Assembly (NCBI GenBank): GCA_944388125.1
Contig: CALXHO010000008.1
Coordinates: forward strand, 1 to 63,416
Length of the DNA stretch: 63,416 nucleotides
Reading direction: 5' to 3'
DNA from: an uncultured Gemmiger sp.
GTDB taxonomy: Bacteria > Bacillota > Clostridia > Oscillospirales > Ruminococcaceae
The notes beneath the pieces were generated by a model. The model saw nothing but the letters and a program-made list of their open reading frames with translations, searched no databases and was not told the DNA's origin. Positions 1 to 63,416 of this stretch are shown piece by piece (position 1 is the stretch's first letter; every line of letters starts with the position of its first letter). The position numbers were made by a program, and so were the translations under genes.

Positions 1-77
1 ATTGAAACCGCCGTGTACCGAACGGTACGCACGGTGGTGTGAGAGGACGGCGGCCAATCACCGCCTCCTACTCGATT
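1..77 (+). mobile_element. 3' end of a group II intron (domains V and VI)
   Basis: Positions 7-38 fold as domain V: arms ACCGCCGTG and CACGGTGGT (with a G-U pair), a two-base bulge at 29-30, and a GTACC/GGTAC upper helix with a GAAC loop. Positions 41-73 fold as domain VI: GAG/CTC base, AGGA/TCCT and GGCGG/CCGCC helices. A70 is a bulged adenosine 7 nt before the likely 3' splice site at about 77, the expected place of the lariat branch point. The reverse transcriptase part of the intron must lie left of the window. Known of the family: self-splicing retroelements. The exact 3' boundary is inferred. Confidence 0.8.
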
Positions 78-138
78 AACTGTCACCGGGGAGGAAACAT
101 TCTCCGGAATTTTCCGTAATTTATGGGGGAGGGCCGTC

Positions 139-1296
139 TCAGCGGCGGCGTACCAGCATGACGATGCAGATGAGCAGCAGCATGAGGGCCGCCGCGCCGA
201 TGACCAGCAGCACCGTCTCGAACACCTGCAGGCTGAACCCGCTCTGGATGCCCTGGGCGGCGCCGGAAAAGATCTCGGACACACTGGAGCCGCTGGAGGT
301 GGTGGAGGTCTCGCTGCCGTCGTTGGCGCTCAGGGCCGCGCTGGCGGCGTCCCCGTCCCCCATGGCGGAGAGGAACTCGGCCAGCATATCCCCGGCCATG
401 GTGACCATGCGGGTGTCGGCGTCGCTTTTCACCCGGTCGCCGTTCACCGCACCGGACAGATACTGGGCAAAGACCCGGCAGGCGCCCTGCAGGGGCACGG
501 CGGAATCCTCCGCGATGGTCCAGCCGTCGCTGACCCACATCTGGTTGAGGTAGAGCAGCAGCTGCATGCCGGTGTCCTGGGTGGCGGCCTGGTAGATCTC
601 ATCCCCGAAAGTGCTCACGTCCCCGGTGTTCACATCCCCGAAGGTCAGGGCAATGAACTGGTAGGCGCGGTCGTACTCGTTGGCAGAGCTGTAATAGTCC
701 CGGATGGTCTGGGCCAGGTCGGCCCCCTGGCTCAGCCTGGAACCGATGACCACCGCGTCCAGGTCGGCCCGCAGGTCGTCGCCCCCAAAGACCGAGTTGT
801 CGTCCTCAAAGGTGCCGCTCATCAAATCGGCATAGCCGGCGGCGTCGGAGGCCTGCCCCGCGTACTGCCGGGCCAGCTCCATGCAGTCGCCGCCCCAGCT
901 GCCCGCCACCGGCAGGCCCCGGTAGACCAGGTTGAGGGAGGCCAGCAGATGGCCGAAGTCCACGCTGCCCGCCGAGGTCTCCACGCTGCCCAGCCCCTGC
1001 AGCGAGACAAGATCCCCGTCCTGCTCCGCCACGTAGCTCTCAAAGCCGGCGTCGCGCACACCGGCGGTCACCTGCCAGATGCCGCTGTTGTACACGCCGG
1101 TGCGGGTGTAGGACAGGGTCAGCTCGATGGGGTCCAGGGACTGGCCGGAATTGTCCTGGGCATACTGCCCGGCCAGGGAATACAGCCGGGAAAGGCCGTC
1201 CATCACGGTGTCATAGTCCTCCGCCGCCACAGGCAGAGAAAATGCCGCCAGCAGCATCATTGCCGCCAGCAGGCCGATCAGACGCAGTCTTTTCAT
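139..1296 (-). CDS. exported protein of unknown function with C-terminal membrane anchor
   Basis: I do not recognise the family. The 385-residue protein starts with a signal peptide (MKRLRLIG, hydrophobic core, VAAED cleavage region near residue 25), continues as an acidic soluble domain of about 300 residues, has a Ser/Thr-rich stretch near 325-345, and ends in one transmembrane helix followed by RRR. It should therefore be displayed outside the membrane. The ATG at 1296 is preceded by GGAGG about 14 nt upstream; a GTG five codons earlier overlaps that GGAGG and is less likely. It is transcribed away from the ABC gene set that starts at 1537 and shares the intergenic region with it, so a link to that transporter is possible but unproven. 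Confidence 0.75.
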   Translation of the reverse strand: MKRLRLIGLLAAMMLLAAFSLPVAAEDYDTVMDGLSRLYSLAGQYAQDNSGQSLDPIELTLSYTRTGVYNSGIWQVTAGVRDAGFESYVAEQDGDLVSLQGLGSVETSAGSVDFGHLLASLNLVYRGLPVAGSWGGDCMELARQYAGQASDAAGYADLMSGTFEDDNSVFGGDDLRADLDAVVIGSRLSQGADLAQTIRDYYSSANEYDRAYQFIALTFGDVNTGDVSTFGDEIYQAATQDTGMQLLLYLNQMWVSDGWTIAEDSAVPLQGACRVFAQYLSGAVNGDRVKSDADTRMVTMAGDMLAEFLSAMGDGDAASAALSANDGSETSTTSSGSSVSEIFSGAAQGIQSGFSLQVFETVLLVIGAAALMLLLICIVMLVRRR

Positions 1297-1382
1297 CGGT
1301 TTGCCAAGCACCTCCGGTATCGCTCGAAAATCCGGGAGACAGCGCCCGGATCCTATGTCGAAAAATGGTCTGTAACTGATTT

Positions 1383-1412
1383 AGTATACCATAACAGGCC
1401 CCACGCTGTCAC
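1383..1412 (-). promoter_or_regulatory. promoter of the 139-1296 gene
   Basis: On the minus strand, -35 GTGACA (1407-1412) and -10 TATACT (1383-1388) are separated by 18 nt. They lie about 87 bases upstream of the ATG at 1296. Confidence 0.5.
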
Positions 1413-1415
1413 GTG

Positions 1416-1450
1416 AAATTTTTGCGTGAGAGAGTGGCTCTCAAAAATTT
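1416..1450. repeat. long dyad between divergent genes
   Basis: TGAGAG (1427-1432) and CTCTCA (1438-1443) are exact inverted arms around a 5-base loop. They are flanked by AAATTTTT on one side and AAAAATTT on the other, which extends the dyad. It lies between the divergent 139-1296 and 1537 genes, so it may be an operator or a hairpin at the start of the ABC transcript. No regulator gene lies beside it. Confidence 0.45.
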
Positions 1451-1536
1451 ACAAGCCCGGGCCTTTTGTTTGTGGGCGCGGCATGGTATGATAGAAGCTG
1501 AAACCATCGAAACCCGGCGAAAAAAGGAGGATGCCA

Positions 1537-2385
1537 ATGGCGCCGATCATCCGTACCGAGGGCCTGCGCAAGGTCTATGCGGTGGGCAAGGAGCGGGTCG
1601 TTGCCCTGGACAACGTGGACATCAGCGTGGAAAAGGGCGAGTTCTGCTGCATCGTGGGCCAGTCGGGCAGCGGCAAGTCCACCCTGCTCAACCAGCTGGC
1701 CGGGCTGGAAAAGCCCACCCGCGGCAAGGTCTTTATCGGCCGGCACGAGATCAGTGCCATGACCGAAAACGAGCTGGCGGCCTTCCGTCAGGCCCATCTG
1801 GGCTTCATCTTCCAGAGCTACAACCTGCTGCCCAGCATGACCGCCGCCGAAAACGTGGCCCTGCCCCTCATGTTCAAGGGCATGGGCCGCAGAGAGCGGC
1901 TGGCCCTGGCAAAAAAGGAACTGAAAAGCATGGGGCTGGCCTCCCGGGTCAACCATCTCCCCACCGAGATGAGCGGCGGCCAGCAGCAGCGGGTGGGCAT
2001 CGCCCGGGCCTTTGTCAGCCGGCCCAAGGTCATCTTTGCCGACGAGCCCACCGGCAACCTGGACAGCAAGACCTCCCGCCAGGTGCTTCTGCGCATGCTG
2101 GAAATGTCCAAAAAGGACCAGATCACCTTTGTCATGGTCACCCATGAACCATCCCTGGCCGCCTGTGCCGACCGGATCATCACCATCCTGGACGGCAGGG
2201 TGCAGAGCGATGTGGTCCCCCCGGAGGAGGAACGCCTGCGCCGCCGTCAGGCCCTGGCCGACGAGCTGGCCCGGGACGAGGCCGAGGAGGCCGCCCGCGC
2301 TGAGCAGGAAAATGCCGGCAGCGAAGCCCCCGATGCCCCGGCGGCCCGGCAAACGACATCCGCGGCGGACGCCGCAGCAAAATAA
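1537..2385 (+). CDS. ABC transporter ATP-binding protein, MacB/LolD type
   Basis: This 282-residue ATPase would power the FtsX-like permease encoded at 3780. Motifs are complete: Walker A GQSGSGKST (41-49), Q-loop Gln93, signature SGGQQ (146-150), Walker B VIFADE (165-170), followed by PTGNLDS, and H-loop His203. The FQSYNLLP and SGGQQQR wording is typical of MacB/LolD ATPases that drive mechanotransmission or protein and peptide export. A C-terminal extension of about 50 residues, rich in Ala and Glu, goes beyond the usual family length. An ATG at 1531 abuts GGAGG (1526-1530); the ATG at 1537 has proper spacing and was chosen. It is the first gene of a three-gene operon. Confidence 0.92.
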   Translation: MAPIIRTEGLRKVYAVGKERVVALDNVDISVEKGEFCCIVGQSGSGKSTLLNQLAGLEKPTRGKVFIGRHEISAMTENELAAFRQAHLGFIFQSYNLLPSMTAAENVALPLMFKGMGRRERLALAKKELKSMGLASRVNHLPTEMSGGQQQRVGIARAFVSRPKVIFADEPTGNLDSKTSRQVLLRMLEMSKKDQITFVMVTHEPSLAACADRIITILDGRVQSDVVPPEEERLRRRQALADELARDEAEEAARAEQENAGSEAPDAPAARQTTSAADAAAK

Positions 2386-2419
2386 ACCGGACGTACCATT
2401 TTGTAAGGAGGATCTCCCT

Positions 2420-3793
2420 GTGAAAACGACCTCACGTATTCTTTCCGTCGGCATGGCCCTGCTGCTTCTGGTCTGCCTGCTTGCCCTGCCCGCCTTTGCG
2501 GAGGACGGCGGTTCTTCGTCCACGAACGTTGACGACAATATCACGGAGAACGGCGTCTATGTCACCGCCGCCACCGTCACCGACCTGGCGGGCGGCGAGG
2601 TCACCACCGTGGAGCGGGACGACCATGTGAACATTGTGCTGCGGGTGGTGGACCACTCCTCGGCCAAGAACCACGTCACCGCCGACCAGATCGTCACCCG
2701 CATCAACTCCTCGGTGTTCCAGTACACCGGCACCGGCGAGATCAGCCAGCTCATTGAGGGCAATGACGACGCCGGCGACTATTACAGCTATGTGCTGCTG
2801 TTCCGGGATGTGATCTACGCCGGGGGCGGCAACAGCCTCAACATCGACCTGAGCTACCTGGATTCCTCCATGGCCATGCAGCAGTTCTCGGTGACCATCG
2901 GCCAGTGCGTGGACGAGGACCCCAAGACCCCCAATCTGGTCATGCGCCAGTCCAGCTACGGCAGCGACGCCGTGACCGCGGGCAATCCCTTCACCCTCAG
3001 CGTCACCGCCTACGCTACCGACGGCGATGAGTCCCTGTCCGACGTCATCGTGTCGGTCACCCTGCCCGACGGCATCACCCTCACCGGCGGCAGCCTGTCC
3101 GAATATGTGGGCACCATGTCCGCCAAGAGCACCCGGGACGTCTCCTTTGCGGTGCTGCCCTCCGCCTCCTTCACCGGCGGCGTGGCCAACATCACCGTCA
3201 ACATGACCGGCACCGGCACCGAGTCCGGCACCGCCGTCACCGGTTCCGGCACCATCTCGGTGCCCATCTCCCAGCCCGACCGCTTCGAGATCACCACCAT
3301 GGAACTGTCCGACACCATCTACGTGGGAGACACCACCTCGGTGACGGTGAACTTTGTCAACAAGGGCAAGAATCCCATCGCCAACCTGGAGGCCTCCATC
3401 TCGGGCGAGAACCTGGGGGTGGATGTCTCCCAGCAGTACATCGGCAACATTGCCGCCGGCACCGAGAACAGCGTGGACTTTGACCTGACCCCCCAGCAGG
3501 CGGGCGAGCGCGCGGGTACCATCACCCTGACCTACGAGGCCAACGACGGCACCACCAAGACCCTGACCCAGGACTTCACCGCCACCGTGCAGGACATGCC
3601 CGTCTATGACGATTCCATGATGATGGACCCCAGCATGATGGAGCCGGAACCCTCCGGCGGCATGCCGGTGTGGGGCATCGTGCTCATTGTGGTGGGCGTT
3701 GTGGTAGTGGTCGTCATCGTAGTGGCGGTCGTCCGCAAAAAGAAGAAGGCCGCCGCTCTCGCCAAGCTGGAGGACGGAGATGAAGATCTTTGA
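2420..3793 (+). CDS. exported CARDB/S-layer-like beta-repeat protein with C-terminal membrane anchor
   Basis: The 457-residue protein begins at a GTG with AAGGAGG at 2405-2411. It has a signal peptide ending at about residue 27 (LPAFA/ED). The body carries repeated beta-sandwich segments of the type found in COG1361/CARDB proteins, with phrases such as NPFTLSVTAYATDGDESLSD and YVGDTTSVTVNFVNKGKNPI. A Met/Pro-rich linker is followed by one Val-rich transmembrane helix and a KKKK tail. It sits between an ABC ATPase and its permease and overlaps the permease start by 14 nt, so it is probably an extracytoplasmic partner of the transporter. A larger paralogue occupies the same operon position at 57595-59469. 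The precise ligand is unknown. Confidence 0.8.
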   Translation: MKTTSRILSVGMALLLLVCLLALPAFAEDGGSSSTNVDDNITENGVYVTAATVTDLAGGEVTTVERDDHVNIVLRVVDHSSAKNHVTADQIVTRINSSVFQYTGTGEISQLIEGNDDAGDYYSYVLLFRDVIYAGGGNSLNIDLSYLDSSMAMQQFSVTIGQCVDEDPKTPNLVMRQSSYGSDAVTAGNPFTLSVTAYATDGDESLSDVIVSVTLPDGITLTGGSLSEYVGTMSAKSTRDVSFAVLPSASFTGGVANITVNMTGTGTESGTAVTGSGTISVPISQPDRFEITTMELSDTIYVGDTTSVTVNFVNKGKNPIANLEASISGENLGVDVSQQYIGNIAAGTENSVDFDLTPQQAGERAGTITLTYEANDGTTKTLTQDFTATVQDMPVYDDSMMMDPSMMEPEPSGGMPVWGIVLIVVGVVVVVVIVVAVVRKKKKAAALAKLEDGDEDL

Positions 3794-5252
3794 TCTGATC
3801 GCGCTTTCGGCGCGGAACCTTTCCCGCCGCAAAGGCCGCACGGCCCTGACGGTCATCGGCGTGGCGGTGGGTACCTGCCTGATCATTGTCATGATCAGCT
3901 TCGGCATCGCCATGAACCAGGCCAACGAGGCCATGCTGGCCAGCTGGGGCGACCTGACCCAGATCCAGGTGTACGGCAACGGCACCGTGTATTATTCGGG
4001 GTCGGGGGGCTCGGTGGCGGTGGGCTCGGCGGCGGTGGGCGGCGACGATCAGCCCGCCGTCCTCAACGACGAGATGATCGCCACCTTTACCAAGATGGAC
4101 CATGTGGTGGCGGCCACTCCCTTCTATCAGGCCTACTCCCTCAACGGGACCATCACGGCGGGCAGGGGGGACCGGTATTCCTCCTCTCTGGGCAATGCCG
4201 TGGGCGTCTACGCCAGCGCCATGGAGCCCATGGGCTTCACCCTGGCCAGCGGCGACTGGATGACCGACACCGGCAGCTATGGCCGGGATGTCATCCCCGT
4301 CATGGTCTGCGAGCAGACCGGCTATAACTTTGAGGACACCCGCAAGAGCTACAATTCCTCCAAGCGGTACCGCTGGTACGGCCAGACCGACGCGGCGGGC
4401 AATCTGCTGGAGCCCTTTGTGGACGTGAACAAGGAGGACATGACCCTTACCCTGTCCAACGGCGATGCCGAGAACCCCAAGACCAAGAGCTGGAAGCTCA
4501 AGGTGGTGGGCAGCATCAACCCCGACACCGCCAAGGGCTGGTGGACCCAGAGCAGCTTTATCCTGCGCATCCAGGACGTGAAGATGCTCCAGGAGGAGTA
4601 CAAGGATCTGGCGGGCAGCAATGCCTCCCCCTACGGCACCGACACCACCAGCTATGACCAGGTCTACGTCAAGGTGGACGACATGGACAACGTGGAGGAG
4701 GTGGACCAGGCCATCCAGGACCTGGGCTTCAGCACCTACTCCATGACCCAGCAGCGGGAAGCCATGCAGAAGCAGGTCTCCCAGCTCATGCTGATCCTGG
4801 GCTGCCTGGCGGCCTTCAGCCTGCTGGTGGCGGCGCTGAACATTATCAACACCATGACCATGGCCATCTATGAGCGCACCCGGGAGATCGGCATCATGAA
4901 GGTGCTGGGCTGCGCCCTGGGCAAGATCCGCCTGATGTTTTTGATCGAGAGCGGCTTCATCGGCCTGATCGGCGGCGTCACCGGGTCGGTGGTCAGCCTG
5001 CTCATCAGCTTTGTGCTCAACAACCTCACCCTCATCATGGCCGTCCTGGGCGGCAGCGGGGGCGGGGGCGGCATCTCCGACATGATGAGCATGATGGGCT
5101 ACTACGGCACGGGTTCCGCCGTGTCGGTGGTGCCCCCCTGGCTGGTGCTGCTGGCCCTGGCTTTCGCCACCCTCATCGGCCTGGTGGCAGGCATCCTGCC
5201 CGCCGCCCGGGCCACCAAGATCAGCGCCCTGGAGGCAATACGACACGAATAA
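3780..5252 (+). CDS. ABC transporter permease, FtsX/MacB family
   Basis: The 490-residue permease has the MacB layout: a cytoplasmic start (NLSRRKGRTALTVIGVAVGT), the first membrane helix at about 15-40, a large extracytoplasmic domain of about 290 residues, then three C-terminal helices. The segment IYERTREIGIMKVLGC is the conserved cytoplasmic loop of FtsX-like permeases. A Gly-rich stretch (about residues 423-430) lies in the last outer loop. The start codon overlaps the end of the beta-repeat gene, so translation is coupled. It should form the dimeric core with the ATPase encoded at 1537. The substrate cannot be read from the sequence. Confidence 0.9.
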   Translation: MKIFDLIALSARNLSRRKGRTALTVIGVAVGTCLIIVMISFGIAMNQANEAMLASWGDLTQIQVYGNGTVYYSGSGGSVAVGSAAVGGDDQPAVLNDEMIATFTKMDHVVAATPFYQAYSLNGTITAGRGDRYSSSLGNAVGVYASAMEPMGFTLASGDWMTDTGSYGRDVIPVMVCEQTGYNFEDTRKSYNSSKRYRWYGQTDAAGNLLEPFVDVNKEDMTLTLSNGDAENPKTKSWKLKVVGSINPDTAKGWWTQSSFILRIQDVKMLQEEYKDLAGSNASPYGTDTTSYDQVYVKVDDMDNVEEVDQAIQDLGFSTYSMTQQREAMQKQVSQLMLILGCLAAFSLLVAALNIINTMTMAIYERTREIGIMKVLGCALGKIRLMFLIESGFIGLIGGVTGSVVSLLISFVLNNLTLIMAVLGGSGGGGGISDMMSMMGYYGTGSAVSVVPPWLVLLALAFATLIGLVAGILPAARATKISALEAIRHE

Positions 5253-5276
5253 AACGGGTAAATAATACAAAATGGA

Positions 5277-5322
5277 AAATCCCCCGGGCCCTCCCAAAGC
5301 GGAGTGGTCCCGGGGGATTTTT
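5277..5322 (+). terminator. terminator of the first ABC operon
   Basis: AATCCCCCGGG and CCCGGGGGATT form a strong stem with a 20-nt loop, followed by TTTTT. It lies 25 bases after the permease stop. Confidence 0.85.
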
Positions 5323-5366
5323 ATGTATGCCGCTGCCTGCCGGAAAGCGGGCAAGGTGCGCGGCCC

Positions 5367-5732
5367 TTACCGGTCCTTGGTGAACTCGTAGAGCAGCGAG
5401 TTGAGGATGTCCAGCTGACGGGGGGTGAGGGTGCGGGCGCCGTGGGGGTTGGGGCTCTGCAGCTCCACCACAATGGTCTGCACCAGGCTGCGCTGGGCGT
5501 CGGACAGGCCCTCGGTGGGGATCATCTCCCGCTTTTCCACCCCCGCCAGATAGTCCAGGGAAACCCCGTACAGCGCCGCCAGGCTGGTCAGCACGTCCAG
5601 CGGCGGCGTGCGCAGGTTGGCCTCATAGCTGCTGATGACCGACTTGGCCTTGTTCACCTTGCGGCCCAGAGCCTCCTGGGACCAGCCCTTTGCCTTGCGC
5701 AGCGCCTGCAGCCGCGCCCCCATATCATACAT
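5367..5732 (-). CDS. XRE-family helix-turn-helix regulator
   Basis: The 121-residue protein has an N-terminal HTH_3 domain at about residues 7-60 (RLQALRKAKGWSQEALGRKV, then KSVISSYEANLRTPPLDVLTSLA), typical of XRE/Cro-type DNA-binding proteins. The C-terminal 60 residues are not a recognised sensor domain. The ATG at 5732 has GGGAGG with 8 nt spacing. The gene diverges from the winged-helix gene at 5987, with overlapping promoter elements between them, so it may control itself and that neighbour. Confidence 0.85.
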   Translation of the reverse strand: MYDMGARLQALRKAKGWSQEALGRKVNKAKSVISSYEANLRTPPLDVLTSLAALYGVSLDYLAGVEKREMIPTEGLSDAQRSLVQTIVVELQSPNPHGARTLTPRQLDILNSLLYEFTKDR

Positions 5733-5776
5733 ACCGGCATCCTCCCCGCAACAGTTGTTACAAGTAGTCTACCGTA

Positions 5777-5817
5777 TTGACGTTCTATAAATGCTGACTT
5801 ATAATAGATAATGTCAA
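5777..5817 (+). promoter_or_regulatory. divergent promoter region: promoter of the winged-helix gene
   Basis: On the plus strand, TTGACG (5777-5782), a 17-nt spacer and TATAAT (5800-5805) make a near-consensus promoter for the gene at 5987. On the minus strand TTGACA is read from 5817 to 5812. The two -35-like elements face each other as an inverted repeat, suiting mutual control of the divergent XRE and winged-helix genes. Confidence 0.75.
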
Positions 5818-5986
5818 CTGATACAGAACAAAATGCCGGGAAAACAGGAAAATTTCCACCCGGATGAAACAAAATCCCGCCTGCGGGACACAAATAAAAA
5901 GAGGGCGTTTCCGGCGGGGCATCCGCCCGGAGGACAGGCAAACAGGCAGGGCCCGGCCCAGGAACCCTGCCGGAAAGGACAGCACC

Positions 5987-6310
5987 ATGATGGAGCCCCG
6001 GACCCGGTATCCGGTGCAGACCGGAAACCGGCTGTTGTATAAAAATATCGAACTGGACCCGGGGACGGGCCGGGTTTTGCGGGACGGTGTCCCGGTGACC
6101 CTCTCTCCCAAGGAGCGGTGCCTGCTGGCCTTTCTGCTGACCCACCGGGGGCAGGCCTTCACCCGGGAGGAGCTGCTGGCCTGCGTGTGGGGCGTGACCT
6201 CACCCCAGCGCACCCGCACGGTGGACATGCACATCCGCCAGCTGCGGCGCAAGCTGGGGCCGGAACTGGACATTGTCACGGTGTTCAAGGTGGGGTACCG
6301 TCTCAACTGA
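5987..6310 (+). CDS. stand-alone OmpR-type winged-helix DNA-binding protein
   Basis: The 107-residue protein consists almost wholly of a Trans_reg_C winged helix: the segment LSPKERCLLAFLLTHRGQAF, the recognition region RTVDMHIRQLRRKLG and the C-terminal VFKVGYRLN hairpin match the effector domain of OmpR/PhoB regulators. The receiver domain that normally precedes it is absent, and only about 20 residues come before the wing domain. It therefore cannot be phosphorylated in the normal way and may act constitutively or by protein contact. AAAGGA at 5974-5979 supports the ATG at 5987; a second ATG follows directly. A plus-strand promoter ends at 5805, giving a leader of about 175 nt. Confidence 0.85.
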   Translation: MMEPRTRYPVQTGNRLLYKNIELDPGTGRVLRDGVPVTLSPKERCLLAFLLTHRGQAFTREELLACVWGVTSPQRTRTVDMHIRQLRRKLGPELDIVTVFKVGYRLN

Positions 6311-6379
6311 AATTGTTCCCGCGGGACGGGCGGCAAAAGGGCCTGCCGGGCGGGGAAAAGGGAAGAAGGACAAAACAAA

Positions 6380-6411
6380 ACGCGGTGCGGAGAAGCTTCT
6401 CCGCACCGCGT
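6380..6411. terminator. perfect 32-bp palindrome, terminator between convergent genes
   Basis: ACGCGGTGCGGAGAAG is followed directly by its reverse complement, centred on AAGCTT. On the minus strand it is followed by TTTTGTTTTG, so it should stop ferredoxin transcription; it may also stop the convergent winged-helix transcript. Confidence 0.75.
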
Positions 6412-6429
6412 CCGGGTTTAAAAAACCAA

Positions 6430-6597
6430 TTACTCAGCCTTGATTGCGCCGGTGGGGCAGACGCCCTCGCAAGCGCCGCAGTCCACGCAGGAAGACGCGT
6501 CGACCTCAGCCTTGTCGCCCAGAGTGATAGCGCCAACGGGGCAAGTGTCAACACAAGCGCCGCAAGCAACGCACTCGTCGGTAACCATATGAGCCAT
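6430..6597 (-). CDS. 2[4Fe-4S] ferredoxin
   Basis: This 55-residue clostridial-type ferredoxin carries low-potential electrons between redox enzymes in the cytoplasm. Two cluster motifs are intact: [12 protein letters not shown] and [12 protein letters not shown]. Each supplies three Cys to one cluster and the fourth Cys to the other. The ATG at 6597 has AAGGAG at good distance; the longer upstream reading lacks a ribosome site. The gene is alone between its own promoter (6714-6742) and a palindromic terminator, so it is monocistronic. Partner enzymes are not encoded nearby. Confidence 0.95.
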
Positions 6598-6713
6598 CGT
6601 GAAACTCCTTATCTCCGTGCTGATTGAATTTGCCTCCGGCACCCTGCACGGCCGGCAGTCCGGCGGCCAGCAAGCATTGGGGGCTGTTAGACGCGCCCTA
6701 CTTGTTTAGAGAT

Positions 6714-6742
6714 ATTGTACCATCCCACCGCCCGGTTTGCAA
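6714..6742 (-). promoter_or_regulatory. ferredoxin promoter
   Basis: On the minus strand, TTGCAA (6737-6742), 17 nt, TACAAT (6714-6719). A leader of about 110 nt with a GC-rich GGCCGCC/GGCCGG segment precedes the ferredoxin ATG. Confidence 0.65.
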
Positions 6743-6769
6743 GACCAAAGCGGTAAAACGTGCGGAAAG

Positions 6770-7828
6770 TTATTCCTCGCCGGGTTCCGTGGCAGGGGCC
6801 GCCGGGACAGGCGCTTCCGGGGCGGCGCTGCGGGGCTGCTGGCCGGCGCGGGGGCCGGGTTTGCCGGCCTCTGCGGCCGTTTCCCGGGGCTTGCCGCCCT
6901 TGGCGTCGCTGTCCCTGGCAGGGGTCTTGCCGCCCTCCCTGGAGGCCTCTTTGGCCGTCTCCTTGCCGTTCTCCTTGGGGGCGGCTTCCTTGCTGCCCTC
7001 GCCGGATTTGCGGCCCCGGCGTCCGCCCCGCAGGTAGACGCACTCCTCCCGCTTGTAATACTTGGGGGCCAGGCTCTCCACCGTGCTGCGCACCTTGAGC
7101 ATGCCCGAGATGACGTTGACCTCCTGCACCACGCCCTCGCCGTCGGGGGTGCGCACCGTGCTGCCCACCGGCGGGGTGATGGAGTTGAGGTACTCGTAGC
7201 TCTTCTGCTCATAGCCCAGGCAGCACATCAGCCGCCCGCAGGCGCCGCTGATCTTGGTGGGGTTGAGGGAGAGGCCCTGTTCCTTGGCCATCTTGATGGA
7301 GACAGGCTGGAAGTTCTTGAGGAACCGGCTGCAGCAGAAGGGCTGGCCGCACATGCCCAGGCCGCCCTTCATCTTGCTCTCGTCCCGGACGCCGATCTGG
7401 CGCAGCTCGATGCGGGTGTGGAAGTGGGAGGCCAGATCCTTGACCAGCTCCCGGAAATCCACCCGGTTGTCCGCCGTAAAGTAGAAGATCAGCTTGCTGC
7501 GGTCCAGGGTGTACTCCGCCTCCACCAGCTTCATTTCCAGACCGTGGGCGGCAATGCGCTGCTCGCAGACGCGGTAGGCGTTGCGCTCGTCGGCGCGGTT
7601 CTGGTGCATGCGGCGGACGTCCACCCCGTCGGCCATGCGGATGACCGGCTTGAGTTCCTTGTTGAAGCCGTTGGAGGAGACCTCGTGCACCCCGCGCACG
7701 ACCTCGCCGCACTCGGTGCCCCGGGCGGTCTCCACAATGACGTAGTCCCCCCGGTGGATCTCCATGGTGCCGGGGTCAAAGTAGTACACCCGGCCGCTCT
7801 CCTTGAATTTGACAGAAATGACTTTCAT
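6770..7828 (-). CDS. PSP1 domain protein, YaaT family
   Basis: The first 265 residues or so match the PSP1/YaaT family: an N-terminal beta-rich part (KVISVKFKESGRVYYFDPGT) and the Cys-rich signatures GMCGQPFCCSRFL and GRLMCCLGYE. In Bacillus, YaaT belongs to the RicA/RicF/RicT complex, which carries Fe-S clusters and affects RNase Y and sporulation phosphorelay. After the conserved core comes a tail of about 85 residues rich in Lys, Glu, Pro, Gly and Ala, predicted to be disordered and unusual for YaaT. The ATG at 7828 has AAGGA 9 nt upstream. It follows holB after 25 bp, the usual Firmicute order darA-holB-yaaT. Confidence 0.9.
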   Translation of the reverse strand: MKVISVKFKESGRVYYFDPGTMEIHRGDYVIVETARGTECGEVVRGVHEVSSNGFNKELKPVIRMADGVDVRRMHQNRADERNAYRVCEQRIAAHGLEMKLVEAEYTLDRSKLIFYFTADNRVDFRELVKDLASHFHTRIELRQIGVRDESKMKGGLGMCGQPFCCSRFLKNFQPVSIKMAKEQGLSLNPTKISGACGRLMCCLGYEQKSYEYLNSITPPVGSTVRTPDGEGVVQEVNVISGMLKVRSTVESLAPKYYKREECVYLRGGRRGRKSGEGSKEAAPKENGKETAKEASREGGKTPARDSDAKGGKPRETAAEAGKPGPRAGQQPRSAAPEAPVPAAPATEPGEE

Positions 7829-7853
7829 CTTTTGCGTTCCTTTTGTCTTGTGA

Positions 7854-8765
7854 TTACCCGCAGCTCCCGGCGGCAAAGACCGTCAGGGTCAGCCGCAGGT
7901 TGCCGTTGGCCCGGATGGCGTCCCGGGCGGCGGCTGCGGCGTTGAGAAGCCGCTGGGCGTGTTTGGGGGCCAGCCCGGCGTAGCCGGGACGGCGCAGGGC
8001 CCCGCTGGCCAGACAGCAGGCCTGGCGCAGCACCGCCAGGGCGGCGGCGCGGTCCTTTTCCAGCCCCGCCATGAGGGCGGCGGCCCGGTAGGTGTCGTCC
8101 TGCTCCGCCGCCTTGCAGAAGTCCCGTGCCGTCTGCAGCGCCGTGCGCACGGCCACGTCCTGCACCGCGTCCAGGCAGGAGCCGATGTGCCCCTCGTAGA
8201 GAAAGGCCAGGTCATCCGCCTCGTCCCGGCTCAGCCGGGGCAGGGCCCGGCGCAGGACTTCTGCGCACTCGGCGGGGGGCACGGGGGCCAGGGTGTAGGC
8301 GGCGCAGCGGCTGCGGATGGTGGGCAGCACGCCGGCGGCGCTGGTGGCGGTGAAGAGGAAGAGCACCCCCTCCGGGGGCTCCTCGATGATCTTGAGCATG
8401 GCGTTGGCCGAGCTCTGGTTCAGGTCCTGGGCGCCGTAGACAAAGAGCACCCGCCCCCGGGCATCCGCCGACAGGGCCGAATGCTGGATGGCCTCCCGGG
8501 CGGCGCGGATGCGCTCCACCTTGATCTGACCGGAGGCACCCTCCCCCCGCAGGGAGATGCACTCGGTGTCCTCCCCCCGCAAGACGGCCTCGGCGTGGGG
8601 ACCGCCGTCGGGATAGAGGTAGTCCGCCGCAAGGCAGCGCGCGGCAAAGCCGGCGCCGCAGCCGCGTTCGCCGACCAGAAGGATACTGTGGGCCAGGCGT
8701 CCGGCGGCCAGCGCCGCCGCCAGGTCCTTTTTGAGTGCCGCGTTGCCGGCCAGACGGTCAAGCAT
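7854..8765 (-). CDS. holB: DNA polymerase III delta-prime subunit
   Basis: The 303-residue protein is the clamp-loader delta-prime subunit, which helps load the sliding clamp at replication forks. Seen in sequence: LAHSILLVGERGCGAGFAARCLA (a degenerate P-loop, as normal for a non-hydrolysing delta-prime), VLFVYGAQDLNQSSANAMLKIIEEPPEG (the conserved sensor and SRC neighbourhood), and TIRSRCAAY, the SRC motif of clamp loaders. Its ATG overlaps the darA stop codon (TGATG), so translation is coupled. The expected tmk is missing upstream, where a rhomboid-like gene lies instead. Confidence 0.88.
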   Translation of the reverse strand: MLDRLAGNAALKKDLAAALAAGRLAHSILLVGERGCGAGFAARCLAADYLYPDGGPHAEAVLRGEDTECISLRGEGASGQIKVERIRAAREAIQHSALSADARGRVLFVYGAQDLNQSSANAMLKIIEEPPEGVLFLFTATSAAGVLPTIRSRCAAYTLAPVPPAECAEVLRRALPRLSRDEADDLAFLYEGHIGSCLDAVQDVAVRTALQTARDFCKAAEQDDTYRAAALMAGLEKDRAAALAVLRQACCLASGALRRPGYAGLAPKHAQRLLNAAAAARDAIRANGNLRLTLTVFAAGSCG

Positions 8766-9088
8766 CACAGCTTTTCGAAGCGCTCCACATTGGTGACAAA
8801 GACGGTGGCGCCGCCCACGGTGACCTCGATGGGCATGGCGCTCTCGATGCCCAGACCGATGGAGGCGGTGCCGGGCACGATCTCGGTGCGCTGCTTGCAG
8901 CACTTGGAGATGCAGGCGATGCAGTCATCCACCCGCTCGTCCTCGGTGCCGATGAGCAGCGTCATGTTGCCCGCCATGAGGAAGCCGCCGGTGGTGGCCA
9001 GACGGGTGACGTAGAAGTGGGCCCGCAGCAGCTCGTTGCAGACCGCCTTGGAATCTTCCTTGTTGACAATAGCAGTGATCAGTTTCAT
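8765..9088 (-). CDS. darA: cyclic-di-AMP receptor, DarA/PstA family
   Basis: The 107-residue protein is a PII-like trimer that binds cyclic di-AMP in Firmicutes. The N-terminal MKLITAIVNKEDSKAVCNEL, the glycine loop TTGGFLMAGNMTLLIGTED and the C-terminal strand VTVGGATVFVTNVERFEKL agree in order and length with DarA/YaaQ. AGGAGGG lies 8 nt before the ATG. It leads the darA-holB-yaaT group and overlaps holB by one base. Its downstream partners are unknown in any species, so the presence of the gene only implies that the cell makes cyclic di-AMP. Confidence 0.93.
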   Translation of the reverse strand: MKLITAIVNKEDSKAVCNELLRAHFYVTRLATTGGFLMAGNMTLLIGTEDERVDDCIACISKCCKQRTEIVPGTASIGLGIESAMPIEVTVGGATVFVTNVERFEKL

Positions 9089-9197
9089 ACAATGATCCCT
9101 CCTTGGGAATTATTTGGCGTTATGGAATGGTCCCGAAAGCCCCGGGCAGCCGGGGCACAGGGCGCAGCCGCCGGATGGGCGGCGGGGAACACACAGG

Positions 9198-9845
9198 TTA
9201 CTTCCAGCGGTTGTTCCAGTCCCGGCGGCGCTTGTAGCTGACGACGGTGTCCCGGCACCAGCGCCACAGTTCCGGCCCGAAGAAGAGCAGGAAACCTGCC
9301 AGGCCGAACACCAGGCTCAGCTTGACCGACAGGCTGCCGAAGATGAACTGGATGGCCCAGAAGACGGCGGCGGCCCAGCCCAGCCACTTGATCTTCAGCG
9401 GGATGAGGAAGAAGAGCAGGATCTGCTGATCCGGCCACATCCAGGCGTAGGCGAAGAAGAGGCTGAGGAACAGCCCGGAGGTGGAGCCGTAGCCGGTGAT
9501 GAGGCAGCTGAGGATGGCGCCCGCCATGCCGGCGATCCAGTAGACCATAAAGCGGAAATCGCCCCAGGCCCGTTCCAGGGCGGTGCCCACCCACCAGTAG
9601 AAGTACTCTTCCAGCACCAGATAGAGGATGCGGGTGGTCAGGGTGGGAACAAAGATGAAGGTGACGGCCCGCCACAGCTGCAGATGGGTCAGCCCGTCCC
9701 GGGTGAGGGTGAGCAGGTCGTAGATGTGATAGTTGATGAACATGGTGATGAACCACACCACCACCTGGCCGATGATGACCAGATTCATGAGGTTGGGGAT
9801 GCTCCAGCGGCCGAAGCGGCGCTCGAGGCGGTCAATCCAACGCAT
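9198..9845 (-). CDS. rhomboid-like membrane protein, probably inactive
   Basis: The 215-residue polytopic protein has about six membrane helices. It shows rhomboid landmarks: a WRAVTFIFVPT loop after helix 1, then WWVGTALERAWGDFRFMVYW, and a GYGSTSGLFLSLFF segment where the catalytic GxSG helix should be. The C-terminal catalytic His (GHxxG) is not visible; that helix reads SVKLSLVFGLAGFLLFF. It is therefore likely a pseudoprotease, or a more distant relative. The ATG at 9845 has GGAGG four bases upstream. Its promoter overlaps a striking palindrome at 9931-9951. Confidence 0.7.
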   Translation of the reverse strand: MRWIDRLERRFGRWSIPNLMNLVIIGQVVVWFITMFINYHIYDLLTLTRDGLTHLQLWRAVTFIFVPTLTTRILYLVLEEYFYWWVGTALERAWGDFRFMVYWIAGMAGAILSCLITGYGSTSGLFLSLFFAYAWMWPDQQILLFFLIPLKIKWLGWAAAVFWAIQFIFGSLSVKLSLVFGLAGFLLFFGPELWRWCRDTVVSYKRRRDWNNRWK

Positions 9846-9908
9846 AATGCCTCCATAGCTTTTTGTTGTACGGCGGATATTGCCCGCCGGAGGTTGTTTT
9901 GTCCGTTT

Positions 9909-9951
9909 ATTGTAGCATTTTCCGGGGGTCAGTTCAACAATTTGTTGAGTT
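9909..9951 (-). promoter_or_regulatory. promoter and palindromic operator of the rhomboid-like gene
   Basis: On the minus strand, TTGAAC (9932-9937), 17 nt, TACAAT (9909-9914). The -35 is embedded in CAACAATTTGTTG (9935-9947), the core of a 21-bp near-perfect palindrome at 9931-9951 with one mismatch per arm. This arrangement suits a repressor. No regulator gene is adjacent. Confidence 0.65.
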
Positions 9952-10481
9952 CCCGCCCCCGCAAAAGGGGGTCGAAATGATACGTTCTGGAAAATCCACA
10001 GGGTTTTTAACAGTTTCAACAGAGTTTTCAACATTTTCAACGTGGAATACTCGTATACGATCTGTAAAATCCCCTTTTGCGCATACGCAGTGAACCACCC
10101 GGCCCCGCATGGAAATTTGGACCATCTTTGCCCCGGATACTTGAAATTGAAAAACAACGAATAAACGATGAAAACGTGGCAAAACCTGTCCGCCGCAGGG
10201 GCAAAAACGTCCGGGCATCATATACAATATTATACGCCGGATGCTTCCCGCTTGCAATCAAAACAGGGCGAAAGCCGCGCAGGTTTTCCACCTTGCCCCC
10301 AAGGGGGTCAGATGGTATACTTTTGGTGGAAAACCCTGTTTTTGTGGAAAACTTTTCCCCATCCCCCGCCGCAGAGCGTCGAAAACGGGGGAACGGAGCG
10401 GAAAACCGTCGCCGCCGGGCGGGCAAGGTCCCGTCGGCCGGGCGTTTTCCCGGCCGGGGGCAGGAGAGGAGGGCAGCGGCC
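9952..10481. other. 530-bp AT-rich gap without genes
   Basis: No credible coding sequence. It holds three close copies of a TTTCAAC element (10013-10020, 10025-10032, 10034-10041), the perfect palindrome TCGTATACGA (10051-10060), and a few near-matches to DnaA boxes, such as AATCCACA (9993-10000) and TTTGTGGAAAA (about 10338-10348). GC content is lower than the flanks until about 10370. Function not assigned. Confidence 0.4.
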
Positions 10482-11219
10482 ATGGTATATGTGACGGGGG
10501 ACCTGCACGGCGACGCCGAGGAACTGCTGCGGCGCGCCCGTCCCCTGGACCGGGAGGACACCCTCATCGTCTGCGGGGACTTCGGCCTGCTGTGGAAGGG
10601 CACCCGGCGGGAACGGCTGCGGCTGGACCTGCTCAACGGGCGGCTGCACTGCCGGGTCTGCTTTGTCTGCGGCAACCATGAGAACTTCGACCTGCTGGAA
10701 CACTACCCCATCAGCGGGTTTGCAGGCGGGCTGGTCCACCGCATCCGGCCCCGCATCTGCCACCTCATGCGGGGGCAGGTGTTCGAGCTGGAGGGCCGCA
10801 CCCTCTTTACCATGGGCGGGGCCTCCTCCCATGACATCCCCGACGGCATCCTGGACCCCCGGGACCCGGATTTTGCCGCCCGGCGGCGGGCACTGGATGC
10901 CCGGGGCGGCCATTACCGCATCCGGCGGGTGTCCTGGTGGCCCCAGGAACTGCCCCGCCCCCGGGAGCTGTCCATGGGAATGCGAAATCTCCAGCGGCAG
11001 GACTGGCGGGTGGACTACATCATCACCCACTGCCTGCCCTCCTCGGTGCAGGATGTGTTCAGCGGCGGGTTCTACACCCACGACCGCCTCACCGACTATC
11101 TGGAGACGGTGCGCCGCCGGTGTGAGTTCACCCGCTGGTACTGCGGCCACTACCACCACGAGCGGCTGTACGGCGGCCGGTATCAGGTGCTCTACCAGAG
11201 CGTGGTGCCCCTGTGGTGA
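10482..11219 (+). CDS. calcineurin-like metallophosphoesterase
   Basis: The 245-residue enzyme hydrolyses a phosphoester with two metal ions; the substrate is not evident. All metal-binding motifs are in order: GDLHGD (residues 6-11), CGDFG (about 31-35), GNHENFD, ITHCLP and GHYHHE. The motif spacing fits the family found in gut Firmicute genomes as a single-domain cytoplasmic protein. The ATG at 10482 follows GAGGAGGG with 8 nt spacing. It is a single-gene unit with its own terminator. Codon use matches the neighbours. Confidence 0.9.
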   Translation: MVYVTGDLHGDAEELLRRARPLDREDTLIVCGDFGLLWKGTRRERLRLDLLNGRLHCRVCFVCGNHENFDLLEHYPISGFAGGLVHRIRPRICHLMRGQVFELEGRTLFTMGGASSHDIPDGILDPRDPDFAARRRALDARGGHYRIRRVSWWPQELPRPRELSMGMRNLQRQDWRVDYIITHCLPSSVQDVFSGGFYTHDRLTDYLETVRRRCEFTRWYCGHYHHERLYGGRYQVLYQSVVPLW

Positions 11220-11258
11220 ACCGCCGCCCCGCCCGTCCCCGGCGGCAGGAGAAACAGC

Positions 11259-11305
11259 AACACGCCCCGCCCCGGCTTTTTCAGCCCGGGACGGGGCGTG
11301 TTTTG
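11259..11305. terminator. bidirectional terminator
   Basis: AACACGCCCCG and CGGGGCGTGTT pair around an inner CCGGGCT helix, with T runs on the plus strand. It lies between the convergent phosphoesterase gene and the 11327 gene. Confidence 0.8.
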
Positions 11306-11326
11306 GTTTTTATGTCTGAGGAAAAA

Positions 11327-11845
11327 TCAGAACAGCTTCTGCTTCTGGGCGGGCTTGGGGTCAAAGGGAGTGGCCTCGTGGTGGCGGCGGACAAAGACCA
11401 TGCGGGTGCGCTCCTCGGTGCCCTTGCCCCGGGCCTTGGGCACGGTGGCAAAGGTGCGGCTGATGTTGTAGTAGCCCCGCAGATGCTGCACCAGGTACTG
11501 GGCCACGGCGGGCAGACAGTCGGTGTCCTCAATGTTTTCGTAGTTGTAGTCGCCGTAGCGGAAGGTGGTTTTCTCCCCGTCCACCAGCAGGGTGATGCTC
11601 TCGGCGTCCAGCTGGATCTCATCCACCACCGACTGCTTCAGCCCGGCGGTGCCGCACTCGGCGGCCAGCTTTTCCGCCCGGGCCCGCTGGTCCAGGGGGA
11701 CCGACTGAGGGTCCAGCTGCTCGCTGCCCCGCTGGCCGATCTCCAGCAGAATGTCCCGCATCATGCGGCTCTCCACCAGGGGCCGGATCTTCTCCCGGGC
11801 CCGCGCCTCCCCCGTCTTGGTGTAGATCTTTTGGAAAATCCCCAT
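11327..11845 (-). CDS. conserved cytoplasmic protein of unknown function
   Basis: I do not recognise this 172-residue protein. It begins MGIFQKIYTKTGEARAREKI, is charged, has no signal peptide or membrane helix, and ends with a basic KPAQKQKLF tail. The middle (VVDEIQLDAESITLLVDGEK) looks like a small alpha-beta domain, and a Tyr-rich segment (RYGDYNYENIED) follows. GGAGGGG lies about 10 nt before the ATG at 11845; longer readings lack support. It lies just downstream of the arginine operon terminator and may be transcribed alone. Confidence 0.65.
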   Translation of the reverse strand: MGIFQKIYTKTGEARAREKIRPLVESRMMRDILLEIGQRGSEQLDPQSVPLDQRARAEKLAAECGTAGLKQSVVDEIQLDAESITLLVDGEKTTFRYGDYNYENIEDTDCLPAVAQYLVQHLRGYYNISRTFATVPKARGKGTEERTRMVFVRRHHEATPFDPKPAQKQKLF

Positions 11846-11892
11846 CCGACAAACCCCTCCTGCCGGGCGCTTTTGCGCCCACGTCCATGACA

Positions 11893-11927
11893 AACAAACA
11901 TCCGGACAGTGCCGCACACTGTCCGGA
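11893..11927 (-). terminator. terminator of the argCJBDF operon
   Basis: TCCGGACAGTG and CACTGTCCGGA form an 11-bp stem with a 5-nt loop. On the minus strand TGTTTGTTTGT follows. It ends the operon 67 bases after argF. Confidence 0.75.
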
Positions 11928-11993
11928 TTCTATTATATCATATGGCGGGGTTTCCGCGCCAGTCCCCTTTGGCGAAAGAATCTGGCAATCGGC

Positions 11994-12908
11994 TCACCGT
12001 CCTGCCAGCAGAATGGACAGCACGGCCTTCTCCACATGGAGACGGTTTTCCGCCTCGTCGAAGATCTCGCCGGCATGGGCTTCCAGCACCTCGTCGGTGA
12101 TCTCCTCCCCCCGGTGGGCGGGCAGGGGATGCTGCACCATGCAGTCGGCCTTTGCCAGCTTGAGGCGCTGTGCGTCCACACAGTAGCCCGCAAAATCCCG
12201 GCGGCGGCGGTCGGTCTCCCGCTCCATGCCCATGCTGATCCATACGTCGGTGAACAGCACGTCGGCGTCCCGGGCGGCCTCGTCCGGGTCGGTGACCAGC
12301 CGGAAGCGGTCGCCGTACTGTTTTGCCATCATGAGCACGTCGGCGGCGGGGCGGTAGCCCTTGGGGCAGGCGGCCACCATGGTCATGCCCGCTTTCAGGC
12401 AGCCCACGATCAGGCTGTTGGCCATGTTGTAGCCGTCCCCGATGAACCCGGCTTTCAGCCCTTCCAGACGGCCCTTGCGCTCGCGGACCGTCATCAGGTC
12501 GGCCAGCACCTGCAGGGGATGGCCGTAGTCAGTCATGCCGGAGATCACCGGCACGCCGCTCCACTGGGCCAGGGCCTCCACCTCGCTCTGCTTGTAGGTG
12601 CGGTAGATGATGGCGTCATAGTACCGGCCCAGCACCCGGGCGGTGTCCTGGATGGGCTCGCCCCGGGCGATCTGCAGCTCGGTGGCGGCGTTGAGGAAGG
12701 TCCCCAGCCCGCCCATCTGGTAGATGCCCACCTCAAAGCTGGTGCGGGTGCGGGTGGAGTTCTTGCCGAAAATCAGGGCCACCGATTTTCCGGCCAGGTC
12801 CTTGGGATCGCTGCCCTGGCGGTGCAGCTTTTTCAGGGTGTCGGCCACGTCCAGCACATGGAGGATCTCCTCCGGGGACAGGTCCCCCATCTTCAACAGA
12901 TGCTTCAT
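11994..12908 (-). CDS. argF: ornithine carbamoyltransferase
   Basis: Forms citrulline from ornithine and carbamoyl phosphate in the cytoplasm; it acts between ArgJ and ArgG. The 304-residue protein has the carbamoyl-phosphate loop STRTRT (51-56), the ornithine SMG loop (DVWISMG, 221-227) and PAHRGEEITDEV near the C-terminus. The family motif His-Cys-Leu-Pro reads His-Pro-Leu-Pro here (260-263). The Cys normally sits by the ornithine side chain and aspartate carbamoyltransferases have HPLP, so this is odd, though the SMG loop and operon still argue for OTCase. The start is ATG 12908; an in-frame GTG at 12914 directly after the argD stop is possible. Confidence 0.93.
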   Translation of the reverse strand: MKHLLKMGDLSPEEILHVLDVADTLKKLHRQGSDPKDLAGKSVALIFGKNSTRTRTSFEVGIYQMGGLGTFLNAATELQIARGEPIQDTARVLGRYYDAIIYRTYKQSEVEALAQWSGVPVISGMTDYGHPLQVLADLMTVRERKGRLEGLKAGFIGDGYNMANSLIVGCLKAGMTMVAACPKGYRPAADVLMMAKQYGDRFRLVTDPDEAARDADVLFTDVWISMGMERETDRRRRDFAGYCVDAQRLKLAKADCMVQHPLPAHRGEEITDEVLEAHAGEIFDEAENRLHVEKAVLSILLAGR

Positions 12909-12914
12909 CGTCAC

Positions 12915-14120
12915 TCACTCTCCCGTCTGGTCGTCGGCGGGGATCTCGGCCAGGACCTCGCCCAGGATCGCCACGGCTTTGTCCACGTCCTCCGGCGCCA
13001 GGATGAGGGGCGGCAGCAGGCGGATGCGGTCCTTGGCGGTGAGCACCAGCAGGCCGTGGTGCTCGCAGAGGGTGCGCACCTCGGAGGCCTTGCGCCCGCC
13101 CTTGAGGGCGATGCCCACCATCAGGCCCAGACCGGTGACGGCCTCCACCTCGGGCAGCTTGGCAAGGCCCTCCCGCAGGCGGGCGGCGCAGGCGTTGATG
13201 TTGTCAAAGAAGGCGTCGTCCATCCGGTCCAGCACCACGCAGGCACCGGCGCAGACCACCGGGTTGCCCCCGAAGGTGGACCCGTGGGAGCCGGGGCCCA
13301 TGGTGTCGGCCACCTTCTCCTTCATGAGCACGGCGCCGATGGGCAGGCCCCCGCCCAGGCCCTTGGCCAGGGTGACGATGTCGGGCTGGAGGGCAAAGTG
13401 CTGGGACGCCAGGAAGGTGCCGGTGCGGCCCACACCGGTCTGGACCTCGTCCACAATGAGGAGGATGTCTTTCTCGGCGCAGAGGGCGGCCACGTCGTGG
13501 ACGTAGTCGGCGTCCAGGGCCACCACGCCGCCCTCCCCCTGGACCAGCTCCATCATGACGGCGCAGACGTCCCCGGGGAGGATGGCCTGGCGCAGGGCGT
13601 CCAGGTCGTTGGCGGGCACATAGCCGAAGTTCTCGGGGAAGGGCCCGAAATCGTGGTGGAAGACATCCTGGCCGGTGGCGGTCAGGGTAGCCAGGGTGCG
13701 GCCGTGGAAGGAGTTCACCAGGCTGATGACCTTGCTGCGGCCGGGGCCGTAGGTGGTGACGCTGTACTTGCGGGCACACTTGATGGCGCCCTCGTTGGCC
13801 TCGGCGCCGGAGTTGCCGAAAAAGACCTTGTCCATGCCGGTGAGCTTGCAGAGCTTGCGGGCCAGCTTGGTGCAGGGTGCGGTGTAGTACAGGTTGGAGG
13901 TGTGCTGCAGCTGGGCGGCCTGGTCGGCCACGGCGGCGGCCCATTCGGGGTCGGCGTAGCCCAGGGCGTTGACGCCGATGCCGGAGGTGAAGTCCAGGTA
14001 GGACTTGCCGTCGGCATCCCAGGCGGTCATGCCGCTGCCCCGCTCGATGACGATGGGGCTGCGGGCGTAGGTGTGCAGCACGTATTTTTTATCCCGTTTG
14101 ATGATCTTGTCGGTGTTCAT
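12915..14120 (-). CDS. argD: acetylornithine aminotransferase
   Basis: Transfers the amino group of glutamate to N-acetylglutamate semialdehyde with PLP, giving N-acetylornithine. The 401-residue class III aminotransferase shows FTSGIGVNALGYADPEW near residue 45, GNSGAEANEGAIKCAR (102-117), the PLP-interacting DEVQTGVGRTG (224-234) and the Schiff-base lysine in TLAKGLGGGLPIGA (Lys253). It is fourth in argCJBDF. The argF coding region follows at once, so the two are probably co-translated. Confidence 0.96.
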   Translation of the reverse strand: MNTDKIIKRDKKYVLHTYARSPIVIERGSGMTAWDADGKSYLDFTSGIGVNALGYADPEWAAAVADQAAQLQHTSNLYYTAPCTKLARKLCKLTGMDKVFFGNSGAEANEGAIKCARKYSVTTYGPGRSKVISLVNSFHGRTLATLTATGQDVFHHDFGPFPENFGYVPANDLDALRQAILPGDVCAVMMELVQGEGGVVALDADYVHDVAALCAEKDILLIVDEVQTGVGRTGTFLASQHFALQPDIVTLAKGLGGGLPIGAVLMKEKVADTMGPGSHGSTFGGNPVVCAGACVVLDRMDDAFFDNINACAARLREGLAKLPEVEAVTGLGLMVGIALKGGRKASEVRTLCEHHGLLVLTAKDRIRLLPPLILAPEDVDKAVAILGEVLAEIPADDQTGE

Positions 14121-14156
14121 GGCAGATACCTCGCTTGTGTGGGGGGAAAGGGCGGC

Positions 14157-15011
14157 TCAGCGGCTGCCCCGGCGGTAGAACAGGGTGCCGGAGCCGCGGT
14201 CGGAGAACATCTCCAGAAGGACCGAGTGGGGCACCCGGCCGTCGATGATGACCGCCTCGTGGACGCCCTCGTAGATGGCGTCGGCCATGCCGTCGATCTT
14301 GGGGATCATGCCCCCCGCAATGACGCCCGCGGCCTTGTAGCCGGCGATCTCGGACAGTTCCACCTCGGGGATGAGGGTGCTCTCGTCGTCCTTGTTGTAC
14401 AGCAGGCCCACGATGTCGGTCATGCTCACCAGCTTTTCGGCGTGCAGGGCGATGGCAATGGCCGCGGCGGCGGTGTCGGCGTTGATGTTGTAGGCGATGC
14501 CGTTGTCATCCATGCCCACCGTGGCGATGACGGGGATGAAGCCGTCGCTGAGCAGATGCTCCACCAGGGTGGTGTCCACCTTCTCCACATTGCCCACATA
14601 GCCCAGGTCGGCGTCGGTCTTGCGGGAGCAGGTGATGAGATGGCCGTCCATGCCGCAGAGTCCCACGCCACGGCCCTTGAGCAGGGCCACCAGGTCCTTG
14701 TTGACCTGGCCCGCCAGCACCTGCTGGACGATGGCCATGGTCTCCTTGTCGGTGTAGCGCAGGCCGTTGACGAATTTCGACTCCTTGCCCACCTTTTTGA
14801 GCATGGCGTTGATGGCGGGGCCGCCGCCGTGGACCAGCACCACCCGCACGCCCAGCAGGGTGAGGGTGACCAGGTCGTTCATGACGGCCAGTTTCAGCTC
14901 GTCATTGACCATAGCGTTGCCGCCGTACTTGATGACCAGCGTCTTGCCGTGGTATTTCTGGATGTACGGCGTTGCCTCCGAAAACAGCAGCGCCATCTCT
15001 TCGTTTTTCAT
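14157..15011 (-). CDS. argB: acetylglutamate kinase
   Basis: Phosphorylates N-acetylglutamate, the second step of the acetylated ornithine route. The 284-residue protein has the amino-acid-kinase features VIKYGGNAM (phosphate loop), VLVHGGGPAIN, NINADTAA and GGMIPK. The N-terminal helix (MKNEEMALLFSEATPYIQKYHGK) is of the length found in arginine-inhibited hexameric enzymes, so feedback inhibition by arginine is plausible but inferred. The ATG at 15011 has GGAGG 9 nt upstream; earlier in-frame codons lack a ribosome site. Confidence 0.96.
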   Translation of the reverse strand: MKNEEMALLFSEATPYIQKYHGKTLVIKYGGNAMVNDELKLAVMNDLVTLTLLGVRVVLVHGGGPAINAMLKKVGKESKFVNGLRYTDKETMAIVQQVLAGQVNKDLVALLKGRGVGLCGMDGHLITCSRKTDADLGYVGNVEKVDTTLVEHLLSDGFIPVIATVGMDDNGIAYNINADTAAAAIAIALHAEKLVSMTDIVGLLYNKDDESTLIPEVELSEIAGYKAAGVIAGGMIPKIDGMADAIYEGVHEAVIIDGRVPHSVLLEMFSDRGSGTLFYRRGSR

Positions 15012-15061
15012 GGGCGGATGCCTCCGATCGAAAAAGTAAGGATGCCTGAAAGGGCTGCCCG

Positions 15062-16297
15062 TCAGGTGCGGTAGTCGCCGTTGATCTTGACGTAGTCGTA
15101 GGTCAGATCGCAGCCCCAGGCCTTGGCCTGGGCGTCGCCGCAGCCCAGATCCACGAGAATGTCGATCTCGTCCTCCTTCAGGACCTTGGCGGCCTCCTCC
15201 TCGCTGTACGGATGGTAGGCGGCGTTCTCGCAGACAAAGACCTCCCCGGCCTTGGAGCGCAGCCGCACGGAAGTATGGTCGATGGAGAAATCCCCCGGGG
15301 TGTAGCCGATGGCGCAGAGCACACGGCCCCAGTTGGCGTCGGCGCCGAACATGGCCGCCTTGAACAGGGTGGAGTGGATGACGCTCCGGGAGACGGCCCG
15401 GGCGATCTCCAGGGTGGGGGCGTGGGTGACGGTGCATTCCAGCAGCTTGGTGGCGCCCTCGCCGTCGCCGGCCAGCTCACGGCAGAGCTGCTCGGCCACC
15501 TGGGTCAGGGCCGCCACAAAGACGGTGTAGTCCTCGCTGTCGGCGGCCACGGGGGCGTTGCCCGCCAGGCCGGAGGCCAGCAGCAGCACCGTGTCGTTGG
15601 TGGAGGTGTCGCCGTCCACCGAGATCTGGTTGAAGGTGGCGGGGACCACCTGGGACAGGGCTTTCTGCAGCACCTCATGGGACAGGACGGCGTCGGTGGT
15701 CATGAAGAGCAGCATGGTGGCCATGTTGGGGTGGATCATGCCGGAGCCCTTGGCGATGGCGCCCAGGCGGCAGACCTTGCCGCCGATGGTGAACTCCACG
15801 GCAGCCTGCTTGGGATGGGTGTCGGTGGTCATGATGGCGGTGGCGGCGGCCAGGCTGCCGGCGGGGCTGCTGTCCAGCTGGGAGGCAGCGTCGGGGACAC
15901 CGGCCTGGAAAGGCTCGATGCTCATGGCCTGGCCGATGACGCCGGTGGAGGCGGGCAGCACGTCGGCTTCCGCCACGCCCAGGGCCTGGGCGGTGAGGGC
16001 GCAGACGTCCTTGGCCAGCTGGACGCCATTGGGGGCGCAGGTGTTGGCGTTGCCGCTGTTGACCACGATGGCCTGGGCGTAGCCGTCGGCCAGATGCTCC
16101 CGGTCCACCGTGATGGGGGCACCGTACACCTTGTTGGTGGTGTAGCAGGCGGCGCCGGTGCAGCGGACGTCGGCCTTGATGATGGCCAGGTCAGGCTTTG
16201 TATGGTTGTGGCGGATGCCGCAGTGCACACCGGCGGCGGAAAATCCCTGGGGAGCGCAGATGCCGCCCTCCACGGGGGTGAGCTGAATGTTTTCCAT
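15062..16297 (-). CDS. argJ: bifunctional ornithine acetyltransferase / N-acetylglutamate synthase
   Basis: Moves the acetyl group from acetylornithine to glutamate, and in bifunctional forms also makes N-acetylglutamate from acetyl-CoA. The 411-residue precursor contains the self-cleavage site in HPNMATMLLF: cleavage before Thr194 creates the two subunits and the nucleophile. KGSGMIHPN, SVDGDTSTND and the C-terminal YDYVKINGDYRT are family hallmarks. No separate argA or argE is in the window, which fits a recycling ArgJ. It lies between argC and argB. Confidence 0.96.
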   Translation of the reverse strand: MENIQLTPVEGGICAPQGFSAAGVHCGIRHNHTKPDLAIIKADVRCTGAACYTTNKVYGAPITVDREHLADGYAQAIVVNSGNANTCAPNGVQLAKDVCALTAQALGVAEADVLPASTGVIGQAMSIEPFQAGVPDAASQLDSSPAGSLAAATAIMTTDTHPKQAAVEFTIGGKVCRLGAIAKGSGMIHPNMATMLLFMTTDAVLSHEVLQKALSQVVPATFNQISVDGDTSTNDTVLLLASGLAGNAPVAADSEDYTVFVAALTQVAEQLCRELAGDGEGATKLLECTVTHAPTLEIARAVSRSVIHSTLFKAAMFGADANWGRVLCAIGYTPGDFSIDHTSVRLRSKAGEVFVCENAAYHPYSEEEAAKVLKEDEIDILVDLGCGDAQAKAWGCDLTYDYVKINGDYRT

Positions 16298-16345
16298 GAT
16301 TCCTTCTCTTCTCTCTGTCGGAATTTGTTGTGTCAGATGGGGGGC

Positions 16346-17278
16346 TTATTCCAGCCCGGCGGTCTCGGGCAGGCCCAGCATGAGGTTCATGCACTGCACC
16401 GCCGCGCCGGAAGCGCCCTTGCCCAGGTTGTCAAACACTGCCGCCAGCAGCATCTGGCTGCCGTCGGGGGAGGCGGAGCAGTAGATTTCCAGCCGGTCGG
16501 TGCCCGCCATCTGGTTGGCGGCCAGGAAACCGGGAACCTCGCCCAGGGGATGGACGGTGATCTGGCTCTGGCCTGCGTAGTAGCCTGCCAGCGCCCGGGC
16601 GATCTCCTCCGCCGGGGTTTTGAGCAGTTCCATGTGCAGGGGCAGCAGCGACTCCATGCCGCAGTAGTAGTCGGCCACCACCGGCACAAAGACGGGGGGC
16701 TTGGTCAGGCCGCACACCGCCTGCATCTCGGGCAGGTGCTTGTGGTGGAGGGCAAGGCCGTAGCTGCGGGGGCTGTCCAGGGCCTTGTCCCGGCCCTCGG
16801 CCTCATAGTCGGCGATCATGCTCTTGCCGCCGCCGGAATACCCCGTCAGGCTGGTCAGCGAGAAGGGATAGTCGGCGGGCACCAGGCCCATCTGGACCAG
16901 CGGCGCGGCCAGCACCGCAAAGCCGGTGGCGTGGCAGCCGGGGACGGCCACACGGTTGGCCTCCACGATGCGCTCCCGCTGGCCCGCCAGTTCGGGCAGG
17001 CCGTAGACCCAGCCCGGGGCGGTGCGGTGGGCGGTGGAGGTGTCCAGCACCCGCACCGTGTCGGGGATGAGGGGCACGATCTCCCGGGAGGCCGCGTCGG
17101 GCAGGCAGAGGAAGGTGAGGTCGGACTGGGCGATGACCGCCGCCCGGGCTTCCAGGTTCTTGCGGTCGGCCTCGGAGATGGTCAGCAGTTCCAGTTCCGG
17201 CCGTCCCGACAGACGGTCCAGAATGCGCAGGCCGGTGGTCCCGGCGGAACCATCGACAAAGATTTTATAGGTTTTCAT
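16346..17278 (-). CDS. argC: N-acetyl-gamma-glutamyl-phosphate reductase, short (type 2) form
   Basis: Reduces N-acetylglutamyl phosphate to the semialdehyde with NADPH. The 310-residue protein belongs to the shorter type 2 ArgC family: nucleotide-binding start DGSAGTTGLRI (9-19), catalytic Cys115 in VPGCHATGF, and SLTGYSGGGKSMI. It opens the argCJBDF operon. AGGAGG lies 7 nt before the ATG at 17278. No clear promoter or ArgR box lies directly upstream; a candidate promoter is about 450 bases away. Confidence 0.95.
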   Translation of the reverse strand: MKTYKIFVDGSAGTTGLRILDRLSGRPELELLTISEADRKNLEARAAVIAQSDLTFLCLPDAASREIVPLIPDTVRVLDTSTAHRTAPGWVYGLPELAGQRERIVEANRVAVPGCHATGFAVLAAPLVQMGLVPADYPFSLTSLTGYSGGGKSMIADYEAEGRDKALDSPRSYGLALHHKHLPEMQAVCGLTKPPVFVPVVADYYCGMESLLPLHMELLKTPAEEIARALAGYYAGQSQITVHPLGEVPGFLAANQMAGTDRLEIYCSASPDGSQMLLAAVFDNLGKGASGAAVQCMNLMLGLPETAGLE

Positions 17279-17783
17279 GAGATTTCCTCCTGAAAAAGGC
17301 GATACGGACAATGGGAAAGAGTGGTGCCGGAAAGCGGCAACAATTTTTTTAAGCAGCGGCAGGGGCAGGCATTCTTCTTTCGTCACCGAAAGAAGAATCA
17401 AGAAAGGTGCCACCGTTTCGACGCGGTGCGGCGGGGCAAGGTGGCGGCATACCATCAATCATCACCTGTCCGGTGATGAAAAACAGAGGAACGTCCATCT
17501 CCGGCCTAAGTGCCGCCTGTGCGGCGGTTGGCCTCCGAAACGGCGCCTGCGGGCGCCAGTCGCTCATCGCTCCGGCCGTTGCCGGCACTGCGCCTGTGGC
17601 GCAGACTTGCGATATGATCGCTCGGGCCGGCAACCCCTGGACCCCGCAATAAGGCAAACTGCTGCTGGCCGAGCGGCGGCATCTCCCAGGTCCACCTTGC
17701 GGGCCTGGGGGAAAAGCCTTTCTCTGATTGCAGTAAAGGTTACGGCAACTGCCAAAAACTGGACATTTTCGGCGGGGAAAGGC
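17279..17783. other. 505-bp intergenic region between argH and argC
   Basis: No gene is supported here. It contains a perfect 12-bp hairpin with a 4-nt loop at 17371-17398 (arms ATTCTTCTTTCG and CGAAAGAAGAAT), several GC-rich partial hairpins between 17500 and 17640, and a minus-strand promoter candidate TTGGCA (17750-17755), 17 nt, TGCAAT (17727-17732). If used, that promoter would give argC a leader of about 440 nt. The hairpin lacks an adjacent T run, so I do not call it a terminator. Confidence 0.4.
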
Positions 17784-19166
17784 TTACTGTTCCGCCAGCT
17801 TGGCACGCACTTTGGCGATCTGGTCCAGAACGCTGGCTTTGGCGGGGCCGCCGTAGCTGGTGCGGCCCTCGCAGCAGGTGGTCAGGTCGATGGCGTGGTA
17901 GACGTCCTCCTCAAACAGCGGGCTGTAAGTCTTGAACTCCTCCAGCGTCAGCTCCTCCAGCGTCTTGTCGGCGGCGATGCAGGCGGCCACCATGGTGCCG
18001 GTGCACTTGTAGGCATCCCGGAAGGGCATGCCCTTCTTGGTCAGGTAGTCGGCGCAGTCGGTGGCGTTGATGAAGCCCTTGGCCGCCGCCCGGCGCATAT
18101 TCTCGGGCAGGGGGCGCATGGTGTCCAGCATGGGGGTCAGGGTGCGCAGGCAGAGGGCCAGGGTATCGGCGGCGTCGAACACCGCCTCCTTGTCCTCCTG
18201 CATATCCTTGTCGTAAGCCAGGGGGATGCCCTTCATCATGACCAGCAGCGTGTTCAAATCGCCGTAGACCCGGCCGGTCTTGCCGCGGATGAGCTCGGTG
18301 ACGTCGGGGTTTTTCTTCTGGGGCATGATGGACGAACCGGTGGTGAAGGCGTCGTCCAGCTCCACGAACTTGAACTCCCAGCTGCACCACAGGATGATCT
18401 CCTCCGACAGACGGGAGAGGTGCATCATGCAGGTGGCCACCGCCGAGACGAACTCGATGCAGAAATCCCGGTCGGACACGCCGTCGATGGAGTTGGCACA
18501 GGGGGCGTCAAAGCCCAGCTCCCGGGCGGTGTAGTCCCGGTCGATGGGATAGGTGGTGCCTGCCAAGGCGCCGGAGCCCAGGGGGCACTCGGCGTTCATG
18601 CGGGCGGTGGCGTCCTGAAGGCGTCCCAGGTCCCGCAGAAGCATCCAGGCATAGGCCATGAGCTGGTGGCCGAAGGTCACCGGCTGGGCCCGCTGCAGAT
18701 GGGTGTAGCCGGGCATGACGTAGCCGGCGCCTGCCTCGGCCTGGCGGCAGATGGCTTCAATGAGCTCCCGGATGCCGGCCTGGAGGGCTTCGCTCTCATC
18801 CCGCATCCACAGGCGGATGTCCAGGGCCACCTGGTCGTTGCGGCTGCGTCCGGTGTGCAGGCGCTTGCCCGCGTCGCCCACCCGGGCGGTGAGGGTCTGC
18901 TCCACAAAGGTGTGGACGTCCTCGGCGGCGGGGTCGATTTCCAGCGCCCCCGAGTGCAGGTCGGCCAGGATGCCTTTGAGACCCTTGTGGATGTCCTCCA
19001 CGTCCCGGGCGGAGATGATGCCCTGGCGGCCCAGCATGGCCGAATGCACCATGCTGCCCCGGATGTCCTGCTCGATCATGCGGGCGTCAAAGCGGATCGA
19101 GGAATTGAAGTCGTTGACACGGCTGTCGACCGCCTTGCTTGCGCGGCCCTGCCAAAGTTGCGGCAT
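17784..19166 (-). CDS. argH: argininosuccinate lyase
   Basis: Splits argininosuccinate into arginine and fumarate, the last step of arginine synthesis. The 460-residue protein has the superfamily signature GSSIMPQKKNPD, the active-site segments HTGRSRNDQVALDIRLW and GYTHLQRAQPVTFGHQL, and normal length. The ATG at 19166 follows AGGAGG with 8 nt spacing. It lies 96 bases downstream of argG in the same direction, with no terminator seen between, so both likely share the ArgR-controlled argG promoter. Confidence 0.97.
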   Translation of the reverse strand: MPQLWQGRASKAVDSRVNDFNSSIRFDARMIEQDIRGSMVHSAMLGRQGIISARDVEDIHKGLKGILADLHSGALEIDPAAEDVHTFVEQTLTARVGDAGKRLHTGRSRNDQVALDIRLWMRDESEALQAGIRELIEAICRQAEAGAGYVMPGYTHLQRAQPVTFGHQLMAYAWMLLRDLGRLQDATARMNAECPLGSGALAGTTYPIDRDYTARELGFDAPCANSIDGVSDRDFCIEFVSAVATCMMHLSRLSEEIILWCSWEFKFVELDDAFTTGSSIMPQKKNPDVTELIRGKTGRVYGDLNTLLVMMKGIPLAYDKDMQEDKEAVFDAADTLALCLRTLTPMLDTMRPLPENMRRAAAKGFINATDCADYLTKKGMPFRDAYKCTGTMVAACIAADKTLEELTLEEFKTYSPLFEEDVYHAIDLTTCCEGRTSYGGPAKASVLDQIAKVRAKLAEQ

Positions 19167-19262
19167 GTGGAACCCTCCTGATTGGTTGTTGATGGGAAAC
19201 GACAAACCGCCCGGAGCGGGCAGCGCCCCGGGACGGCTTGCAAAAATATTACGGTTCAGCGA

Positions 19263-20501
19263 TTATTTGGTCTCCGGCCACTTTTTGGCGAGCTTGGCGC
19301 GCTCGGCAATGGGCAGGCCGAACAGATTGATGAAGCCGTTGGCGTCGGCCTGGTTGTAATCCTCATCCTCGCCGAAGGAAGCGGTCTGCTCATCGTAGAG
19401 GGTGTAGGGGCTGGTGACGCCGGCATTGATCATGTTGCCCTTGTACAGCTTGAGGGTCACATCGCCGGTGACGGTCTTCTGCAGATCGTCGGTGAAAGCG
19501 CAGATGGCTTCCCGCAGGGGGGTGAACCACTGGCCGTTGTAGACGATGTCGCCCATCTTCTGGGCAATGATCTCCTTGAAGTGGAAGCTCTCCTTGTCCA
19601 GGGTGATGGTCTCCAGGACGTTGTGGGCCTTGTACAGGATGGCACCGCCGGGAGTCTCGTAGACGCCGCGGCTCTTCATGCCGACCAGCCGGTTCTCTAC
19701 GATGTCCAGCAGGCCGATGCCGTTGGCGCCACCCAGCTTGTTCAGGTACTCGATGAGGCTGACGCCGTCCATCTCCTTGCCGTCCACCGCGGTGGGGATG
19801 CCCTTCTCAAAGTGGATGGTGACGTAGGTGGGGGTGTCGGGGGCCTGCTCGGGGCTGACGCCCAGCTCCAGAAAGCCGGGCTTGTTGTACTGGGGCTCGT
19901 TCTTGGGATCTTCCAGGTCCAGGCCCTCGTGGCTCAGATGCCACAGGTTCTTGTCCTTGGAGTAGTTGGTCTCACGGTTGATCTTCAGGGGAACGTTGTG
20001 AGCCTCGGCGTAGTCGATCTCCTCGTCACGGCTCTTGATGTCCCACTCCCGCCAGGGGGCGATGATGGCCATGTCGGGGGCCAGGGCCTTGAGGGTCAGC
20101 TCAAAACGGACCTGGTCGTTGCCCTTGCCGGTGCAGCCGTGGCAGATGGCGTCGGCGCCTTCTTTAATGGCGATCTCGGCCAGGGCCTTGGCGATGCAGG
20201 GACGGGCGTGGCTGGTGCCCAGCAGGTAATCCTCATACTTGGCGTCGGCCTTGAGGCAGGGCCAGATGAAGTCCTCCACATACTCCTTCTTCAGGTCGAG
20301 GACGTACAGCTTGGAGGCGCCGGTCTTTTTGGCTTTTTCCTCCAGGCCGTCCAGCTCGGTGCCCTGGCCCACGTCGCCGGAGACGGCGACGACCTCGCAG
20401 TTGTTATAGTTTTCCTTCAGCCAGGGAATGATGATGGAAGTATCCAGACCGCCCGAGTAGGCCAGCACGACTTTTTTGATGTCCTGTTTCGATTTCTTCA
20501 T
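19263..20501 (-). CDS. argG: argininosuccinate synthase
   Basis: Joins citrulline and aspartate using ATP. The 412-residue protein carries the PP-loop AYSGGLDTS (14-22) and the citrulline and aspartate-binding segments [16 protein letters not shown] and [14 protein letters not shown]. Length is normal for type I ArgG. GGGAGAGG lies before the ATG at 20501. Upstream are a good promoter and an ARG box that overlaps the transcript start, so repression by ArgR with arginine is likely. Confidence 0.97.
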
Positions 20502-20539
20502 AACAAATCCCTCTCCCGTCTATCGCTCAGAAATGAGTT

Positions 20540-20553
20540 TGAATAAATATTCA
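20540..20553. promoter_or_regulatory. ARG box (ArgR operator) at argG
   Basis: TGAATAAATATTCA matches the arginine repressor half-sites TGAAT/ATTCA. It lies a few bases downstream of the argG -10 and would block transcription. A second, poorer candidate (TGCATAAAATATTCA) lies at 20699-20713. The argR gene itself is not in the window. Confidence 0.8.
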
Positions 20554-20565
20554 TTGCATGTTTTT

Positions 20566-20594
20566 ATTATAATCTGGATTGCGCAAATTGCAAG
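20566..20594 (-). promoter_or_regulatory. argG promoter
   Basis: On the minus strand the -10 is a perfect TATAAT (20566-20571). The -35 is TTGCAA (20588-20593) with 16 nt spacing, or CTTGCA with 17 nt. The rest of 20595-20748 is AT-rich and holds no gene. Confidence 0.7.
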
Positions 20595-20748
20595 ACGGCA
20601 TTTTCCACAAACTGACAAGAATATACCATACAAATTTATGCACTTTGCTTGCAATGCGCGCACCGCAGTCTGCAAAAGGCGGATAGAATTGCATGATATG
20701 CATAAAATATTCATTTTGGGACGCAAAAAACGCAGGGACGGTCCCCTC

Positions 20749-20777
20749 TTGCGCATTGGGGCCCCATCCCGTATACT
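20749..20777 (+). promoter_or_regulatory. promoter of the CorA-type transporter gene
   Basis: TTGCGC (20749-20754), 17 nt, TATACT (20772-20777). A leader of about 160 nt separates it from the coding region. I looked for an M-box and do not see one. Confidence 0.55.
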
Positions 20778-20943
20778 GATAAGGATGGGCGAAAGCGCGG
20801 GTACCACAGGAAAACAGAGGCTTTGCAAAAACTGCGAAGCATCGCAGTCAGGCTTGTGGGGCTTTGTTTTGGTGGGCAACCGCGCGGAATCTGCCCCGGA
20901 AAAAACGACCGTAACAGACGGCGGAATGGCGGTGTATCCGGTT

Positions 20944-21885
20944 ATGATGAAGATCTATCGAACCAAAGACCAGCAGCTGACCCGGGAGGACAATTTCGAG
21001 GAAGGCTGCTGGATCTGTATGACCGCCCCCTCCCAGGAGGAGATCCGCAAGGTGGCCACCTCCCTGGACATTGAGCCCGCCGACCTGCAGGCCGCCCTCG
21101 ACGCCGAGGAAAGCGCCCGCATCTCGCTGGAGGACGGCTACACCCTCATCCTGGTGGACATCCCCAGCCAGGAAAAAGGCTCGGGGGAGGGAGTCTACAC
21201 CACCATCCCCCTGGGCATCCTGCTCACCCAGCAGATGATCGTCACCGTCTGTTCGGTGGAGACGCCGGTGCTGGCGGATTTCGCCGCCTGCCGGGTGCGG
21301 GGGTTCTCCACCCGCAAAAAGATGCGCTTTGTCTACCAGATCCTCTACCGGGCGGCCAGCATCTACCAGCTGGAGCTGCGCCTCATCGACCGCCGCCGGC
21401 AGGCCATCGAGATGAACCTGTCCGGGACCCTGCGGGACAAGGACCTGATGGAACTGCACCGCCTGGAATCCACCCTGGTCTACTTTGCCACCAGTTTGCG
21501 GGCCAACAACACCGTCATGGACCGGCTGACCCGGTACAAGCGGCTGGAACAGTACCCCGACGACCGGGAACTGCTGGACGACGTCATCGTCGAGCTGCGC
21601 CAGGCCATTGAGATGACCAGCATCTACCGGGACGATATCAAAGGTACCCGGGAGCTGTTCTCCTCCATCCTGGACAACCGTCTGAACAACGCCATGAAAT
21701 ACCTGACCTCGGTCACCCTCATCATGGCAGTCCCCACGGTCATCTCGGGACTGTACGGCATGAACGTCAACGCCGACAGCATGCCCTTTGTCTCCAGCGG
21801 CAGTGCCTTCGGCATTGTCTGCGGCATCATCCTGCTGGTGTGCGCGGGGGCGGCCTGGGCGCTGCACCGCAACCACATGCTGTGA
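20944..21885 (+). CDS. CorA-family divalent cation transporter
   Basis: The protein of about 313 residues should form a pentameric magnesium or related metal channel in the membrane. The long cytoplasmic part holds a predicted coiled stretch rich in charged residues. Two C-terminal helices follow, and the diagnostic motif YGMNV stands at the end of the first one. Wording such as MMKIYRTKDQQLTREDNFEEGCW resembles clostridial CorA starts. No good ribosome site marks the start: ATG codons at 20926, 20944 and 20947 are all possible, and 20944 is chosen by family similarity. It diverges from argG. Confidence 0.88.
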   Translation: MMKIYRTKDQQLTREDNFEEGCWICMTAPSQEEIRKVATSLDIEPADLQAALDAEESARISLEDGYTLILVDIPSQEKGSGEGVYTTIPLGILLTQQMIVTVCSVETPVLADFAACRVRGFSTRKKMRFVYQILYRAASIYQLELRLIDRRRQAIEMNLSGTLRDKDLMELHRLESTLVYFATSLRANNTVMDRLTRYKRLEQYPDDRELLDDVIVELRQAIEMTSIYRDDIKGTRELFSSILDNRLNNAMKYLTSVTLIMAVPTVISGLYGMNVNADSMPFVSSGSAFGIVCGIILLVCAGAAWALHRNHML

Positions 21886-21911
21886 TTGGCACATGATTAT
21901 AAAGAACATCC

Positions 21912-21963
21912 GGCTCCGCCCGGCGGAAAGGCAGACAAAATCCTTTTCCCGGCGGGGCCTTTT
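21912..21963 (+). terminator. probable terminator after the CorA gene
   Basis: GGCTCCGCC (21912-21920) and GGCGGGGCC (21951-21959) pair with one wobble and are followed by TTTT. The loop is long and has competing folds. Confidence 0.5.
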
Positions 21964-22016
21964 GTGTAACAGGGCGGCGCAAAATCCGTCCTTACAGGTA
22001 GAAAGGAGGGATCGGT

Positions 22017-22574
22017 GTGGAGGATCACGCCATTGTGGAACTCTACTTTGCCCGGAATGAGAATGCCATTGCGGAGACGGCGAAAAAATTCGGCGCCTAC
22101 TGCCGGACCATCGCCTACAACATTCTGGCCAGCCGCCGGGACGCCGAGGAATGTGAGAACGACACCTGGCTGGCGGCCTGGAACAGCATTCCCCCCAACC
22201 GCCCGGGACGGCTGGCGCCCTATCTGGGGCGGATCACCCGCAATCTTGCCCTGGACCGCCACGACCACGACACCGCCCAGAAGCGGGGCGGCACCCTGGG
22301 CGGGGTATTGCTGGAGCTGGACGAATGCCTGCCCGCTCCCGGCACGGTGGCCGACCATGCGGAGGCCGCCGAGACCGCCCGGCAGATCAGCGCCTTTCTG
22401 CGCACTTTGCCGGAGGAGACGCGGGGGATCTTTCTGCGCCGGTACTGGTACTGCGACGCCACGGCGGACATTGCAAAGCGCTACCATGTGAGCGAGAGCA
22501 AGGTCCGGGTGACGCTGCACCGGGTGCGGGGCAAACTGAAACACTATCTGGAACAGGAGGGGGTGTGTCTGTGA
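22017..22574 (+). CDS. ECF-type RNA polymerase sigma factor
   Basis: The 185-residue protein has sigma region 2 (AYNILASRRDAEECENDTWLAAWNSIPP) and region 4 (ADIAKRYHVSESKVRVTLHRVRGKLKHYLEQ), without regions 1 and 3, as in ECF sigma factors. It would direct RNA polymerase to a small regulon. The start is GTG at 22017 with AAAGGAGG at 22002-22009. It overlaps the next gene as GTGA, so the two are co-translated; that neighbour is a single-pass membrane protein and probably its regulator. Confidence 0.93.
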   Translation: MEDHAIVELYFARNENAIAETAKKFGAYCRTIAYNILASRRDAEECENDTWLAAWNSIPPNRPGRLAPYLGRITRNLALDRHDHDTAQKRGGTLGGVLLELDECLPAPGTVADHAEAAETARQISAFLRTLPEETRGIFLRRYWYCDATADIAKRYHVSESKVRVTLHRVRGKLKHYLEQEGVCL

Positions 22575-23926
22575 ACGCACGGGATTTGTTTGAAGCCATG
22601 GGTATGGTGGACGAGGACCTGGTGGAGGCGGCGGACGCCGACCTTCCCCGCCCGGCCTGGACGCCGGTGAAGATTCTGCGCCGGGCGCTGCCCGCGGCGG
22701 CCTGCGTCTGCCTGGCGGGGGCGGCGGTGCTGGCCTGGAGCCGGGGCTACTTTGCCCCCAAGGGCGGAATGTCCATGGACAGCCAGCTGACCACGGGAGC
22801 CACTGAGCCCGAAGCTGCCGCCGCCCAGGAACCCGCCCAGAACGCGACCCAGGACGCCGCCCCCTATGACGCCAACGAGGGCGCGGCGGAAAGGAGCACG
22901 GCGGCCCTGGGCATTCCCCAGGAAATCGGGGAGAAGATCACCCCCACCTCCGGGGCGGGGAGCAGCGCCGCCTGGATGGCCTATGATGTGAGCGAGCTCC
23001 TCCGGGAGGACCCCCTGGACGGACAGCTGCCCGAGACGCTGGCCGTCTACCGGGGGACCCTGGCGGGGCGCTGCCTGAACACCGACGCCATGACCGATAC
23101 CCTGCAATCCGCCCTGACGGCCCTGGGGTACGACGCCTCCCTGGCGGAGGATGCCCGGCTGACCACCGGCTATGACCAGGAATCCACCCGGGACCCCCAG
23201 GCGGTGGCAAAAAGCCTGTATGAAAAGTTCGGCATCGGAAGCGAGCTGGACTACTGGTCGGGCATCGCCCAGCTGACGGTGACGCTGCCCGACGGCGGCA
23301 TCCTTTCCATCAACAACGAGCTGACCCTGGACATCACCCTGACCGGGGAGGAGACCGGGGCCCTCACCGATGCGCAGGCTGCCGAAGAGGCCGATACCAT
23401 CCTCAAGGCCAACGCCGGTCTGCTGGATGCCCTGGGGGGCTACGACGCCCTGGGCCTGACCGGAGGCGACTACTCCTACGACGGCAGCAGCCGGCAGCTG
23501 TGGGCCGTGCTGTACCGCACCGGGGAGACCCCGTCGGAACAGCTGGCAGGGTACGACCTGGCCCAGGCGAGCTTCCAAGCCGACGGGACGGGCAAACTGC
23601 TCATCCTCACCCTGCCCGGGGCCGCCCTGGCGGAGAGCGTGGGGGAGTACCCCCTCATCTCCCGGGAAGAGGCAGCCGCCCTGCTGGCCGACGGCAGCTA
23701 TCTGAACGCCCAGTATGACGAGTCCGCCCCCGCCGCGGAGGACATTGCCGGGGCGGAGAGCTACCTCTGCTATACCGGCGGCCGGGCCCTCTACTACGTG
23801 CCCATGTGGTGCTTTGTCATCGACGAGGGAGAGCGGGAGAACACCGCCGACGGCCTCCACTCCTACCGTCCCTACTACGTGCCTGCCGTCTCCCTGGATA
23901 CCCTGGGGACACTTCTTGCCGATTGA
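22571..23926 (+). CDS. membrane-anchored partner of the ECF sigma factor, putative anti-sigma
   Basis: The 451-residue protein has a short cytoplasmic part of about 38 residues (NARDLFEAMGMVDEDLVEAADA), one transmembrane helix (ALPAAACVCLAGAAVLAW), a low-complexity Ala/Gln/Thr linker and a large outer domain of about 340 residues. The cytoplasmic part lacks the zinc-binding His and Cys residues of ZAS anti-sigma domains, so the assignment rests on the overlapping gene arrangement and topology. The outer domain may sense an envelope signal; I recognise no enzyme motif in it. GTG start at 22571, with AGGAGG shortly before. Confidence 0.7.
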   Translation: MNARDLFEAMGMVDEDLVEAADADLPRPAWTPVKILRRALPAAACVCLAGAAVLAWSRGYFAPKGGMSMDSQLTTGATEPEAAAAQEPAQNATQDAAPYDANEGAAERSTAALGIPQEIGEKITPTSGAGSSAAWMAYDVSELLREDPLDGQLPETLAVYRGTLAGRCLNTDAMTDTLQSALTALGYDASLAEDARLTTGYDQESTRDPQAVAKSLYEKFGIGSELDYWSGIAQLTVTLPDGGILSINNELTLDITLTGEETGALTDAQAAEEADTILKANAGLLDALGGYDALGLTGGDYSYDGSSRQLWAVLYRTGETPSEQLAGYDLAQASFQADGTGKLLILTLPGAALAESVGEYPLISREEAAALLADGSYLNAQYDESAPAAEDIAGAESYLCYTGGRALYYVPMWCFVIDEGERENTADGLHSYRPYYVPAVSLDTLGTLLAD

Positions 23927-23964
23927 CCGCCCGGTCAACAGGCTGTTTCTGAAAACAACAAACA

Positions 23965-24012
23965 CAGCCGCCCGCCTTTGACGCATCTGCCAAAGGCGGG
24001 CGGCTGATTTTG
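23965..24012. terminator. bidirectional terminator
   Basis: AGCCGCCCGCCTTTG and CAAAGGCGGGCGGCT form a perfect 15-bp stem with a 10-nt loop, then GATTTT. It separates the sigma-factor operon from the convergent methyltransferase gene. Confidence 0.85.
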
Positions 24013-24039
24013 TATATTGTGTCGAAGCCGGGCGGCAGA

Positions 24040-24732
24040 TTATCCCCGGCCGGGGCCGTAGGACACCCCTGCCCGGACGATGAGGTCCGGCTCCCACCGC
24101 AGGCCGGGGCGGCGGTCCTTCTGGGCTTCCACCAGAAAGAGCCAGGGGGCCTTGTCGGGGGCGGCCCGCACCAGCTGCACCCGCTTGGGTTCCAGCCCGG
24201 CGGCGCACAGGGCGGCAAAGACGGCGGCCATCTGTTCCGGCCGCTGGCAGAGGGCCAGCTTGCCCCCGCTCTGGAGCAGGCGGGCAGCGCAGGCGGCCAC
24301 GTCGGCGGTGGTGCAGAGGTCGTCGTGGCGGGCGGCGGCCCGGCGGGGGTCGCTGCTGCGGAATCCCCCGGTGAAATAGGGCGGGTTGCAGGCCGCCACG
24401 GCGTAGCTGTTTTTCTCGGGGCCGGAGAGGGCGTAGTCCCGCAGGTCGCCCTGCACCGGCAGGATGTGGGCGGCGTCGGGGCTGTTTTCCCCCACCCCGG
24501 CAGCGCAGAGGCCGTGGGCGGCGGGGTCGATCTCCAGCGCCAGACAGCGGCCCCGGTGTCCTGCGTCGTGCCAGGCCAGGGAGACGATGCCGCAGCCGCT
24601 GCACAGGTCGGCGGCAGCCGCCCCCGGGCGGGGCTGGAGAAACCGGGCCAGCAGCAGGGCGTCGGTGCCGAAGGTCGCCCCTGGCCCGGTGAGGACTTTG
24701 GTGCCGTGGTCTAAAATTTCAATGTTGGGCAT
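24040..24732 (-). CDS. TrmN6/YfiC-like N6-adenine methyltransferase
   Basis: The 230-residue Rossmann-fold enzyme has motif I DLCSGCGIVSL (42-52), an acidic SAM-ribose contact in LALEIDP, and the catalytic NPPY (116-119) of N6-adenine or N4-cytosine methylases. The start GTKVLTGPGATFGTDALLLA is typical of the tRNA1(Val) A37 methylase group. The likely substrate is therefore tRNA adenine, but the N-glutamine methylases also use NPPY. Downstream and co-directional with aroD, gap 31 bp. Confidence 0.82.
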   Translation of the reverse strand: MPNIEILDHGTKVLTGPGATFGTDALLLARFLQPRPGAAAADLCSGCGIVSLAWHDAGHRGRCLALEIDPAAHGLCAAGVGENSPDAAHILPVQGDLRDYALSGPEKNSYAVAACNPPYFTGGFRSSDPRRAAARHDDLCTTADVAACAARLLQSGGKLALCQRPEQMAAVFAALCAAGLEPKRVQLVRAAPDKAPWLFLVEAQKDRRPGLRWEPDLIVRAGVSYGPGRG

Positions 24733-24763
24733 GGCGGCTCCTTTGAGGGAAATTTTGCAGGCA

Positions 24764-25546
24764 TCAGCCGTTCAGGCAGGCGTCCAGGGCGTCCAGGGCC
24801 TGGCGCAGGGCGGCGGCGTCGGGCTGGCCGGGGGCGGAGGACACCCCCGCCGTGCCGAAGGTGGCCGCCGACCCGAAAGCCCCGCCGCACACCCGGGTCA
24901 CAGCCCCCAGAGGGCCCATGGCCATGGTGATGAGTGGCACCCCGGGCAGGGCGTCCCGGGCTTCGGCGGTGGCGGCCAGCAGCTCGGCGGCGTCGGCGGC
25001 GGTGCGGGGCATGACCGCCAGCTTGCAGATATCGGCGCCTTTCTCCGCCATGGCGCAGAGGGCGGAAACCATCTCCGCCCGGGGCGGGGTGGCGTCGAAA
25101 TCGTGCATGGAGGCCACCACCGCAGCCCCCGCGTGGTGGGCGGTGCGGCAGAGGCCGGGCAGGGCATCCCCGGCGGTGTGCAGCTCCATGTCCAGGAGGT
25201 CCGCCCGCCCGGCGGCGCACAGGGCCTCCAGCAGGGCGGCATAGTCGCCGGGGGTACAGGCACGCTCGCCCCCCTCGGCGGCGGTGCGCATGGTGACAAG
25301 GAGGGGTAGACGCTTGGGCAGGGCATCCCGCACGGCGCCCACCGCCCGGCAGAGGGCGTCGGTATCGGGCAGGGAGCCGTCCGCCTCCCGCAAAGGGTCC
25401 AGGCGCAGCTCGGCCAGGTCGGCGGCGGTGCCGGCCAGGGCTTTTGCCCGGGCGGCGGCCTCCGCCTCATGGGCGGAAAAGATGGGCACGATGATTTTGG
25501 GACGCCCCGCACCGATGCGGACCTCCCGGACACTGACAACGGACAT
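24764..25546 (-). CDS. aroD: type I 3-dehydroquinate dehydratase
   Basis: Dehydrates 3-dehydroquinate to 3-dehydroshikimate in the shikimate pathway. The 260-residue barrel has the substrate-binding ELRLD (46-50), catalytic His148 in SMHDF, and Schiff-base Lys175 in CKLAVMP, followed by the C-terminal SSAPGQ segment. Both catalytic residues are present. GGGAGGGG precedes the ATG at 25546. No other shikimate gene is nearby. A weak minus-strand promoter (TTGCCC, 18 nt, TATCCT) lies around 25583-25612. Confidence 0.93.
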   Translation of the reverse strand: MSVVSVREVRIGAGRPKIIVPIFSAHEAEAAARAKALAGTAADLAELRLDPLREADGSLPDTDALCRAVGAVRDALPKRLPLLVTMRTAAEGGERACTPGDYAALLEALCAAGRADLLDMELHTAGDALPGLCRTAHHAGAAVVASMHDFDATPPRAEMVSALCAMAEKGADICKLAVMPRTAADAAELLAATAEARDALPGVPLITMAMGPLGAVTRVCGGAFGSAATFGTAGVSSAPGQPDAAALRQALDALDACLNG

Positions 25547-25606
25547 GACAGACCCCTCCCCGGTTGGATTGCTTACCTCAAGGATAGCACACCCGCCGCC
25601 CAAAGG

Positions 25607-25667
25607 GCAAGAAAAAGCGGGGCGGCCGCACCCTCCCGGCAAAAGGGAAAGTGTGCGGCCACCCCGC
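25607..25667 (-). terminator. terminator of the copper ATPase operon
   Basis: GCGGGGCGGCCGCAC and GTGCGGCCACCCCGC form a long stem; on the minus strand CTTTTTCTT follows. It lies between acyP and aroD. Confidence 0.75.
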
Positions 25668-25706
25668 GGGAACTGTGCGGGATATGGTCCTGTGCTTTTT
25701 CGGAGG

Positions 25707-25991
25707 TCAGTAGCCGTAGCTGTCCCGGACGCGGAAGCTGCGCTCCTCGGGGTCGAGGGGGCGCTCCCGGCAGGTGAAGTTCTCGATCATGATCCACCGG
25801 CTGGTGGTGCGCAGGTCGTTGACCAGGCGTTCCAGATCGTCAGCCTCCCCCTGGGCTTCCAGCAGGACGCTGCCGTCGGGTTCGTTCTCCACCCAGCCGG
25901 TCAGCCCCAGCCGGGAGGCGGTGTAGTAGGCCCGGTAGCGGAACCCTACCCCCTGCACCCGCCCGAAAAAGCGGTACTGACGGCGCTCCAT
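25707..25991 (-). CDS. acyP: acylphosphatase
   Basis: The 94-residue enzyme hydrolyses the carboxyl-phosphate bond of acyl phosphates. The phosphate loop RVQGVGFR (11-18, with catalytic Arg18) and catalytic Asn36 in GWVENEPDGSV are intact. Its ATG overlaps the stop codon of the copper ATPase gene (TGATG), so they are co-translated. Acylphosphatases can act on the aspartyl-phosphate intermediate of P-type ATPases in vitro, so the pairing could be functional, but this is inference. Confidence 0.93.
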   Translation of the reverse strand: MERRQYRFFGRVQGVGFRYRAYYTASRLGLTGWVENEPDGSVLLEAQGEADDLERLVNDLRTTSRWIMIENFTCRERPLDPEERSFRVRDSYGY

Positions 25992-26200
25992 CAGTCGATG
26001 GAGGTGACCGTGTAGTCCTTGTCCTCCACGGCCTGTTTCAGGGCGGCGGGGTCAACGGCATCGGCGCACAGCACCTGGGCAATGCCCTCCTCGTGGCTGA
26101 CCTTCTCCACGCTGACGCCGGGGATTGCCTCCAGCGCCTTCTTGACGGTGGCTTCGCAGTGGGCGCACATCATGCCGGTGATATGAATGGTCTTTTTCAT
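25991..26200 (-). CDS. possible internal start producing a free CopZ-like copper chaperone
   Basis: Within copA, AAAAGGAGGA (26217-26208, minus strand) stands 8 nt before an ATG at 26200. Translation from there would give a 69-residue HMA protein ([15 protein letters not shown]) of the size and sequence of the copper chaperone CopZ, which hands Cu(I) to CopA. The same codons read KEELSMKK in the long protein. Either the site is a relic of gene fusion, or both products are made from one message. Sequence alone cannot decide; it shares the copA frame. Confidence 0.45.
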
Positions 26201-28609
26201 GGAAAGTTCCTCCTTTTGGGAATCAACAGATGTCTGGGATGTGACAGCCTCCGCCGGAGCAGTCTGCACAGGGCAGGCCCCGGTGGGGCAGGCGGCGGGT
26301 TCAGGGCGCTGGGGCAGGGGAGCCCGGCGGCGGGGGGCGTGGTCATGGGCGGCGTCCCGGGGCCTGACGGTATTCAGGCGCAGGGCGTTGGTCACCACGC
26401 AGACGCTGGACAGGCTCATGGCCGCCGAGGCGATCATGGGGTTGAGCAGGATGTTGAAAGCCGGGTAGAGGGCGCCCGCCGCCAGCGGGATGCAGACGGC
26501 GTTGTAGAAGAAGGCCCAGAACAGGTTTTCGTGGATGTTCGTCACCACACGGCGGGACAGGCGGACGGCGGCGGCCACATCGGCCAGGTCGCTGCGCACC
26601 AGCACCACGTCGGCGGCGTCCAAAGCCACGTCGGCACCGGCGCCGATGGCAATGCCGGTGTCCGCCCGGGTCAGGGCAGGGGCGTCGTTGATGCCGTCGC
26701 CCACCATGGCCACGCGGGCGTTTTTCTGCAGGCGGCGGACCTCCGCCTCCTTGCCCGCGGGCAGGACGCCGGCCACCACCTTGTCGGGGGCCAGGCCCAC
26801 CTGGGCGGCAATGTGGGCGGCGGCCCCGGCGTTGTCGCCGGTGAGCAGCACCACATCCATGCCCAGAGCGTGCATCTGGGCGATGGCGTCCCGGCTGGTG
26901 GACTTGACCACGTCCGCCACCCCGATGACGCCGGCGGCATGGCCGTCCAGCGAGAAGTAGAGGGGCGTGGCGCCCTGGGCGGAGAGCTTCGCCCCCGCCT
27001 GGGCCAGGTCGTCGGGCAGGTCGCACTGGGTGCGGATGAAGTCCTCGTTGCCGCCGGCCATGACCTTGCCGGCCACCTTGCCCAGCAGTCCCTTGCCGGG
27101 CACTGCCTCAAAGTCGGCGGCGGGGCGGTACTTGACCCCATCGGCGTCGGCCTTTTTCAGGATGGCCCGGGCCAGGGGATGCTCACTGCGGGATTCCAGC
27201 CCGGCGGCCAGCCCCAGCAGGAACTTGGCAGGCACCTTGCGGGTGCCCACGATCTCCACCACGTTGGGTTCACCGGTGGTGATGGTGCCGGTCTTGTCCA
27301 GCACCACCGTGTCGGTGTAGCCGGTGGTCTCCAGGCTGGCGGCGGTCTTGAAGAGGATGCCGTTCTTGGCGCCCACGCCGCTGCCCACCATGATGGCCAC
27401 GGGGGTGGCCAGACCCAGGGCGCAGGGGCAGCTGATGACCAGCACCGAGATGGCCCGGGCCAGGGCGAAGGGGAAGGTCTGCCCGGCAATCATCCAGATG
27501 ACAAAGGTCACCAGGGCGATGCAGATGACGGTGGGCACAAAAATGCCGGAGACTTTGTCCGCCGTCTTGGCCAGGGGGGCCTTGGTGGCGGCAGCGTCCC
27601 GCACCAGGCGGATGACCTGGGACAGGGTGGTGTCCTGGCCCACCCGGGTGGCCTTGCAGGCCAGGGCGCCGTTCTGGTTGATGGTGGCGGCGCTGACCGG
27701 GTCGCCGGGGTGCTTGTCCACCGGCAGGCTCTCCCCGGTGAGGGCGGCCTCGTTGATGCTGGAGATGCCCTCCAGCACCACGCCGTCCACCGGGATGCTC
27801 TCCCCGGGGCGGACGAGGAAGATGTCGTCGGGTTTGACCTCCGTCACCGGCACGGTGACCGGCTTGCCCTCCCGGACGATGCGGGCGGTCTGGGGGGCCA
27901 GGCGCATCAGGCTCTTGAGGGCGTCGGTGGTGCGGCCCTTGGAGTAGGCTTCCAGCATCTTGCCCACCGTGATGAGGGTGAGGATCATGGCCGCCGACTC
28001 AAAGTAGAGGTCGTGGCGGTATTCCATGACCTGGTCGGCGTTGCCGGAGGCCAGGCCGGTGGAGATCATGACGAGGGCGAAAACGCCGTAGGCCAGAGCG
28101 GCCCCGGCGCCCAGAGCCACCAGGGCGTCCATGCCGGGGGCCAGGTTTTTCAGCCCCTTGAAGCCGCTGATGAAGAAGGCACGGTTGATCCAGCAGACGG
28201 GCAGGGTCAGTGCCAGCTGGACGAGGGCAAACCACAGGGCGCCGAAGCCGTCCCCTTCCAGGAAGGGGGGCAAAGGCAGGCCGATCATGTGGCCCATGCT
28301 GATGTACATGAGGGGCACGAGGAAGCACAGGCTGGTGATGAGGCGGCGGCGCAGGCGGGGCGTCTCGGTATCTTCCAGGGCGGCTTCCTCGGCCGCGGCG
28401 TCGTCGGAGGCGGGCTTTGCCCCGTACCCGGCATCCTCCACCGCCTTGCAGATGGCGGCTTCATCGGCAGGGGCGGTGTACTCCACCTGCATGCTGTTGG
28501 TCAGCAGGCTCACCGCCACCGCGCTGACACCGGGGACTGCGGCCACGGCCTTTTCCACATGGGCGCTGCAGGCCGCGCAGCTCATGCCGGTGATCTCAAA
28601 TCGCTGCAT
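25991..28609 (-). CDS. copA: copper-translocating P-type ATPase with a CopZ-like domain fused at the C-terminus
   Basis: The 872-residue pump exports Cu(I). Order: N-terminal metal-binding domain with GMSCAAC (8-14), eight-helix P1B core, CPC in [13 protein letters not shown], phosphorylation site DKTGT, the [10 protein letters not shown] nucleotide-domain His-Pro, and [10 protein letters not shown]. After the last helices come a linker with a CPTGACP cluster and then a second metal-binding domain with GMMCAHC in the last 69 residues. That domain starts with Met behind a complete in-frame ribosome site, as if a former copZ gene had been joined to copA. Relatives normally carry such domains only at the N-terminus. 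acyP overlaps the 3' end. No CsoR or CopY gene is seen. Confidence 0.94.
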
Positions 28610-28702
28610 TCGGAACTACCTCCTTTATCTTTCGCGGATGGCAGGGGAAAGATCCCCCTGCCGCCGGGGATGGTACAATCGCTATGGTTCGATCTCTTCT
28701 GA

Positions 28703-29647
28703 TTAAAACAGCCCTTCCGGCAGAAGAATGTCGGTTTTGGGCACTTTGTCCCAGCAAAAGCCGTCGATGAGCTCGGCGGGGGTGCGGGGAGCCGGGGTGT
28801 CGGTCAGGCCGCAGGCATAGGCCAGACGGCCCACCACCTCCTCCGGGGTATAGCGGCTGCGCAGATGCTCCAGGCTCTGGTCCCCGTCCCGCTTGGACAG
28901 CCGCCGGCCGTCAGGGGCAAGCAGCAGGGGCAGGTGATAAAATTCCGGGGCTTTTAATCCCAAAATCTCGTACAGCCACAGCTGCCGGGGCGTGCTGGAC
29001 AAGAGGTCGGCGCCCCGCACCACCTCGGTCACCCCCATGAGGGCGTCATCCACCACCACGGCCAGCTGGTAGGCAAAGCCGCCGTCCGCCCGCCGCACGA
29101 TGAAGTCCCCGCAGTCGGCGGCCAGATTTTCGGCGTAGGGCCCCAGATGGCCGTCGGTGAAGGAAATGACCCGGTCAGGGACGGTCACCCGCCAGGCGGG
29201 GGGACGGATGGCGCTTTTTGCGGCCACCTCCTCCGCCGTCAGGCTGCGGCAAGTGCCGGGATAGACCACCTGCCCGTCGCTGCGGTGGGGGGCGCTGGCC
29301 GCGTGGAGTTGGCTGCGGGTGCAGAAGCAGGGATAGGTCAGCCCCAGGGCTTCCAGCTTGTCATAATAGAACTGGTAGAGGGCGGACCGCTCGCTCTGGT
29401 AGTAGGGGGCGTGGGGGCCGCCCTGGCTGCCGCCCTCGTCGGCGGAAAGCCCCAGCCAGGCCAGGTCCTCCTCCAACAGGTCGGCAAAGCTGCGGGGACA
29501 GCGCATGGCGTCCAGGTCCTCCACCCGCAGCACCACGCTGCCGCCCTTGCTTTTGGCGGACAGCCAGGCCAGCAGACAGCAGCACAGGTTGCCCAGATGC
29601 ATCCGCCCGCTGGGGCTGGGGGCATACCGCCCCACCACCGCACTCAT
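28703..29647 (-). CDS. gluQ: glutamyl-Q tRNA(Asp) synthetase
   Basis: This 314-residue paralogue of the GluRS catalytic core attaches glutamate to the queuosine of tRNA(Asp). It has the HIGH-like RMHLGN after YAPSPSG, the zinc-site residues in PCFCTRSQLH and YPGTC, and KMSKS-like RLSKRDG. The anticodon-binding domain of true GluRS is absent, as expected for GluQ-RS. The ATG at 29647 overlaps the end of the aminopeptidase gene. Its presence implies queuosine-modified tRNA, although no queuosine genes are nearby. Confidence 0.92.
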   Translation of the reverse strand: MSAVVGRYAPSPSGRMHLGNLCCCLLAWLSAKSKGGSVVLRVEDLDAMRCPRSFADLLEEDLAWLGLSADEGGSQGGPHAPYYQSERSALYQFYYDKLEALGLTYPCFCTRSQLHAASAPHRSDGQVVYPGTCRSLTAEEVAAKSAIRPPAWRVTVPDRVISFTDGHLGPYAENLAADCGDFIVRRADGGFAYQLAVVVDDALMGVTEVVRGADLLSSTPRQLWLYEILGLKAPEFYHLPLLLAPDGRRLSKRDGDQSLEHLRSRYTPEEVVGRLAYACGLTDTPAPRTPAELIDGFCWDKVPKTDILLPEGLF

Positions 29648-30975
29648 TCGGTGCGGGCCGTCTGCTCCAGGGTGCAGCGGCCGTCGCCCAACACCCGGAT
29701 GTGGGCCCGGTAGAAGGCCGCCACCGCCCTGCGCATGGCGTCGGCGTCGGCGCAGGCTGCCGTCTCCACCGCCGAGTGCATGGCCAGCTGGGGCAGGCCG
29801 ATGTCCACCGTGGGCACCGGCACCGTGTTGGCCTGCAGGTTGCCCAGGGTGCTGCCGCCGGGCACGTCGGCCCGGTTGGCAAAGCGCTGGACAGGCACCT
29901 CCGCCATGCGGCAGATCTCCCCGAACACCGCCCCGGAGTAGGCGGTGGTGGAATATTTCTGGGTGGCGTTGTACTTGACCACTACGCCGCCGCCCAGGCG
30001 CACCGGGCTGGCGGGGTCGGATTTCTCGGGAAAGTTGGGATGGGTGGCGTGGGCGTTGTCCGCCGACAGGCAGAAGCTGTTGGCCAGCGCCCGGGCCATG
30101 CCCTGGCCGCTGTGGGGGATGGCGTCCAGGATGCGGTCGAACAGATCCCGCACAAAGGTGCTCTGGGCGCCCTGGCGGGTGGAGCTGCCCACCTCCTCGT
30201 TGTCCAGCATGGCCCACACGGGGGCGCAGGCACTGTCACAGCCGGCGTCGGCATCCAGAAAGCCCATCAGGGTGGACGCCGCGCAGCCCAGGTCGTCGAT
30301 GCGGGGGGAGAGATAGTATTCCCCGTCAGGCCCCGTGCGCACCGGCTCCTGCAGGGTGGTGAGCAGCAGCTCGCTCTCCACCATGTCCGATTCGGAAAGA
30401 TTCAGGGCCTCGGCCACCAGGGCCTGGATGGACTTGCAGCCCTCGGGGCCGTAGAGGGGCTGCATATCCACCTGGGCGTTGTAGGTATGGCCGGAGTTGC
30501 AGCTGCGGTCAAAGTGGATGCACAGGGAGGGGATCACCGCCACGGGACGGTGGATGTCCACCAGCCGGGTGTCCAGGCCGTCCCCGGTGCGCACCAGCAC
30601 CCGGCCCGCCACGCCCAGAGGCCGGTCCAGCCAGGTGGGCATGATCATGCCGCCGTAGCCCTCCACCGGCAGGCGCTCGCACCCGGCCACGGTGGACTTG
30701 GCGGGTTTCAGCCGCCAGCCCGGGTTGTCCGAGTGGGAGATGGACATCCGCCATCCGCCGATGCCGTGTTCCGGCACCCGCCACGCCGCGATGGAGGACC
30801 CGTTGCGGGTGACATAATACCGGCCGCCGGGGGCCAGGTTCCAGTAATCGGATTCTTCCAGCCGGGTATAGCCGGCCTCCTCCAGCCAGCGGGCGGCCTC
30901 GGCCACCGCGTGCCAGGGGGTCACGCCTGCCCGCAGAAAGGCGAACAGGCGGTCAAGAGTCTGTGTATCCTGCAT
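29644..30975 (-). CDS. apeB: M18 family metallo-aminopeptidase
   Basis: The 443-residue enzyme removes N-terminal residues, with preference for acidic or hydrophobic ones in the family. Metal and catalytic motifs are present: SHSDNPGWRLKP near residue 79, LDNEEVGSSTRQGAQS, and a conserved C-terminal His-rich part (AMHSAVETAACADADAM). Length matches bacterial M18. Its stop overlaps the gluQ start (ATGA), so the two form an operon from the promoter at 31076-31104. Confidence 0.92.
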   Translation of the reverse strand: MQDTQTLDRLFAFLRAGVTPWHAVAEAARWLEEAGYTRLEESDYWNLAPGGRYYVTRNGSSIAAWRVPEHGIGGWRMSISHSDNPGWRLKPAKSTVAGCERLPVEGYGGMIMPTWLDRPLGVAGRVLVRTGDGLDTRLVDIHRPVAVIPSLCIHFDRSCNSGHTYNAQVDMQPLYGPEGCKSIQALVAEALNLSESDMVESELLLTTLQEPVRTGPDGEYYLSPRIDDLGCAASTLMGFLDADAGCDSACAPVWAMLDNEEVGSSTRQGAQSTFVRDLFDRILDAIPHSGQGMARALANSFCLSADNAHATHPNFPEKSDPASPVRLGGGVVVKYNATQKYSTTAYSGAVFGEICRMAEVPVQRFANRADVPGGSTLGNLQANTVPVPTVDIGLPQLAMHSAVETAACADADAMRRAVAAFYRAHIRVLGDGRCTLEQTARTE

Positions 30976-31075
30976 AGTGAAGCAAAACCTTCCTTCTCAA
31001 AGCTGACCGGGCCGGGGAAAGGGCGGGCACCGGCCCGGCGTCCCCGGGACTTCCGGGAAATTTCTGATATTCTCT

Positions 31076-31104
31076 ATTGTACCCGAATCCGCGGGCGGGG
31101 GCAA
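31076..31104 (-). promoter_or_regulatory. promoter of apeB-gluQ
   Basis: On the minus strand, TTGCCC (31099-31104), 17 nt, TACAAT (31076-31081). The remaining gap up to 31276 shows no gene or other clear signal. Confidence 0.65.
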
Positions 31105-31276
31105 CCGTGCCCCGGCGGGGCAAAACCGGCGCCGCCAAAGGCAAAAGGACGCTGCCACGGCAAAAGCCGTGTCCCGGCGGTCCCGGAGCGCCCGGGAAAA
31201 ATTTGAGACGGATTTTTTGGCAAAGCTGCCCGGGAGGGCTTGCATCCCGGATGTGAATCCACTATATTGGATGCGG

Positions 31277-31311
31277 GTCATTTTGACAAGTACGCACTTT
31301 TTGGATACCGC
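31277..31311 (+). promoter_or_regulatory. candidate promoter and operator of the HxlR gene
   Basis: A perfect TTGACA (31283-31288) overlaps the small palindrome GTCATTTTGAC (31277-31287). The -10 is weak (TACCGC, or GATACC by shifted spacing), which suits an activator- or repressor-controlled promoter. The coding start lies 49 bases downstream of the element start at 31288. Confidence 0.4.
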
Positions 31312-31336
31312 CCCTTCGGCGGGAAAGGAGAACCCT

Positions 31337-31732
31337 ATGAGACCGAATCCCGACTGTGACTGCCGCTATGCCGACGTGGGCTGCGACAAGATGGAATGGG
31401 TGATGGACAAGATCAGCGGCAAGTGGAAGATGCGCATCCTGTTCATGGTGGGCGCCCACGGCACCTTGCGCTACGGGGAGCTGCGGCGGCTGCTGGGGGA
31501 CATCACCCACAAGATGCTCAGCGCCCAGCTCAAGGAACTGGCCGCCGACGGGCTGATCGCCCGGCATGACTATGCCGAGGTGCCGCCCCGGGTGGATTAC
31601 TCCCTCACCGAGCACGGACAGGCGCTGATGCCGGTGTTCGACGCCATCCAGAACTATATCCGCCGCTACGGCTGCACCTGCCCGGACCCCTGTAACGACT
31701 GCAAGGGGTGCGGGGATGATACCGAATTGTAA
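31337..31732 (+). CDS. HxlR-family transcriptional regulator
   Basis: The 131-residue winged-helix protein shows the HxlR signature: MDKISGKWKMRILFMVG, LRYGELRRLLGDITHKMLSAQLKELAADGLI and EVPPRVDYSLTEHG. HxlR proteins commonly respond to electrophiles or redox change through Cys residues; here two Cys clusters flank the HTH (CDCRYADVGC at the N-terminus, CTCPDPCNDCKGCG at the C-terminus), which may bind metal or sense redox. AAAGGAG stands 7 nt before the ATG. A lipoprotein gene follows in the same direction after about 100 bp. Confidence 0.92.
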   Translation: MRPNPDCDCRYADVGCDKMEWVMDKISGKWKMRILFMVGAHGTLRYGELRRLLGDITHKMLSAQLKELAADGLIARHDYAEVPPRVDYSLTEHGQALMPVFDAIQNYIRRYGCTCPDPCNDCKGCGDDTEL

Positions 31733-31833
31733 CCGGCCTTCCGTGTATGGCAGAGCCCCCGGCGGGTGAATACTATGAGAGAAAGCACAACCGCGCAAAA
31801 TTCCGGCGCGGCATACAGAAAGGAAGAACCGAT

Positions 31834-32403
31834 ATGCGTATGGTAAAACTGACGGCACTGGCCGGGGCGGCAGCCCTTTGCCTGAGCCTGCTGACGGCCT
31901 GCAATGAGGATGCATCCTCCATGATGCCCTCCCCCAGCCCCATGCCCCCGGCCACCACCGAGGACGCCGCCACCCCCGAGACCCCGGCCACCCCGGCGGC
32001 CACCCCGGAGACCGACATGGGCTACACGGCGTCGGGGCTGACCCGGGTGCTGGACGGCTTTGTAGCCTATGAGTCGGGCACGGCGGGGGGCAGCCTGAAA
32101 GCGGCCATGGCGGCGGCGGATGTGGTGCGCTACACCGCCCAGTACGGCAAGGGCCACGCGGAGGAGATCCGCACCGACGCCGAGGCCTGGAAAAACGGCC
32201 TGGACGCCGACAAGAAAGCCCTGCTGGATGAAAACTGGCCGGACATCTGCTACACGGCCAAGAGCATCACCGCCGACCCCGAAAAGACTAAGGATATGCT
32301 GGCGGACGCGGGGGTGAACGCGGACTTTGCAGGGGTGGACCTGGAGACGGCCTCCGCCTGCGTGGACACCCTCAACGAGGTGTTCGGCAGCGTGCAGCAA
32401 TAA
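31834..32403 (+). CDS. putative lipoprotein of unknown function
   Basis: The 189-residue precursor begins MRMVKLTALAGAAALCLSLL and has the lipobox LTAC, so it should be lipid-anchored outside the membrane. A low-complexity Pro/Thr/Ala segment (about 25-60) links to a helical domain of about 125 residues with no recognised enzyme motif. AAAGGAAG lies 8 nt before the ATG at 31834. It is co-directional with the HxlR gene and ends at a strong terminator, so the two may form one operon. Confidence 0.8.
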   Translation: MRMVKLTALAGAAALCLSLLTACNEDASSMMPSPSPMPPATTEDAATPETPATPAATPETDMGYTASGLTRVLDGFVAYESGTAGGSLKAAMAAADVVRYTAQYGKGHAEEIRTDAEAWKNGLDADKKALLDENWPDICYTAKSITADPEKTKDMLADAGVNADFAGVDLETASACVDTLNEVFGSVQQ

Positions 32404-32428
32404 GGGCATCCGGCGGCAAAAGGCAAAA

Positions 32429-32464
32429 CAAAGCGGGGCTCCCCACCGGGGAGCCCCGCTTTTC
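32429..32464 (+). terminator. strong terminator after the lipoprotein gene
   Basis: AAAGCGGGGCTCCCC and GGGGAGCCCCGCTTTT form a near-perfect hairpin with a short ACC-type loop and T run. It may also act on the convergent PTS gene. Confidence 0.85.
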
Positions 32465-32495
32465 TGTGTAAGCGCGAGATGCGGAAATGGTACGA

Positions 32496-35377
<2,882 letters not shown>

Positions 35378-35593
35378 TCACTTTCGGAAGTTGGTCATAT
35401 TATCCAAAATTACGTATGACGTTCATTATTTATAGCATAAAATACAAAAAGCAAAAAGAAAAGGTTTTTGTAAAAAACAGAAACTCCTATTTCAGAAAAC
35501 CGCATTCCCGCCCCTTTGTCTGAAACATAACAGTCAGCCGGACAAAAAAGAAGCTCCGTATTTGTGAGGATTGCACAAAGGCCGGGACCGGGT

Positions 35594-35623
35594 TTGACGG
35601 CCCGGCTGGGGTGGGGATATAAT
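35594..35623 (+). promoter_or_regulatory. promoter of the first rpiR-type gene
   Basis: TTGACG (35594-35599), 18 nt, TATAAT (35618-35623). The rest of the 348-bp divergent gap (35369-35593) is AT-rich, with a plausible minus-strand -10 around 35430-35440 for the GH1-PTS operon, but no clean -35. Confidence 0.65.
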
Positions 35624-35716
35624 AGGACACAGCAGCCGTCCCCGGGGGCAACCGCCGGAAAAAGGACGGCAAAACCCGATTTTTCACAATTTTCACAGGG
35701 AAGGAAACGACAGACC

Positions 35717-36574
35717 ATGGACCTGAACTGCCGCATGCAGCGCCATACCGGCCTGACCCAGACCGAGCGGCATCTGCGGGATTACATCCTGCAAAATCCC
35801 GAGCGGATGGCGCGGATGAATGTGCGGGAACTGGCGCAGGCCAGCTTTACCAGCCCTTCGGCGGTGATCCGCTTCTGCCAGAAATTCGGCTACAAGGGGC
35901 TCAAGGACTTCAAGGCGGACCTGCTCTGCGGGTCGGAGGAGCAGGGCGCGGGGGAACTGCCGGACAGCAACTATCCCTTTGGGGCGGACACCCCCTTTGC
36001 CGCCGTCACCGACGCGGTGCTGCGCCTGGAACAGGAAAGCCTGCGCCGGCTGCGCACCTCCCTGGACAGCGGGGAGGTGGAGCGGGCGGTGAACATGCTG
36101 CTGCGGGCGGACTGCGTGGACCTGTGCGCCATCGGCACCAGCGGCCATATGAGCGAGGATTTTGCCTTCCGCATGATGAAGTTCGGACGCCGGGTGAACA
36201 TCGTCTCCGCCCGCATGGAGCTGAGCTACGCCTCCCAGCAGATGGACAGCCGCCACTGCCTGCTCATCGTCTCCTACTCCGGCTCCAACGAGCAGGTGCG
36301 CCTTTCCCTGCGCACCGCCCGGGAACAGGGGGTGCCGGTGATCGCGGTGACCGCCCGGCCCGACAGTTTCGCGGGCATGCAGGCCGACTGCGTGCTGGCC
36401 CTGCCGCCCCTGGAATCCAACGACGACAAGATCTCCACCTTTGCCTCCGCCGTGGCGGAAAAGGCGGTGCTGGATGTGTTGTTCGCCCACATTTTCCAGC
36501 AGAACTACGACGAGAATGTGGCCTTTGTCCGCAACGACGCCCAGCGCCTGGAAAAGGTGCGGGTCCAGCCGTGA
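35717..36574 (+). CDS. RpiR/MurR-family transcriptional regulator
   Basis: The 285-residue protein has an N-terminal RpiR HTH (residues 1-77, with ELAQASFTSPSAVIRFCQKFGYKGLKDFKADL) and a C-terminal SIS sugar-phosphate-binding domain (DLCAIGTSGHMSEDFAFRMM and LLIVSYSGSNEQVRLSLRTA). It stands divergent to the GH1-PTS operon and should control it in response to a phosphorylated sugar. AGGGAAGGAAAC precedes the ATG at 35717. It ends at a hairpin terminator. Confidence 0.93.
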   Translation: MDLNCRMQRHTGLTQTERHLRDYILQNPERMARMNVRELAQASFTSPSAVIRFCQKFGYKGLKDFKADLLCGSEEQGAGELPDSNYPFGADTPFAAVTDAVLRLEQESLRRLRTSLDSGEVERAVNMLLRADCVDLCAIGTSGHMSEDFAFRMMKFGRRVNIVSARMELSYASQQMDSRHCLLIVSYSGSNEQVRLSLRTAREQGVPVIAVTARPDSFAGMQADCVLALPPLESNDDKISTFASAVAEKAVLDVLFAHIFQQNYDENVAFVRNDAQRLEKVRVQP

Positions 36575-36618
36575 AAAAGTTGTAAAAAAAGAAACGTCGG
36601 GAACCCACCCGTCATGCG

Positions 36619-36650
36619 CCGCACCGGAGATAACCGGTGCGGTAATTTTT
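36619..36650 (+). terminator. terminator of the first rpiR-type gene
   Basis: CCGCACCGG and CCGGTGCGG pair with a 6-nt loop, followed by TAATTTTT. Confidence 0.8.
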
Positions 36651-36850
36651 ATTACCTGTAAAATTCTTCCTGCCTCCTTGTGCTTTTGTGCGCTGCATGA
36701 TAGCATAGAACAACCAGGCCAATGATCAAGCCGGATGCCTGAAAATGACAATACATCGTAAAAGAAATGAGACTCTTTTGCAAAAGCATGGCAGATCCTT
36801 CCCCCCGGCAGAAGACTTGAAATATGGATATTTGTTGAGGAGGAATAGGA

Positions 36851-37605
36851 ATGAAATCTCGGATCCGTCAGCTGGTGAGCATGGTCTGCTAGCTGGCGCT
36901 GTGTGCAGCCCTGGTGCCCGCCGCCGTTTTGCGGAGGCCCCGGAGGACGCCCCGGCCGTGACCCCGGCGGTGGCACAGATCGGCGACACCACCTACCCGG
37001 GCCTGCAGCGGGCGGTGAACGCAGCGCAGGCAGGCGCCACCATCACCCTGCTGAGCGACATCCATGAAACCGTCTTTATTCCCAAGGATGCGCGGATCAC
37101 GCTGGACCTGAACGGCAAGACGGTCTCCACCGAGGAAGCCCCGGTCCTGGTGGTGGAAGGGGGCAGCCTGACCGTCCGCGACAGCAGCGCCGAAAACTTC
37201 CACCCCAACAAGAATGCCGACGGCACCTACTCGGTCCACACCCATCAGTTCGGACCCTGGGTCACCACCGTGGAGCCCGGACCGTCCACGCAGGGCAAAC
37301 AGGTGCAGACCTGCAGCGTCTGCGGCTATGAGATGGCAAAGACCCTGCCGCCCACCGGCAACAGCGGGCAGCCCCAAAAGGACCCGGCCAAGCCCACTCC
37401 TGCCCCGGCCAAACCCACTCAGCCTGCTCCGGCTGCCACCCCGGCGCCCGCCGCTACCCCCAGCGCGCTCGCCGCAGCCGGCAAGGCGGCAGTCACCGTG
37501 CCCCAGACCAGCGACGATATGCCTCTGGGCCTGCTGGGCGGCATCGCCGCGGCTGCTGCTGCCGCCGTGGCTTTGCTGATCCTGCGCAAGCGCCGCGGCG
37601 TCTGA
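36851..37605 (+). pseudogene. broken sortase-anchored surface protein gene
   Basis: An AGGAGG site and ATG at 36851 start a signal peptide (MKSRIRQLVSMVC) that hits an in-frame TAG at codon 14. The hydrophobic core continues after it (LALCAALVPAAV), then the frame is lost at a TTTT tract near 36929; one extra T would restore AAVFAEAPEDAP and a normal cleavage site. The rest, read from another frame, is open: a beta-helix-like domain (GDTTYPGLQRAVNAAQAGA, LDLNGKTV), a Cys-containing HTHQFGPW segment, a Pro/Ala linker, a VPQTSDD sorting signal, a membrane helix and RKRRGV. Two independent lesions argue for a pseudogene; sequence error remains possible. Confidence 0.8.
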
Positions 37606-37660
37606 CCGGCAGGACTTCCACAAAACAAGAAACCCTTTGCCGCGGGATGCTGCGGCAGGC

Positions 37661-37695
37661 CAAGGGGCCGCCCTCCGGGGCGGCCCCTTGTTTTG
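37661..37695 (+). terminator. terminator after the surface-protein pseudogene
   Basis: CAAGGGGCCGCC and GGCGGCCCCTTG form a strong stem with a short loop, followed by TTTT. Confidence 0.8.
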
Positions 37696-37706
37696 GGGCG
37701 GGGCGC

Positions 37707-37736
37707 TTGCGCCGCCCCGCCCGCCCCGCTTATAAT
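37707..37736 (+). promoter_or_regulatory. promoter of the HAD-like gene
   Basis: TTGCGC (37707-37712), 18 nt, TATAAT (37731-37736); the coding start lies 33 bases later. Confidence 0.6.
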
Positions 37737-37768
37737 AGGAATCACAAAGGAACAAGGAGGGGGCAGCT

Positions 37769-38248
37769 GTGGGCATCATCTTTCTGGACGTGGACGGAGT
37801 GCTGTGCACGCCCCGGAGCTTTGCCCTCAGCCGCCTGCTCCGCCGTCCCCTGGACCGCCAGCTCTTTGACCCGGGGGCGCTGTTCTGGCTGAGGCGGCTG
37901 GTGAAGGAGACCGGGGCCGGGGTGGTGCTGTCCTCCTCCTGGCGGGAGGAGCTGTACCTGGACGAGCCGGTCTGCCGGGCGGCGGTGGAAAACCTCTGCC
38001 GCGCCCTGGAAACAAACGCCACTCCCATCACCGACACCACCCCTCTGCTGCCCGCCGACAAGGGGGAGGAAATCGCCGCCTGGCTGGCCGCCCACCCCTG
38101 CGAAAGCTACGCGGTGCTGGACGACCGGGACTGCTTTGCCGGGGCCCCGGCGGTACGGGCACACTGGGTGGCGGTGGACCCCGCCCGGGGCCTGCGATAC
38201 AGAAACTACCTTGCGGCGCGGCAGCTGCTGCGCCCCATTTCCCGCTGA
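37769..38248 (+). CDS. HAD-like phosphatase domain protein
   Basis: The 159-residue protein opens with the HAD motif I FLDVDGVLC (nucleophile Asp7, acid Asp9), followed by motif II VVLSSSWREE and a C-terminal acidic motif VLDDRDC. The SSSWR wording is typical of the small HAD domains grouped with RNA-repair phosphatases (HAD_SAK-like), but no kinase or ligase domain is attached. Substrate unknown. GTG start with AAGGAGG 8-9 nt upstream. It is followed 18 bp later by the frameshifted SpoU methylase gene and probably shares its transcript. Confidence 0.78.
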   Translation: MGIIFLDVDGVLCTPRSFALSRLLRRPLDRQLFDPGALFWLRRLVKETGAGVVLSSSWREELYLDEPVCRAAVENLCRALETNATPITDTTPLLPADKGEEIAAWLAAHPCESYAVLDDRDCFAGAPAVRAHWVAVDPARGLRYRNYLAARQLLRPISR

Positions 38249-38266
38249 AGGAGGGGCTGTCCGCCC

Positions 38267-39098
38267 ATGTCACAGATCATCCAACTGACCGATTTGTCCG
38301 CCCCCGAGCTGGACGTCTATGCCCGGCTCACCGACACCCAGCTGCGCAGCCGGGCCGAGCCGGAGAAGGGCATCTTCATTGCCGAGAGCCCCAAGGTCAT
38401 CACCACGGCGCTGAATGCGGGGTATACCCCTCTCTCCTTCCTGATGGAGGCCCGCCACATCACGGGGGATGCCGCGCCCCTGCTGGCCCGCTGCCCCGAC
38501 GCTCCCGTCTATACCGGCAGCCGGGACCTGCTGCGCCAGCTCACCGGCTTTGCCCTGACCCGCGGGGTGCTGTGCGCCATGCACCGCCCTGCCCTGCCCG
38601 CCGTGGAGGAGGTCTGCGTCGGGGCCCGGCGCATCGCCGTGCTGGAGGGGGTGGTGGACTCCACCAACATCGGGGCCATCTTCCGGTCGGCGGCGGCTCT
38701 GGGCATCGACGGGGTGCTCCTCACCCCCCACCTGCTGCGACCCTCTCTGCCGCCGGGCCATCCGGGTGAGCATGGGCACCGTCTTTCAGATGCCCTGGAC
38801 CTATATCGGGGACGACCCCGCCCAGTGGCCCCACCCCGGCCTGGACCGGCTGAAGGCTATGGGCTTTGCCACCGCGGCCATGGCCCTCACCGACCAGTCG
38901 GTGAGCCTGCGGGACCCGGCCCTGGCCGCCGAGGAAAAGCTGGCTATCGTCCTGGGCACCGAGGGGGACGGCCTGGCAGACCATACGGTGGCGGAGTGCG
39001 ACTACACCGTGCGCATCCCCATGGCCCACGGGGTGGATTCCCTCAACGTGGCGGCGGCCGGGGCGGTGGCCTTCTGGCAGCTGGCCGCGCCCCAGTGA
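38267..39098 (+). pseudogene. frameshifted SpoU/TrmH-family RNA 2'-O-methyltransferase gene
   Basis: The first frame gives a substrate-binding N-terminal domain and the start of the knotted SpoU domain (RIAVLEGVVDSTNIGAIFRS, LGIDGVLLTP). The second gives its completion (RVSMGTVFQMPWTYIGDD, LGTEGDGLADHTV, RIPMAHGVDSLNVAAAGAVAFW). Between them the ACCCCCCACC tract near 38726-38735 has one C too many: with one C removed the text reads LLTPTCCDPLCRRAIRVSMG, as expected for the family. All catalytic motifs are otherwise intact, so this is either a recent inactivation, a slippage-prone tract or a sequence error. The second part alone cannot make an active enzyme. Confidence 0.85.
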
Positions 39099-39117
39099 AT
39101 ACAGGAGGCGGTTTTCC

Positions 39118-39999
39118 ATGCTCATCCAGGAACAGCTCAAACAGCAGGCGGGCTTCTCCGACGTGGAGCGCAGCATCGCTGACTTCATCCTGGCCCAGGG
39201 GGCGGGGCTCAAGCAGCTCAGCGCCCGGCAGATCGCGGCGGAGGCCTATGTCTCCCCCGCGTCGGTGGTGCGTCTTTGCCAGAAACTGGGCTACGACGGC
39301 TACAATGCCTTCCGGGACGCCTGGCTGGCGGAACAGGAATACCTGTCCAGCCGGTTCCAGGACCTGGACGCCAACCATCCCTTCACCCCCGGCGACCCCA
39401 TCACCGTCATTGCCCGCAAGCTGGGTGCCCTCTACCAGGAGACCATCGACGACACCCTGGCCCTGCTGGACGGCGACGCCCTGGTCAAGGCGGTGAACTA
39501 CTGCCGCCGTGCCCGGAACATCTATGTCTGCGCCGGCGGCGCCCAGATCTCCCTGGCCGACTCCTTTGCCGAAAAGATGGCCAAGATCGGCAAGCCGGTG
39601 GTGCTGTCCCCGCGCAGCGACCTCATGTACTTCCACGCCTGCAACTGTGAGCTGAAGGACTGCTTCATCGTGCTGTCCTACTCGGGGGAGACGCCCCAGA
39701 CCCTGCGGGTGGCCCGCAAGCTGAAACAGCGCCGGGTCAACACCATCGCGGTGACCTCCTACGGCAGCAACACCCTGGCGTCCCTGTTCGACTGCGTCCT
39801 CTGCGTCTCCACCCGGGAACGGCTGGTGAACAATATGGGGACTTTCAGCGCCCACCTCACCGCCCTGTTCGTGCTGGACGTGCTGTATGCCGGGGTGCTC
39901 AGCCAGAACTACGACGCCGTGGCCGCCGACCGGGTGCACAACGTCCGGGAGTTCGAGGTCTACCGCCACAGCGACAACCCCCTGCTGCGGGAGGACTGA
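39118..39999 (+). CDS. RpiR/MurR-family transcriptional regulator
   Basis: The 293-residue protein is a paralogue of the 35717 regulator. It has an HTH at 1-75 (QIAAEAYVSPASVVRLCQKLGYDGYNAFRDA) and a SIS domain at about 120-255 (YVCAGGAQISLADSFAEKMAKIG, FIVLSYSGETPQTLRVARKL). AGGAGG precedes the ATG. It stands upstream of the second PTS-GH1 operon but is separated from it by a terminator and a promoter, so regulator and target are transcribed apart. Confidence 0.93.
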   Translation: MLIQEQLKQQAGFSDVERSIADFILAQGAGLKQLSARQIAAEAYVSPASVVRLCQKLGYDGYNAFRDAWLAEQEYLSSRFQDLDANHPFTPGDPITVIARKLGALYQETIDDTLALLDGDALVKAVNYCRRARNIYVCAGGAQISLADSFAEKMAKIGKPVVLSPRSDLMYFHACNCELKDCFIVLSYSGETPQTLRVARKLKQRRVNTIAVTSYGSNTLASLFDCVLCVSTRERLVNNMGTFSAHLTALFVLDVLYAGVLSQNYDAVAADRVHNVREFEVYRHSDNPLLRED

Positions 40000-40031
40000 C
40001 CCTCCCCCTTCCTTTTTTGAAACGATTCCCC

Positions 40032-40081
40032 ACAGGCGGGCACGCCGCCGCAGCAATGCGGCTGTGCCCGCCTGTTTTTTT
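40032..40081 (+). terminator. terminator of the second rpiR-type gene
   Basis: CAGGCGGGCAC and GTGCCCGCCTG form an 11-bp stem with an inner CCGC hairpin, followed by seven T. Confidence 0.85.
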
Positions 40082-40214
40082 GCCCTTTGGCAGATTGCAC
40101 CAACCCGTCCGGCAAAATTCTGACAGCCTGCCATGGGTTTTGGCCGGGTGTTTCACAAAGCCCGGCCCAGACACCAAAAATGTTGCAACACTGTTGAAAC
40201 AAAACGGCGAACCA

Positions 40215-40243
40215 TTGTCTTTTGCCCTTCCCCGCGCTAGACT
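40215..40243 (+). promoter_or_regulatory. promoter of the second PTS-GH1 operon
   Basis: TTGTCT (40215-40220), 17 nt, TAGACT (40238-40243). Just upstream (about 40178-40200) TTGCAACACTGTTGAAAC contains imperfect TTGCAAC/GTTGAAA half-sites that could bind RpiR. The rest of the gap up to the start codon holds no gene. Confidence 0.55.
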
Positions 40244-40350
40244 GAGATCACAGAAAACAAATCGATTTGCAGCGAAAAAAGTCCCCGCGACGGCGGGGCG
40301 CAAGGGAAACTGGATGTTCCAAATATTGTGAAACGGAAAAGGAGAAAGTC

Positions 40351-43168
<2,818 letters not shown>

Positions 43169-43191
43169 ATCGGAAAGGAGAACCCGCAACC

Positions 43192-43842
43192 ATGTTTGTC
43201 TATCTTCCCAGCTGCAATTTTACCGCCACCTGCCCCCAGGCCAGCAAGTGGATGAAGGACTATCTGGCCCAGAAGCCGGATGTGAAGGTGGCCGGCTGCT
43301 GCCGTCCCACCCAGAAGACCCTCACCGCCGACGATACGGTGCTGTCCATCTGCCTGACCTGCTCGGCCATCACCCATGAGGTCTCCCCCCAGGCCGGGGA
43401 GGAGAGCCTGTGGGAGTACCTGCTCACCGACGAGAGCTTCCCCTGGCCGGACTACCACGGGGAGGAGATGGTCATTCAGGACTGCTGGCGCGCCCGCAAC
43501 AAGCCCGCCATGCAGCACGCCGTGCGGGAGTGCATGAAGCGGATGAACATCGTCCCCATCGAACTTGAGGAAAACTTTGAAAAGACCCGCTTTGACGGCG
43601 TCTGGCTGTACAATCCGGTGGCCCAGAAAAACCTGGACATCGCCCCCAAATATTTCAACCACATCCGGGACAACGATGTGGAGCTGATCCCTCCCGAGGA
43701 GCAGAAAGCCCGCATGGTGGAGTGGGCCAAACAGTACGGCGACCGCCGTGTGGTGACCTACTGCACCGCCTGCCTGAAAGGCACCCTGCTGGGCGGCGCC
43801 AAGGGCGTCCACCTCATGCAGCTCATGACCCGGACCCTGTAA
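43192..43842 (+). CDS. Cys-rich protein with CCG-domain-like motifs, unknown function
   Basis: The 216-residue protein has paired cysteine motifs reminiscent of CCG domains in heterodisulfide-reductase-like proteins: CNFTATCP near the N-terminus, GCCRP, CLTC, and YCTACLKGTLLGGAKGVHL near the C-terminus. These could bind an Fe-S cluster or form disulfides. No membrane helix or signal peptide. It follows the second GH1 gene by 23 bp in the same operon, an odd partner for sugar catabolism. AAAGGAG precedes the ATG. Function is not assigned. Confidence 0.7.
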   Translation: MFVYLPSCNFTATCPQASKWMKDYLAQKPDVKVAGCCRPTQKTLTADDTVLSICLTCSAITHEVSPQAGEESLWEYLLTDESFPWPDYHGEEMVIQDCWRARNKPAMQHAVRECMKRMNIVPIELEENFEKTRFDGVWLYNPVAQKNLDIAPKYFNHIRDNDVELIPPEEQKARMVEWAKQYGDRRVVTYCTACLKGTLLGGAKGVHLMQLMTRTL

Positions 43843-43855
43843 GATTGACCAGAAA

Positions 43856-43898
43856 AAATCCCCGCCCCCGGCAGAACAAACCGGTGAGGCGGGGATTT
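43856..43898. terminator. bidirectional terminator
   Basis: AAATCCCCGCC and GGCGGGGATTT pair; A and T runs on both sides serve the second PTS operon and the convergent MATE gene. Confidence 0.8.
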
Positions 43899-43925
43899 CT
43901 GTGTGTATGGGCAGGCGGCGAAACC

Positions 43926-45326
43926 TCAGGCAGCGGCCTTGTCCCGCTCCAGGGCGGAGAGTTCCGGCATGACGGTCAGGCGCATGGTAATGTAGCAGGC
44001 CAGTCCGCCGATGACGTTGGAGATGGGCTCGGCCAGAAAGACTCCGTTGACCCCCAGCCCGGCCACGTGGGGCAGAATCAGGGTCAGGGGCACCACGATG
44101 ACGGCCTTGCGCAGCAGGGAAAAGAAGATGGCCATTTTTGCCTTGCCCAGGGACTTGAAGACGCTCTGTCCCGTGAACTGGAAGGCCATCATGACAAAGC
44201 CGAAGAAGTAGATGTGCAGGGAGGGTACGGCGGCCTCCAGCAGGGCGGGGTCCTGGTTGAAGATGCGGATGAACAGGGTGGGAAAGGCGGAAATCAGCCC
44301 CCAGATGAGGAGGGTATAGCCGAAGCCCAGCTGGGTCATGAAGCGGATGGCCTGCCGCACCCGGGTGATGCTGCGGGCGCCGTAGTTGTAGCTGATGATG
44401 GGGGAGGTGCCGTCGGTGAGGGCCATAACGGGGGTCTGGGCGATCTGGCGCACCGAGTTGATGACGGTCATGACGCTGACATAGATGTCCCCGCCGAAGG
44501 TCTGCAAAGTGGAGTTGCAGGCCACCTGGACCAGGCTGTCGGTGAAAGACATGACAAAGCTGGAGGTGCCCAGGGCCACAATGCGGCCGATGCAGGCAAA
44601 ATCGGGGCGGAAGCCCTTCCATTCCAGGGTCAGCTCCGCCTGGGGCCCGGTGAGAAAGCGCACCACCCACACGGCGGACAGAAACTGGGAAAATACGGTG
44701 GCGATGGCGGCGCCCCGCACCCCCATGCCCAGCAGGAAGATGAGGACCGGGTCCAGCAGGATGTTGACGGCGGCGCCCAGCAGTACGGTGAGCATGCCGA
44801 TCTTGGCAAAGCCCTGGCTGTTGATGTAGGGGTTGAGGCCCAGGGAAGTCATGACAAAGACGGTACCCAGCAGATAGATGATGAGGTAGGCGGCGGCGTA
44901 GGGGTAGGTGTCGTCGCTGGCGCCCAGCAGGTAGAGGATGGGGCGGTGAAAGGCGATGCCCGCCACCGTCAGCACAGCGCCGCAGGCCAGCAGCATGAAC
45001 CAGGCGTTGGCCATGATGCGGCGGGCCTTGGGCAGGTCCTTCTCCCCACGGGCGATGGAGCACAGGGGCGCGCCGCCCACCCCGAACAGGTTGGCAAAGG
45101 CGGTGACCAGCGTCACCACCGGAAAGCAGACCCCCAACCCGGCCAGGGCCAGGGCGCCCTCCCCGGGCAGCTTGCCGATGTAGATGCGGTCGACGATGTT
45201 GTACAGAAGGTTGAGCACCTGGGCCACCAGCATGGGGGCGGCCACGGCAAGGACGTTCTGCCGGACGCTGCCGGTGGAAAAATCCACCTGGCTGGAAGAG
45301 GTTCCCGGGGTGTGCTTTGACAACAT
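43926..45326 (-). CDS. MATE-family multidrug/Na+ efflux transporter
   Basis: The 466-residue protein has the two six-helix halves of MATE pumps, with VLNLLYNIVDRIYIG in helix 1-2 and the repeat-type segment TSPIISYNYGARSITRVRQAI in the second half. Length is normal, so this copy serves as a yardstick for the shortened MATE at 52986. AAGGAG lies before the ATG at 45326. The region upstream carries nested inverted repeats. Confidence 0.92.
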   Translation of the reverse strand: MLSKHTPGTSSSQVDFSTGSVRQNVLAVAAPMLVAQVLNLLYNIVDRIYIGKLPGEGALALAGLGVCFPVVTLVTAFANLFGVGGAPLCSIARGEKDLPKARRIMANAWFMLLACGAVLTVAGIAFHRPILYLLGASDDTYPYAAAYLIIYLLGTVFVMTSLGLNPYINSQGFAKIGMLTVLLGAAVNILLDPVLIFLLGMGVRGAAIATVFSQFLSAVWVVRFLTGPQAELTLEWKGFRPDFACIGRIVALGTSSFVMSFTDSLVQVACNSTLQTFGGDIYVSVMTVINSVRQIAQTPVMALTDGTSPIISYNYGARSITRVRQAIRFMTQLGFGYTLLIWGLISAFPTLFIRIFNQDPALLEAAVPSLHIYFFGFVMMAFQFTGQSVFKSLGKAKMAIFFSLLRKAVIVVPLTLILPHVAGLGVNGVFLAEPISNVIGGLACYITMRLTVMPELSALERDKAAA

Positions 45327-45345
45327 GGACTGGGCATCTCCTTAC

Positions 45346-45419
45346 GCTATGATTATTTTTTGAAAGTAAAATCCCGAAAGTGTATTTTTTATCATAGCAT
45401 AATCGGGAAAAAGAGTTAA
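45346..45419 (-). promoter_or_regulatory. promoter of the first MATE gene with nested inverted repeats
   Basis: On the minus strand, TTAACT (45414-45419), 17 nt, TATGAT (45391-45396). Two interleaved dyads surround it: GCTATGAT (45346-45353) with ATCATAGC (45391-45398), and TCCCGA (45372-45377) with TCGGGA (45403-45408). This suggests operator control. Confidence 0.55.
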
Positions 45420-45449
45420 GTATTTTTTTGCTCCCGCAAGGAAAAGACA

Positions 45450-45487
45450 AAAATGCCCGCAGGCCGCTGCTTTTTGCGGCCTGCGGG
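45450..45487 (-). terminator. terminator of the yitT gene
   Basis: CCCGCAGGCCGC and GCGGCCTGCGGG form a 12-bp stem; on the minus strand CATTTTTGTC follows. Confidence 0.8.
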
Positions 45488-45509
45488 AAAAAACAAGGAA
45501 AAAGGAAGC

Positions 45510-46379
45510 TTACAGAAAGGCGGTCTGCTGTTCGGGGTCGATGAAGCCCTCGCCGTAGACCTCGCTGGTGTCCGAGATCATGACCATGCAGCTGGGGTCG
45601 ATGCGGTAGGCGGCGGTGCGGATGGTGTAGACCTGGGGCCGGGCGCAGACGCACAGCAGCATCTGGCGCTCGGTTCCGGTGTAGGTGCCCAGGGCCCGCA
45701 GCATGGTGGAGCCGCGGTCGGCATCCCGGGCGATGCAGTCGGCGATCTCCTGGCCCTTGGTGGTGATGATGGTCAGCATCTTGCTGGAACTGCTGCCGTA
45801 CATGACCTTGTCGATGACCAGGGAGGTAGCCGCCGTGGTGATGAGGCCGTAGAGCACCGCGTCCACCGACCCGAACACCGGCCAGCTCAGCAGGATGATG
45901 AAGAGGTCGATGAGCCCGGTCACCGCCCCCACCGACAGATGGGGCCGCAGCATCTTGATGGACATGGTGAGAAAGTCGGTGCCGCCGCTGGAGGTGCCCC
46001 GCATGTACATCAGCGCCAGGGAGACGCCCAGGGTGATGCCGGAGAACACCGCCGCCAGAAGCGGGTTGCCGCCGTAGCCGGGAATGCGGGTAAAGACCAC
46101 GTCCTGGAAGAAGGTGCACCACAGCATGGTGATGAGGGTCTTGCCGAGAAAGCTCCGGCCCAGGAATTTCAGGCTCAGCAGGATCAGGGGCACGTTGAGC
46201 ACCAGGGTGGTGATGCCGATGGGCAGATTCCACAGATGGTTGCCGATCAGGGCCAGGCCGGACAAACCGCCCGGGGCGAAGTCGGCGTTCTGGGCAAAGT
46301 AGCAGATGGAGACGGCATACAGAAGGCCCGCTGCAATGTTGTACAGCTGGTCGATGAGCAGGGGACGGAACTTTTTCAT
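45510..46379 (-). CDS. YitT-family membrane protein
   Basis: The 289-residue protein has five or six N-terminal helices of the DUF161 type (YFAQNADFAPGGLSGLALIG, LMYMRGTSSGGTDFLTM) and a cytoplasmic C-terminal DUF2179 domain (TIITTKGQEIADCI, YTIRTAAYRIDPSCMVMISDTSEVYGEGF). The family is widespread in Firmicutes, and a transport role is only suspected. AAGGAG lies before the ATG at 46379. A promoter is at 46500-46527 and a terminator follows, so it is a single-gene unit. Confidence 0.92.
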   Translation of the reverse strand: MKKFRPLLIDQLYNIAAGLLYAVSICYFAQNADFAPGGLSGLALIGNHLWNLPIGITTLVLNVPLILLSLKFLGRSFLGKTLITMLWCTFFQDVVFTRIPGYGGNPLLAAVFSGITLGVSLALMYMRGTSSGGTDFLTMSIKMLRPHLSVGAVTGLIDLFIILLSWPVFGSVDAVLYGLITTAATSLVIDKVMYGSSSSKMLTIITTKGQEIADCIARDADRGSTMLRALGTYTGTERQMLLCVCARPQVYTIRTAAYRIDPSCMVMISDTSEVYGEGFIDPEQQTAFL

Positions 46380-46499
46380 AGGCAAAACTCCTTGTTCGGA
46401 TGGGGTTCGCCCGATGCGGGCGGAAAGTACGGCAGGCCGCCCGATTCCCGGCGGCAAAAAGGCGCCCCGCACACCGCGGACGCCCGATCTTCTTTTCCT

Positions 46500-46527
46500 A
46501 TTGTAACACTGTGAATAGGGGTTTGAA
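46500..46527 (-). promoter_or_regulatory. promoter of the yitT gene
   Basis: On the minus strand, TTCAAA (46522-46527), 16 nt, TACAAT (46500-46505). On the plus strand a TATAAT at 46583-46588 may serve the divergent SDR gene; its -35 is poor. Confidence 0.5.
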
Positions 46528-46640
46528 CAGCCCCCCGGCAAAAAATCCTGCCCCGGGCCTGGGCGGGCGGGGCTCTGCCGTGTATAATAAAAGGAGTGAA
46601 AAATGACCCGGCAGCTTCACGAAGCGGAAAGGCGGCAAAG

Positions 46641-47483
46641 ATGAAAAAGATTCTGGTTACAGGGGCGGGCGGCTTTGTGGGGACCCGCATTCTTGCGCAG
46701 CTGGGGGACCGGTATGAGATGGCGGCCTTTCCCCGGGGCATGCTGGCATCGGCAGACCGGGGGCAGGTACTGGCCGCCGTGCGGGCGGCGGCGCCGGAGG
46801 TCATTCTGCACACGGCGGCGGTGTCCGACACGGGGTACAGCGAGGCCCACCCCGACCAGTCCTATCGCGCCAACGTGGAGCTGACCCTCTGGATGGCCGA
46901 GGCCGCCCGGGAGGTGGGGGCAAAACTGGTCTGCTTCAGCTCCGACCAGGTCTATGCGGGCCTGCCGGGCAAGGGGCCTTTTGGGGAGGAGGACGTCCGC
47001 ACCCCGGCCAACGTCTACGGCCGCCACAAGCGGGAGGCGGAACAGCGGGGGCTGGAGATCCTGCCCGACGCCGTCTTTCTCCGGGCTACCTGGATGTATG
47101 ACCTGCCCGGCTACGGCCTGCCCATCCGGCCGAATCTTCCCCTCAACCTGCTGCGGGCGGCGCTGCGGGGGGAGGAGGCGGTCTTTTCCCCCACGGATTA
47201 CCGGGGCGTCACCTATGTGCGCCAGGCGGTGGAAAACCTCATCCCCGCCATGGCCCTGCCCGGCGGATGCTACAACTTCGGCAGTGAGAACCCCCTGGAC
47301 ATGGATGCCACCGCCCGGGCGTTCTGCGCGGCCATGGGCATCGCTCCCCGCCTGACGCCCGGCGACCGGGTGCGCAGCCTGGCTATGGACTGCGGCAAGG
47401 CCCGGCGGGCGGGCATCGTCTTTGACGACACGGCGGCAGGCATCCGCCGCTGCCTGGCCGACTACGGCCTGGATTCCTTCTGA
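46641..47483 (+). CDS. NAD(P)-dependent SDR protein of the RmlD type
   Basis: The 280-residue protein has the nucleotide-binding motif GAGGFVG (8-14), VILHTAAVSDTG, the catalytic-type FSSDQVYAG and YGRHK, as in extended short-chain dehydrogenases related to dTDP-4-dehydrorhamnose reductase. No other rhamnose or sugar-nucleotide genes are nearby, so the substrate is open. The ribosome site is weak (AAAGGCGG). The gene is bordered by a divergent yitT and a strong terminator. Confidence 0.85.
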   Translation: MKKILVTGAGGFVGTRILAQLGDRYEMAAFPRGMLASADRGQVLAAVRAAAPEVILHTAAVSDTGYSEAHPDQSYRANVELTLWMAEAAREVGAKLVCFSSDQVYAGLPGKGPFGEEDVRTPANVYGRHKREAEQRGLEILPDAVFLRATWMYDLPGYGLPIRPNLPLNLLRAALRGEEAVFSPTDYRGVTYVRQAVENLIPAMALPGGCYNFGSENPLDMDATARAFCAAMGIAPRLTPGDRVRSLAMDCGKARRAGIVFDDTAAGIRRCLADYGLDSF

Positions 47484-47493
47484 TACAGAAATA

Positions 47494-47537
47494 CCGGCCC
47501 CGGAGGATGGAAAAATCCTCCGGGGCCGGCGTGTTTT
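47494..47537. terminator. bidirectional terminator between the SDR and araC-type genes
   Basis: CCGGCCCCGGAGGAT and ATCCTCCGGGGCCGG form a perfect 15-bp stem with GTGTTTTT after it. Confidence 0.85.
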
Positions 47538-47548
47538 TGGGGGAATGG

Positions 47549-48361
47549 TCAGCCGCCCGTGCCGTCGGCGGCCAGGCGGGTGTAGGCGTCCAGCTTGTCC
47601 CGCACCAGGGGCAGGGACGGGTCCAGATAGTTCATCTGGGTGATCTGCTTCACCGTCTGTTCGGGGGAGACCTGGAAGCGGATGCGGGTCAGGTACTCGT
47701 AAAAGTTCATCCCCATGGTGTTCTTGAAAAAGGTGGAGATGTAGGTGCGGTTGTACTGGGAGATGCGGGACAGTTCCTCCAGGGTGATCTTGTCGGCGTA
47801 GTTGGCCTCCACATACTCGGTGATGCGGCGGATGGTCTCCCGGTGGAGGGAATCCTCCTTGGACAGGGTGGGGATGACCTTGGGGGAACACCGGGTGCAC
47901 AGGGTGGCCAGCAGCATTTCCAGGGCGCTTCTGGCTGCCAGGGAGGCGTAGGGTCCGCCCTGCCCGGCGGCCTTCATCAGGGCGGCGGCGCAGAAGCGGA
48001 TGCGGTTGAACCGGGGGGCAAAGCGGTCGGCCTCCCCGCAGACGCAGCCGGGGAAGGAGTACAGATGCTCCGGCTTGACAAAATCCCGGAAAGCTCCTGC
48101 GGGAAACCGAAGCACCAGCGCCACCGTGTGCTGGTCCAGGGCAAAGGAGGCATGTCCCACCGCCGGGTCGATGAGGATGAGGTCGTCCTCATGCAGCACA
48201 TGCATGGAACCGCCCCGGCAGTACTCGGCGCTGCCCTTGAGCACGATGTTCAGCTCGTATTCCTGCTCATGCCAGTTGTAGCGGAAATTCATGATCTCAT
48301 GGGCATAGCAGGTGAAGTCCAGCCCGTCCCGCGGCCACTGCATGATGTAACGTCCGTCCAT
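47549..48361 (-). CDS. AraC-family regulator with an abnormal C-terminus
   Basis: The 270-residue protein has a cupin-type sensor part (residues 1-105, with WHEQEYELNIVLKG and LILIDPAVGHASF) and the first AraC HTH (KITLEELSRISQYNRTYIST, 191-210, then FFKNTMGMNFYEYLTRIRF). After residue 229 the expected second HTH and the FKK-TP-YR ending are missing and replaced by about 40 unrelated residues (VSPEQTVKQITQMNYLDPSL and onward). With one HTH it may bind DNA poorly or not at all. It is the first of five genes in a row with such breaks. The divergent catabolic genes at 48804-52903 would be its natural targets. Confidence 0.8.
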   Translation of the reverse strand: MDGRYIMQWPRDGLDFTCYAHEIMNFRYNWHEQEYELNIVLKGSAEYCRGGSMHVLHEDDLILIDPAVGHASFALDQHTVALVLRFPAGAFRDFVKPEHLYSFPGCVCGEADRFAPRFNRIRFCAAALMKAAGQGGPYASLAARSALEMLLATLCTRCSPKVIPTLSKEDSLHRETIRRITEYVEANYADKITLEELSRISQYNRTYISTFFKNTMGMNFYEYLTRIRFQVSPEQTVKQITQMNYLDPSLPLVRDKLDAYTRLAADGTGG

Positions 48362-48674
48362 CCCGCATTCTCCTTTCCGTTATGACAAAAGAATATCACA
48401 TTTCAAACATTTTCCCTATGGTTTTTATTTGAATCCCCGCGAAAAATCCCGCTCCCGGTCCCGCCTGCCGGGCAAAGGCTCCGGAGGGTGCAGCCAGGCC
48501 TTCCGTCCCCCGGCGGGGACGGGGACTTCGTCAAACTGCTCAACAAAAAATGCCGTTCCTCAGCACTTTCCACAGGGAAAATGTTTGACTGAAACCATTT
48601 TTCCGGCACAAAACAAGGCCTTGTGAAATTGCACAAAAAAGACGGCAGATAAAACAAAATTTCGAATATTATCA

Positions 48675-48703
48675 CCGACAGCATCCTTTTTCACTGGTAG
48701 ACT
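48675..48703 (+). promoter_or_regulatory. promoter of the catabolic block
   Basis: CCGACA (48675-48680), 17 nt, TAGACT (48698-48703). The -10 and following bases (TAGACTGAAG) resemble those of the second PTS operon (TAGACTGAGA). The remaining divergent gap 48362-48674 is AT-rich near 48600-48670 and holds no gene. Confidence 0.5.
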
Positions 48704-48803
48704 GAAGACACCAAGACAGGAACCGTCCCGGGAAACGATCTTCTGTTGAAACAGCTACCCCCGGGGTCCCGCACAAGGGGCCCGGCAGAAAGGATGTTTT
48801 AGG

Positions 48804-50324
48804 ATGAGCGAAAATACCCAGCTGATCATCTGCCTCGTGATTTTTGCGGCGTCGCTGATCAGTTATCTGCTGAACAAGATCCCCATGTGGATCACCGCCA
48901 TGGGCGCGCTGGTGCTGCTGGTCGTCACCGGATGCCTGGACATGACCACCGCCCTCAGCGGCCTGTCCAACACCAACACCGTCCTGATGGGCTCCATGTT
49001 CGTCGTCGCCGCCGGCCTGAGAAAAACCACCTTTGTGGACACCCTCTGCACTGGCGTCATGAAGCTGACCCGCGGTTCCTTCCGCAAAGCCTACTTCGGC
49101 TATCTTCTCATCGCCGTGCTGCTGGCACAGCTGATCCCCAGCCCCATGGTCGTCTTTGCCATCGTCTCCCCCCTGCTGGCCGAACTGTGTGAGAAGGTGG
49201 GCGAGAGCGTCACCAAGGTCATGTTCCCCCTGGTGGTGGTCGCCATCGGCACCACCGGCATCCTGCCCCTGGCCAGCGCCGTCTCCGACGCCGCCCAGTA
49301 CAACGGCTTCATGCAGACCTATAACATGACCGATTACACCTTCACCGCCATGGACTTCACCATCGCCCGCTGGCCCATGCTGATCCTGATCCCCGCCTGG
49401 GCACTGTTCCTGGCTCCCAAGTTCATGCCCGACAAGCCCAGCCAGCCCATCGCCGGCGCCCGCAGCGCAGGCCAGAACCAGAAGAAACTCTCCAAATTCT
49501 CCGACATTGCCGGTACTGTCGTCTTTTTTGCCACCATCATCTTCCTGGTCCTCTCCGACTACATCGGCCTGCAGTCCTGGATGGTCGCCCTGGTGGGCGG
49601 CATGCTCATGGTGCTGTGCGGCACCCTGGACACCCGGGAAGCCATGGGCAGCCTGCCGGTGGACAGCATCCTGCTTTTCGTCGGTGCCCTGGCCATGGGC
49701 AGCGCTCTCAGCGCCACCGGCGCCGGTGAGGTCATCGGCAACGCCCTGGCAAACGTACTGGGCGGCAGCACCAACAGCTACCTGATCGGCGGCCTGTTCT
49801 TCGTGGTGCCTTTCATCATCACCCAGTTCATGCTCAACCGCGCCGTCAGCCAGATCTTCATCCCCCTGTGCATCCTGACCTGCCAGACCTTTGCCGCCAG
49901 CAACGGCCCCCGCCCGGCCGCCGTGCTCATGGAGTATTTCCCGGCCAATATGACCGCCGACCCCATGTCCAAGCTCAACGAGGAGCAGCTGGCCGATCCC
50001 CGGGAGGTCCGCCGCGCCGAGACGGCCCGGCTGTACAACGCCTTCTACTGCTCGCCGGAGGAGGGCAAGAACCCCCTGGCCTCCCCGGCCTTTGCCCCCG
50101 ACGAGCTTCTGGCCTGGTTCCCCGACACCCTGATCCTCTCGGCCGGCAAGGACACCCTCTGCGAGGAGGACGAGGAGCTGGCCCTGCGCATGGCCCGCTG
50201 CGGCGTCAACGTGACGCTGCGCCGGTTCCGCCAGTCGCCCCACGGCTTCACCACCAACCGCATGGGCGAATGGGAGGAAGCGGTGGCCCTGCACGCAGCC
50301 TTCCTGCGTGCCCATCTCGACTGA
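48804..50324 (+). CDS. chimeric gene: DASS/SLC13-type permease joined to the tail of an alpha/beta hydrolase
   Basis: Residues 1 to about 360 form a polytopic SLC13/CitMHS-like transporter for organic anions (IPMWITAMGALVLLVVTGCL, MFVVAAGLRKTTFVDTL, ILLFVGALAMGSALS, QFMLNRAVSQIFIPLCILT). From about residue 370 the text becomes the C-terminal part of an alpha/beta-hydrolase esterase: FPDTLILSAGKDTLCEEDEE with the acid Asp and SPHGFTTNRMGEWEEA with the catalytic His. The nucleophile motif GxSxG and the first half of the hydrolase are missing, as are the last permease helices. The frame stays open for 506 residues. A deletion joining two neighbouring genes is the simplest reading; function is doubtful. 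Confidence 0.85.
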   Translation: MSENTQLIICLVIFAASLISYLLNKIPMWITAMGALVLLVVTGCLDMTTALSGLSNTNTVLMGSMFVVAAGLRKTTFVDTLCTGVMKLTRGSFRKAYFGYLLIAVLLAQLIPSPMVVFAIVSPLLAELCEKVGESVTKVMFPLVVVAIGTTGILPLASAVSDAAQYNGFMQTYNMTDYTFTAMDFTIARWPMLILIPAWALFLAPKFMPDKPSQPIAGARSAGQNQKKLSKFSDIAGTVVFFATIIFLVLSDYIGLQSWMVALVGGMLMVLCGTLDTREAMGSLPVDSILLFVGALAMGSALSATGAGEVIGNALANVLGGSTNSYLIGGLFFVVPFIITQFMLNRAVSQIFIPLCILTCQTFAASNGPRPAAVLMEYFPANMTADPMSKLNEEQLADPREVRRAETARLYNAFYCSPEEGKNPLASPAFAPDELLAWFPDTLILSAGKDTLCEEDEELALRMARCGVNVTLRRFRQSPHGFTTNRMGEWEEAVALHAAFLRAHLD

Positions 50325-50340
50325 AAGGCAGGAGATCCCA

Positions 50341-51903
50341 TTGAAAATCACCGATCTGCAGCTGGTTTATGCCAAGCATTATCTCTTCGTCAAGATCTAC
50401 ACCGACGCCGGCATCGTCGGCCTGAGCGAGGCGGGCAACTGGGGCTTTCTCAACGCCACGGCGGCCGCCATTGAAAAATTCAAGCCCTACCTCGTGGGCA
50501 AGGACCCCTTCCGCATTGAGGACATCTGCCAGAATCTCTACCGCGCCCAGTATTTCCGGGGCTCGGTCATCATGTCGGCCATCTCGGCGGTGGACATCGC
50601 CCTGTGGGACATCAAGGGCAAGGCCTTCGGCGTGCCGGTGTACGAGCTGCTGGGCGGCCGCGTCCGGGACAAGGTGCGGGTCTACGCCTCGGTCATGACC
50701 AAGGAGGACGACCCCCACGCCCTGGCCGAGGGCTACCGCGCCCTGCAGCAGCAAGGCTTCACGGCGGCCAAGATCTTTGTCAACGGTCCCATCCGCAGCG
50801 CCAACGGCGGCATGGATGAGTTCTTCTCCGGCCGCATCGAGGACGAGCTGGAAAAGATCCGCATCTGCCGGGAGGCCGTGGGTCCCCACTTCGATTTTGT
50901 GCTGGAGGTTCACCGGGGCATGACCCTGCCCGAGGCGGTGAGCTTCGGCCGTGCGGTGGAACCCTACCGTCCCATGGTGCTGGAGGACCCCGTTCCCCCC
51001 GACAACATCGACACCATGGCGGAGGTGGCCTCCAAGGTGGAGGTGCCCATCGCCTCCGGCGAGCGGTTCATCAACCTGCGGGAGTTTGAGATGCTCATGA
51101 GCCGCCATGCGGTCCAGTACGTCCGCCCCGACGTCTGCGCGGTGGGCGGCATCACCACCACCAAAAAGATCTGCGCCCTGGCCGAGGCCCACGACGTGCT
51201 GGTCATCCCCCACAATCCGGCGGGCCGGGTGTGGGAGCGCCGGGAGCTGGAACAGATGATGGAGCTGTTTGCCCGCTACGACGTCACCGTCATCTCCGAC
51301 GAGATCTGGTCCGACCTGATCCTGCCGGGATACACCCACATCCCCACCCAGTCGGTGTCGGAGGATGCCCGCCGCCGCACGGTGGCCCTCTACGCCCCCT
51401 CCAAGACCTTCAACCTGGCGGGGCTCATCGGCTCCTACCACATCATCTACGACCCTGCCCTGCGGGACCGGGTGCGCCGGGCGGGACAGCAGACCCACTA
51501 CAATTCCCAGAACGTTCTGTCCATGCACGCCCTCACCGCCGCATACAGCGCCGAGGGCGCCCGCTGGCTGGAGGAGCTGCTGGCCGTCCTTGACCGCAAC
51601 GTGGAATATGCGGTACGCTTTATACAGCAGCATTTCGACGGCGTCACGGTGGCCCGCCCCCAGGGGACCTACATGCTCTTCCCCGACTGCAGCGCCTGGT
51701 GCGCCGCCCACGGACAGACCATCGACCAGCATCTCGCCGCCGGACACCGGGTGGGCGTGATCTGGCAGAACGGCCGGTCCTTCCACGGGGAAGGCTGTAT
51801 CCGCATGAATCTGGCCCTGCCCTACAGCCGTGTGCAGGAAGCCTTTGACCGGCTGGACCGCCATGTCTTTCACGGGTCCGGCCCCCAATCAACCGGGAGG
51901 TAA
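50341..51903 (+). CDS. chimeric gene: enolase-superfamily sugar-acid dehydratase joined to a MalY-type aminotransferase
   Basis: Residues 1-291 follow the mandelate racemase/galactonate dehydratase family: MSAISAVDIALWDIKGKAFG, metal ligands in LEVHRG (Glu189 region), LEDPVPP (Glu215) and SGERF (Glu241), and the catalytic His291 of IPHNP. Immediately after, the protein continues as the second part of a PatB/MalY PLP enzyme: AGRVWERRELEQM, VISDEIWSDLI and the Schiff-base Lys355 in APSKTFNLAGL, to its normal end. The aminotransferase lacks about its first 165 residues, including the PLP phosphate-binding start. Both families carry Pro-His-Asn-Pro at this place, so 51208-51222 marks the join. 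TTG start at 50341 with GGAG 6 nt before. Confidence 0.88.
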   Translation: MKITDLQLVYAKHYLFVKIYTDAGIVGLSEAGNWGFLNATAAAIEKFKPYLVGKDPFRIEDICQNLYRAQYFRGSVIMSAISAVDIALWDIKGKAFGVPVYELLGGRVRDKVRVYASVMTKEDDPHALAEGYRALQQQGFTAAKIFVNGPIRSANGGMDEFFSGRIEDELEKIRICREAVGPHFDFVLEVHRGMTLPEAVSFGRAVEPYRPMVLEDPVPPDNIDTMAEVASKVEVPIASGERFINLREFEMLMSRHAVQYVRPDVCAVGGITTTKKICALAEAHDVLVIPHNPAGRVWERRELEQMMELFARYDVTVISDEIWSDLILPGYTHIPTQSVSEDARRRTVALYAPSKTFNLAGLIGSYHIIYDPALRDRVRRAGQQTHYNSQNVLSMHALTAAYSAEGARWLEELLAVLDRNVEYAVRFIQQHFDGVTVARPQGTYMLFPDCSAWCAAHGQTIDQHLAAGHRVGVIWQNGRSFHGEGCIRMNLALPYSRVQEAFDRLDRHVFHGSGPQSTGR

Positions 51904-51909
51904 TGAAAA

Positions 51910-52903
51910 ATGGCACGAAAGTATCCCCATCTCTGCGCGCCCATCACCCTGGGCCGCGTGGTGTTCCGCAACCGCATGTTCTCGGCCCCCATGGGCGGCA
52001 CCGACATCACGGCGGACTGCAGCGTGGGTCCCCGCACCCCCCGGTTTCTATGAACTGCGGGCCAAGGGCGGCGCGGCGGCAGTCACCGCCAGCGAGCTGG
52101 TGGTCCACCCGGCCACCGACGCTTCCCACATGTTCCACCTCGACCTCAGGACCCCGGGCAATCTGGCCAGCTGGACCTTTCTGGCCGACGCCATCCAGCG
52201 CCACGGGGCGGTGCCCAGTGTGGAGCTGAGCCACTCCGGCCAGTACGCAGGCACCTACCTCATCGACAAGGACAAAAAGCAGGGCCTGACCCTGGCCCGC
52301 CAGATGGAACTGGCCGGGGTGGAGGTCCGCCTGAACACCACCGCCACCCCCGAACTGCTGGCCGAACTGGCCACTGAGGCCCTGATCCTGGCCACCGGCA
52401 GCACCCCCATCGTGCCGCCGCTGCCGGGCATCGACGGGGACAACGTGGTGGTCGTCAACAACTACTACCTGGAAAAGGACAAGGTGGGCGACAGCGTCGT
52501 CGTGCTGGGCGGCGGCCTGGCCGGCTGCGAGTGCGCCGTCCATCTGGGCATGGAGGGCAAGACCGTCCATCTGGTGGAGATGCGGGATCAGCTGGCGGTG
52601 GACTGCAACATCCGCCACCGCCCCATCCTCATGCAGATGGTGGACAAGTACACCACCGTCCACCTCAAGCACGCCGGCCTGCGCGTCACCGACGAGGGAC
52701 TGGTCTGCAAGGACGAGGCCGGCAATGAGGTGCTCATCCCCGGCAAGACGGTCATCTGCGCTGTGGGCCAGCGCTCCAACCGCACCGCCGTGGACGAGCT
52801 GCGCACCTGCGCCCCCTGGGTGCGGGAGATCGGCGACTGCGTCCGTGTCTCCAACATCACCAACGCCGTCTATCAGGGTTACCACGCCGCGCTGGACATC
52901 TGA
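51910..52903 (+). pseudogene. old-yellow-enzyme/FadH-type reductase gene with internal deletion and frameshift
   Basis: GGGAGG precedes ATG 51910. The N-terminus is that of 2,4-dienoyl-CoA reductase-like flavoenzymes (LGRVVFRNRMFSAPMGGTDI). The frame breaks at the C6 tract near 52037-52042; with one C less it would read GPRTPGFYELRAKGG and continue (AAVTASELVVHPATDASHMF, LSHSGQYAGTYL). After IDKDKKQ (about 52276) the text jumps into the C-terminal NAD(P)/FAD part (LARQMELAGVEVRLN, LILATGSTPIVPPLPG, VVLGGGLAGCECAVHLG). Most of the TIM barrel and the Fe-S Cys motif are lost: about 330 residues remain of a usual 640-670. It cannot encode a working enzyme. Confidence 0.85.
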
Positions 52904-52926
52904 TTTCCTGCGCTCATCCAGAAACA

Positions 52927-52968
52927 AAGCCACCGCCGTCCGGCAGCTGCCGGGCGGCGGTGGCTTTT
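52927..52968. terminator. bidirectional terminator
   Basis: AAGCCACCGCC and GGCGGTGGCTT form the outer stem with an inner CCGGCAG/CTGCCGG helix; T run on the plus strand. It separates the reductase remnant from the convergent MATE gene. Confidence 0.85.
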
Positions 52969-52985
52969 GCTGTGTAACAGGGAGA

Positions 52986-54116
52986 TCAGGAGAGAATGGG
53001 CTGAGACAGGGCAGCGCGGGCGGCTTCGGCGTCGCGCAGGCGGCGCATCTCCCCCCGGACGACCAGCACCGAGGTGACAAAGGCGACGGCGTCGGCGATG
53101 GGGGCGGTGAACAGGATGCCCGTCAGCCCGAAGAAGCGGGGCAGGATCAGCAGCAGGGGGACCAGGAAGAACACCTGCCGGGTCAGGGACAGCAGCACGC
53201 CCCGGATGGGCTTGCCGATGGCCGCGAAAAAGTTGGAGGACAAGAGCTGCACGCAGTTGACCACCACCATGAACAGGTAGCACCGCATGAAGAGGACGGC
53301 AAACTCAAAGTAGAGGGGATCGCCGGTACCGAAGAGGGCGACGATCTGCCGGGGGAAACACTCAAAGGCCACAAAGCCCGCGGCCGAGATGGCCAGGCTG
53401 ATCCTGACGGCCAGAGCATAGGCCCCCCGCACCCGGTCGTACTGTCCGGCGCCGTAGTTGAAGCTGATGATGGGCTGGGTACCCTGGGAGATGCCCACGA
53501 TGATGCCGGTGAGGATGGCGTTGACCTTGATGACGATGCCGCTGGCGGCCAGGGGGATCTCGCTGCCGTAGACCGACAGGGCGCCGTAGTAGGTCAGGGA
53601 GTTGTTGAGGACGATCTGCACAAAGGTGATGGCCAGCTGGTTGCAGCTGTTGCTCAGGCCCAGGGAGGCGATGCGCCGCCACTCCCCCGGGCAGGGGCGG
53701 AAATCGGGCAGGGTGAGGCGGATGTTGTGGAACAGCCGCAGAAGAACCGGCAGAAACAGCTCCACGATCACCATGTAGGCAAGGCCCAGCACCACCATCA
53801 TGGAGACGGCGGCCCCCACTGTGCGCTGTGCCTGGTCCCGGTCGCCGCGGCCCAGACTCAGGTTGAACCGGGCCGCGCCGCCCACCCCGATGAGCAGGGC
53901 GATGGACAGGCAGATGGTGGAGAGGGGAAAGGACACGTTGGTGGCCGCGTTGCCCAGATACCCCACGCCGTTGCCGATGAAGATCTGATCCACGATGTTG
54001 TACAGCGAGCTCACCAGCATGGCCAGCACGCTGGGCACGGCAAAGCTGCGCAAAAGCTGGGGCAGGGGGCGCACCCCCAGGGGATTGGGCCCGGCGGCGT
54101 TATGGCTGGGGTTCAT
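52986..54116 (-). CDS. MATE-family transporter with an internal deletion
   Basis: The 376-residue protein is clearly MATE (SSLYNIVDQIFIGNGVGYLG; TQPIISFNYGAGQYDRVRGA) but is about 80 residues short. After residue 129 (VELFLPVLLRLF) the text jumps to HNIRLTLPDFRPCPGEWRRI. The segment found between these points in the complete copy at 43926-45326, roughly helices 4 to 6 with the RAxGxP-type loop, is missing, while the frame is kept. With an odd topology it is probably non-functional. Its ATG overlaps the end of the MarR gene by 17 nt, so both were one operon. Confidence 0.85.
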   Translation of the reverse strand: MNPSHNAAGPNPLGVRPLPQLLRSFAVPSVLAMLVSSLYNIVDQIFIGNGVGYLGNAATNVSFPLSTICLSIALLIGVGGAARFNLSLGRGDRDQAQRTVGAAVSMMVVLGLAYMVIVELFLPVLLRLFHNIRLTLPDFRPCPGEWRRIASLGLSNSCNQLAITFVQIVLNNSLTYYGALSVYGSEIPLAASGIVIKVNAILTGIIVGISQGTQPIISFNYGAGQYDRVRGAYALAVRISLAISAAGFVAFECFPRQIVALFGTGDPLYFEFAVLFMRCYLFMVVVNCVQLLSSNFFAAIGKPIRGVLLSLTRQVFFLVPLLLILPRFFGLTGILFTAPIADAVAFVTSVLVVRGEMRRLRDAEAARAALSQPILS

Positions 54117-54552
54117 CGGCGGCCTCCTTGTCGTTTTCCTCCACGGCCCGCAGGGCGATGGACTCCAGTGCCTGCAGCACAAGATCCCGGGACTCGGCGG
54201 GAATACCGGCCAGCAGACGGTCCTGCCAGTCGGTGCAGATGGCCTTGATCCGGGGATAGGCTTCCCGCGCCCGGTCGGTGGGGAACAGCTGGTAGGTGCG
54301 GCGGTCTTTGGTGTTCTGCTGCCGCATCAGAAAGCCCTCCTTCTCCAGCGCCACCAGCGCCCGGGTGATGTTGCTGGGATTGACAAAGAACAGGGCAAAA
54401 AACTGATCCTGGGTGATGCCGGGGTACTCGCACACCCGCATCACATATTTGTACTGGCTGCTGCCCAGCCCCAGGGGGGCCAGGGCACGGTCCAGGTGCA
54501 TGGCGGTGTAGCGAAAGCCCACCGACAGCCATTTGGCGATGGTTTGTTCCAT
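54100..54552 (-). CDS. MarR-family transcriptional regulator
   Basis: The 150-residue winged-helix repressor has YPGITQDQFFALFFVNPSNI as the recognition region, EKEGFLMRQQNTKDRRTYQL as the wing (with the DRR of MarR), and helical ends for dimerisation. Ligand release would derepress the MATE gene with which it overlaps. A perfect palindrome over its own -35 is a likely autoregulatory site. GGAG lies 11 nt before the ATG at 54552. Confidence 0.92.
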   Translation of the reverse strand: MEQTIAKWLSVGFRYTAMHLDRALAPLGLGSSQYKYVMRVCEYPGITQDQFFALFFVNPSNITRALVALEKEGFLMRQQNTKDRRTYQLFPTDRAREAYPRIKAICTDWQDRLLAGIPAESRDLVLQALESIALRAVEENDKEAADEPQP

Positions 54553-54595
54553 GGCGGTGAATGCTCCTTCTGCATGGTTGGATTGGCATGGCTCC

Positions 54596-54624
54596 AGTAT
54601 ACCACAAAATCTTTGCGCGCGCAA
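54596..54624 (-). promoter_or_regulatory. marR-MATE promoter with palindromic operator
   Basis: On the minus strand, TTGCGC (54619-54624), 17 nt, TATACT (54596-54601). The -35 lies within the perfect palindrome TTGCGCGCGCAA (54613-54624), a plausible MarR operator. Confidence 0.7.
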
Positions 54625-54654
54625 TGGATTTGGGGCGCTTCCCCGCCGGACGGG

Positions 54655-54692
54655 AAAAAAGAAAAGGCGGCCATGCCAGCGCACGGCCGCTC
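54655..54692 (-). terminator. terminator of the third MATE gene
   Basis: GCGGCC (54667-54672) and GGCCGC (54685-54690) form the stem; on the minus strand CCTTTTCTTTTTTCCC follows. Confidence 0.65.
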
Positions 54693-54716
54693 CGGGGGCG
54701 GAAAAACGGAAAGGGC

Positions 54717-56072
54717 TCAGCCGTCCAGGCTGCGCATCAGGCGGGTCAGCACCACAAGAGCGATGCCGGCCAGAATGACCTCGGCCACCGGCTGGGCGTA
54801 GCCCAGGCCGTAGAGGGGCAGGAGGCGGTTGAGCAGGTAAAGGGCGGGGATCTCCAGCACGACCTTGCGCAGGATGGCAAAGACCAGGGCCACCCGTCCG
54901 GTGCCGCAGGCCTGGTAGACGCCCACCACCAGAAAGTCAAAGCTGAGGAAGGGCAGGGACAGGCTCATGGCGGCGAGCAGCCGGGTGCCGTAGGCGATGA
55001 TCTCGGCGTCCTCGATGAAGAGGGCCACAAGATTTCCCGCTGCAAAGTGGAAAACCACCGACATCAGCACCAGAAAGCTGACGCTGACGGTGGCGGAGAA
55101 GCGGATCACCGACCGCATGCGGGGATAGGAGCGGGCGGCGTAGTTGTAGCTGATGAGGGGCATGATGCCCTGGGACAGCCCCTGGGAGACATACATGGGG
55201 ACCATGTTGATCTTCTGGACGATGCCCATGGCAGCCACGGCAGCGGGGCCGTAGGCGGCGGTGAAGTTGTTGAGCACTGTCATGCCGGTGACGTTGAGCA
55301 GGTTCTGGATGGAGGAGGGGATGCCCACCCCGCAGACTCCCACCACGATCTCACGGCTGGGGCGGAAGGCGGAGGGCCGGATGCAGACGTAGGTCTTGCC
55401 CCGGCGGACAAAGAGCAGCACGAAAAAGTAGAGGCAGGCCACGCAGTTGGAGAGGAAGGTGGCAAGGCCGGCGCCCGCCGCGCCCATGTCAAAGCCCCAG
55501 GGCAGGATGAACACCGGGTCCAGCAGAATGTTGAGCAGACAGCCGCTCATGGTGCCGATGCTGGCGTGGAGGGCGCTGCCCTCCGCCCGGACCAGATAGG
55601 CCATGACCACGTTGAGGATGGCAGGGGCGGCGCCGCAGGTGGTGGTCCAGAAGAGATAGCCCTGGGTGGCGGCGGAGGTCTGGTCGGTGGCGCCCAGCAG
55701 GGTCAGGAAGGGCCCCTGAAAGACGGTGTACAGTACCGAGAAACACAGCCCGAAAAACAGGGCGCAGTAAAACCCGAAGGCGGAGCTGCGCTGCACGGTA
55801 TCCAGATCCCTGCGGCCCAGGGCCCGGCTCATCATGCTGGAGGAGCCCACGCCGAACAGGTTGTTCACCGCGTTGAAGGCCAGCAGCACCGGAGCGGCCA
55901 GGGTGACCGCCGAGGTCTGGATGGAATTGTTGAGCATGCCCACAAAATAGGTGTCGGCCAGGTTGTACAGGACCATGACCAGCGAGCTGAGAATGGTGGG
56001 CACCGCCAGGGTGGCGACGGCGCGGGGGACGGGGACGCTCTCGAACAGAGACTGACGTTGGGTGTTTTCCAT
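54717..56072 (-). CDS. MATE-family multidrug/Na+ efflux transporter
   Basis: The 451-residue protein is a complete MATE pump with twelve predicted helices: SSLVMVLYNLADTYFVGML, NNLFGVGSSSMMSRALGR, ILLDPVFILPWGFDMGAAGAG, and GIMPLISYNYAARSYPRMRS. It is a different subtype from the other two MATE genes and is transcribed alone. GGAG precedes the ATG at 56072. The upstream AT-rich region carries a promoter and an inverted repeat. Confidence 0.93.
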   Translation of the reverse strand: MENTQRQSLFESVPVPRAVATLAVPTILSSLVMVLYNLADTYFVGMLNNSIQTSAVTLAAPVLLAFNAVNNLFGVGSSSMMSRALGRRDLDTVQRSSAFGFYCALFFGLCFSVLYTVFQGPFLTLLGATDQTSAATQGYLFWTTTCGAAPAILNVVMAYLVRAEGSALHASIGTMSGCLLNILLDPVFILPWGFDMGAAGAGLATFLSNCVACLYFFVLLFVRRGKTYVCIRPSAFRPSREIVVGVCGVGIPSSIQNLLNVTGMTVLNNFTAAYGPAAVAAMGIVQKINMVPMYVSQGLSQGIMPLISYNYAARSYPRMRSVIRFSATVSVSFLVLMSVVFHFAAGNLVALFIEDAEIIAYGTRLLAAMSLSLPFLSFDFLVVGVYQACGTGRVALVFAILRKVVLEIPALYLLNRLLPLYGLGYAQPVAEVILAGIALVVLTRLMRSLDG

Positions 56073-56122
56073 GATTTCTCCAGTCTGGCCGGGGCACGGC
56101 CGGGGTGCGGGGGCAGGATAAT

Positions 56123-56164
56123 TGTTAATTGATTTAATAATAACATATTTGCGCCCAAAAGCAA
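56123..56164 (-). promoter_or_regulatory. promoter of the third MATE gene
   Basis: On the minus strand, TTGCTT (56159-56164), 16 nt, TATTAT (56137-56142). TGTTA (56123-56127) and TAACA (56141-56145) are inverted arms over the -10, a possible operator. Confidence 0.5.
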
Positions 56165-56177
56165 AGCCATACCCCAA

Positions 56178-56226
56178 AACCGGAACCCCCCGGCAAGAGC
56201 TACCGCTCCTGCCGGGGGGGCCGGTT
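56178..56226 (-). terminator. terminator of the second ABC operon
   Basis: AACCGG plus CCCCCCGGCA pair with TGCCGGGGGG plus CCGGTT; on the minus strand a TTTT run follows. It lies 22 bases after the permease stop. Confidence 0.7.
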
Positions 56227-56247
56227 CATAGGGAGAAAAAAGGGAGA

Positions 56248-57591
56248 TCACTCGCTCTTGATGGCTTCCAGGGCGGGGATCTGCACCGCCTTGTTGGCGG
56301 GGTAGTAGCCCGACCCCAGGCCGATCAATACCGAGAAGGCAATGGCAAACAGATAGAGCCACGGCGGGATCACCGACACGCGGTTGACGCCCTCGCCGCC
56401 CAGGATGGCGGGCAGCAGGTTGTCGGGGGAGAATCCCCCCATGGACACCAGATTGACGATGACCGAGATGAAGAAGCTGATGCCGCAGCCGATCAGCCCG
56501 CCCAGCAGGCCGATGACGCCGGCCTCGGTGAGGAACATCACCCGGATGTCGTAGACAAAGCAGCCCAGGGACTTCATGACGCCGATCTCCTTGGTCCGCT
56601 CCGAGATGGACATGATCATGGTGTTGGTGATGCCCAGCGCCGCCACAAACAGCGAGATGGCGCCCAGGCCGCCCAGCATCATCTGCTTTTGGCGGGCCTC
56701 CTTCTCCATGGGCTTGCGGATGCTTTCCATGGATTCGGTGGTGTAGCCCAGGGCCTTGATGGCGTTCTCCACCGGCTCTACCCGGGAAATATCCGTCACC
56801 TTGACCACCAGGGATTCGTAGGGGGCGGGCTTGCCGGTGCTGCCGTTCAGCTTCTGCTGGATGGCCCGCAGGTCGGCAATGCTCATGAGGATGCCCTCGG
56901 AGGTTTCGTAGCCCTTGGCGTTGTCCTCCTTCACCGACCCGGACGCCTTGAGGGAGAAAGTCACCTTGGCGCCGTTGCCGGTCTCCACCTCCAGGGTCAG
57001 AGGCTCATGCAGAGGGTCAAAGTAGGCGTCGGGCGGGGGCAGCAGACGGCCGTAGTCGTCAAAACCCGCGCTCCAGCGGTCGATGGTGTTGGAGCCCTCG
57101 GGGCGCAGGGTGTCGCGGAAGTTGTAGGCAAAGTACTGGCCCAGGGCCACCTCCCCCGAGGGGGAGGGATAGCTGCCCTTGTCCAGTTTGTAGCCCAGCC
57201 GCTCCAGCTGGGCGGTATCCAGCCCCACGATGGAGACCCAGTCGGCCACATAGCGCTTGGTCTGCCCGGCGATGAGGCGGAAGGTATAGTTGTCCATGGA
57301 CAGCTTGGGGGAGACAGCCTCCACCCCGTCCATCTCCCGGATCTGCTTGAGCAGGGGATCGTCCAGCTTTTTCTTGCCCTTGCCCTTCTGGGGGGCGGTG
57401 ACGGTGATGATGGTGAGGTCTCCCAGCTCGGCCAGCAGCCGGTCCTGGGATTCCTTCATGCCGATGCCCAGGGACACCATGATGACGATGGAGCAGCAGC
57501 CGATCAGCACCCCCAGCACGGTCAGAAAGGTCCGGGACTTGCGCCGCAGCAGATTCTGGATGCAGACCCGCAGCAGGTCCTGATGGTTCAT
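56248..57591 (-). CDS. ABC transporter permease, FtsX/MacB family
   Basis: The 447-residue permease matches the one at 3780: CIQNLLRRKSRTFLTVLGVLIG at the first helix, a large outer domain, and three C-terminal helices with the cytoplasmic loop ISERTKEIGVMKSLGC. It is the last gene of ATPase, beta-repeat protein, permease. The gap to the beta-repeat gene is 3 bp, so the pair is co-translated. The substrate is unknown; cell-envelope stress or antimicrobial peptide export fits the linked two-component system. Confidence 0.92.
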   Translation of the reverse strand: MNHQDLLRVCIQNLLRRKSRTFLTVLGVLIGCCSIVIMVSLGIGMKESQDRLLAELGDLTIITVTAPQKGKGKKKLDDPLLKQIREMDGVEAVSPKLSMDNYTFRLIAGQTKRYVADWVSIVGLDTAQLERLGYKLDKGSYPSPSGEVALGQYFAYNFRDTLRPEGSNTIDRWSAGFDDYGRLLPPPDAYFDPLHEPLTLEVETGNGAKVTFSLKASGSVKEDNAKGYETSEGILMSIADLRAIQQKLNGSTGKPAPYESLVVKVTDISRVEPVENAIKALGYTTESMESIRKPMEKEARQKQMMLGGLGAISLFVAALGITNTMIMSISERTKEIGVMKSLGCFVYDIRVMFLTEAGVIGLLGGLIGCGISFFISVIVNLVSMGGFSPDNLLPAILGGEGVNRVSVIPPWLYLFAIAFSVLIGLGSGYYPANKAVQIPALEAIKSE

Positions 57592-57594
57592 GGC

Positions 57595-59469
57595 TCACAC
57601 CTCCGTGTCGTCGCTCTCGTCGGAAAAGACGTTGTCCCAGTCCTCCCAGGCGGCGTTCTCCGCCTCGGGGGCGGGGGCCGCCTTGGCGGCGGCGCGCTTT
57701 CTGCGGATGACCACCACCAGGCCCGCGATAATGCCGGCGGCGGGGATGACGCCCAGCACCGGCCAGGGGAAGGCGGGGCCCTGGGGCTCGTCCATGCCCT
57801 CCAGGTCGATGTCCAGGCCGGGGTCGGCGGACTCGGAGACGGTGAGCTCCACCGGGAACTCCTTGGTCTGCTGCTGGAGGTTGGGGTCCTCGTAGGTGAC
57901 CTTGAGCACCACCTTCAGCTTGCCCGCGTCGGTGGGGGTCAGGGCAAAGCCCACCGAGCCGCTGGTGCCCGCCGAGATGTTGCCCACATACTGGTTTTTG
58001 GTGGGGGATTCAAAGCCGCTGCCCTCGATGACCGCCTCCACGTTGGAGACCTCGGTCTTGCCCCGGTTGACGTAGTTGAGGGTCAGAACCACTTCCTCCC
58101 CGGCGTTCACCGTCTCGGACAGGGTGGGGGCGTTGATCTGGAAGCGGTCCTGCTGCACCACCGGCACCGACAGCTTGATCTCGCTGGAGGCCGCGGCCCG
58201 CTTGCTGCCGTCCACGTACTCGTATTTGAAGGAGACGGTCACCGGCTGGGCGCCGCTCTTGGCGGTGGGCAGGGCCATGAGGGGAACGCTCTGGCGCTGG
58301 TCTCCCCGGGAGGCCAGGCTGTCATAGTAGAAGGTGCTGGTGCCGCCGTCCAGGGCGAAGTTCTCGCCGCCGTCCACGCTGACCACCACGTTCTCGATCT
58401 TGAGGCGGCCCATGTTCTGGAAGCGGAAATCCAGCTTGAAATGCCCGCCCGCCGAGATGGCCTGCTCCCCGTAGCTGAAGTCCTGGATGACCACATTGGG
58501 GGTGGCGGCGTCGGTTTTCTGGCCGTCGCCGGTGGCGCTGGCGGAGAGGTTGAGCTTTTCGGAGGCGGAGGCCTGGGCCAGGGTGCCGGCGCTGTCGTAG
58601 TTGAACTTGAGGTCGGCCTGCAGCGACTGCCCGGCGGACTGGATCTCCTTGGCGGCCTGCACCCGCACCGTCACCGAGGTGCTCTTGCCCGGCTCGATGT
58701 CGGGCAGAAGGAAGGTGGAGTTTTCGTTGAGGATGGTGAGGGCCTCCGAGGCGGAAAAGCTCACCACGGGGGTCTGGGCCTTGGTCTTGCCGGTGTTCTG
58801 GAAGGTGACTACGATGTCGGCGGTCTCCTTGGCGGCCAGGGGCTTGGGCTGGGCCGACCGGGTGATGAGGATCACCGGGGCGGGGACTTCCTTGGGCGCC
58901 GGGGTGGGGGTGGGCTCCGGCTTGACGTAGATCTCCGCCTGGGAGACGGTGACCTCCACCGTCTGGGGGGCGTCGGTGCTGCCCTTGCGGGCGGCGCTGA
59001 GTTTCAGGCTCTGGCCGGTGCCGCTGTACTCGATGCCGGGGCAGGTGACTTTGACGCTCACCGGCTCACTGCCGGAGGAGATCAGCTCCGCCCTGGGGGT
59101 GCAGGCGGAAAAGCTGTCGATGAGCTTGCTGAAATCGTAGTCCTCCAGGCGGAAGGCGTCGGTGGTGAGGGCGGTATCCTTGAGCACCACCGCAATGTCC
59201 GCCTTGTCTCCCCGGCGCAGGGTGCCCAGGCCGTTCTGGCTGCCCGGGGCGGTGACGGTGTAGCTGGTGGCGAAAAAGTTGAGGGGCGCCGGGGTGGGGG
59301 CAGCCTCGGGGGCCTCAGGCCGGGCGGGGACGGTGACCTCCGCTGCCGGGGCAGGGGGAACGGCGGACACCTCCTCCGCCGAGACGGCGGTGCGCAGGAT
59401 GGCGCCGATGAGCAGCAGGGCCAGGGCCAGGGCGGCGGCCCGCTTGCAGAAAACAGACAGGGTGGGCAT
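57595..59469 (-). CDS. exported CARDB/S-layer-like beta-repeat protein with C-terminal membrane anchor
   Basis: The 624-residue protein starts with a signal peptide (CKRAAALALALLLIGAILRT, cleavage near AVSAEE), carries Pro/Ala linkers and several beta-sandwich repeats (VVTFQNTGKTKAQTPVVSFS; VVLTLNYVNRGKTEVSNVEA; YVGNISAGTSGSVGF), and ends with one transmembrane helix and a basic plus acidic cytoplasmic tail. It is about 170 residues longer than the paralogue at 2420 and shares the repeat wording YVGNISAGT/YIGNIAAGT. As in the first locus it lies between the ATPase and permease genes. AAGGAG precedes the ATG. Confidence 0.82.
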   Translation of the reverse strand: MPTLSVFCKRAAALALALLLIGAILRTAVSAEEVSAVPPAPAAEVTVPARPEAPEAAPTPAPLNFFATSYTVTAPGSQNGLGTLRRGDKADIAVVLKDTALTTDAFRLEDYDFSKLIDSFSACTPRAELISSGSEPVSVKVTCPGIEYSGTGQSLKLSAARKGSTDAPQTVEVTVSQAEIYVKPEPTPTPAPKEVPAPVILITRSAQPKPLAAKETADIVVTFQNTGKTKAQTPVVSFSASEALTILNENSTFLLPDIEPGKSTSVTVRVQAAKEIQSAGQSLQADLKFNYDSAGTLAQASASEKLNLSASATGDGQKTDAATPNVVIQDFSYGEQAISAGGHFKLDFRFQNMGRLKIENVVVSVDGGENFALDGGTSTFYYDSLASRGDQRQSVPLMALPTAKSGAQPVTVSFKYEYVDGSKRAAASSEIKLSVPVVQQDRFQINAPTLSETVNAGEEVVLTLNYVNRGKTEVSNVEAVIEGSGFESPTKNQYVGNISAGTSGSVGFALTPTDAGKLKVVLKVTYEDPNLQQQTKEFPVELTVSESADPGLDIDLEGMDEPQGPAFPWPVLGVIPAAGIIAGLVVVIRRKRAAAKAAPAPEAENAAWEDWDNVFSDESDDTEV

Positions 59470-59483
59470 GGTGGATTCTCCTT

Positions 59484-60197
59484 TCAGGTGCGCCGGGTCT
59501 CGTCGCTGACGATCTCGCCGTCGATGAGGCGGACGATGCGGTCGGCATAGGCGGCCATCTCGGGGTCGTGGGTGACCAGGATGATGGTCTGGTGGTATTT
59601 GCGGGAAAAGGCGCAGATCATCTCCATGATCTCCACCGTGGTCTTGGAGTCCAGGTTGCCGGTGGGCTCATCGGCAAACACCACGTCCGGCCGGGCGATG
59701 AAGGCCCGGGCGATGCCGGCCCGCTGCTGCTGGCCGCCGGACATCTGGCGGGGAAAGTGGTCCAGCCGGTGGGACAGCCCCACCCGGCAGAGCATCTTGC
59801 GGGCGGCTTCCTCCCGCTCCTTGCGGGGCACCCCCCGGAACATGAGGGGCAGGGCCACGTTCTCGGTGGCGGTGAGGTGGGGCAGCAGGTTGTAGGACTG
59901 GAACACAAACCCGATGTGCCGCTGCCGGAAGGCCGCCAGCTTGTTTTCGTCCAGCTGGGACACCGGCACCCCGCCGATGCGGACAATGCCCCGGGTGGGC
60001 TTTTCCATGCCCGCCAGCTGGTTGAGAAAGGTACTTTTGCCTGAGCCCGACGTGCCGAAAATGCAGCAGATCTCGCCGCGCATGATGTTGAGATTGATCC
60101 GCTTGAGGGCAACGACGGTCTCGTCGCCCAGGGGGTATTCCTTGCGGATGTCCCGCACCTCGATGAGAGGCCGGGTCCTGGGGTACAGCTCCTGCAC
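59484..60197 (-). CDS. ABC transporter ATP-binding protein, MacB/LolD type
   Basis: The 237-residue ATPase has Walker A GTSGSGKST, Q-loop FVFQSYNLLP, signature MSGGQQQRAGIARA, Walker B VVFADEPTGNLDS and H-loop VTHDPEMAAY. It closely resembles the 1537 ATPase but lacks its C-terminal extension. GTG start at 60197 with AAGGAGG 10 nt upstream. It opens the second three-gene ABC operon, just downstream of a two-component system. Confidence 0.92.
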   Translation of the reverse strand: MQELYPRTRPLIEVRDIRKEYPLGDETVVALKRINLNIMRGEICCIFGTSGSGKSTFLNQLAGMEKPTRGIVRIGGVPVSQLDENKLAAFRQRHIGFVFQSYNLLPHLTATENVALPLMFRGVPRKEREEAARKMLCRVGLSHRLDHFPRQMSGGQQQRAGIARAFIARPDVVFADEPTGNLDSKTTVEIMEMICAFSRKYHQTIILVTHDPEMAAYADRIVRLIDGEIVSDETRRT

Positions 60198-60254
60198 TGG
60201 TGGGTCACCTCCTTGGTTTGACAAGGATATGCTACACCCCCAACCTTTGCCCAG

Positions 60255-60283
60255 CCTCAAGGCAACCTTAAGATTTCGCAAGG
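60255..60283. promoter_or_regulatory. tandem repeats upstream of the second ABC operon, likely response-regulator site
   Basis: CCTCAAG (60255-60261) and CCTTAAG (60266-60272) recur with an 11-bp period, with a weaker third copy TCGCAAG (60276-60282). Such one-turn-spaced repeats are typical of OmpR-type dimers. The adjacent two-component system encodes such a regulator. A clear -10 was not found. Confidence 0.6.
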
Positions 60284-60293
60284 TTTGTACACA

Positions 60294-60344
60294 AAACGGC
60301 CGGGGAGGAGGAAAAACGCATGGTTTCCTCCTCCCCGGCCGTTT
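60294..60344 (-). terminator. terminator of the two-component operon
   Basis: AAACGGCCGGGGAGGAGG and CCTCCTCCCCGGCCGTTT form an 18-bp stem; on the minus strand TTTTGTGT follows. It separates the kinase gene from the ABC operon. Confidence 0.85.
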
Positions 60345-60360
60345 GAGTGCGGGGAAAGAT

Positions 60361-61968
60361 TCAGGATTTGTGGGAGGGTTCTTCGCCGGGGCCGGCCAGG
60401 GGCAGCCGGATGGTAAAGGCGGTGCCGGTGCTGGGGCCGGACTCCACCCCGATGCTGCCTCCGTGCAGCTCCACGATGCGCCGGGTGATGGAAAGCCCCA
60501 GCCCGCTGCCCCCCTGGTTGCGGGCGTCGCTGCCCACCACAAAGGGTTCAAAGATGGTGTCCAGCCGGTCGGCGGGGATGCCGTGGCCGTTGTCCGCCAC
60601 CGTCACCACGGCCTGGGTGCCATCCAGGGCCAGGGACACCGACAGCACGGTGCCCAGACGGTTGTAGCGCAGGGAATTGCCGATGAGGTTGTCCAGCGCC
60701 CGGCCCAGCTCAAAGGGGTCGAGGGAACAGGGGCAGGGCGTCTCGGGGATGTCCACCTGCAGGGTGAAGCCCGCCAGCTCGATCTCGTCGTACTTGGCGG
60801 CCAGATACTCCCGCAGATACTCGCACAGGTCCACCCGCCGCCGCTGGAGCACAAAGCGGGGATGCTCTACCTTGCTGTACTCGTGGAAGGCGTTGATGAG
60901 CTGGGTCAGGGCGGCGGTGCGGCTGCGGATGGCCGCCAGATACCGGGCCTGCTGCTCCGGGGGAACCTTGCCGTCGGCCAAAGCGTCCACATAGCCCGAG
61001 ATCACCGTCACCGGCGTCTTGAGGTCGTGGGAGATGTTGGCAATCATCTGCTGGCGTTCCCGGTCCAGCTGTTCCCGCTCCCGCTCACTCTCGGCCAGGC
61101 GGTCGGACAGACGGTCGAAGCTCTCCCCAATGCGGGCCAGCTCCCGCACGCCGCCGCAGTCCCCCACCCGCACCGGCTTGCCCTGGGCCTGGGCCACCAC
61201 CGCCGTGTGCAGCCGGTCCAGCGGTTTGCGGATGCGGCGGCTGATCCGATGGATGAAAAAGCCCGCCGCCACCACATACAGGGGAATGGCCAGCAGCCAC
61301 ACCCGCCAGGAATCCTGGGAGGCCTGGTAGAGGGCCTGCTCGTCGGGCAGGGCCACCTGCAACAGCAGAATGCGCCCGCTGCCGTCACTGGCGGTGAAGT
61401 CATAGCGGTAGAGGGTGGCGTGGTCGGGGTAGGCCCCGCTGAGGATGGCGTACTGCCGGGCGGTGTAGGCGGTCTGCCCCGGCACCAGGCTGCCGGATAA
61501 TACCCGGAACTGGGCGTCCAGCAGAAGCTCGGCGTCGATGTCGGTCATGCCGTCGGCCAGGGTATAGCGCAGCACCCGGTAGCGGGTGTTGCCGTCGGCG
61601 TCCCGCTCGGGAAAGGCCTCGATGTAGTAGCTGCCGTCGTAGGGGGAGACGCAGGCCAGCTCGGCGGGGGTCAGGGTGACGCAGACCTCCGGGTCGGACT
61701 GGTAGAGCACCGCCCCGTCCCCGTCCAGCACCGAGAAGGCGTTGTCCGCCCCTTTCAGGCGGCGGGCCAGGGCGTCGTAGTCCCCCGCGGCCAGGCGGTC
61801 GTCGGTGAGGATGCCGTCCCAGTCAAAGGGATCGAGGAGACGGTTGAGCTGGTGATCCCACAGCAGATAGATCCCCGCCGCAATGAGCAGCAGGGTGAGG
61901 GTGAAACAGAGATAATTTCGGACCAGCAGGCCGAAGAGGCCGCTGTCCCGGTGCGGTTCAGCCTTCAA
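60361..61968 (-). CDS. membrane sensor histidine kinase
   Basis: The protein of about 535 residues has a first helix (YLCFTLTLLLIAAGIYLLW), an outer sensor domain of about 200 residues, a second helix (WLLAIPLYVVAAGFFIHRI), HAMP, the phospho-acceptor HisKA motif ISHDLKTPVTVISGY and the ATPase boxes DNLIGNSLRYN, VADNGHGIP and GGSGLGLSI. It should phosphorylate the regulator encoded just upstream. The start is uncertain: TTG 61968 behind GGGGT, or GTG 61986; neither has a strong ribosome site, and both overlap the regulator gene. Confidence 0.92.
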   Translation of the reverse strand: MKAEPHRDSGLFGLLVRNYLCFTLTLLLIAAGIYLLWDHQLNRLLDPFDWDGILTDDRLAAGDYDALARRLKGADNAFSVLDGDGAVLYQSDPEVCVTLTPAELACVSPYDGSYYIEAFPERDADGNTRYRVLRYTLADGMTDIDAELLLDAQFRVLSGSLVPGQTAYTARQYAILSGAYPDHATLYRYDFTASDGSGRILLLQVALPDEQALYQASQDSWRVWLLAIPLYVVAAGFFIHRISRRIRKPLDRLHTAVVAQAQGKPVRVGDCGGVRELARIGESFDRLSDRLAESEREREQLDRERQQMIANISHDLKTPVTVISGYVDALADGKVPPEQQARYLAAIRSRTAALTQLINAFHEYSKVEHPRFVLQRRRVDLCEYLREYLAAKYDEIELAGFTLQVDIPETPCPCSLDPFELGRALDNLIGNSLRYNRLGTVLSVSLALDGTQAVVTVADNGHGIPADRLDTIFEPFVVGSDARNQGGSGLGLSITRRIVELHGGSIGVESGPSTGTAFTIRLPLAGPGEEPSHKS

Positions 61969-62632
61969 TTTTATACCCCAGTCCACGGATGGTGATGATG
62001 CACCGCGGGTTCTTGGGATCGTCCTCGATCTTTTCCCGCAGCTTGGAGATGTGCGCCATCATGGTGTTGTCGTTGCTCTCAAAGTATTCCCCGGCAATGC
62101 CCTCGTACAGCTGGACCTTGGTGAAGATCCGCCCCGGGGATGCCATGAGCTGGGCCAGGATCTTGTACTCGGTGGGGGTGAGGGGAATGGGCACCCCGTT
62201 TTTGTAGAGCTGCAGCCCGGCGGTGTCCAGGGTCAGGGGGCCCACCGTCAGGGTGTCCCGGCGGGTGCGGCCCGCACGGCGCAGATGGGCCTTCAGCCGC
62301 GCCACCACCTCCATGGGGTTGAAAGGCTTGGCAATGTAGTCGTCCGCCCCCAGGTTGAGGCCCAGGATCTTGTCGTTGTCCCCGCTCTTGGCCGAGAGGA
62401 TCAGGATGGGGATGTCGCTGTGCCGCCGCAGCGCCCGGGTCAGCTCGTAGCCGTTCATCCCCGGCATCATCACGTCCAGGATGGCGGCGTCGGGCTCGGC
62501 GGCCAGGGCCAGCTCCAGGGCTTTCCGGCCGTCCTCCGCCTCGGCCACGGCGAAGCCCTCCCCCTCCAGATAGAGGCGCAGCACCTCCCGGATGTCGGCG
62601 TCGTCCTCGGCAATCAGGATGGTGGTGGGCAT
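61958..62632 (-). CDS. OmpR-family response regulator
   Basis: The 224-residue regulator has a receiver domain (ILIAEDDADIREVL with the acidic pocket, phospho-Asp in DAAILDVMMPGMNG, Lys in DDYIAKPFNPMEV) and a winged-helix effector (LTPTEYKILAQLMASPGRIF, MAHISKLREKIEDD, IRGLGYKIEG). AAGGAGG precedes the ATG at 62632. It likely controls the adjacent ABC operon through the tandem repeats at 60255-60283. It overlaps the kinase gene. Confidence 0.95.
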   Translation of the reverse strand: MPTTILIAEDDADIREVLRLYLEGEGFAVAEAEDGRKALELALAAEPDAAILDVMMPGMNGYELTRALRRHSDIPILILSAKSGDNDKILGLNLGADDYIAKPFNPMEVVARLKAHLRRAGRTRRDTLTVGPLTLDTAGLQLYKNGVPIPLTPTEYKILAQLMASPGRIFTKVQLYEGIAGEYFESNDNTMMAHISKLREKIEDDPKNPRCIITIRGLGYKIEG

Positions 62633-62665
62633 GGGACAGTCCTCCTTCGGCAGTATTCTAGGGCA

Positions 62666-62694
62666 AGCATACAATAGGGGGCGGTTTTTGTCAA
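62666..62694 (-). promoter_or_regulatory. promoter of the two-component operon
   Basis: On the minus strand, TTGACA (62689-62694), 17 nt, TATGCT (62666-62671). Confidence 0.7.
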
Positions 62695-62737
62695 TGAAAT
62701 GACAGCCATTCGCGGATTTTGGAGGGGCGGCGGGGAA

Positions 62738-62783
62738 CAAAACGCACAGGCGGCCGCATTGCGCGGCCGCCTGTGCGTTTGTA
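62738..62783 (-). terminator. terminator after the SGNH remnant
   Basis: AAACGCACAGGCGGCCGC and GCGGCCGCCTGTGCGTTT form a perfect 18-bp stem with a 5-nt loop; TTTTGTT follows on the minus strand. Confidence 0.8.
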
Positions 62784-62826
62784 TGGAGATGGGGAATCAC
62801 ACGAGAAGCTCGGGAGAATGGCAGAT

Positions 62827-63129
62827 TCACAGCCCGCGGAGAAAGTCGGCCAGCTGGACGGCCATCTTTTTCTGGCGGGAGATGGAGGGATGGAAGCAGG
62901 CGCCCGTGTCGGGAGCCATGTTCATCATCTTGTGGTATTTCAGCAGATGGATCTTTTTGTCGCCGGTGTCGGCGCGGTACCGCGTGAGGACGTCCCGGAT
63001 GTTGTCGTAAAGGTAGTGTGTTATACGCTCTGTCGGCGTTGCCGTGAAAATGCCATTGCCGCCGGGGAGGGCAAGGGCATTTGAAGCGGCAGGAAAACAG
63101 GGCTGTGCTTGTGTGGCGTGGAGCCGCAA
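62827..63129 (-). pseudogene. C-terminal remnant of an SGNH/GDSL esterase gene
   Basis: The last 65 residues or so (THYLYDNIRDVLTRYRADTG, then KIHLLKYHKMMNMAPDTGAC and FHPSISRQKKMAVQLADFL) look like the end of a carbohydrate-esterase-type SGNH hydrolase, where the catalytic Asp and His normally lie in a Cys-Asp-x-His-Pro segment. The first three quarters, with the nucleophile GDS motif, are absent. Upstream of about 63035 the frame reads Cys/Pro-rich text that does not resemble the family, so the gene was cut there. An ATG at 63129 opens the frame but no ribosome site is seen. Confidence 0.6.
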
Positions 63130-63416
63130 GCGCAGGTCTGTTTTCGACAGCAGACAGGGCGTATATGAACACCCCCGTTCTTCGTCCTACGCTCTGACTT
63201 GTGGACAAAGTGTCCCGAAGTTGTGGCCACACTCCCGGAAAAATAGCAGGACAGCGGGCAACCGTCAAGACTGAAATGAACGGGTTTGCACCCGGTCTTG
63301 ACCGCCGCCCGCCGCCCCGCTGAATGGGTGAACAAGGCAGCCAATCCCTCAAAGTGCTTGGCCGATCTCTTTTTGATTTTGGAGCGTTTCTTCTCTCAAA
63401 TTTGAAATGGGCGGGA
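63130..63416. other. window edge without a supported gene, possible mobile-element flank
   Basis: No coding sequence can be supported. GC content and codon pattern differ from the adjacent operon. The text has phrases in several minus-strand frames that look like residual coding DNA, and the abrupt end of the esterase gene beside it suggests an insertion or rearrangement point. The end of any element is beyond the window. Confidence 0.3.

Follow-up and report, generated by a model that had tools for sequence, protein, structure and literature searches.

Results

Five neighbouring genes in a draft genome of the genus Gemmiger each contain one abrupt internal junction, and every one of the five junctions keeps the reading frame. 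On balance we lean, by no wide measure, toward a dispensable cassette that recently underwent deletions at short homology, with the caveat that an artefact fits the observations nearly as well. The window analyzed here is a stretch of 63,416 nucleotides that makes up the whole of contig C8 in the draft assembly G000 (2.57 Mb, 115 contigs, 86.75% complete). Among named loci the closest is contig DXFO01000019.1 of the MAG Candidatus Gemmiger faecavium, a sister species (handle G024), and further matches come from Gemmiger formicilis and Faecalibacterium strains.

Domain structure of the damaged genes

The affected genes encode an AraC-family regulator, a CitMHS permease joined to a hydrolase, a DgoD-like dehydratase joined to a PatB-like aminotransferase, an OYE-FAD reductase and a MATE transporter (Table 1). 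The second and third of these are the only joins of two families; AraC, OYE and MATE have each lost an internal block of a single gene. That each of the five switches family or loses a piece midway had been proposed in a sequence-only reading of this DNA, with which both Pfam and blastn against relatives agree: the blastn breaks fall at 47,681, 49,899, 51,208-51,232, 52,282-52,292 and 53,730-53,741, close to the positions proposed then (47,670, 49,900, 51,215, 52,276 and 53,729). The same reading counted four genes as still open in frame, and one ORF, that of OYE, is indeed broken, but by a separate +1 C and not by its junction. The five frames hold no nonsense codon.

Table 1. Features of the damaged cassette and its surroundings (positions in the window)
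Feature	Position	Strand	Remarks
Conserved backbone	25705..47471	.	mostly collinear with G008, 86-93% nt; synteny ends where the RmlD gene ends
RmlD-like reductase	46596..47483	+	full length (80% aa to G024); left border of slot
AraC-family regulator	47549..48361	-	second helix-turn-helix mostly gone, in frame; tail orthologous to G024 AraC stub
J1, inside AraC	47672..47681	.	short homology possible, presumed; visible on one side only
Permease/hydrolase fusion	48804..50324	+	in frame; CitMHS/DASS permease minus about last 62 residues, plus C-terminal half of alpha/beta hydrolase
J2, permease to hydrolase	49886..49915	.	approximate placement; no close ancestor for both sides
Dehydratase/aminotransferase fusion	50341..51903	+	in frame; galactonate-dehydratase-like (about first 296 of ~381 residues) plus PatB-type C-S lyase/aminotransferase
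J3	51208..51218	.	11 bp common to both families, PHNP motif in each; left side G012, right side own paralogue on C5
OYE/FadH-type flavin reductase	51910..52903	+	318 codons missing (954 bp vs G012) plus +1 frameshift
C-run with one extra C	52037..52042	+	sole frame-breaking change found in cluster (OYE)
J4	52282..52290	.	9 bp at each end of segment lost relative to G012
Probable terminator hairpin	52926..52967	.	42-nt self-complementary stretch, OYE/MATE intergenic (minus-strand self match)
MATE transporter	52986..54116	-	94 codons missing (282 bp vs G004, G001), in frame; Pfam: second MatE domain partial
J5	53730..53733	.	4 bp exact, surrounding similarity imperfect
MarR regulator	54100..54684	-	apparently intact; MATE partner, same pair in G004, G001, G018
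MATE2 (second MATE gene)	54717..56177	-	full length (85% nt to G024); right border of slot

The Pfam matches change abruptly along the two fusions. CitMHS covers residues 22-374 of the first and Abhydrolase_3 begins at profile position 88 (residue 359); the hydrolase half starts downstream of the GQSAGG region of its relative in genome G009, a region that we take to be the nucleophile site. In the second, MR_MLE_N/C covers 11-295 and Aminotran_1_2 begins at profile 134 (residue 277); the PatB-type part spans 163-381 of the 384 profile positions. AraC has a single weak helix-turn-helix match (185-218), and OYE retains Pyr_redox_2 with no match to Oxidored_FMN. NCBIfam names the parts as a DASS/CitMHS permease, a hydrolase resembling hormone-sensitive lipase, a galactonate dehydratase, a PatB C-S lyase and, for OYE, a protein of the bilirubin reductase/BaiCD/mycofactocin type, most of these scores being below the curated cut-offs.

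Two losses could be measured against relatives, 954 bp in OYE (G012) and 282 bp in MATE (G004 and G001), and both are multiples of three. The others are estimates, about 0.13 kb for AraC and at least about 0.65-0.75 kb for each fusion. These figures correct the range of about 0.25-1.5 kb originally suggested for the deletions.

The slot and its counterparts in relatives

The damaged genes lie in an accessory slot bounded by the RmlD-like reductase and MATE2, a point that goes beyond the sequence-only reading. To the left, the backbone aligns with G008 in collinear blocks at 25,705-28,641, 28,698-36,561 and 37,705-47,471, the last of which adjoins the cluster as a single aligned block of 9.8 kb. 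Both border genes are full length against G024, as had been stated for the flanking genes. From the AraC tail to MATE2 the slot measures 7.0 kb in the window and 3.3 kb in G024, where blastn finds RmlD, the AraC tail and MATE2 retained. The 3.3 kb in G024 hold another cassette, made up of genes for PTS IID and a HAD phosphatase and of a third, lacking its N terminus, that we presume to be ceramidase-like (it has no Pfam match at 1e-6). The AraC gene of G024 is itself a stub of roughly the last helix-turn-helix and the tail. A truncated AraC and an N-terminally cut ceramidase-like gene together indicate that the sister slot has also been damaged, at different breaks. Around RmlD in 11 other genomes there was no AraC and no MATE2, the pieces from G021 and G001 reaching only 5 and 3.4 kb beyond RmlD, and plasmid records gave nothing but short matches within dehydratase genes.

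Intact relatives exist for most of the parts. G012 carries a permease (428 aa), a dehydratase (381 aa) and an OYE (665 aa) in one cluster, along with a different, 574-aa esterase; the hydrolase is full length (299 aa) in G009, and MATE is intact in G004 (495 aa) and in G001. OYE is intact in G022 as well as in G012, and the comparisons with G009 and G022 show a split resembling the one against G012. Some of these relatives are distant, with 38-43% amino acid identity for the permease and 43% for the hydrolase. Elsewhere in the same genome there is a paralogue of the PatB-like part at 74% identity. For AraC there is no close full-length relative, the best showing 22-27% identity over most of the length, and G024 has the tail only in common; at J1 a 10-mer of the window matches the G024 tail with one mismatch, and a close ancestor of both sides is absent. 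When 34 other Gemmiger genomes were searched at the protein level, none of the matches listed, which for MATE comprised those at E 1e-50 or better, extends more than 26 residues past a junction, and a peptide-pattern search of genome contigs found no relative of the permease-hydrolase fusion. A check for conserved fused proteins in close relatives had been suggested at the outset; the absence of any in the 34 genomes leaves the original claim standing.

Damage to related genes is also seen in other genomes: the OYE gene of G009 is frameshifted, and the MATE gene of G018 gives way to unrelated sequence after its N-terminal half, the C-terminal half being lost. However, the broken cassette copies (G000, G024, G009 and G018) are all in multi-contig drafts, which leans toward the main rival explanation, the G018 copy tipping the odds slightly further that way. 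This holds that the cassette is intact in the cell and that the junctions arose by template switching at short homology during library amplification, through read pairs wrongly merged on overlaps of about 10 bp, or by local misassembly of a low-coverage island. We consider it a real contender, if somewhat less probable than deletion. The window's own genome is a draft of 115 contigs with its junctions clustered in one island, the three other broken copies are likewise in drafts, and the MATE genes of G004 and G001 are intact. On the other hand, the sister slot is broken at different points, and intact copies also occur in fragmented assemblies, namely G022 (180 contigs) and G001 (1,110 contigs), as well as in G012.

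Homology at the junctions

An exact run common to both ancestors, in register, could be determined at three junctions: J3 has 11 bp, J4 has 9 bp and J5 has 4 bp. When junctions are placed at random within genes, with deletions of 100-1,500 bp, only 0.017% have 9 bp or more, and it is therefore very unlikely that J3 and J4 are blind joins. The 4 bp of J5 give no such support; they are exact in both G004 and G001, from which the strain's own lost copy may differ. The serial short-homology deletion originally proposed thus finds support at J3 and J4 but not at J5. We also note, as a point against it, that the repeat at J4 was not the longest available, since the OYE copy of G012 has 12 repeats of 10-11 bp.

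The sequence-only reading had offered repeated assembly collapse as its alternative. In its plain form, as collapse of a k-mer graph, this is disfavored because 4-11 bp is far below the k that assemblers usually use. The paper that names Candidatus Gemmiger faecavium, a chicken gut study, describes assembly with MegaHIT at k of 25-127 in the text available (PMC8035907), though the assembler used for the window may differ. Collapse of a De Bruijn graph would need a junction repeat of at least the smallest k, which is 25 in that study of the sister genome, and the longest exact runs at J3, J4 and J5, taken against relatives, fall short of this. In the same available portions of PMC8035907, 'merge' refers to bins and gene clusters, not to reads. 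A chimeric-template or read-merging artefact fits nearly as well as deletion. Read mergers may accept a chance overlap of about 10 bp with mismatches, which counts in favor of an artefact, whereas a loss of 954 bp exceeds the usual insert of short-read libraries, which counts against it.

Under the deletion account, the slot would have held a variable cassette in which AraC was divergent from a permease-hydrolase-dehydratase-aminotransferase-OYE operon, accompanied by the MarR-MATE pair, and this cassette would recently have undergone no fewer than five deletions, ranging from about 0.13 to about 1 kb. The most likely mechanism for each would be slippage or annealing at short direct repeats, independent of RecA, with one copy of the repeat kept. 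A process of this kind is described for E. coli K-12, in a genomic island and on a plasmid, in the parts of PMC5426353 available. The exact repeats at both ends in J3 and J4 resemble it; the Gemmiger case differs in having five losses in one cassette of 6.6 kb, only two clear homologies, and a record that consists of DNA sequence.

Codon usage and the reading frame

The retention of frame can be accounted for by the genes themselves. Among 425 genes of G008, direct repeats within a gene agree in codon phase in 83% of cases at 9 bp, 87% at 10 bp and 91% at 11 bp. Shuffling the codons leaves these values essentially where they were (84, 86 and 89%), and shuffling the bases reduces them to 32, 30 and 40%; repeats of 4 bp in the unshuffled genes are in phase in 53%. 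The effect is also present in 29 genes of E. coli K-12, where 176 of 220 repeats of at least 9 bp are in phase. As most short repeats keep the codon phase, genes like these are expected to remain open after a homology-driven deletion, and products of the deletions proposed here would be in-frame fusions without selection for frame. Selection as a necessary cause of the frame is rejected by the codon-shuffle control. The same argument means that the frame does not discriminate between biology and artefact, as the bias is identical for any homology-driven process.

This bears on the possibility that the fused and shortened proteins are functional new architectures under selection. Such a view could appeal to the five in-frame junctions and to the constraint apparent in the OYE and dehydratase remnants, but codon usage accounts for the first, and the fusions recur in none of the 34 other genomes. 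Function is moreover very unlikely because the hydrolase starts after GQSAGG, OYE lacks 318 residues and its frame, and AraC lacks most of its second helix-turn-helix. We therefore give this view very little weight; if the deletions are real, the fused and shortened products are very probably without function, and the cassette would be in the course of being lost.

Extent of the damage in the genome

A cluster of this kind had been called very unusual, and a sample of the genome bears this out. It comprised 463 kb of the 2.57 Mb, that is, the window and 20 stretches of 20 kb, in which 302 genes were picked as open frames whose GC pattern looks coding, and not by a trained gene caller. Orthologues (at least 45% identity) were sought in the fetched part of G008, 1.6 of its roughly 3.0 Mb. 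An orthologue was found for 133 genes. Apart from the J3 fusion, which is among them, these genes (132) show no comparable junction, a result that argues against an artefact and against a genome-wide assembly or sequencing defect. The gene-only scan of the window's genome gave three gap rows, one of 26 residues at 86% identity and two (27 and 37 residues) where the aligned proteins are 27% identical, and four partly covered genes. These are the J3 fusion, a gene that runs past the edge of a fetched G008 piece, one whose tail is of low complexity and one with an upstream extension. When all open frames were scanned, the junction candidates elsewhere were rejected on their translations as antisense or out-of-frame ORFs across spacers or as alignment gaps of 26-43 residues, and none of the larger ones recurs in the gene-only scan.

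Because the scan was limited to genes with an orthologue in the fetched part of G008, we also searched Pfam (cut-off E 1e-6) with 33 genes chosen from the 135 outside the slot that have none. A family switch in mid-profile was seen in none of the 24 with a match; nine of the 33 have no domain, and several have long unmatched stretches. One aldo/keto reductase ends in mid-profile and is followed by an iron-sulfur domain, presumably its usual architecture. In G024, 59 kb (41 genes, 22 with an orthologue) contained no such junction, and the slot genes of that genome are without an orthologue there. In the sampled part of the window's genome, damage is limited to the cassette.

Constraint and age of the remnants

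The remnants can be compared with their intact relatives to judge how long they have been free of constraint. Two pieces of OYE have a Ka/Ks of 0.11 and 0.12 against G012, the dehydratase has 0.21, and three intact flanking genes compared with G024 give 0.21-0.31. Residue changes on the window branch also show no clear excess over those in G012 (5 vs 2 in OYE, 15 vs 18 in the dehydratase). The low ratios are confined to the G012 comparisons: the MATE piece has 0.43 against G004, a figure that is not decisive, and an OYE piece has 0.53 against the more distant G009. As the relatives are 12-22% divergent, neutral change of a percent or so would escape detection in all of these comparisons. The OYE and dehydratase remnants thus bear no mark of relaxed constraint, from which the losses would seem to be recent. 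The description of the locus as decaying would have to be read as decay that began only lately. That these remnants evolve as intact genes do also speaks for an artefact.

The lack of nonsense codons bears on timing too. Five losses in 6.6 kb with none at all is odd for slow serial decay, which should leave some, and suggests that the losses were close in time or came as a burst. In a variant of the deletion account, the deletions would be real and simultaneous, made by replication template switching in one cell lineage. In starving E. coli, structural changes come 'in bursts or showers', which the available text of PMC3161906 interprets as repeated template switching, and the Gemmiger changes resemble these in being several and close together. 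According to the same portions of PMC3161906, the bursts in stressed E. coli comprise amplifications, inversions and duplications, whereas all five changes here are simple deletions and no inversion or duplication is seen. The breaks in the sister slot and in the MATE gene of G018 further suggest repeated, separate losses, and we consider a single burst unlikely.

Discussion

Dispensable bacterial operons undergo ordinary deletional decay, in which accessory, lineage-specific genes lose pieces and the flanking backbone stays intact. The Gemmiger cassette conforms to this in both respects. It departs from it in having no nonsense codon and a single frameshift, with OYE and dehydratase remnants that show no sign of relaxed constraint.

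Deletion is the reading that we prefer, because J3 and J4 show homology, the damage in the sample stays within the slot, the sister slot is damaged too, and the MATE of G018 and the OYE of G009 are broken. Against it stand, besides the points already made on nonsense codons and on the drafts that hold the broken copies, the short homology at J5, the choice of repeat at J4, the Ka/Ks of MATE and of OYE against G009, and the draft state of the assembly. The presence of the junctions in living cells, and with it the mechanism, recency and order of the events, would be probable at best. A broader proposal casts the RmlD-MATE2 slot as a hot spot in which short-homology deletions, repeated or in bursts, make in-frame chimeras of neighbouring genes because short repeats in codon-biased DNA are tied to the codon phase; slots of this kind would then be a natural source of new fusions in gut bacteria. 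It seems to us rather improbable at present. Searches of the literature for deletion fusions, misassembly and genome reduction returned no matching paper with the terms chosen, which does not imply that there is none in print.

If the junctions are real, the window captures the loss of an operon in mid-course, with breakpoints that point mutation has not yet blurred. If they are an artefact, they are a warning that spurious fusion genes, open and acceptable to gene callers, can occur in clusters in draft genomes. The codon phase of repeats offers a plain and testable reason why short-homology deletions in bacterial genes should often give open fusions; and since codon usage alone suffices for this phase, a single in-frame fusion is no evidence of selection.

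Slot genes in related genomes

In the sister species Ca. Gemmiger faecavium (G024), the slot equivalent to the window's, i.e., the accessory gene site between RmlD and MATE2, is occupied by a PTS cassette. Within the same interval AraC is cut down to approximately its last HTH and tail, a remnant apparently fused to a IIC gene's tail, and a ceramidase-like gene is without its N terminus. The related MATE transporter gene of G018 retains the N-terminal half alone and then continues into sequence similar to the spacer that follows the intact gene, a loss different from that of the window MATE. In the related cluster of G009, a simple frameshift leaves the OYE flavin reductase gene as two overlapping frames of 377 and 293 aa.

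Coordinates of the features described (those outside the window are counted within the stretch listed)
Sequence	Position (nt)	Strand	Feature
G024:C8 (L042)	2,277-4,384		PTS cassette
G018:C34:88,000-99,000 (L043)	4,600-6,060	minus	MATE gene
G009:C23 (L038)	4,934-6,888		OYE gene
Window	52,926-52,967		self-complementary stretch
Window	32,619-35,352		block 1
Window	40,390-43,168		block 2
Window	45,453-46,514		antisense open frame (example)
Window	56,122-59,550		antisense open frame (example)
G000:C7 (L062)	15,665-16,492		lectin-like protein

Other features of the window and its genome

The window's OYE and MATE genes are separated by a 42-nt self-complementary stretch, probably a terminator common to these two convergent genes. 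Blocks 1 and 2, which lie on opposite strands, appear to be paralogous, with ∼67–68% nucleotide identity via cross-matches to the relative G008.

Antisense to real genes, the window carries very long open frames, the longest reaching 1,142 aa; these are a GC-rich codon effect, and because of them some matches in the first ORF-based scans were false. Elsewhere in the window's genome, a beta-trefoil lectin-like protein carries a long, Lys/Ala/Pro-rich tail.
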